A stretch of DNA of 20,051 nt. It comes from a virus. The notes under the pieces are model-generated. The model ran no database searches, was not told the DNA's origin, and worked only from the letters and a program-made list of their open reading frames with translations. Location: positions 1 through 20,051 of IMG/VR virus record IMGVR_UViG_3300036985_006080. The stretch is one strand, 5' to 3'. The position numbers were made by a program, and so were the translations under genes. Shown piece after piece: positions 1 through 20,051 of the stretch. The first letter of the stretch is position 1. Each line of letters starts with the position of its first letter.

Positions 1-400
1 CTGTAAATTATATATTAAAAATATAAACTGCTTGAAACTATAGAAAGCTATTTACAAACTATTTGATCTGTGAATTGACTTTATGTGCAGAGTTTATTTG
101 CAAGTATCTGTACTAGAGTGTATTTTTGTGTGTTTTTTAATCAATTTTTACCTTGTTTTAGACCGCACCTTACCTGCTCCATCTTCACGAAATCTCTTTC
201 GTAAAAACCCAACAAACCCTTATGGAATAAGGGTTACACACACCACCCCTATACAGTAAACATAAGAGATAACATAGAGGAAACAAAAGAAACAGTAGGG
301 GATAATGAGAGATGGTTGAGAAATGATTGTGGAGGGATGGTGGATTCGTCAACTTAAATTTCTATTTACTTTTGTTTTTTTAACTTTTTGCCGATTTTCC
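1..400. other. AT-rich intergenic stretch with two small hairpins
   Basis: I see no convincing gene here. Two short inverted repeats are visible: ACGAAA/TTTCGT at 187-202, and AACCCTTA/TAAGGGTT with a TGGAA loop at 215-235. Neither is followed by a clean T tract on the plus strand. Read on the minus strand, the second is followed by T-rich sequence, so it could end a leftward gene lying off the window. CTGTAAATT at 1 and CTGTGAATT at 70 resemble the repeat word of the array at 903-1069. Confidence 0.5.
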
Positions 401-429
401 TTGATTCTATAAGGGTTGTAGAGCATACT
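401..429 (+). promoter_or_regulatory. Sigma70-type promoter for the small membrane protein
   Basis: TTGATT (401-406), a 17-bp spacer and CATACT (424-429). The ATG is only 9 bp beyond the -10 box, so the leader would be about 3 nt. This is the same geometry as the promoters of the minus-strand block. Confidence 0.6.
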
Positions 430-438
430 AGTATCACT

Positions 439-678
439 ATGAAAGTCGTAATTTATGTATTCGGGATCGTTTTCGCGGTCATTTTAGCCCCCGTAGCGGG
501 GCTAGCAATAGGTTTTGTGACCTTTTTTACTTGCTTTATTGCCTTTATCGAGGGCGTTCACAGCAGTATGATGAAGAATTTGTTTGGCGAAATCCAAGAA
601 GAGGAGGCCCAATCAGACAACATTTGGGAAAAACATATTAACAGGATCAAAGTCAATAAAAATGAAGACGAAAAATAA
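439..678 (+). CDS. Small membrane protein with acidic tail
   Basis: 79-residue protein of unknown function. Residues 2-36 are almost wholly hydrophobic and probably form one long or two short membrane segments (VVIYVFGIVFAVILAP, then GLAIGFVTFFTCFIAF). The remainder is a soluble, charged tail with an EEEAQSD patch and a lysine-rich end, likely cytoplasmic. I chose the ATG at 439 over an in-frame TTG at 388 because a good promoter ends 9 bp before it and the TTG lies upstream of that promoter's start site. No Shine-Dalgarno is visible. It stands alone between non-coding regions and is followed by a hairpin and T tract. Small inner-membrane proteins are common in phages, but nothing here points to a specific role. 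Confidence 0.65.
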   Translation: MKVVIYVFGIVFAVILAPVAGLAIGFVTFFTCFIAFIEGVHSSMMKNLFGEIQEEEAQSDNIWEKHINRIKVNKNEDEK

Positions 679-707
679 GAAGGAGTAAATCGCTTCTTTA
701 ATTTTTC
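677..707 (+). terminator. Intrinsic terminator
   Basis: Stem AAGAAG/CTTCTT with a 10-nt loop, beginning inside the stop codon of the preceding gene and followed by TAATTTTT. The stem is short, so confidence is moderate. Confidence 0.5.
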
Positions 708-902
708 ACTTACCTAATTCCAGCTTTAATTCTTTTACTTTAGTCAGAGCGTGTTGTTACTATTTACTCAGGATTTATCCGTAGAACCTGTTCTCTTCTT
801 ATCGTAAGGAATCATTACATTTATTATGCAGTGACTTGATGTGTTAGTTTTGTTTATAGTGAAACAACTCACTCGATCACTATCTATTACACATAATATT
901 TT
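708..902. other. Intergenic region without a gene
   Basis: No gene is supported. A 7-bp inverted repeat, ATAGTGA/TCACTAT, lies at 856-862 and 877-883. An 86-codon minus-strand reading frame crosses this region and the repeat array, but its protein is low in complexity and follows the repeat, so I do not call it. Confidence 0.45.
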
Positions 903-1069
903 GCCTGTGAATAAATATTTGCCAAATAATGGATTTGCCTGTGAATTAATTTCGGCCAAATAACACATTCGTCTGTGAAAGCTTTTGGGCCAAATAATAT
1001 GATTTGCCTGTGAATGATTTCGCGCCAAATAATAAACAATTGAAATAGATCCATTTCGCGCCGATATTT
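903..1069. repeat. Iteron-like tandem array, four 28-bp units plus a degenerate fifth
   Basis: Direct repeats start at 903, 937, 971 and 1006, a period of 34, 34 and 35 bp. Each 28-bp unit starts with GCCTGTGAAT (GTCTGTGAAA in unit 3) and ends with GCCAAATAAT or close to it (GCCAAATAAC in unit 2). Short variable spacers (ggattt, acattc, atgattt) separate them. A decayed fifth unit keeps ATTTCGCGCC at about 1053-1062. A period close to three or more helical turns in an AT-rich setting, just upstream of genes for DNA maintenance, resembles replication-initiator iterons. That role is inferred; the array itself is directly visible. Confidence 0.85.
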
Positions 1070-1154
1070 AATCTTTCGTTTGTTTTCAATTGATTCCAGA
1101 GATTCTCATTTGTTTTCATTCGTTTAGATTAATTATTTTTTATGTGAAAAAATG

Positions 1155-1183
1155 TTGACGGGTACGTTCTAAGATATTACTCT
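1155..1183 (+). promoter_or_regulatory. Promoter of the DNA-maintenance operon
   Basis: TTGACG (1155-1160), 17-bp spacer, TACTCT (1178-1183), then 9 bp ending CCCAC before the ATG at 1193. It is closely similar to the promoter at 2764-2792, sharing the end of the spacer, a TACYCT -10 and CCCACATG. Confidence 0.7.
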
Positions 1184-1192
1184 GTTGCCCAC

Positions 1193-1432
1193 ATGAGTAA
1201 CGAAGCACAAATGAAACGCCGTGGTCGTCCAGCAGGATCGACCTCCTTTGTAAGAGTGAACATCTCCGACCTCCTTAATGCGGTTGGAATGAACTCACGA
1301 ATCGTGGTGAGTAAAAAATGGTTGGAAGAAATTGGCTTGACAGTCGAAACTCCAGTCGCCACACTCTCCCCGATCCGCGAGGTAGTCGAGGAACAGCCCA
1401 AGATTGAGTTCGTCCTTACTCCAGCTAACTAA
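1193..1432 (+). CDS. Small basic protein with AT-hook-like motif
   Basis: 79 residues, unknown function. Residues 8-17 (KRRGRPAGST) match the AT-hook type GRP core, which binds the minor groove of AT-rich DNA. Residues 26-50 (LLNAVGMNSRIVVSKKWLEE) look like a compact helical domain. The C-terminal part is acidic and proline-containing. The ATG lies 9 bp after a promoter -10 box with no ribosome-binding site, so translation probably starts on a nearly leaderless mRNA. It is the first gene of a cluster with a RuvB-like ATPase and lies just downstream of the iteron-like array, so a DNA-binding role at that array is conceivable but unproven. Confidence 0.7.
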   Translation: MSNEAQMKRRGRPAGSTSFVRVNISDLLNAVGMNSRIVVSKKWLEEIGLTVETPVATLSPIREVVEEQPKIEFVLTPAN

Positions 1433-1451
1433 CCTAAACACATAAAACAAA

Positions 1452-2351
1452 ATGTTCGAATCACTAATTGGCCAAAATCACATCAAGAAGCAACTCTCTT
1501 TCTATCTTGATGCTCACAAGGCAACTAACATCACCCCCTTCCTTATGTTCAATGGAGCAAAGGGTTTGGGCAAGACAGAGTTCTCCAAAGCTTTCGCCAA
1601 GGAGTTGAATAAACCATTGCTTGAGATTAATTGCTCCACCATTAAGAACAGCGAGCAGTTCTTTGAGCAGATCTTCATGCCCATCATCATGGATAGTGAC
1701 ATCACCGTTCTGTTTGACGAGGCCCACGCGCTACCGAAAGAATTGGTTATGTCGTTCCTTACTATCTTCAATGTAGAAGGGGTGAGTAGGAAACACTTTC
1801 AATGGCGCGAAAATAACTTTGAGTTTAACTTTGAGCGCCAGAGTTTCATCTTTGCCACTACAGAGCCAGATAAACTGTTTGCGCCGTTTAAAGATCGCCT
1901 GACTATTATTGATTTTAAACCATATCAATCTTCAGAGCTTGCCGATATCCTTACCAAGCGTTTGGACTGGGTTACTTTCCAAGATGATGTAATCAAAGAT
2001 ATTAGTTTCACCCTTCGTGGTAATGCTCGCTCCGCAGTTAAACGCGCAAAAGAAATTGAGATGTATTGCGAATCTAATAACGTAGCAACCTTTGGTCGCA
2101 AAGACTGGGATAAGCTCCGCGATGTTCTGGATATCAAGGCTTATGGTCTTACCAATACGGAAGTGGAGATTCTCAACACCCTCAAGAGTCGTGGAGATTG
2201 CACGTTGGCAATGCTATCTGCTTCTACTGGACTATCAAGGACAAGTATCCAACGAGATGCAGAGATTAATCTTTTGCGCCTTGGATTCTTAAAGATCGAC
2301 GGTGCTAGAAAAATCACTGACACTGGCATCCGCGCACTCACAAAAATCTAA
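1452..2351 (+). CDS. RuvB-like AAA+ ATPase
   Basis: 299-residue AAA+ ATPase whose whole layout resembles the Holliday-junction motor RuvB. Visible motifs are the N-terminal FESLIGQNHIKKQL segment, Walker A GAKGLGKT (35-42), Walker B TVLFDEAH (85-92), sensor-1-like FIFATTE (132-138), a candidate arginine finger R149 in FKDRL, and a C-terminal winged-helix segment (about 229-299) containing GLTNTEVEIL and LSRTSIQRDAEINLLRLGFL. Bacterial RuvB is usually about 330-350 residues, so this is a compact version. No ruvA or ruvC lies beside it, so it may be a phage clamp-loader or branch-migration motor working with other partners. It follows the AT-hook gene by 19 bp and precedes the next gene by 4 bp, so they form an operon. 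Confidence 0.85.
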   Translation: MFESLIGQNHIKKQLSFYLDAHKATNITPFLMFNGAKGLGKTEFSKAFAKELNKPLLEINCSTIKNSEQFFEQIFMPIIMDSDITVLFDEAHALPKELVMSFLTIFNVEGVSRKHFQWRENNFEFNFERQSFIFATTEPDKLFAPFKDRLTIIDFKPYQSSELADILTKRLDWVTFQDDVIKDISFTLRGNARSAVKRAKEIEMYCESNNVATFGRKDWDKLRDVLDIKAYGLTNTEVEILNTLKSRGDCTLAMLSASTGLSRTSIQRDAEINLLRLGFLKIDGARKITDTGIRALTKI

Positions 2352-2355
2352 TCAT

Positions 2356-2760
2356 ATGAATAAATATATTGTTTCAAATAATGGTCTTGGAATCGCAGTA
2401 GGGGTAACTGGACCAACAGCAACAGAAGACGCAGTTCTAGCAGAAAATATTTATGGATGTAATACCTCTGATCATTTGTTTGGTAGTCTTATCTACATGC
2501 CTAGTGTCAATCAGTTTCGAAAGTTCTTGATTCTAAAAGAATACTTTCAAGTGTGGGATAAACACTGGGCGGCAAATAAAGAATACAACGATCACCTGCC
2601 GATTCCTCCTAATGTATATAAGTTTACTAAGGAGGCAATTAAACAAGCAAAAGAAATTATAAGTTCTAGTGTTCGCTATGAGAATTTCATGAGCCAGATT
2701 AGTTCGCGCAATAATGAGTATCAAATGGGCGGATATCAAGATGAGATTTGTGAAGAATAA
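2356..2760 (+). CDS. Hypothetical protein
   Basis: 134-residue protein that I do not recognise. The ATG at 2356 is 4 bp after the RuvB-like stop; the longer frame from 2302 would overlap the ATPase gene deeply and is less likely. The N-terminal half is mixed (NNGLGIAVGVTGPTATEDAV), the middle is aromatic (FRKFLILKEYFQVWDKHW), and the C-terminal third is helical and charged (FTKEAIKQAKEIISSSVRYE). No metal-binding or nucleotide-binding motif is visible. It probably shares the transcript of the ATPase; a separate promoter for the glycosylase begins 3 bp after its stop. Confidence 0.65.
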   Translation: MNKYIVSNNGLGIAVGVTGPTATEDAVLAENIYGCNTSDHLFGSLIYMPSVNQFRKFLILKEYFQVWDKHWAANKEYNDHLPIPPNVYKFTKEAIKQAKEIISSSVRYENFMSQISSRNNEYQMGGYQDEICEE

Positions 2761-2763
2761 TTG

Positions 2764-2792
2764 TTGACACGCCCCTATCTAAATATTACCCT
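2764..2792 (+). promoter_or_regulatory. Promoter of the DNA glycosylase gene, leaderless type
   Basis: TTGACA (2764-2769), 17-bp spacer, TACCCT (2787-2792), 6 bp ACCCAC, then ATG at 2799. A start site 7 bp beyond the -10 box would be the A of the ATG. Confidence 0.75.
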
Positions 2793-2798
2793 ACCCAC

Positions 2799-3404
2799 AT
2801 GCAAATACTAATTGACCCCAAGAAGATCACCAACTTCACCCGCACCCAAGCTGAACTCCAATCATTCTTTTTGTTTGGTTTGTTCTGCGCTGGAAAGAAT
2901 AGTGACTATGCTGCCAAGTGTCTCGCCAAATTACTTCATAACAACGAAGGAGAAACTCCATTTGAAGTGTTGAAGAACTTGGGCGAAACTGGAATCCACA
3001 ATGCTCTGGTTGCATCTCGGATTGGTCAGTATACTCGTCTCACTAAAGCAATCATGGATGCTGTCTATCTCGATCTCTCGACCTGCACCTTGGAAGAACT
3101 CATGAGCGTTCATGGCGTTGGTCAGAAGACCGCACGTTTCTTTTTGCTTCATACCCGTTCCAATTGTAAGGTTGCCGTTCTTGATACTCATATCCTCAAA
3201 TGGTTGCGAGACAATGGAGTCGATGCGCCACAAGTCACCCCGACAAGTGTTAAGCAATACAAAGCATTGGAAGAGAAGTTTCTGTTCCTTGCGGGTATTA
3301 ACTTCCCATTCATGAGCATTGCTGATGTTGATCTCACCCTGTGGATGAAATACTCTGGACGTTTGGAGAATGATGCAGTGGAACCTCAGATGTTTGCCGA
3401 ATAA
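2799..3404 (+). CDS. HhH-GPD DNA glycosylase (endonuclease III/OGG type)
   Basis: 201-residue base-excision repair protein. It has the helix-hairpin-helix segment LMSVHGVGQKTARF (101-114) with the lysine of GVGQK (K110) in the position used by bifunctional glycosylases for Schiff-base chemistry. The catalytic aspartate lies in AVLDTHI (D129). Length is close to endonuclease III (about 210), but the C-terminal four-cysteine iron-sulphur motif is absent, as in OGG-type and some archaeal glycosylases. The expected reaction is removal of a damaged base, perhaps 8-oxoguanine, and cleavage at the abasic site. Substrate cannot be told from the sequence. It has its own promoter 6 bp before the ATG and no Shine-Dalgarno, so a leaderless mRNA is likely. 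Confidence 0.8.
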   Translation: MQILIDPKKITNFTRTQAELQSFFLFGLFCAGKNSDYAAKCLAKLLHNNEGETPFEVLKNLGETGIHNALVASRIGQYTRLTKAIMDAVYLDLSTCTLEELMSVHGVGQKTARFFLLHTRSNCKVAVLDTHILKWLRDNGVDAPQVTPTSVKQYKALEEKFLFLAGINFPFMSIADVDLTLWMKYSGRLENDAVEPQMFAE

Positions 3405-3412
3405 CTTATATA

Positions 3413-3440
3413 TTGACAAATAAGATAATCAATGTATAGT
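3413..3440 (+). promoter_or_regulatory. Promoter for the tRNA gene
   Basis: TTGACA (3413-3418), 16-bp spacer and TATAGT (3435-3440), close to the sigma70 consensus. The predicted start is about 3447, leaving a leader of about 50 nt before the tRNA. Confidence 0.7.
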
Positions 3441-3495
3441 ATATAAGACATAGGGCGCGGCTTTAGTATAAAGTATAAGTGATTAAATAATTTTT

Positions 3496-3570
3496 GGGTC
3501 GTTAGTTAAATGGATATAACAAGAAACTTCTAATTTTTAGTTGATGGTTCGATTCCATCACGACCTACCA
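3496..3570 (+). tRNA. tRNA-Arg (anticodon UCU), CCA encoded
   Basis: Full cloverleaf by eye. Acceptor stem GGGTCGT (3496-3502) pairs with ACGACCT (3560-3566), with one G-U pair at the end. D stem GTTA/TAAC, anticodon stem AGAAA/TTTTT with one G-U pair, and loop CTTCTAA with anticodon TCT at 3529-3531. The T arm is GATGG, TTCGATT, CCATC. Discriminator A and CCA are at 3567-3570. It reads AGA, a codon frequent in the AT-rich late genes at the right of the window but rare in the minus-strand small-gene block, so it may supplement the host for late translation. Confidence 0.95.
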
Positions 3571-3575
3571 AAAAC

Positions 3576-3647
3576 GCCTGTGAATTCACAGAGCCTTAAT
3601 AATGCCTGTGAATGAATAGCCTGTAAATAAATAAACCCCCAAATAAA
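3576..3647. repeat. Scattered copies of the GCCTGTGAAT repeat word
   Basis: Three copies follow the tRNA, at 3576, 3604 and 3619. The first lies in a perfect 14-bp palindrome CTGTGAATTCACAG (3578-3591). The third continues to CCAAATAAA at 3639-3647 and so resembles a full 28-bp unit of the array at 903-1069. They lie in the convergent region between the tRNA and the minus-strand genes. Confidence 0.6.
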
Positions 3648-3656
3648 GGGAGTATA

Positions 3657-3770
3657 CATAACCCACTGATAATCAAAGACTTATGAATCTCTGTAAGTCA
3701 CTGATAATGAAGGAGTTATGACGACGCGCCCCCCTCGCCCCCATAACTCGCTGATTTACAACGAGTTACG
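3657..3770. repeat. 79-bp element E1 with an extra arm
   Basis: Arm (3692-3720), GC-rich core (3721-3741) and arm (3742-3770), the standard 29-21-29 layout. An additional arm lies at 3657-3685, 6 bp to the left. The arms are variants of the palindrome TAACTCGTTGA/TCAACGAGTTA. The core is C-rich on the plus strand. This copy ends the leftmost minus-strand cassette and faces the tRNA convergently. No TTGACA/CTAACA module is attached. Confidence 0.85.
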
Positions 3771-3782
3771 AGGATTTAAACC

Positions 3783-4148
3783 CTACCACCAAGAATCATA
3801 GGCAACCTGAAGACCATTGTCCAGATGCCTCCTTGCTTCAGCGACAAAGCCAAGATCATCTAACAGATACCTATCATCTGATGCGGTAGAGCGACCGAAA
3901 AACAAACCGCTGGTTTCTGGCAGTTGAGAATCTAGCAGATCCTTTTCTAGTAGGTCGAGATCCTCAAGCGTCAACTCCAACGGAACGCAGTTGAAGTCTT
4001 GTGCGTCTTCATGCTTGTTAGGGCAACCCTTGGAACGCCAAAGATTTTCCATCCAACCATGCAGCGCGTTATGTTTACGCCAGTAGCTGAATTCATTCAC
4101 TTCCCCAGTCTTGGGGTCTCTGGTTTTTGCGTATTGATCTAGTCCCAT
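3783..4148 (-). CDS. Conserved phage protein of the MGLDQY type
   Basis: 121 residues. The pattern MGLDQYA at the start, YWRKHNALHGWMENL (22-36), LPETSGLFFG (about 76-85) and DDRYLLDDL (90-98) belongs to a small protein that I recall from many unrelated phages, where it has no established function. Members share the MGLD start, a YWRKxNxxHxW core and an LPxxSGxFFG segment. The ATG is 11 bp after the stop of the gene before it. It is the third and last gene of a three-gene operon ending at element E1. No membrane segment or signal peptide is present. Confidence 0.8.
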   Translation of the reverse strand: MGLDQYAKTRDPKTGEVNEFSYWRKHNALHGWMENLWRSKGCPNKHEDAQDFNCVPLELTLEDLDLLEKDLLDSQLPETSGLFFGRSTASDDRYLLDDLGFVAEARRHLDNGLQVAYDSWW

Positions 4149-4159
4149 ATTTTTGTTTG

Positions 4160-4537
4160 TTAGATTCTTGTTCCTTTGAATTCAGGGATCAAAGCGATCA
4201 CCTTGCCGCCAATGATAGTTACATACTTGGCCTTGTCAACAGGTTTGTCGTAGTAGTTAGAGATTACAAAGTTCGGTCCCTTGTAAGGATTGTAAGAAAT
4301 TTCGTCACGATAGACAAAAGACTTGGGGATGAAAGGGAAACGCTCGCCCAAGATGAACGCATGAACATTTTTACGCTTTTCTTTCAAGACTCTTTGCCGC
4401 CCTGCTTCGCTCACCTTGAACGTTGCATTGCGGAGAAAGATTTCTTTTGTGTATTCAACGACCTTCCAAGATCCGTTCACCTTTTCTTGAACAGAAAAGA
4501 GTTTCTTGTGGAAGTTGTAGTAGATTCTGACTTTCAT
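4160..4537 (-). CDS. Small conserved phage protein, function unknown
   Basis: 125 residues starting MKVRIYYNFHKKLFSVQ. I chose this ATG, 4 bp after the stop of the upstream gene, over one at 4600 that would overlap that gene. The order is a beta-rich N-terminal part (KLFSVQEKVNGSWKVVEYT), a basic segment AGRQRVLKEKRKNVHAFILG (about 49-68) and YNPYKGPNFVI. I recall the KNVHAF and YNPYK patterns from small proteins of diverse phages without a known role. The middle is basic enough to bind nucleic acid. Expressed from the promoter at 4860-4887. Confidence 0.75.
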   Translation of the reverse strand: MKVRIYYNFHKKLFSVQEKVNGSWKVVEYTKEIFLRNATFKVSEAGRQRVLKEKRKNVHAFILGERFPFIPKSFVYRDEISYNPYKGPNFVISNYYDKPVDKAKYVTIIGGKVIALIPEFKGTRI

Positions 4538-4541
4538 GTTT

Positions 4542-4853
4542 TTAGTTAGTAGTGAATGATTGACTCCATCCAGTTGGTTCGCAGCGATAGAGTCGCACAA
4601 CGTCGCCCTTCCTGCAACCCAATTTTACATAGTCTCCCACGGAAAGGGAAGGAATAGGAGTGACTTTGAACTGCTCATGTTCACGACCAGAACCGTGATT
4701 GCAAAGAGCGAAGATTCTTTCTAACAAGAAATCATCTGCCTCGTCTTCATCATGTTCAACTGATGCCATGAATGACACGCACCCGTTAGGGCGAGCGATG
4801 CGATACTCAGGAGTGGCGGCGTAAGTGGACTGGTATTCGAATAGCGTTTGCAT
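4542..4853 (-). CDS. Hypothetical protein, first gene of its operon
   Basis: 103 residues of unknown function. The centre is acidic (EHDEDEADDFL) and the C-terminal third, SLSVGDYVKLGCRKGDVVRLYRCEPTGW, looks like a small beta-barrel with the SVGD turn seen in KOW- or SH3-like folds. The ATG is 6 bp from a promoter -10 box with no room for a ribosome-binding site, so leaderless translation is likely. Two further genes follow with gaps of 4 and 11 bp. Confidence 0.7.
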   Translation of the reverse strand: MQTLFEYQSTYAATPEYRIARPNGCVSFMASVEHDEDEADDFLLERIFALCNHGSGREHEQFKVTPIPSLSVGDYVKLGCRKGDVVRLYRCEPTGWSQSFTTN

Positions 4854-4859
4854 GGGCGT

Positions 4860-4887
4860 ATGATACCACCCCAGCAGAGAACGTCAA
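4860..4887 (-). promoter_or_regulatory. Leaderless-type promoter
   Basis: On the minus strand: TTGACG, 16-bp spacer, TATCAT, 6 bp ACGCCC, then ATG at 4853. Predicted transcription start falls on the start codon. Confidence 0.7.
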
Positions 4888-4914
4888 CGCTTTTTTATTC
4901 TTTTTTATTCTTTT

Positions 4915-4993
4915 CGTAACTCATTGATTATAAGAGACTTGCGGCGGCGGGGCCGCCCCGCGCCCGTAACTCGTTGATAATCAACGACTTGCG
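4915..4993. repeat. 79-bp element E2
   Basis: Arms 4915-4943 and 4965-4993, both ending GACTTGCG instead of the usual TTATG or TTACG. The core 4944-4964 contains GGCGGGGCCGCC, which is itself self-complementary. This copy has no TTGACA/CTAACA module on its left; the promoter at 4860-4887 lies there instead. Confidence 0.85.
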
Positions 4994-4998
4994 TATCT

Positions 4999-5044
4999 GT
5001 TAGATTCTAACGCATTTCAACCACTCCCCTTTCGGGGAGTGGTT
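4999..5044 (-). terminator. Terminator hairpin plus GTTAGATTCTAAC palindrome
   Basis: An 11-bp perfect stem, AACCACTCCCC/GGGGAGTGGTT (5019-5044), with a GAAA loop on the minus strand, 8 bp after the stop of the gene at 5053. The T tract is poor. The 13-bp palindrome GTTAGATTCTAAC (4999-5011) lies between the hairpin and E2, as also beside E3 and E7. Confidence 0.75.
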
Positions 5045-5052
5045 GCATGATG

Positions 5053-5256
5053 TCACTCAAGGCTTTTTGTTAGATGAGCTTGCATCTTTACTGCTAGATC
5101 GGTTAGGTCATCGAGCGTATACCCTAACTGATCTCCGACAATTCCATCGTCAACGGGGAAGAGTCGAAGGGATTGAATCTTGCCGTCATCATGCGTGGCA
5201 TCGGCAAGGAAGAATCCCATCTCATCTGTCTCAATTATCTGGCGAAAAATTTTCAT
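5053..5256 (-). CDS. Small hypothetical protein
   Basis: 67 residues, not recognised. It runs MKIFRQIIETDEMGFFLADA, then SLRLFPVDDGIVGD, then a C-terminal helix with LDDLTDLAVKMQAHLT. It is acidic, probably soluble and has no cysteine. It lies downstream of the GP88-like gene with a 67-bp gap containing a perfect AT-rich inverted repeat (5300-5319), and is followed by a strong terminator hairpin. I see no clear promoter in the gap, so it is most likely the second gene of that operon. Confidence 0.6.
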   Translation of the reverse strand: MKIFRQIIETDEMGFFLADATHDDGKIQSLRLFPVDDGIVGDQLGYTLDDLTDLAVKMQAHLTKSLE

Positions 5257-5299
5257 CGTTTTCTGTGGGTCATCATTACTAACACAAGGAAGCAGAGGA

Positions 5300-5319
5300 C
5301 ATTTAAAATGAATTTTAAA
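5300..5319. repeat. AT-rich perfect inverted repeat between two genes
   Basis: ATTTAAAAT and ATTTTAAAT separated by GA, 5 bp after the stop of the GP88-like gene. It could act as an operator or a weak mRNA processing hairpin. The stem is all A/T, so terminator activity is doubtful. Confidence 0.55.
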
Positions 5320-5323
5320 TCAC

Positions 5324-6022
5324 TCATGCTGGTTCTAACACAAAGCCCGTTGCATCTTTTTTGGCGAGTCCTTTTTCTTTCAACCCGATAATCTTACCCG
5401 ATCCATCCAAGAAACGCAAGTCCGTTTCGTCGCCGTCGATCACTTCGTGGCCGTAGTATGTAGCAGGAAGAGACTTGCGGAAAACCATTGCGACGTTTCC
5501 GCCAGAGCGCAGGAAAGCCAAAGCAAGCGCACCGTTAGTTTCCGATCTTGAAAACGTGAGGTGATAATTTTTTGGCATTTCACCATTGACAAATTTAGTC
5601 ATGCGTTCTGGTGACTTGCAATAGTCATAGAATTGCACGTTAGGGAATGCTTCCATGACACTTTGCCCATTAAATTTAATTTTTTCCCACGGCAAATCCG
5701 AAGTGAGATTTAAACGAAAGCAAGGGATCATGTTTTTACGGGCAGCTGACTTGATAGATTTTGCAACCTCGGCCCAAAGTTCTGCTAGAAAACCCTGCTT
5801 ATCTTTAAAGAAGAAAAGCGTTTTTTTGATTCGTGCGCGTTGAACGGAAGTCATTGCACCGCGCCCCGCAGTGTTGAGACAAGCCCAACGGCAACCCGCA
5901 CTTGACGAGTCGCAGACATTGAAACCTGATAGAGAGGCTGGGGCCAAGTGAATGCCGTAGGTTGTGAAGCCTTTTTTTTCACCCTTGCGGGTCTTGCTAT
6001 TTCCAGAGTTGAGGAGTGACAT
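5324..6022 (-). CDS. GP88-like phage protein
   Basis: 232 residues. It matches what I remember of the Pfam 'Gene product 88' family and its relatives. Features are GIHLAPASLSGFNVC (23-37), a cysteine cluster C37, C44, C48 (NVCDSSSAGCRWACLNTAG), VQRARIKKTLFFF, PCFRLNLTSDLPWEKI (about 100-115), FPNVQFYDYCKSPERM and NYHLTFSRSE. The family occurs widely in phages and prophages; its function is unknown, though the cysteines suggest a metal or cluster site. The ATG at 6022 was preferred over TTG at 6028 because the promoter -10 box ends 6 bp before it, which makes a leaderless start. The first 20 residues are basic. Confidence 0.8.
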   Translation of the reverse strand: MSLLNSGNSKTRKGEKKGFTTYGIHLAPASLSGFNVCDSSSAGCRWACLNTAGRGAMTSVQRARIKKTLFFFKDKQGFLAELWAEVAKSIKSAARKNMIPCFRLNLTSDLPWEKIKFNGQSVMEAFPNVQFYDYCKSPERMTKFVNGEMPKNYHLTFSRSETNGALALAFLRSGGNVAMVFRKSLPATYYGHEVIDGDETDLRFLDGSGKIIGLKEKGLAKKDATGFVLEPA

Positions 6023-6028
6023 GGCCAA

Positions 6029-6056
6029 ATCTTAGCGTTTGAAGCGGACCTTGCAA
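6029..6056 (-). promoter_or_regulatory. Leaderless-type promoter of the GP88-like gene
   Basis: TTGCAA, 16-bp spacer, TAAGAT, 6 bp TTGGCC, then ATG at 6022. An A-rich AAAAAGAGC precedes the -35 box, like the AAAAAAGATC found before several other promoters here. Confidence 0.7.
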
Positions 6057-6090
6057 GCTCTTTTTAATGATTTTTATTTATTTATTTTGC

Positions 6091-6204
6091 TTGACAGCAG
6101 CGCCTAACATATTTCTAACAGTTGTCGTAAGTCGCTCATTATCAACGACTTATGGCTGCGCCCCCGCCCCGCGCCCGTAACTCGTTGATACTCAACGAGT
6201 TATG
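6091..6204. repeat. 79-bp element E3 with TTGACA/CTAACA module
   Basis: Plus-strand TTGACA at 6091, CTAACA at 6104 and CTAACA at 6115, then the element from 6126 with arms 6126-6154 and 6176-6204 and core 6155-6175. Spacings are 13, 11 and 11 bp. The core is C-rich on the plus strand, opposite to most copies. Confidence 0.85.
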
Positions 6205-6208
6205 ACTT

Positions 6209-6253
6209 ACGTTAGACTCTAACAAAAAGCCCCCATCCTTTCGGATAGGGGCT
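6209..6253 (-). terminator. Intrinsic terminator of the DUF932 gene
   Basis: On the minus strand an 11-bp stem, AGCCCCTATCC with GGATGGGGGCT and a GAAA loop (6228-6253), is followed by TTTTT. A GTTAGACTCTAAC palindrome follows at about 6210-6221. This is the clearest intrinsic terminator in the window. Confidence 0.9.
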
Positions 6254-6267
6254 GTTAGTGTTAGGTG

Positions 6268-7098
6268 TTACGCTCCCGCAACGATCAGCGTTTCCATTTC
6301 CTCGCCAGCATCGGCAAGATCAATGACGCTTTCAATTGTTGGGCGATGTCCCGCGATACGGTCAAAAATGCTTTGCGCGGTCATCGTGCGGAAAGGCAAC
6401 TTGGAAAGATCGCCACCCTTGAGATTTTCGGTCACAGAGTTGTAGAGCGTCCAGAGGGAACCACCTTTGAATTCTTCATGGCGCGGATTGCGGAATTCCT
6501 GCACGGCGTTGTAGATTTCACGCGCAGGGAATGCTTTGGAATCCACAAGGTCGATCAGAAGATCAGCGGCGCGGTCACGGGTGATTTCGGTTTGCTTGTA
6601 GCTTTCAATCCGATTGCCCATGTCATTCCAATGAGAGACGACACGCCCAACAGCATCGGCAAGGACACGGGGAAGGTCCGTCATGATGTTCGTGGTGTGA
6701 CGACGAGCCAGCTTGATATCCGAAGAGAAGCAAAGGTTTTCGCAAACCATCATGCGATTGCCAACGCAAATCGAAGCGGCAAAGGATTTGTCGTGAGCGT
6801 TCCGAAGACCTAACACGATTTGACGATCCGCGCCCGTGATGTCAAGACCAGAGAGGGCGAAGCCGCCGAAGTAGCGTTGACCACCGCGAGCAAGCGAATG
6901 CTCTTCTTGAGAGATGGAAAGACCAGCGCGGCCAATAGCTTCACGGGTAAGCTCGACAAGGCCGAAGTGAGGGATTGGCTGAAACGATTCGGTTTTTTCA
7001 GGGGTGAAAACGGAAGCGAGTTGTTCTGCGTTGACTTTGTTTTTTGCAATGATAAGTGACATATTGTTTTTCAGTTTGGGGTTGGGGTTGTGTGCCAT
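6268..7098 (-). CDS. DUF932 phage/plasmid-like protein
   Basis: 276 residues. The middle has the family's recognisable order: IVLGLRNAHDKSFAASICVG, NRMMVCENLCFSSDIKLARR (about 117-136) and HTTNIM. A long helical C-terminal half follows, with LWTLYNSVTENLKGG near the end. DUF932 (also called phage/plasmid-like protein TIGR03299) is common on plasmids and phages and its biochemical role is not established. The ATG at 7098 (MAHNPNPKLKN) is preferred because a TATTCT box lies 16 bp upstream; ATG 7062 (MSLIIAKN) is an alternative, and the upstream 7143 start lies within the promoter. It is a single-gene cassette closed by a strong terminator and E3. Confidence 0.85.
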   Translation of the reverse strand: MAHNPNPKLKNNMSLIIAKNKVNAEQLASVFTPEKTESFQPIPHFGLVELTREAIGRAGLSISQEEHSLARGGQRYFGGFALSGLDITGADRQIVLGLRNAHDKSFAASICVGNRMMVCENLCFSSDIKLARRHTTNIMTDLPRVLADAVGRVVSHWNDMGNRIESYKQTEITRDRAADLLIDLVDSKAFPAREIYNAVQEFRNPRHEEFKGGSLWTLYNSVTENLKGGDLSKLPFRTMTAQSIFDRIAGHRPTIESVIDLADAGEEMETLIVAGA

Positions 7099-7114
7099 CA
7101 GCGGCAACAGGGAT

Positions 7115-7142
7115 AGAATATCACACCCAGCGGACTTGTCCA
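7115..7142 (-). promoter_or_regulatory. Promoter of the DUF932 gene
   Basis: TGGACA, 16-bp spacer and TATTCT, with the ATG 16 bp downstream, giving a leader of about 10 nt. The -35 box is weaker than its neighbours. Confidence 0.5.
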
Positions 7143-7196
7143 CATCTTTTTCATTGTTTTTCGTTTTTTATTTTTTGGGGTATTTTGATTTAGTTC

Positions 7197-7310
7197 TTGA
7201 CAAGCCAGCCCTAACAGATGTTCGTTAGATACATAAGTCGTTGATTATCAACGACTTATGGCGGCGGGGCGGGGCCGCGCCCGTAACTCGTTGATTCTTA
7301 GCGAGTTAGG
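7197..7310. repeat. 79-bp element E4 with partial module
   Basis: Arms 7232-7260 and 7282-7310, with core 7261-7281 G-rich on the plus strand. TTGACA is at 7197 and one CTAACA at 7211 (14 bp instead of 13); the second CTAACA is replaced by sequence containing GTTAGA. The left arm is a nearly perfect palindrome around TTGATTATCAA. Confidence 0.85.
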
Positions 7311-7338
7311 CAAGGGGAGAACCGAAACTCCCCTTGCC
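7309..7338 (-). terminator. Hairpin at the end of the 7358 gene
   Basis: An 11-bp perfect stem, GGCAAGGGGAG/CTCCCCTTGCC, with an 8-nt loop, sharing its outermost two bases with the right arm of E4. There is no T tract on either strand, so RNA 3'-end protection or termination helped by E4 are both possible. Confidence 0.6.
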
Positions 7339-7357
7339 CTTACCCACACCATGTCAA

Positions 7358-7519
7358 CTAGAAATCTTTTGTTTTTTGGCTTTCAATGTAAGCATCAGCC
7401 ATTTCAGCCATGCGAGTCAATTCGATAACCGCATCTTCGTGTGTGTTAGGGTTTTGGATCAGTCTCAGCAAGATTGGGAGAACGTTAGACCAAGTAGGAG
7501 TGCAATCAATTGTTTTCAT
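7358..7519 (-). CDS. Small conserved phage protein with CTPTW motif
   Basis: 53 residues, starting MKTIDCTPTWSNVLPILLRL and ending in a helix with AVIELTRMAEMADAYI. The order CTPTW, LP, LL, then ELxxMAxxAD is one I recall from very small proteins in many phages and prophages; no function is known. The stop is TAG at 7358-7360 and the start lies 9 bp from a TAACAT box. It is the last gene of the long cassette that starts at 8911 and has its own promoter, whose -35 box overlaps the stop codon of the metalloprotease gene. Confidence 0.75.
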   Translation of the reverse strand: MKTIDCTPTWSNVLPILLRLIQNPNTHEDAVIELTRMAEMADAYIESQKTKDF

Positions 7520-7528
7520 AACGGGATT

Positions 7529-7556
7529 ATGTTAGCGTTTTTTGTGTCAGTGTCAA
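7529..7556 (-). promoter_or_regulatory. Promoter overlapping the upstream stop codon
   Basis: TTGACA, 16-bp spacer and TAACAT, 9 bp before the ATG at 7519. The TGA stop of the upstream gene lies within TTGACA. Confidence 0.6.
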
Positions 7557-7879
7557 GCGGGAATGAAGCGTCTTGCTGGAATCTTTAATTGAGCGCAATA
7601 CTTTTTCCAATTCTTACCGTGGAAATCATTTCGTCCGTTTACTTTCAATGTGCCGCCCTTTTCCTTTGCATCTAACGCATGGGCCATTTCGTGAAGCAGA
7701 ACCTCGCGGAACAAAGTAAAACTCTTTAAGCAAGTAACAGACAAAACAATTTCATTCTTCTGGACGAAGTAGTAGCCCAAAGTCCTAGACATTTGCTTGA
7801 AAGAATGCTTTACGTTAGAGATTCCGTGCTGCTTAAGAGTGGCGCGAATGTAAAGATCAACTTCTTGTGTAGTTAACAT
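7553..7879 (-). CDS. SprT-like zinc metalloprotease domain protein
   Basis: 108 residues. The zinc-binding helix LLHEMAHALD (61-70) gives HExxH at H63-H67, and a third ligand is likely H87 in NDFHGKNW. The order and spacing, including FHGxxW, match SprT/SPRTN-like domains, which in cellular proteins cleave DNA-protein crosslinks. No C-terminal zinc ribbon or DNA-binding extension follows, so this is a minimal protease core. Phages often carry such small SprT-like proteins of unknown substrate. Its ATG shares one base with the stop of the preceding gene (TAATG), showing translational coupling. Confidence 0.85.
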   Translation of the reverse strand: MLTTQEVDLYIRATLKQHGISNVKHSFKQMSRTLGYYFVQKNEIVLSVTCLKSFTLFREVLLHEMAHALDAKEKGGTLKVNGRNDFHGKNWKKYCAQLKIPARRFIPA

Positions 7880-8067
7880 TAAAGCTCTTTCATGTAAGAA
7901 GGTTTCAATTCTTCAGCTCTCATTTCAAAAAGCCAATTCAGTGTTTCAATATCGCGCAAAGCATCGAAAGGATCGCGCTCTTTAAGTTCTTTGATTCTTT
8001 GTTTCAACCAATAGCTTGAGCAAGGATCGAGTTCGATAGATTCGGCGGTGCGTTCAAATGATTTCAT
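7879..8067 (-). CDS. Small helical hypothetical protein
   Basis: 62 residues, not recognised. It is charged and helical throughout (WLKQRIKELKERDPFDALRDIETLNWLFEMRAEEL). It is coupled to the SprT-like gene by a TAATG overlap, so the two may be made in fixed proportion. A TTGACT box lies 28-33 bp upstream of the ATG, with only a poor -10 match (AATCCT) at 17 bp, so an independent promoter is uncertain. Confidence 0.6.
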   Translation of the reverse strand: MKSFERTAESIELDPCSSYWLKQRIKELKERDPFDALRDIETLNWLFEMRAEELKPSYMKEL

Positions 8068-8103
8068 GTGAAGAAGGATTGATTATTTTGACGAGGTAGT
8101 CAA

Positions 8104-8175
8104 CTACTTTCTGCGGCGGATCATTACTAGAGCAAGGGTGACTCCCACAACGATTGCCCATGCGATAAGATACAT
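8104..8175 (-). CDS. 23-residue single-pass membrane peptide
   Basis: The frame reads MYLIAWAIVVGVTLALVMIRRRK, that is about 18 hydrophobic residues followed by RRRK, a textbook positive-inside anchor. The stop is TAG. It starts 30 bp after the stop of the gene at 8206, and the small gap before the next gene is filled by its frame. There is no Shine-Dalgarno. Such miniproteins are easily missed. The hydrophobic composition, basic tail and position in a cassette argue for reality, but at 23 codons chance cannot be excluded. Confidence 0.5.
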   Translation of the reverse strand: MYLIAWAIVVGVTLALVMIRRRK

Positions 8176-8205
8176 GATTTTTATGGATTGTTAGAACGAG
8201 ATGTT

Positions 8206-8526
8206 TCATTTGTTTTCTGATAGAAAGATTAGGAAGTCTTCAGCCAAACCATTGATTAATTCTTCCACAAAGAACAAAGGGTCATCCATTGGGTGAAGGT
8301 CTTTGGTTAGAGACTCCCAAGGTTTGACTAGATCTCTATCGGAAGATTCCTCATCAATCATTGCCAAGCAAAGGCGTTCGGCAGACCAATCTTGTGGCCA
8401 AGATGAAAGGAAGTGGCTTGCAGCCTTAAGATAGGCGGCAGATTCTAATGGATTACGAAGATCCAATCCAGCGGAGAAGTCTGTGTTCACTTTGATAATG
8501 GCGGGTGGTGGTGGTAGTGTATTCAT
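8206..8526 (-). CDS. Hypothetical acidic protein
   Basis: 106 residues, unknown. A proline-rich start (MNTLPPPPAIIKV) is followed by helices including NPLESAAYLKAASHFLSSWP and an acidic C-terminal region (FFVEELINGLAEDFLIFLSENK). It has no cysteines other than one in RLCLAM and no catalytic motif that I can see. The ATG is 8 bp from a CACACT box, so the leader is about 2 nt. Its promoter contains the terminator-like hairpin of the upstream gene within the spacer. Confidence 0.7.
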   Translation of the reverse strand: MNTLPPPPAIIKVNTDFSAGLDLRNPLESAAYLKAASHFLSSWPQDWSAERLCLAMIDEESSDRDLVKPWESLTKDLHPMDDPLFFVEELINGLAEDFLIFLSENK

Positions 8527-8534
8527 ACGGGGAA

Positions 8535-8563
8535 AGTGTGGGGGCTTTCGCCCCCTTTGTCAA
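8535..8563 (-). promoter_or_regulatory. Promoter with a hairpin inside its spacer
   Basis: TTGACA, 17-bp spacer and CACACT, 8 bp before the ATG at 8526. The stem GGGGGC/GCCCCC with a GAAA loop (8540-8555 on the plus strand) fills nearly all the spacer and overlaps the first base of the -10 box. It also lies directly after the stop of the gene at 8566, so one segment may serve as RNA 3' end and promoter. Confidence 0.65.
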
Positions 8564-8565
8564 TT

Positions 8566-8748
8566 TTATTCTTCGTCAAGGTCAATGCCGTCGCAATCAA
8601 CCCAAAAAGATCCTTCAATGTAAGAGCTTTCAATGGGCAGGTTGGTATCGTCATCTTCAGCAATAGAAATCGCGCCTTCCAATGATTCAGCTTCGATTTC
8701 CAAGTGTCCATAGACTTCCCAAACGCAGGGAATTTTATATATTTTCAT
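8566..8748 (-). CDS. Small conserved phage protein with WEVYG motif
   Basis: 60 residues: MKIYKIPCVWEVYGHLEIEA, then SLEGAISIAED, LPIESSYIEGSFWVDCDGID. I recall this plan (xVxWEVYGxxEIEA, slEEA helix, then YxEGSFxVD) from short proteins in many phages; function unknown. The fold is probably a beta-alpha-beta with an acidic surface. It lies 10 bp after the stop of the gene at 8759 and is probably read from the promoter at 8921-8949. A second promoter-like pair (TTGACA and TATGTT) lies inside that upstream gene. Confidence 0.75.
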   Translation of the reverse strand: MKIYKIPCVWEVYGHLEIEAESLEGAISIAEDDDTNLPIESSYIEGSFWVDCDGIDLDEE

Positions 8749-8758
8749 ATGTGGAGAG

Positions 8759-8911
8759 TTAGCGTGTTTGATAGATGTGAGCTTTCGCTTGGCGAAACAT
8801 AGCCTCCTCGGTTTGCTTTGTCAACCAGCTTTTTTGTTCAAAGATTGATGCGCCGTATTTGGGGGCAGGAAGTGGGTTGAGATAGTAGTAGATTTTCTTT
8901 AGTAGTTTCAT
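8759..8911 (-). CDS. Small basic hypothetical protein
   Basis: 50 residues starting MKLLKKIYYYLNPLPAPKYG and ending AKAHIYQTR. Basic and aromatic, with no membrane segment and no recognised family. Support comes from a promoter of the block's standard type, with its -10 box 9 bp before the ATG, from the ordered gap of 10 bp to the next gene, and from the absence of another frame in the interval. It is the first gene of the longest cassette (8911 to 7358). Confidence 0.65.
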   Translation of the reverse strand: MKLLKKIYYYLNPLPAPKYGASIFEQKSWLTKQTEEAMFRQAKAHIYQTR

Positions 8912-8920
8912 GGCGAGGAG

Positions 8921-8949
8921 AGAATGACAGAGAACAATGACCCTTGCAA
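8921..8949 (-). promoter_or_regulatory. Cassette promoter with A-rich upstream sequence
   Basis: TTGCAA, 17-bp spacer and CATTCT, 9 bp before the ATG. AAAAAAGATC lies directly before the -35 box and recurs before the promoters at 11006, 11507 and 13808. Confidence 0.7.
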
Positions 8950-8993
8950 GATCTTTTTTGGATATTTATTTCTACTGTCCTGTGATTTTTTTC

Positions 8994-9173
8994 TTGACAA
9001 ATAGCCTGTAATTCATCTGCAATTAAATAGGCTGTAAATAGATAAGTCCTTAATACTGAGTCAGTAACAGAAATCTAACAGAAGGGGCCGTTTTCATAAG
9101 TGACTGATTATCAACGACTTATGGCGGCAGAGCGGGGCCGCGCCCGTAACTCGTTGAAAACCAACGACTTATG
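8994..9173. repeat. 79-bp element E5 with interrupted module
   Basis: Arms 9095-9123 and 9145-9173, with core 9124-9144. TTGACA is at 8994 but the only CTAACA lies at 9075, so about 60 bp extra separate them. The extra segment includes TAGCCTGTAATT and an inverted partner ending AGGCT, followed by CTGTAAAT, that is, words of the CTGTGAAT repeat family. Confidence 0.8.
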
Positions 9174-9193
9174 ACTTCTGTTAGATACCAGCC

Positions 9194-9221
9194 CAAAAGA
9201 ACCCCACCCTTTCGGGTGGGG
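9194..9221 (-). terminator. Intrinsic terminator
   Basis: Stem CCCCACCC/GGGTGGGG with a GAAA loop on the minus strand, followed by TTCTTTT. It lies 10 bp after the stop of the gene at 9232. Confidence 0.8.
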
Positions 9222-9231
9222 CTGTTAGTTG

Positions 9232-9696
9232 TTAGGCTTTCACAAACTCGGCTTTGATTTCGCCGCACTTGAATGTTAGAACCCCTTCCTTGTGAGCGCA
9301 AGCCCATTGACCGCCCTTCTTTGTTAGAATGTTAGAGGCGTTGCGGTTGACGAACGAGATATAACCCAATCCCTCGACTCGGTTAGTTCCGCCAGCCAAG
9401 AGGCGACGATATTTATCTTTGCCATTGATGGTCCTAACGGAACCGTCTTTTTTGGTAAAGGTGACGGAAAAGAATTTTCCTTTGGTTTCGGCAATCAGTT
9501 GGTCTAGTGTTTTGTTCACGGTTTGTTTTGGTTTATGGTTCAGGAGAGAATCGTTTTCGTCTATCAGCTTTTTGCAATAGGCTCGGTATCTAGCAGCATT
9601 CCGCTTTGCAACTCGGATTTCATCTTGTATAAGAAAAAAGATGGCAGAGAACAAAAGCAACGCGACGATTGACATAATGATGGTTGTGGTATTCAT
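9232..9696 (-). CDS. Membrane-anchored protein with SH3-like barrel domain
   Basis: 154 residues. Residues 5-23 (TIIMSIVALLLFSAIFFLI) form an N-terminal membrane anchor. A charged helix (about 25-55) leads to a domain starting LIAETKGKFFSVTFTKKDG, continuing SVRTINGKDKYRRLL and ending WACAHKEGVLTFKCG. The GKxFSVTFxKKDGSxRTxNG pattern resembles phage domains annotated as SH3 beta-barrel fold proteins, whose role is unknown. The anchor suggests the domain is held at the inner membrane. It starts 13 bp after the stop of the gene at 9710, after a run of eight A residues. A single terminator ends the operon. Confidence 0.75.
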   Translation of the reverse strand: MNTTTIIMSIVALLLFSAIFFLIQDEIRVAKRNAARYRAYCKKLIDENDSLLNHKPKQTVNKTLDQLIAETKGKFFSVTFTKKDGSVRTINGKDKYRRLLAGGTNRVEGLGYISFVNRNASNILTKKGGQWACAHKEGVLTFKCGEIKAEFVKA

Positions 9697-9709
9697 TTTT
9701 TTTTCTGGT

Positions 9710-9883
9710 TTATTTGATGAGAGTAACGCGACCCTTTGCGCGAGCGTAGCGGATTGAATTCGCAGCGTCTAACCGATCCATTTGAATCGCGCCACTTGGA
9801 GTATTGATGAAGCAAGCGGTGCGCGAGGTAGCAAGGCGAACTTCGCGGAAGGAGTTTGAGAGGGAGTAGACTTTGGTTTGCAT
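9710..9883 (-). CDS. Small basic hypothetical protein
   Basis: 57 residues from MQTKVYSLSNSFREVRLATS to ARAKGRVTLIK. Arginine-rich, one cysteine, no recognised family; the pattern suggests a beta N-terminal part followed by a short helix (MDRLDAANSIRYARAKG). It has a promoter of standard type with 9 bp (TTCCCTGCC) between -10 and ATG, identical to that of the gene at 9929, so the two starts look like duplicates. It lies in tandem with the membrane-anchored gene. Confidence 0.65.
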   Translation of the reverse strand: MQTKVYSLSNSFREVRLATSRTACFINTPSGAIQMDRLDAANSIRYARAKGRVTLIK

Positions 9884-9892
9884 GGCAGGGAA

Positions 9893-9921
9893 AGAGTAAG
9901 GAATTTTTAGAGGTTAGGCAA
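9893..9921 (-). promoter_or_regulatory. Near-leaderless promoter, twin of the one at 10133
   Basis: TTGCCT, 17-bp spacer, TACTCT, TTCCCTGCC, ATG at 9883. The -10 box and the following 9 bp are identical to those of the promoter at 10133-10161. Confidence 0.75.
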
Positions 9922-9928
9922 GAACTAT

Positions 9929-10123
9929 TTACAGGAAAAGACCGTTAAGTTTTTTCGTTGCTGCGTATTGGGTTTTAGAAACAAACTCATAACGGATGTC
10001 GGAATCTGTCGGGTGAGTAGCGACGACCAAAAAGTCAACGTTGTATTTTCCCACTCTTTTCGTGATTTCAAAATTGAATTTGCGGTTTTGGGTGATTCCT
10101 TTTTTGATTAATGTGTTGATCAT
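9929..10123 (-). CDS. Small hypothetical protein
   Basis: 64 residues starting MINTLIKKGITQNRKFNFEI and including KYNVDFLVVATHPTDSDIRY and KTQYAATKKLNGLFL. Basic, probably beta-rich in the centre, unknown function. I chose ATG 10123 over a longer frame from 10219 because a well-formed promoter lies immediately before it and the longer frame would run through that promoter. First gene of its cassette, followed by two more genes before the terminator at 9194-9221. Confidence 0.65.
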   Translation of the reverse strand: MINTLIKKGITQNRKFNFEITKRVGKYNVDFLVVATHPTDSDIRYEFVSKTQYAATKKLNGLFL

Positions 10124-10132
10124 GGCAGGGAA

Positions 10133-10161
10133 AGAGTAACCCACCGCCGACCTTTCGACAA
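10133..10161 (-). promoter_or_regulatory. Near-leaderless cassette promoter
   Basis: TTGTCG, 17-bp spacer, TACTCT, TTCCCTGCC, ATG at 10123, with an A-rich AAAGAAAAACC before the -35 box. Confidence 0.75.
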
Positions 10162-10206
10162 GGTTTTTCTTTATTAAAATGATTTTTATTTTTCTTATTA
10201 TTTTGC

Positions 10207-10320
10207 TTGACAGGGGCATCTAACAACAGTCTAACAACCTGCATAACTCACTGATTATCAACGACTTATGGCTGCGCCCCCGCCCCCCGCCCGTAACTCG
10301 TTGATATTCAACGAGTTACG
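10207..10320. repeat. 79-bp element E6 with complete module
   Basis: TTGACA 10207, CTAACA 10220, CTAACA 10231, then arms 10242-10270 and 10292-10320 around core 10271-10291. Spacings 13, 11 and 11 bp. The right arm is a perfect palindrome of CGTAACTCGTTGA and its complement around 3 bp. The core is C-rich on the plus strand. There is no hairpin between E6 and the stop of the gene at 10325. Confidence 0.9.
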
Positions 10321-10324
10321 AATG

Positions 10325-10597
10325 TCAATCAATATCCCACAGGCTCATGCCTTTTTCGTTAGCTAACTTTTCGTAATGGTCAGAGGAGGCATCCGCTGGG
10401 TCAGCATGATTCCAGTATCCAAACCACTCATCTTCTTGACCGTCAAGCTTTAAACGAGCTTTTGTGTCAAAAATTTTGCGGTTGCCTTCGCAGTAGGAGC
10501 AGCTCCCATGATTGCGGCAAGAGCAATCAAATGCTTTTGATCCGCGATAGGGCTTGCGTTTTTCTTTTTTGTGGATGATTGCTTTTTCTAGACTCAT
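10325..10597 (-). CDS. Small zinc-binding protein
   Basis: 90 residues. A basic N-terminal part (KKEKRKPYRGSK) is followed by a cysteine cluster C25-x-C27-x5-C33-x2-C36 (CSCRNHGSCSYCEG), which resembles one half of a DnaJ-type or rubredoxin-like zinc knuckle. The acidic C-terminal part contains LDGQEDEWFGYWNHADP. Probably a single-zinc protein binding nucleic acid or protein. The stop lies 5 bp from E6 with no separate terminator. It has its own promoter, whose -35 box starts just after the upstream stop. Confidence 0.7.
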   Translation of the reverse strand: MSLEKAIIHKKEKRKPYRGSKAFDCSCRNHGSCSYCEGNRKIFDTKARLKLDGQEDEWFGYWNHADPADASSDHYEKLANEKGMSLWDID

Positions 10598-10607
10598 GAT
10601 AAGAAAG

Positions 10608-10635
10608 TGTATAGCGGGGGGGGACGCCTATGCAA
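10608..10635 (-). promoter_or_regulatory. Promoter of the zinc-binding protein gene
   Basis: TTGCAT, 16-bp spacer containing a run of eight C, TATACA, then 10 bp to the ATG at 10597. Confidence 0.6.
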
Positions 10636-10637
10636 GC

Positions 10638-10844
10638 TCAAAGGTCACAGAAGTAGTGGATTTGCTTGCCGTCGCGCCACATGGTGAAACCCTCAACCCC
10701 GATACTCTCACACCCGCCAGAGGCGGCAGAGGCATCGTAGGCGCGGCAAACAGCCAGACGATAAGCCTCCTTGGGCGAGGAGTGGATGGCAACCCCGACA
10801 CGCACGGCGCGGGGAACGACAAGGTAGTATCTAATGGTATACAT
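10638..10844 (-). CDS. Small hypothetical protein
   Basis: 68 residues starting MYTIRYYLVVPRAVRVGVAI and ending MWRDGKQIHYFCDL. It has a beta-like start, a helix (SPKEAYRLAVCRAYDASAAS) and a beta-like end, compatible with a small alpha/beta domain. Not recognised. The ATG is 2 bp after the stop of the gene at 10847, so the two are coupled. An overlapping 64-codon frame at 10628-10822 is rejected as a shadow. Confidence 0.65.
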   Translation of the reverse strand: MYTIRYYLVVPRAVRVGVAIHSSPKEAYRLAVCRAYDASAASGGCESIGVEGFTMWRDGKQIHYFCDL

Positions 10845-10846
10845 AA

Positions 10847-10999
10847 TCAGTGGGCGTAGGAACGAGGACCATCCTCATAGTAAAAATCTTCAGGGCGCGG
10901 ATCGGGCGTGGACGCGATAGCCTCGTCGGCCATCGACTCCATGACGGAAATGTATTCTTCAAACTCAGTGGAATCGGCTGGGAAGGGGAGCAAGCTCAT
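10847..10999 (-). CDS. Small acidic protein, paralogue of the 11249 gene
   Basis: 50 residues starting MSLLPFPADSTEFEEYISVM. Aligned with the next cassette's first gene (MSSLPFPADSAEFEEYTSVM), 16 of the first 20 residues are identical, and MADEA and PDP also match. Acidic and without cysteine. The leaderless-type promoter is also alike (TATTCT with CTGGGC, against TACTCT with CTGCCC). Unknown function; probably a recent duplication of a start-of-cassette gene, here with a shorter C-terminal half. Confidence 0.75.
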   Translation of the reverse strand: MSLLPFPADSTEFEEYISVMESMADEAIASTPDPRPEDFYYEDGPRSYAH

Positions 11000-11005
11000 G
11001 CCCAG

Positions 11006-11034
11006 AGAATAGGTGGAATCTCACCCAATGACAA
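11006..11034 (-). promoter_or_regulatory. Leaderless-type cassette promoter
   Basis: AAAAAAGATC, TTGTCA, 17-bp spacer, TATTCT, 6 bp CTGGGC, ATG at 10999. Confidence 0.8.
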
Positions 11035-11078
11035 GATCTTTTTTCATCTTTTATTTATTTTTTTTCTTACTTTATTGC

Positions 11079-11191
11079 TTGACACGGCGATCTAACACGT
11101 TTCTAACGTTTTCATAAGTGACTGATTATCAATGACTTACAGCGGCGGGGCGGGGCCGCGCTCGTAACTCGTTAAGTATCAACGACTTACA
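11079..11191. repeat. 79-bp element E7 with complete module
   Basis: TTGACA 11079, CTAACA 11092, CTAACG 11103, arms 11113-11141 and 11163-11191 around the G-rich core 11142-11162. The step from the second CTAAC to the arm is 10 bp here. A GTTAGATTCTAAC palindrome follows at about 11198-11210. Confidence 0.85.
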
Positions 11192-11211
11192 ACTTCGGTT
11201 AGATTCTAACT

Positions 11212-11238
11212 AAAAAGGAACCCACCCTTTCGGGTGGG
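11212..11238 (-). terminator. Intrinsic terminator
   Basis: Stem CCCACCC/GGGTGGG with a GAAA loop on the minus strand, followed by TTCCTTTTTA. It lies 10 bp after the stop of the gene at 11249. Confidence 0.85.
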
Positions 11239-11248
11239 CTGTTAGGGT

Positions 11249-11500
11249 TCAGAAGTCGCCGCAGCACCCTTCCATGCCGTATTCTGACTGGTCCTCCCAG
11301 TAGGAATCGAGGTAACGGTCTTCAGGCTCCTCGCGGTCTTCGTGGCACTCTTCCCAATCCTTGTCAAGATGGGAATCGTCGGGGGCATCGTCAGGCTCGG
11401 GATCGGGCGCGGACGCATTGGCCTCGTCGGCCATCGCGTTCATGACGCTGGTGTATTCTTCGAACTCGGCGGAATCAGCAGGGAATGGGAGCGAACTCAT
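11249..11500 (-). CDS. Small, very acidic protein, paralogue of the 10847 gene
   Basis: 83 residues. The N-terminal MSSLPFPADSAEFEEYTSVM is shared with the 50-residue protein at 10847. The rest is extremely acidic (DPEPDDAPDDSHLDKDWEEC, REEPEDRYLDSYWEDQSEYG) and ends CCGDF. Its charge would allow DNA mimicry or binding to a basic host protein, which is speculation. Single-gene cassette with a leaderless-type promoter and its own terminator. Confidence 0.75.
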   Translation of the reverse strand: MSSLPFPADSAEFEEYTSVMNAMADEANASAPDPEPDDAPDDSHLDKDWEECHEDREEPEDRYLDSYWEDQSEYGMEGCCGDF

Positions 11501-11506
11501 GGGCAG

Positions 11507-11535
11507 AGAGTAACCAGAAAACCGACCAATGACAA
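11507..11535 (-). promoter_or_regulatory. Leaderless-type cassette promoter
   Basis: AAAAAAGATC, TTGTCA, 17-bp spacer, TACTCT, 6 bp CTGCCC, ATG at 11500. Confidence 0.8.
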
Positions 11536-11579
11536 GATCTTTTTTGTGTTTTCTTTGATTATTTTTTTTGAGAAAAGAC

Positions 11580-11693
11580 TTGACAAGACGAACTAACAGC
11601 AGCCTAACAGTTGTCGTAACTCATTCATTATCAATGACTTATGGCGGCGGGGCGGGGCTGCGCCCGTAACTCGTTGATATTCAACGACTTATG
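11580..11693. repeat. 79-bp element E8 with complete module
   Basis: TTGACA 11580, CTAACA 11593, CTAACA 11604, arms 11615-11643 and 11665-11693 around the G-rich core 11644-11664. Spacings 13, 11 and 11 bp. The sequence before TTGACA (TTGAGAAAAGAC) is shared with the site at 13882. Confidence 0.9.
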
Positions 11694-11808
11694 AGATTGA
11701 ATTTTGCGCTTGACATTTGCCCCGCCTCCCAACCACGGGAGGCGAGGACTTACCATGTCCACCAGTTAGAAAGTTAGAGCCTTTTCTTGCCATGCTCAGG
11801 GCGTTCCG
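11694..11808 (-). terminator. 3' region with hairpin and a 26-bp repeat
   Basis: Stem CGCCTCCC/GGGAGGCG with a 6-nt loop at 11723-11744, no T tract. A 26-bp sequence at 11777-11802 recurs with two mismatches at 12781-12806, just after the stop of the gene at 12815. Both copies contain GCCATGCTCAGGGC on the plus strand. A 34-codon frame (11689-11793, MARKGSNFLTGG...) lies here but is not called. Confidence 0.5.
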
Positions 11809-12069
11809 TTAGACTACCAAGTCGATTCCTGCAAGGTGCAAGTTGCGATACTTGGCAACGCCAGAGTCATCAATGTCCTTTGCGAAGACAGTGACAAAAC
11901 GCTTTCCAGTCTTGGCGGCAAAGTCAACATTTTCGACCGATTCAATCTTGAAGACGCGAACGCCGCTCTTAGTCACCTTGGACTTTTCAGCGAAGTATCT
12001 AACGGTCTTGCCAACGAGTTCGGAAGCGATTTTTGCGGATGGGGTGTTATATTCTAGGGTCATGGTCAT
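11809..12069 (-). CDS. Small hypothetical protein
   Basis: 86 residues starting MTMTLEYNTPSAKIASELVG, with VRYFAEKSKVTKSGVRVFKI and KRFVTVFAKDIDDSGVAKYR. Alternating hydrophobic and charged residues suggest a small beta-barrel. Not recognised. A second ATG lies two codons in (12063). A near-consensus promoter lies 16 bp upstream, so the leader is about 10 nt, longer than for most genes in the block. Last gene before E8. Confidence 0.7.
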   Translation of the reverse strand: MTMTLEYNTPSAKIASELVGKTVRYFAEKSKVTKSGVRVFKIESVENVDFAAKTGKRFVTVFAKDIDDSGVAKYRNLHLAGIDLVV

Positions 12070-12085
12070 TTTTGGTTACGAGGTG

Positions 12086-12114
12086 AGTATAAAGGGTTTT
12101 TGGGGGTTGGTCAA
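12086..12114 (-). promoter_or_regulatory. Promoter of the 11809 gene
   Basis: TTGACC, 17-bp spacer, TATACT, then 16 bp to the ATG at 12069. Confidence 0.75.
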
Positions 12115-12141
12115 CTTATTTTTGAGTATTCGCGGCGATTT

Positions 12142-12360
12142 TTACCAGATTGTGGACCGCACTTCTGTTTCTCGTTCAAGGTGGATCTTTCTAACAAAAT
12201 CCAATGCTTCTATCGCGGCTTCTGCGTCCCCTTCTTGAACTTCATCATAATCTAACACTTTTTGGATGTCTTCGTCCGAATAACATTCGACAATGAAATC
12301 CCAACCTCCATCGTTGTAGTGTTCAATCGCGTGGTTTCTAACTGCTTCGGTATTTTTCAT
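12142..12360 (-). CDS. Small acidic hypothetical protein
   Basis: 72 residues: MKNTEAVRNHAIEHYNDGGW, IVECYSDEDIQKVLDYDEVQ, then a helix with AAIEALDFVRKIHLERETEV. Acidic and helical; I do not recognise it. The gap of 44 bp to the stop of the gene at 12405 has CTTGCCTAACCCC but no well-spaced -10 box, so it is probably read from the promoter at 12558-12586. Confidence 0.65.
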   Translation of the reverse strand: MKNTEAVRNHAIEHYNDGGWDFIVECYSDEDIQKVLDYDEVQEGDAEAAIEALDFVRKIHLERETEVRSTIW

Positions 12361-12404
12361 GGTGTATTGATTTTAGGGGTTAGGCAAGAGGTTTTTTGTT
12401 TATT

Positions 12405-12551
12405 TCAAAGAAGTTCTAGATCATACATGGAAACTTCCATTTCCTCGCCATCTTTAAAGCAGACCCAAGCAGTCGTGCCGAAGTGTTCAAGGATCATGAC
12501 CGATTGGCCGTTGAAGATTGCGAAGTCGTGTAATGAGGTGTTGTTTGTCAT
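12405..12551 (-). CDS. Small hypothetical protein with beta-barrel look
   Basis: 48 residues from MTNNTSLHDFAIFNGQSVMI to MEVSMYDLELL, with GTTAWVCFKDGEEMEV in the middle. The alternation suggests a small SH3-like barrel. ATG 12551 is chosen over the longer frame from 12659 because the promoter with a TATACT box ends 6 bp before it. First gene of its cassette. Unknown function. Confidence 0.7.
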   Translation of the reverse strand: MTNNTSLHDFAIFNGQSVMILEHFGTTAWVCFKDGEEMEVSMYDLELL

Positions 12552-12557
12552 GCCCAA

Positions 12558-12586
12558 AGTATAGGGGAAACCGACCCGCTCCACAA
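12558..12586 (-). promoter_or_regulatory. Leaderless-type cassette promoter
   Basis: TTGTGG, 17-bp spacer, TATACT, 6 bp TTGGGC, ATG at 12551. The TTGGGCATG end is identical to that of the gene at 13631. Confidence 0.8.
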
Positions 12587-12650
12587 GAACTTTCTGCATA
12601 AAAAACGATTTATTTTCGCTTTTTATTTCACATCTTTCTTCGCTTTTCTC

Positions 12651-12776
12651 TTGACGCATTCATCTAACAGCCCTCTAACACATGCTGTAGTCGCCTATGT
12701 AACTCGCTTATTATCAACGACTTATGGCGGCGGCGCGGGGCCGCGCCCGTAACTCGTTGAGTATCAACGACTTATG
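12651..12776. repeat. 79-bp element E9 with complete module and arm fragment
   Basis: TTGACG 12651, CTAACA 12664, CTAACA 12675, then a partial arm-like piece (GTAGTCGCC, about 12687-12695) before the full arm 12698-12726, core 12727-12747 and arm 12748-12776. The extra 12 bp place the arm 47 instead of 35 bp from the start of TTGACG. Confidence 0.85.
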
Positions 12777-12814
12777 AAGGGAGCCTTTTATCGCCATGCT
12801 CAGGGCTTGATCTG

Positions 12815-13084
12815 TTAGGCGGGGAAGCCCTCTTCTTCTAGCAGTTGCGCCGCAATGTCTTGCGCTACGTCTAGCAGTTCAGACATAGGGGTCGAATCGT
12901 TAGCCTCATCTATCAGCTCTTCCAACTCATCCAACCCAGCACACAGGTTGAATGTATCTGCTAGATCAGAGAGGCACACGGCCCCACCTGATAGATCTTT
13001 CACTGCCCTATTGACTAGGACGCGAGCCTTGTGGCGTGGCGCATCAATTGGATTCTTAAGGAACTCTTGGATGTTAGATATCAT
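12815..13084 (-). CDS. Hypothetical acidic helical protein
   Basis: 89 residues starting MISNIQEFLKNPIDAPRHKA and ending QDIAAQLLEEEGFPA. Mostly helical, with a basic patch (RHKARVLVNRAVKD) and an acidic second half (LDELEELIDEANDS). ATG 13084 overlaps the stop of the small membrane protein gene by 4 bp (ATGA), a coupling arrangement that also decides the start; the longer frame from 13159 would overlap that gene fully. Last gene of its cassette, followed by a 26-bp repeat shared with 11777-11802 and by E9. Confidence 0.7.
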   Translation of the reverse strand: MISNIQEFLKNPIDAPRHKARVLVNRAVKDLSGGAVCLSDLADTFNLCAGLDELEELIDEANDSTPMSELLDVAQDIAAQLLEEEGFPA

Positions 13085-13209
13085 GGTAGGTAGTATGGGA
13101 AGAAGGGTTGAATGACAGAGTGGATACCATAGGCGACGAAGGCCCAAAAGGTAGCACACGCTACGATGGCGAAAAGGATTCTTGTTAGGTTGAAGAGGAG
13201 GATTTTCAT
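13081..13209 (-). CDS. 42-residue membrane protein
   Basis: The frame reads MKILLFNLTRILFAIVACAT, then FWAFVAYGIHSVIQ and FFPYYLP. Residues 3-27 form one hydrophobic segment after a short basic start. It is coupled on both sides: 1 bp after the stop of the upstream 42-residue gene and overlapping the downstream ATG by 4 bp. These junctions make a real gene likely despite its size. Function unknown; small inner-membrane phage proteins may act on host membrane enzymes. Confidence 0.65.
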   Translation of the reverse strand: MKILLFNLTRILFAIVACATFWAFVAYGIHSVIQPFFPYYLP

Positions 13210-13210
13210 G

Positions 13211-13339
13211 TTAGTAGGTTGTGCTGTTAGTAAGCATGAAGTAGAGAGTTGTTAGGGCATACCCCGCGATGACGGGGCAGACGATGAAGGTTATGAAGTA
13301 TACGCAGTAGCAGGTAATTTGTTCTGTTAGTTCTTTCAT
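13211..13339 (-). CDS. 42-residue membrane protein, tandem neighbour
   Basis: The frame reads MKELTEQITCYCVYFITFIV, then CPVIAGYALTTLYFML, ending TNSTTY. It has one long or two short hydrophobic segments, with three cysteines in or near the first. Exactly as long as the next gene (42 residues), but I see no clear sequence similarity between them. Starts 18 bp after the stop of the gene at 13358, behind two CTAACA words (CCTAACATCCTAACACC), with no Shine-Dalgarno. Confidence 0.6.
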   Translation of the reverse strand: MKELTEQITCYCVYFITFIVCPVIAGYALTTLYFMLTNSTTY

Positions 13340-13357
13340 GGTGTTAGGATGTTAGGA

Positions 13358-13603
13358 TTAGATAGCGGCAAAGAATTTGTTATTCGCTTGAACGATTCCA
13401 TCATTGCTGATAGACAAGATGGGGTGCTGTGTCCATGCTGGCAAGTCAGACTCACGGAACAAGGCCATGCCGTAAGCGTTACGAGCGACGACAAAGGTCT
13501 GACCTTCTTTGATCAATCCGAAATTTTTGATTGCTTTGACTTTCCAGCGGCGTTCATCGCGGGTGCGATACTCGGAAGGGGCGGTGGTGGTGGTGTTGGA
13601 CAT
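13358..13603 (-). CDS. Small hypothetical protein
   Basis: 81 residues: an unstructured N-terminal part (MSNTTTTAPSEYRTRDERRW) then WKVKAIKNFGLIKEGQTFVV and YGMALFRESDLPAW. The second part looks like a small beta domain of KOW or SH3 type. Not recognised. It has the best -10 box in the block (TATAAT) 6 bp before the ATG, so a leaderless mRNA is likely. Its -35 box TTGCCT includes part of the upstream stop codon. Confidence 0.7.
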   Translation of the reverse strand: MSNTTTTAPSEYRTRDERRWKVKAIKNFGLIKEGQTFVVARNAYGMALFRESDLPAWTQHPILSISNDGIVQANNKFFAAI

Positions 13604-13609
13604 GGCGAA

Positions 13610-13638
13610 ATTATAGGGTAGGGGTGAGGATTAGGCAA
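13610..13638 (-). promoter_or_regulatory. Leaderless-type promoter overlapping upstream gene end
   Basis: TTGCCT, 17-bp spacer, TATAAT, 6 bp TTCGCC, ATG at 13603. Confidence 0.8.
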
Positions 13639-13801
13639 GGAGTTTTTTGCTCAATTCGAAGTTTTTTTTATCTTCTTTAAGAGCGGCGATGAAAGCCTCG
13701 GCGTTTTCACCCGTGCGGGTGGCGAGAGCTTCGAAGCTAGCGGTGGCTTGAGCGAGCAAGGCGAGAGCCTCTTGAGTTTCGAGTGAGAGGAGCGTTTCCA
13801 T
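13631..13801 (-). CDS. Small helical hypothetical protein
   Basis: 56 residues from METLLSLETQEALALLAQAT to KNFELSKKLLA, alanine- and leucine-rich and entirely helical, perhaps a coiled coil. ATG 13801 is chosen over 13819 because the promoter -10 box (TACTCT) ends 6 bp before it. It is the first gene of the minus-strand block, divergent from the structural genes. Confidence 0.65.
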   Translation of the reverse strand: METLLSLETQEALALLAQATASFEALATRTGENAEAFIAALKEDKKNFELSKKLLA

Positions 13802-13807
13802 GCCCAA

Positions 13808-13836
13808 AGAGTAACCCAAGGGGGAGCTTGCCGCAA
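13808..13836 (-). promoter_or_regulatory. Leaderless-type promoter at the divergent border
   Basis: AAAAAAGATC, TTGCGG, 17-bp spacer, TACTCT, 6 bp TTGGGC, ATG at 13801. Confidence 0.8.
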
Positions 13837-13881
13837 GATCTTTTTTGCCTTATTTGAATCTTTTTTTTGTTGAGAAAAGGC

Positions 13882-13911
13882 TTGACAGGATGCGCCCCCT
13901 CCCCCCTAACA
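13882..13911 (+). promoter_or_regulatory. TTGACA/CTAACA site before the structural genes
   Basis: TTGACA at 13882 and CTAACA exactly 24 bp later (13906), the same spacing as the outer words of the modules of E3 and E6-E9, but without the middle CTAACA and without a 79-bp element. It points towards the plus-strand structural genes. It could be a promoter (17-bp spacer, -10 CCTAAC) with a leader of about 190 nt. A partly symmetrical CTGTTAGATCTGTCAG follows at about 13941-13956. Confidence 0.5.
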
Positions 13912-14027
13912 GACCCCACCCCATTACTCAAAACTTTTGTCTGTTAGATCTGTCAGAAACGGCGGGGGGACAGTTTTCTCACTTTCTCATCCCCAATTTC
14001 GACAAAAGCTCTAAACGTAAAGTAAAA

Positions 14028-14047
14028 AAAATACGGGACCGTATTTT
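14028..14047. promoter_or_regulatory. Inverted repeat upstream of the fibre gene
   Basis: AAAATACGG and CCGTATTTT separated by GA, 61 bp before the ATG. It could be an operator or, with its T-rich end, a leader attenuator. The rest of 13912-14108 holds no gene that I can support; it becomes very A-rich towards the ATG. Confidence 0.5.
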
Positions 14048-14108
14048 GAGAAAAGGAAAAAACTAAAAATAAAAACAAGTGTAACAATAAAAGGAAAAAG
14101 GAAAAAAA

Positions 14109-16754
14109 ATGAACTACAGCAACCTACCAGTATATATCAGAAAAGAAGACAGTTTGGACCCATTGTCTTTTGCGAATATCTATGATCCTTCTGGCATTGA
14201 TAATTCGTTATATATAACAAATAAATCCACTGCCCAAAACACTTCTGTGCAGTATTTCAATAATACCTTTAGTCGAGTTTCTGGCAATGCTTTGAACTGG
14301 GAAGAACTTATTTTGCCAAAAATAAATTATACAAGCCCAGACGCTAAAATATTTTTGCCGAAGTTTAGATCTTTGATTTTTTATAATTTAGATGGTTCTA
14401 GGACAGAAGATCCAGCTATTGGTGGTGGCGCACTTTTGCCGCCATTGTATCTTTCTAATTATAATACAGGAAGCAATACTATTGATTATATTAATTATAA
14501 AACCGATGTTCTTTATTTAGCATTAAGGTGGTCAGGTATTAATGATAAATATACTTTAGATTATTGGCATGTAGATGATCCAAGCGGGCCAATTGTTAAT
14601 ATATTTTATGCATCTGGGACTGGTTTTAGTTCTGGTTGGAAAGACTATGCGACATCAGCTTATACAGGAGTAATATGTTCGGGATTTGGATTATCTGCGA
14701 ACGAAACATTACAGGCGATTAATGACCCTACTGGATATTCTTTATATTTTACTGATGTAAATTCTTTTTCAACTTTCGCTAGAAATTCTACTTCTGGATC
14801 TGCTTCATTAACTGGCGTTTTATCCGCCAACGCTGTTAATACGGCTACTGGTTATGTTGCGCCACACACAAAATTAACACTTGGCAAGGCATATTATTAT
14901 ATCCCCGCCCAAAACATATCCATTGATTATCAAGCGCAAAATGACGCATTAAGGATGTTGGGTGTCAATATAGATCAAAATGATCAATTTACCAATGGCG
15001 CGGCTTTACAGGCGAAGATTTCTTTTAATTCTTATGTTAATACTGAAACATCTGGAGCATTAAATACTGTTTTAGATTCTTCGGGAGATAATTTTTACAG
15101 CATTAGATTTGGCAATAATATTTACAGCGGTTGCTATTTAAGCAATTATGATATTAGTGTAGAACCATTCAAGCCTATAGGTTTAAATGCAAGTTATATG
15201 GTTAACAATGCCCCAGTATTAAATTCAAACAAAGGCGAATATATAACAGTTACCACCCCAGCTTCTAGGAATGAATTATTATATAGTGAATCATTAACTG
15301 GCAGCAATTATATATATACAAATTTAGGTCCACCCATAGGGGACCAACCTGATCCAACTGGCGGATATAAGGCTACATTAATTTCGGGCCAAGATACAAC
15401 AGTTAATTATGTTTCATATTCCGCAGATAATTCAACAGATTTAGTATGGTCTAGCATAACTGGTACAGCGGGAGCGGTTGACTTAACATATTTAAAAAGC
15501 AACAATGATTTATCTACTGGCATAGCTTTTACTGGTAGCAAAACCTTCCAAATGGATAGCACTACTTATACGGGAGTATTTATAAGCAATAATGGAATAG
15601 TTTCTTTTGATTCTGCTGATCAAGGATATTCTGATTATCAAAACCAAGAATTTCCAATCCCAGCTACTACCAAAAAATTTATCGCAGCTTACTGGAGGGA
15701 TATGTTTGCTAGTGGCGGAAAGATTTGGTATAGACAAGACTTGTTAAGATTTATTATTGAATATAGTGAAGTGACCGCATTGAATGGATCACAGCCACAA
15801 ACATATCAAATAAGTTTATATTTTAGTTCTGGATTAATTGATATAAAATATAAAACCATCACCGCTTCTGGAACTTTTAATCCAAATCCAAATATAGGAA
15901 TCCAATGGGCCAGTAATAGATATATAAATTATGGATTAAATAATTTAAACCCTACCAAATCTTTAAGATTCACAAGGATATCGGCGGATACAGCAACAAA
16001 TGCTAATTTTGTTTATAGGACTAAAATAAATCCAGTCGCAACAAGAACTTTCTCTATTCATTTGAAAAGATATGTTGGCGTTGGGAATATTAAATACACT
16101 CTTAATAGTGGAATCCTATGGACAACTATTAGCCCTCCATTGATTGAAGATTGGACAAGATACTCCTTCCCAGCAACTAATGCTTCACAACAAGTAGGAA
16201 TTCAAGTGGAAACTTCTGGCGATGCTATATATGTATATGGTGGACAATTAGAGCCTTTATCATATTCTACCGATTATATCCCAACATCAGGCGTTGTTGG
16301 CTCTAGAAGCGCGTCTTCGGTTAATGTGCCATTAGACATTATTTCTCCAACAGTTTATTTAACAACTGGGTTTGCAAATACCATGATTAATGGAAACACA
16401 TGTTCAATTTCTTCTACCACTGGATTTGTCAGCAACATTCAAAACTCTATTAAATATTCTGTTAATTGCGGAAGATCGCCTATTTATAATTTAGGCCAAA
16501 CAAATTCTAATAACTTTATATTAGATACGGTAGAAAAACAAATGGATATTTCTTCTACTGACTTAGCATCGTTTATAAATTTCTCTGGATCGAGACTGCC
16601 ATCAGATTTAAACTTAACGTTAAAAAACGCTCAAAATACTATTGGGGCGACAATCGCAATGAAATCTGGCGCAAATATCTTCTCTCAACAGATGAATATC
16701 CAAGAAAATGAAACTTTAACAACTCAAGTTTCAATTAAAGAGATTGTTGTTTAA
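14109..16754 (+). CDS. Tail fibre or virion appendage protein
   Basis: 881 residues, rich in S, T, N, G and Y and poor in charge, typical of fibre proteins. About residues 474-600 resemble the nidogen-like (NIDO) segment seen in secreted bacterial proteins: TYTGVFISNNGIVSFDS, FIAAYWRDM, LRFIIEYSEV, NIGIQWASN. About 382-440 (NELLYSESLTGSNYI ... PTGGYKATLIS) and 645-728 (RTFSIHLKRYVG, GGQLEPLSYSTDYIPTSG) look like the two halves of one carbohydrate-binding jelly-roll common in phage fibres, so the NIDO-like part seems inserted within it. No signal peptide. AAGGA lies 7-8 bp before the ATG, a rare Shine-Dalgarno in this window. AGA codons and AT-rich bias differ from the small-gene block. Likely role: host surface binding. 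Confidence 0.75.
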   Translation: MNYSNLPVYIRKEDSLDPLSFANIYDPSGIDNSLYITNKSTAQNTSVQYFNNTFSRVSGNALNWEELILPKINYTSPDAKIFLPKFRSLIFYNLDGSRTEDPAIGGGALLPPLYLSNYNTGSNTIDYINYKTDVLYLALRWSGINDKYTLDYWHVDDPSGPIVNIFYASGTGFSSGWKDYATSAYTGVICSGFGLSANETLQAINDPTGYSLYFTDVNSFSTFARNSTSGSASLTGVLSANAVNTATGYVAPHTKLTLGKAYYYIPAQNISIDYQAQNDALRMLGVNIDQNDQFTNGAALQAKISFNSYVNTETSGALNTVLDSSGDNFYSIRFGNNIYSGCYLSNYDISVEPFKPIGLNASYMVNNAPVLNSNKGEYITVTTPASRNELLYSESLTGSNYIYTNLGPPIGDQPDPTGGYKATLISGQDTTVNYVSYSADNSTDLVWSSITGTAGAVDLTYLKSNNDLSTGIAFTGSKTFQMDSTTYTGVFISNNGIVSFDSADQGYSDYQNQEFPIPATTKKFIAAYWRDMFASGGKIWYRQDLLRFIIEYSEVTALNGSQPQTYQISLYFSSGLIDIKYKTITASGTFNPNPNIGIQWASNRYINYGLNNLNPTKSLRFTRISADTATNANFVYRTKINPVATRTFSIHLKRYVGVGNIKYTLNSGILWTTISPPLIEDWTRYSFPATNASQQVGIQVETSGDAIYVYGGQLEPLSYSTDYIPTSGVVGSRSASSVNVPLDIISPTVYLTTGFANTMINGNTCSISSTTGFVSNIQNSIKYSVNCGRSPIYNLGQTNSNNFILDTVEKQMDISSTDLASFINFSGSRLPSDLNLTLKNAQNTIGATIAMKSGANIFSQQMNIQENETLTTQVSIKEIVV

Positions 16755-16785
16755 TATTTGAATATGTAAGTGTAATTATTATAAC

Positions 16786-17517
16786 ATGGCCATTAAAAAA
16801 GCTGCGAAAGTGAAAAGGAAAGAGATCGATGTTGCTGACATTAAAACATTATTAAATCAGCCAATAAAATTCAAATCTAAAAAATTCAAATTTACCGAAA
16901 AACAAAAAGATCTACTGGAGATAATTTTAAACCCCGAAAATAAAATCATATTTATTTCAGGACCAGCTGGAACCTCAAAAACATATCTATCTCTTTATGG
17001 GGCATTACAATTAATGCAACAGCACAAAGAAAAAGATCTGATTTATATAAGAAGTATCGCAGAAAGTGCTGATAAAGGGCTTGGTTCACTACCTGGAGAT
17101 ATATCGGAGAAGTTTGATCCGTTTTTAATGCCTCTTTATGATAAACTTGAAGAAATTATTCATGCTGGAGATGTGGCATTCCTAAAAAATGAGGGAAAAA
17201 TAGCCGCAGCGCCAATTAACTTCCTAAGAGGGGCGAGTTGGAGAGATAAATTGATTGTTGCTGATGAGGCTCAGAATTTTACATTCAAAGAATTAACCAC
17301 TTTGATTACCCGTATCGGGGAAGATACTAAAATTATTATTTGCGGAGACTTTATGCAAAGCGATATCCATCACAAAGGTGGATTTAGTCAAATGTTTAAT
17401 ATTTTTAATGATCAGCAATCTACAGAAAATGGAATATGCTCATTTTCTTTTAACGAATCAGATATTGTTAGAAGTCAAATATTAAAATTCATTATTAGAA
17501 AGCTAGAACAACAATAA
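16786..17517 (+). CDS. phoH: PhoH-family ATPase
   Basis: 243 residues. P-loop ATPase of the PhoH family: FTEKQKDLLEIIL (36-48), Walker A GPAGTSKT (59-66), the family segment YIRSIAESADKGLGSLPGD (87-105), Walker B LIVADEAQN (156-164) and KIIICGD (182-188). The segment FLRGASWRDK before Walker B is also typical. PhoH is very common in large phages; proposed roles include RNA or phosphate metabolism but none is settled. It lies 31 bp after the fibre gene without a clear promoter or Shine-Dalgarno. The basic N-terminal 20 residues are extra to the ATPase core. Confidence 0.93.
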   Translation: MAIKKAAKVKRKEIDVADIKTLLNQPIKFKSKKFKFTEKQKDLLEIILNPENKIIFISGPAGTSKTYLSLYGALQLMQQHKEKDLIYIRSIAESADKGLGSLPGDISEKFDPFLMPLYDKLEEIIHAGDVAFLKNEGKIAAAPINFLRGASWRDKLIVADEAQNFTFKELTTLITRIGEDTKIIICGDFMQSDIHHKGGFSQMFNIFNDQQSTENGICSFSFNESDIVRSQILKFIIRKLEQQ

Positions 17518-17600
17518 TTGTGTAATTATATGTGACACTAAAATATCTTACGCTCAAGCTGCGAAAAGCTCAATTTAAAAGATTTTTTTTGTTATCATTA

Positions 17601-17639
17601 TTGAAAAAGTATGGTTTACTATATATACTTAGTATATAT
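17601..17639 (+). promoter_or_regulatory. Promoter ending in a palindrome abutting the ATG
   Basis: TTGAAA (17601-17606), 17-bp spacer and TATACT (17624-17629). A palindrome, ATATATAC/GTATATAT around TTA (17621-17639), covers the -10 box and ends directly at the ATG (17640), so a bound protein or an RNA hairpin could block start-up of the operon. The remainder of 17518-17600 shows no gene. Confidence 0.65.
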
Positions 17640-17984
17640 ATGAATCATATTTTTTGCTCTAGTTGTGGCAATAAGTTACAGTATAATCTAGCTAAACCAA
17701 ATTTTTGTACAAAATGTGGTAATAGTTTGGGGTCTATTACTATTGCAAAAAAAACACTTACACCTAAATTACTTGAGGATGATAATCAAGAATATGAAGA
17801 TCTTGATGAAGATGAGACGAGCGTAGCTAGTGTGCCAAACATCAGAAAGCTAGATGTAGATATTGAATCTGATAGTGGAAACCATTCCTTCAACTTTGGC
17901 AGTTTATTTGGTCAAAACACTGAAAATTCCTTCAAACCAACTCGCAGAAGATCTGTGGATGATTTTATTGATGAAAAAAAATAA
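17640..17984 (+). CDS. Zinc-ribbon protein with acidic linker
   Basis: 114 residues. The N-terminal zinc ribbon has C6-x2-C9 and C23-x2-C26 (FCSSCGNKL ... NFCTKCGNSLG). A very acidic linker follows (about 46-60, EDDNQEYEDLDEDE), then a tail with FNFGSLFGQ and KPTRRRSVDDFIDEKK. The start at 17640 is preferred to a GTG at 17532 because the promoter lies between them. The last 14 bp overlap the sigma-like gene, so the two are translationally coupled; a zinc ribbon next to a sigma factor fits a transcription role, perhaps as an RNA polymerase accessory protein, but this is inferred. Confidence 0.75.
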   Translation: MNHIFCSSCGNKLQYNLAKPNFCTKCGNSLGSITIAKKTLTPKLLEDDNQEYEDLDEDETSVASVPNIRKLDVDIESDSGNHSFNFGSLFGQNTENSFKPTRRRSVDDFIDEKK

Positions 17985-18672
17985 TCATCAAACCTTTGAA
18001 GACAATTCAGATATAATTGAAGCGGCGATCAATAAACAAAAAAATAAATGGCAACTTAACGCTATCAATTGGTTTGATTTTGAAGATGTATCACAAATTA
18101 TTAAAATTCATATCCACAAAAAATGGCATATGTGGGACCAAGAACGCCCCCTTGAGCCTTGGATTGGTCGCATCATATCGAATCAAATTAGAAATTTGGT
18201 CAGAAACCATTATGGCAATTATGTTCGCCCCTGTGTAAATTGTCAATTTAATACTGGAGAAAATACTTGTTCTGCAACAAGCAGTGGAATTCAAGACAAT
18301 CAATGTAAATTATATGATAAATGGTCTGCTTTCAAAAAAACAGGTTTGGATTTGAAAATAACATTATCAACAGAGAACCATGTAAATGAAATTAGTTCAA
18401 AAATAGATAACAGTTTTTCTTATGATCTTTCCGTTAATAAATTAAATGATCATATGAAGTCCCAATTAAGCGAAACACATTATCGGGCTTATTATATGAT
18501 GTTTTTTGAAAATTGCACAGAAGAAGATGTTGCATCTTATATGGGTTATAAAACAAATGAGAAAAAAAGAAAAGCGGGATATAGACAAGTGAAAAATCTT
18601 AAATCTATCTTTCAAAAAAAGGCCGAAGACATAATAAGAAACTTTGATATTATTGTAAATGAAACTTACTGA
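17971..18672 (+). CDS. Sigma70-like transcription factor with cysteine insertion
   Basis: 233 residues. Residues about 35-80 (FEDVSQIIKIHIHKKWHMWD ... PLEPWIGRIISNQIRNLVRN) follow the pattern of sigma region 2, with the characteristic PWIxRIxxNxxRNLxR helix. Residues about 165-225 (LSETHYRAYYMMFFENCTEE, VASYMGYKTNEKKRKAGYRQ) look like a region 4 helix-turn-helix. Between them are C88-x2-C91-x8-C100-x11-C112 (CVNCQFNTGENTC), a probable zinc site not present in ordinary sigma factors. Late-gene sigma factors of phages such as T4 gp55 are similarly short. ATG 17971 lies inside the end of the zinc-ribbon gene (14-bp overlap). It may direct late transcription. Confidence 0.7.
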   Translation: MKKNNHQTFEDNSDIIEAAINKQKNKWQLNAINWFDFEDVSQIIKIHIHKKWHMWDQERPLEPWIGRIISNQIRNLVRNHYGNYVRPCVNCQFNTGENTCSATSSGIQDNQCKLYDKWSAFKKTGLDLKITLSTENHVNEISSKIDNSFSYDLSVNKLNDHMKSQLSETHYRAYYMMFFENCTEEDVASYMGYKTNEKKRKAGYRQVKNLKSIFQKKAEDIIRNFDIIVNETY

Positions 18673-19708
18673 AGAAAATAAAGAATTTTTATTGGAAAAT
18701 TGCAAAAAAATTAGCTCTTTGATAGAACTAACTCAAAAATGCTTTAATGACGATAAATTAGATGGTAGATGCAAAGAGGGAAGGCTTGTCAGAAAATTCT
18801 TAATAGATAATGAGATAAGCTTCGATACCACTAAGAAAGAAAAGAAAGAAGGTATTAATTTTACAAAAGCACAAAAAGAATTTATCATTGATCAAGCCAA
18901 GTCTGGCTCATCTTCATTAAAGATTGCGGAATTGATTTTTCCAGATAAAGAAATTAAATCACTGAGTATCGAGCAAAGATCTGTTTTAGATGTTTTGCGA
19001 GAAATCAACCCAGATATAATTCCATCACAAGATGTGGGATTATTGACAAGTTATATAGCTCCAAAATCAATATCTAGAATAGTCAAAAAGATTAATGATG
19101 CAACTGGCGGCGATCTTCAAGAAGATAAACTTAATCGCCAATATAAAATTAGAGCTGAAAAGCTAGGCATTAATTTAAATAATTCAAGATTCGTAAGAAT
19201 TATGAATAACTATCTATCAAGAGAAGATAGAGAACTATTCGAACAAGAGTTCATTCGTTTAACGTGGGATAAGCCAGACATTACCGCTGATGAGATTAAC
19301 TTATATCTTAATGTTTGTAAAGAAATTATTAATTTGGAAGTCGTAAGTAAACATTTAAACAAGCTTAATGAATTATTTGATGAAGCTAATGATCAAAGCG
19401 ACATGACTAATAGATTATCAGAAATCATTAAATCAAAAAGCGGAGAATACCACCAGTGTGAAACACGAATAGAAAATTTAACTAAAAAACTACAAGGTGA
19501 TCGCGCCGAAAGGATGAAAAGCAAAAATAAGGAAAATGCTTCGATTTTATCAATAGTTCAATTATTTCAAGAACAGGACGAACGCAATAATATGGTTCGT
19601 ATTGCAGAAATGCAAAAAGAATTAGTCAGAGAAGAAGCTCACCGTTTAGAAGGGATGTCTGAATGGCGGGCGCGTGTTCTTGGTGTCCATCAAGATGATG
19701 TCATTTAA
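18659..19708 (+). CDS. Helical protein of unknown function
   Basis: 349 residues, nearly all helical and highly charged. The N-terminal part (MKLTEENKEFLLENCKKISS, GRLVRKFLIDNEI, FTKAQKEFIIDQAKSGSSSL) looks like repeated small helix-turn-helix units. The middle has INLNNSRFVRIMNNYLSRED, and the C-terminal third is probably a coiled coil (CETRIENLTKKLQGDRAERM, RIAEMQKELVREEAHRLEGM). It could be a small-terminase-like or scaffold-like DNA-binding protein, but I do not recognise a family. It overlaps both neighbours by 14 bp. Confidence 0.7.
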   Translation: MKLTEENKEFLLENCKKISSLIELTQKCFNDDKLDGRCKEGRLVRKFLIDNEISFDTTKKEKKEGINFTKAQKEFIIDQAKSGSSSLKIAELIFPDKEIKSLSIEQRSVLDVLREINPDIIPSQDVGLLTSYIAPKSISRIVKKINDATGGDLQEDKLNRQYKIRAEKLGINLNNSRFVRIMNNYLSREDRELFEQEFIRLTWDKPDITADEINLYLNVCKEIINLEVVSKHLNKLNELFDEANDQSDMTNRLSEIIKSKSGEYHQCETRIENLTKKLQGDRAERMKSKNKENASILSIVQLFQEQDERNNMVRIAEMQKELVREEAHRLEGMSEWRARVLGVHQDDVI

Positions 19709-20051
19709 TTGCAAAGAATGTGATGCATCGTTTGATGCATTAAAAAGCTTACACGCTCATATCAAGAAACACGATATGTTGCTAGGGGATTACTATGTCA
19801 AACACTTCCAAAGAAAAAACAAACTAACTGGCGAGCTTTTGCCATTTAAAAATTATGAAGAATACTTTGAGAAAGATTTTTCACAATCTCATCAATTAAA
19901 ACAGTGGTGTGATACCGCACCATTTGGTGCTGTAAAAAGTTACATAATTGATCTTCTTAAAAAAAGAATAAAGAGCAAAAATTTAAAGTCAGCATTAAGT
20001 TCTGTTGAGCTTTGGACTGTCGGATTGCCTGATATTGATGTTTATAAAAAA
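19695..20051 (+). CDS. C2H2 zinc-finger protein, cut by the window end
   Basis: 119 residues visible, frame still open at the end. Residues 6-26 (CKECDASFDALKSLHAHIKKH) match the classical C2H2 finger exactly: C6-x2-C9-x3-F13-x5-L19-x2-H22-x3-H26, rare in bacteria and their phages. Downstream, YYVKHFQRKNKLTGELLPFK, YEEYFEKDFSQSHQLKQW and SALSSVELWTVGLPDIDVY resemble a domain that I recall from uncharacterised proteins of large phages. ATG 19695 gives a 14-bp overlap with the gene before; ATG 19698 is an alternative. Possibly DNA-binding, alone or as part of a larger enzyme. Confidence 0.75.
   Translation, partial: MMSFNCKECDASFDALKSLHAHIKKHDMLLGDYYVKHFQRKNKLTGELLPFKNYEEYFEKDFSQSHQLKQWCDTAPFGAVKSYIIDLLKKRIKSKNLKSALSSVELWTVGLPDIDVYKK

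Follow-up and report, generated by a model that had tools for sequence, protein, structure and literature searches.

Early operons and paired palindromes in the window

The window, the whole of the 20,051-base virus fragment obtained from IMG/VR, contains small early genes arrayed on the minus strand (3783-13819), bordered on the left by plus-strand clamp-loader and glycosylase genes and on the right by plus-strand late genes for a structural protein, PhoH and a sigma-like factor. Nine elements are distributed over the array, each of them 3' of the last gene in a minus-strand operon (Table 1). All are 79 bp long without exception and consist of a 29-bp arm, a 21-bp core and a second 29-bp arm, with an arm-to-arm start distance of 50 bp in all nine. 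Every arm is an inverted repeat with a half-site near YRTAASTCGYTGA and 3 bp between its halves. The first-pass annotation of this DNA had listed the nine copies, their start positions and their half-sites, all of which were found as described; its list was complete for the elements and missed a lone tenth arm. The cores are GC-rich and differ between copies, and those of E3 and E6 are inverted relative to most of the others. No U-tract terminator lies between E6 and the stop codon of the upstream gene, and no arm is present in the divergent early/late junction (13820-14108). The site of E3 holds an element in more than 30 diverged phages.

Table 1. Paired elements and two Pfam-assigned genes of the early array (window coordinates)
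Feature	Position	Strand	Remarks
Lone arm	3657..3685		Unpaired, adjoins E1; 4 mismatches to consensus
E1	3692..3770		Convergent junction: last minus-strand gene (stop 3783) on one side, plus-strand tRNA-Arg/glycosylase genes on the other
E2	4915..4993		Core of the half G-rich, half C-rich type
GP88 protein gene	5324..6022	-	Pfam family PF17338
E3	6126..6204		Separates the DUF932 gene (3' end 6268) from the GP88 gene; core inverted relative to E4, E5 and E7-E9
DUF932 protein gene	6268..7062	-	PF06067; unbiased bait for relatives
E4	7232..7310		79-bp element
E5	9095..9173		79-bp element
E6	10242..10320		Core inverted; starts 4 bp past the stop of the upstream minus-strand gene
E7	11113..11191		79-bp element
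E8	11615..11693		79-bp element
E9	12698..12776		Nearest to the divergent early/late junction; first early operon upstream of it

Distribution among related phages

Viral contigs were scanned with one half of an arm, which returned 93 stretches, most of them with arrays of paired arms. In a second scan, designed to avoid the bias of a motif search, the DUF932 protein sequence served as query for relatives. This approach yielded 79 new loci, 67 of which contain paired arms; the total of 430 pairs compares with none in the reversed-sequence controls, and in 57 loci of this set a pair lies at most 400 bp from the 3' end of the DUF932 gene. The arm spacing is near-constant inside one contig and differs between lineages. 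It is most commonly 50 bp, and values of 48 bp (L067/L075/L104), 51 bp (L027/L070), 52 bp (L016/L058/L064), 58 bp (L048) and 41 bp (L095) were also found. A constant element length, as proposed in the first-pass annotation, is thus a property of this phage and not of all lineages (spacing 41-58 bp), and the selection on geometry that had been suspected is supported by a spacing that is fixed per lineage.

Contigs that reach the borders share a common synteny of clamp-loader side, early array and late genes. None of these phages has a close isolate. A 148-kb member encodes a DNA polymerase, a ribonucleotide reductase and rIIA, and its terminase is less than 30% identical to any in INPHARED. The ends of this contig repeat an internal stretch and it may be misassembled. 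GTDB species genomes contain the arms a few times each at most; pairs spaced 50 bp apart turned up there in just two contigs, which belong to a single Verrucomicrobiales bin and are both probably phage DNA. DNA similarity searches with the element gave no significant match in INPHARED and PLSDB; the phage matches and the plasmid matches, which lie upstream of mobilisation genes, are weak (E-values 0.2 to 8). At the Rfam gathering score the tRNA-Arg was the only match in the window and none fell on an element, and a literature search on the sequence or on such elements returned nothing relevant besides the stoperators discussed below. The earlier remark that no named element has this plan therefore stands for the libraries searched. 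The elements mark a widespread uncultured phage clade.

Anatomy of arms and cores

Whether the arms act as folded RNA or as DNA sites can be judged from the way in which they vary. Among 550 distinct arms the two halves vary independently of each other. Position 6 is freely C or G and is symmetric in 49.1% of these arms, compared with 51.5% expected. Pairing of arm A with arm B at the same position is likewise below expectation (0.364 vs 0.477 and 0.498 vs 0.592), a deficit to which shared ancestry could contribute. Because selection for pairing would produce the reverse of this pattern, the arms look like dyad-symmetric protein-binding sites rather than RNA hairpins. The first-pass annotation had considered either a protein using two palindromes or an RNA with three hairpins. 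The former is supported by the fixed spacing and the lack of covariation in the arms; the latter is not supported, as roughly one arm in two lacks a pair at the only position that varies freely. Identical duplication without compensatory change had been named there as a reason to doubt the elements: the copies are not identical, as their cores differ, and compensatory change in the arms is indeed lacking.

No U-tract follows the arms of this kind, which are referred to as type I. Their cores have a GC content of 71-88% in the main spacing classes, show weak self-complementarity except in the 58-bp class, and are sometimes flipped in orientation between copies or orthologues.

Placement relative to operons, terminators and promoters

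In each of the 11 contigs extending to the left border, the array closes with an element at the convergent junction, past the last early gene and opposite the ends of the converging genes; gene strands in this region were assigned from open reading frames and homology. On the divergent side, between early and late genes, the first element comes only after one or more early genes in nearly all contigs. Taken together, these two observations indicate that the elements go with operon 3' ends, so that the punctuation of every operon by an element, claimed for the window and supported there, can be generalised to its relatives. An exception is the clade of L029, L030, L020, L082, L100 and L103, in which an element is located in an apparent divergent junction. 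This element counts against an operon-end model, and it may follow a short unannotated transcript.

Within the 200 nt upstream, a recognisable U-tract terminator was found for just 60 of the 278 elements of known orientation (3 on the opposite strand), which leaves room for another stop signal. Such ordinary terminators are separate features upstream of some elements. Some operons carry both a strong intrinsic terminator and an element, so the element is not needed for termination in every case. Of the 278 elements, 113 are followed by a leaderless sigma70-like promoter, compared with 25-32 in controls. The distance from element to -35 box ranges from 25 to 182 bp (10th-90th percentile) without helical phasing, a pattern more in keeping with insulation than with activation close to the promoter.

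Alternative element types and concerted replacement

Relatives with the same operons and without type I arms do occur, an outcome that the first-pass annotation had regarded as adverse, but their operon ends carry other repeated elements of fixed length, unrelated to type I in sequence yet built on a similar architecture, and usually of one type per genome. Type II has the form AACTTAC-N31-GTAAGTT (45 bp in 8/8 copies), type III the form TTTACGC-N18-GCGTAAA (32 bp in 14/14 copies), type IV consists of CTAACAG clusters around a core, type V of two TAGG...ACCTA dyads (48 bp in 8/8 copies in L264) and type VI of CCAGGGGYRCCCCTGG (8 and 13 copies); a further type is found in L236/L238. Reversed controls contained no match to the regular expressions used to count the alternative types. 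Beside type II a decayed type I arm can still be recognised, which suggests that type II may be derived from type I.

Whole sets of elements have been exchanged between close relatives. The early genes of G036 (type I) and G035 (type II) are mostly 88-100% identical, and at two inspected sites the flanks on both sides are near-identical and the element alone is replaced. The DUF932 proteins of G037 (type I, 58 bp) and G045 (type III) are 99.6% identical. Between L034 and L095 the flanks are 80-98% identical, mostly above 90%, the cores are new and the spacing has shifted from 50 to 41 bp; all examined sites of this pair have changed. In three type switches all orthologous sites with both flanks alignable were changed (2/2, 2/2 and 1/1), numbers that are small per pair as many flanks could be aligned on one side at most. 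Concerted replacement is a direct observation, as are the distribution, the geometry and the operon-end placement of the elements and the lack of pairing covariation.

To replace some ten dispersed sites at once while the genes between them remain nearly unchanged is hard by ordinary mutation, and this points either to strong matching to one trans-acting factor or to active conversion. The swapping of whole element sets between close relatives suggests an unknown recognition system.

Proposed mechanism

From these patterns we infer protein binding, a dimeric binder, a block to transcription and a driver of the switching. We tentatively favour, at somewhat less than an even chance, paired dimer sites that would block or insulate transcription at early operon ends and whose code would be replaced in concert. 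A dimeric DNA-binding protein would dock on the paired dyads, a fixed distance apart on either side of the GC-rich core, and the two bound dimers, probably touching each other, would form an orientation-independent block or insulator. Such a block could keep the RNA polymerase of one early operon out of the promoter of the next and, at the end of the array, out of the converging genes. The recognition code would comprise arm sequence, core and spacing, common to all copies in a phage, and would be replaced in concert, presumably when the cognate factor changes. One code in all copies implies one trans-acting reader, and replacement of the whole set implies that this reader changes too or that the copies are actively converted. 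The lack of a common helical phase among the spacings of 41-58 bp counts against the block model, as a rigid bridge of protein should require one.

A broader proposal, which we hold with more reserve, is a set of interchangeable recognition codes: the early operon ends of a given phage would bear one out of six or more unrelated elements of fixed geometry, read by a cognate factor, and selection for difference would drive the exchange of entire sets among near-identical phages, as in immunity types, in phages that have no detectable classical repressor. Concerted replacement itself bears on the separation of transcription units in phages and on possible interference between co-infecting relatives.

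Search for the reader

No gene was found to track the element type in comparisons of G035 with G036 and of G045 with G037, or in presence tables. A family of 86-aa proteins (11809-12069 in the window) was rejected as the binder, being absent from the type I phages G017, G023 and G024. The small AT-hook protein (1193-1432) is found irrespective of the element type; comparison with Pfam and PHROG gave no hit of meaningful E-value. A diverged small gene beside GP88 (G035, 41339-41710) was set aside, as L084, a type I phage, has a copy with 89% identity to that of the type II phage. Nor did single arms in Fibrobacter, Akkermansia, Bacteroidota and other genomes lead to a binder, as their neighbour genes form no coherent regulon. 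In 13 large, possibly incomplete contigs, no match was found for an HTH_3 repressor (controls 14/14), tyrosine integrase (PF00589; control 14/14), serine recombinase (PF00239; control genomes positive) or ParB (PF02195; controls positive).

Alternative explanations

It is conceivable that the elements are operators or enhancer-like sites through which a regulator bound upstream switches the downstream early operon on or off. Their position upstream of leaderless promoters at co-directional junctions would fit this idea, as would the TGTCAAG and CTAACA pairs in the stretches around the elements, which are also conserved in the window. We regard it as unlikely, given that the last element has no sense promoter after it in any of the 11 contigs with the convergent junction, that the first operon lacks an upstream element in nearly all contigs, and that the distance to the -35 box is variable and unphased. 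Less likely again is a role as folded RNA or folded single-stranded DNA, for instance as 3'-end hairpins that stabilise or terminate the mRNA. The location at operon ends, the good RNA folding of the palindromic arms (z -3.9 to -7.4 for four window elements) and the type II arrangement of a hairpin followed by U residues speak for folding; it is opposed by the absence of covariation within arms, the cross-arm complementarity below expectation at the freely varying position, the lack of a U-tract in type I and of an Rfam match, and by the near-lack of folding in type III (-3.4 kcal/mol, z -0.7) and a z of -1.0 in type VI.

Equally improbable as folding are recombination sites that make operons exchangeable cassettes, comparable to attC, or targets of a homing-like nuclease by which foreign copies are converted. 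The presence of one site per operon 3' end, the homogeneity inside a genome, the inversion of cores between orthologues and the replacement of elements over short tracts that leaves the flanks intact, as expected of break repair, are all in line with recombination. Against it, neighbour genes stay syntenic while elements change, and neither recombinase family was found in the 13 large contigs, while both were detected in control genomes. The least probable alternative is that the elements match a host factor and that their types reflect different hosts. The failure to find a phage-encoded HTH_3 repressor or ParB would agree with a host factor, but the near-absence of arms from GTDB species genomes, the restriction of 50-bp pairs to probable phage DNA and the difference in type between phages with 99.6% identical DUF932 proteins would not.

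Comparison with known systems

The paired dimer sites favoured here resemble the stoperators of the Cluster A mycobacteriophages L5 and Bxb1, which are present in many intergenic copies, have been proposed to stop elongation, and have distinct consensus sequences and cognate repressors in the two phages (PMC6550527, PMC9283540). Stoperators are asymmetric 13-bp sites to which a monomer binds, and they are aligned with the direction of transcription and do not work in the opposite orientation; 20-30 of them are spread across a temperate phage genome, and their motifs drift with relatedness (PMC6550527, PMC9283540). Both kinds of site occur in many copies in short intergenic spaces, with a consensus common within a phage and different between phages. 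In contrast to stoperators, the present elements are bipartite, dyad-symmetric, about 80 bp long, fixed in spacing and confined to the early array; their arms are paired 29-bp dyads, their cores are found in both orientations, and the shift from one type to another is abrupt even among close relatives. Of the known systems, stoperators come nearest in behaviour, but the elements are not members of this class, as the defining asymmetry fails.

Integron attC sites also lie one per transcription unit 3' end and have two imperfect arms and a variable centre that are similar within one array. The arms of attC carry RYYYAAC/GTTRRRY boxes. These boxes are missing from the arms described here, arm-arm pairing is not conserved and a tyrosine integrase was found in 0/13 contigs. 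Intrinsic terminators and REP/BIME-type repeats likewise place palindromes at operon 3' ends; type I differs from intrinsic terminators in the absence of a U-tract and of compensatory change, while type II does have a hairpin and U residues. A parS-type centromere and serine invertase or resolvase sites are distinguished by ParB and a serine recombinase, respectively, each found in 0/13 contigs. Start-associated sequences are repeated short intergenic elements at gene starts in Cluster K mycobacteriophages. The present elements share with these sequences (PMC3203893) their repeated, short and intergenic nature, but are located at operon ends and not at gene starts. As far as our searches show, the concerted exchange of unrelated codes has not been described. 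The near-identical pairs of different type (G036/G035, G037/G045 and L034/L095) constitute a natural experiment for finding the factor.

Arms in GTDB contigs and a possibly chimeric phage contig

Among GTDB contigs, arms spaced 50 bp apart as in the window were found only on L130 (215-290) and L147 (24-1720), which both belong to one Verrucomicrobiales bin. A relative of GP88, encoded in the early array beside element E3, is also present on L130. The two contigs may represent phage DNA binned with its host and may offer a clue to the host's identity. In Fibrobacter genomes (L112, L118, L128, L137 and L145), single arms lie 29-62 bp 5' of a conserved gene roughly 1303 codons long.

The 148-kb type I contig G017 may be a chimera, because a stretch of it is repeated at the contig end (17580-23400 and 141909-147748) and the DUF932 and GP88 genes are each present twice.

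Sequence features of the early array and of related phages

Promoters of the form TTGTCA-N17-TATTCT are located on the minus strand of the window. Since they lie about 6 nt 5' of the ATG, the early mRNAs look leaderless.

Promoter-associated genes and tandem repeats in the window
Feature	Position	Strand	Basis
Genes preceded by TTGTCA-N17-TATTCT	starts 6022, 10999, 11500, 12552, 13801	minus	sequence
Tandem repeats of 33-35 bp containing CCTGTGAAT...GCCAAATAAT	899-1034, 3580-3640, 9000-9050		

Repeats of CTGTAAATA, related to these tandem repeats, occur elsewhere, and other phages of the clade carry TATTTG arrays with units of 15-16 bp (L199 8978-9071, L264 8228-8299).

At 3500-13950 of the window, the early array is strongly enriched for CTAAC in the mRNA sense (GTTAG when read along the plus strand), with 47 occurrences versus about 13 expected. 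The enrichment is seen in both coding and non-coding DNA, and the word is nearly missing outside the array. The same pattern is seen in relatives L034, L095, L094 and L106, and in phage locus L203 the operon-end element itself consists of CTAACAG clusters. In L034, a sequence at about 10170-10260 that resembles a tmRNA 3' end, with CTAACAG/CTGTTAGA in its stem, adjoins an element.

In the L029 clade of phages, an element is situated near the divergent early/late junction (L029 2983-3061, L103 3163-3240). It is adjoined by a conserved non-coding stretch, perhaps a small RNA, in which a CCCTCAGmGAAyTATAG-like motif occurs twice.
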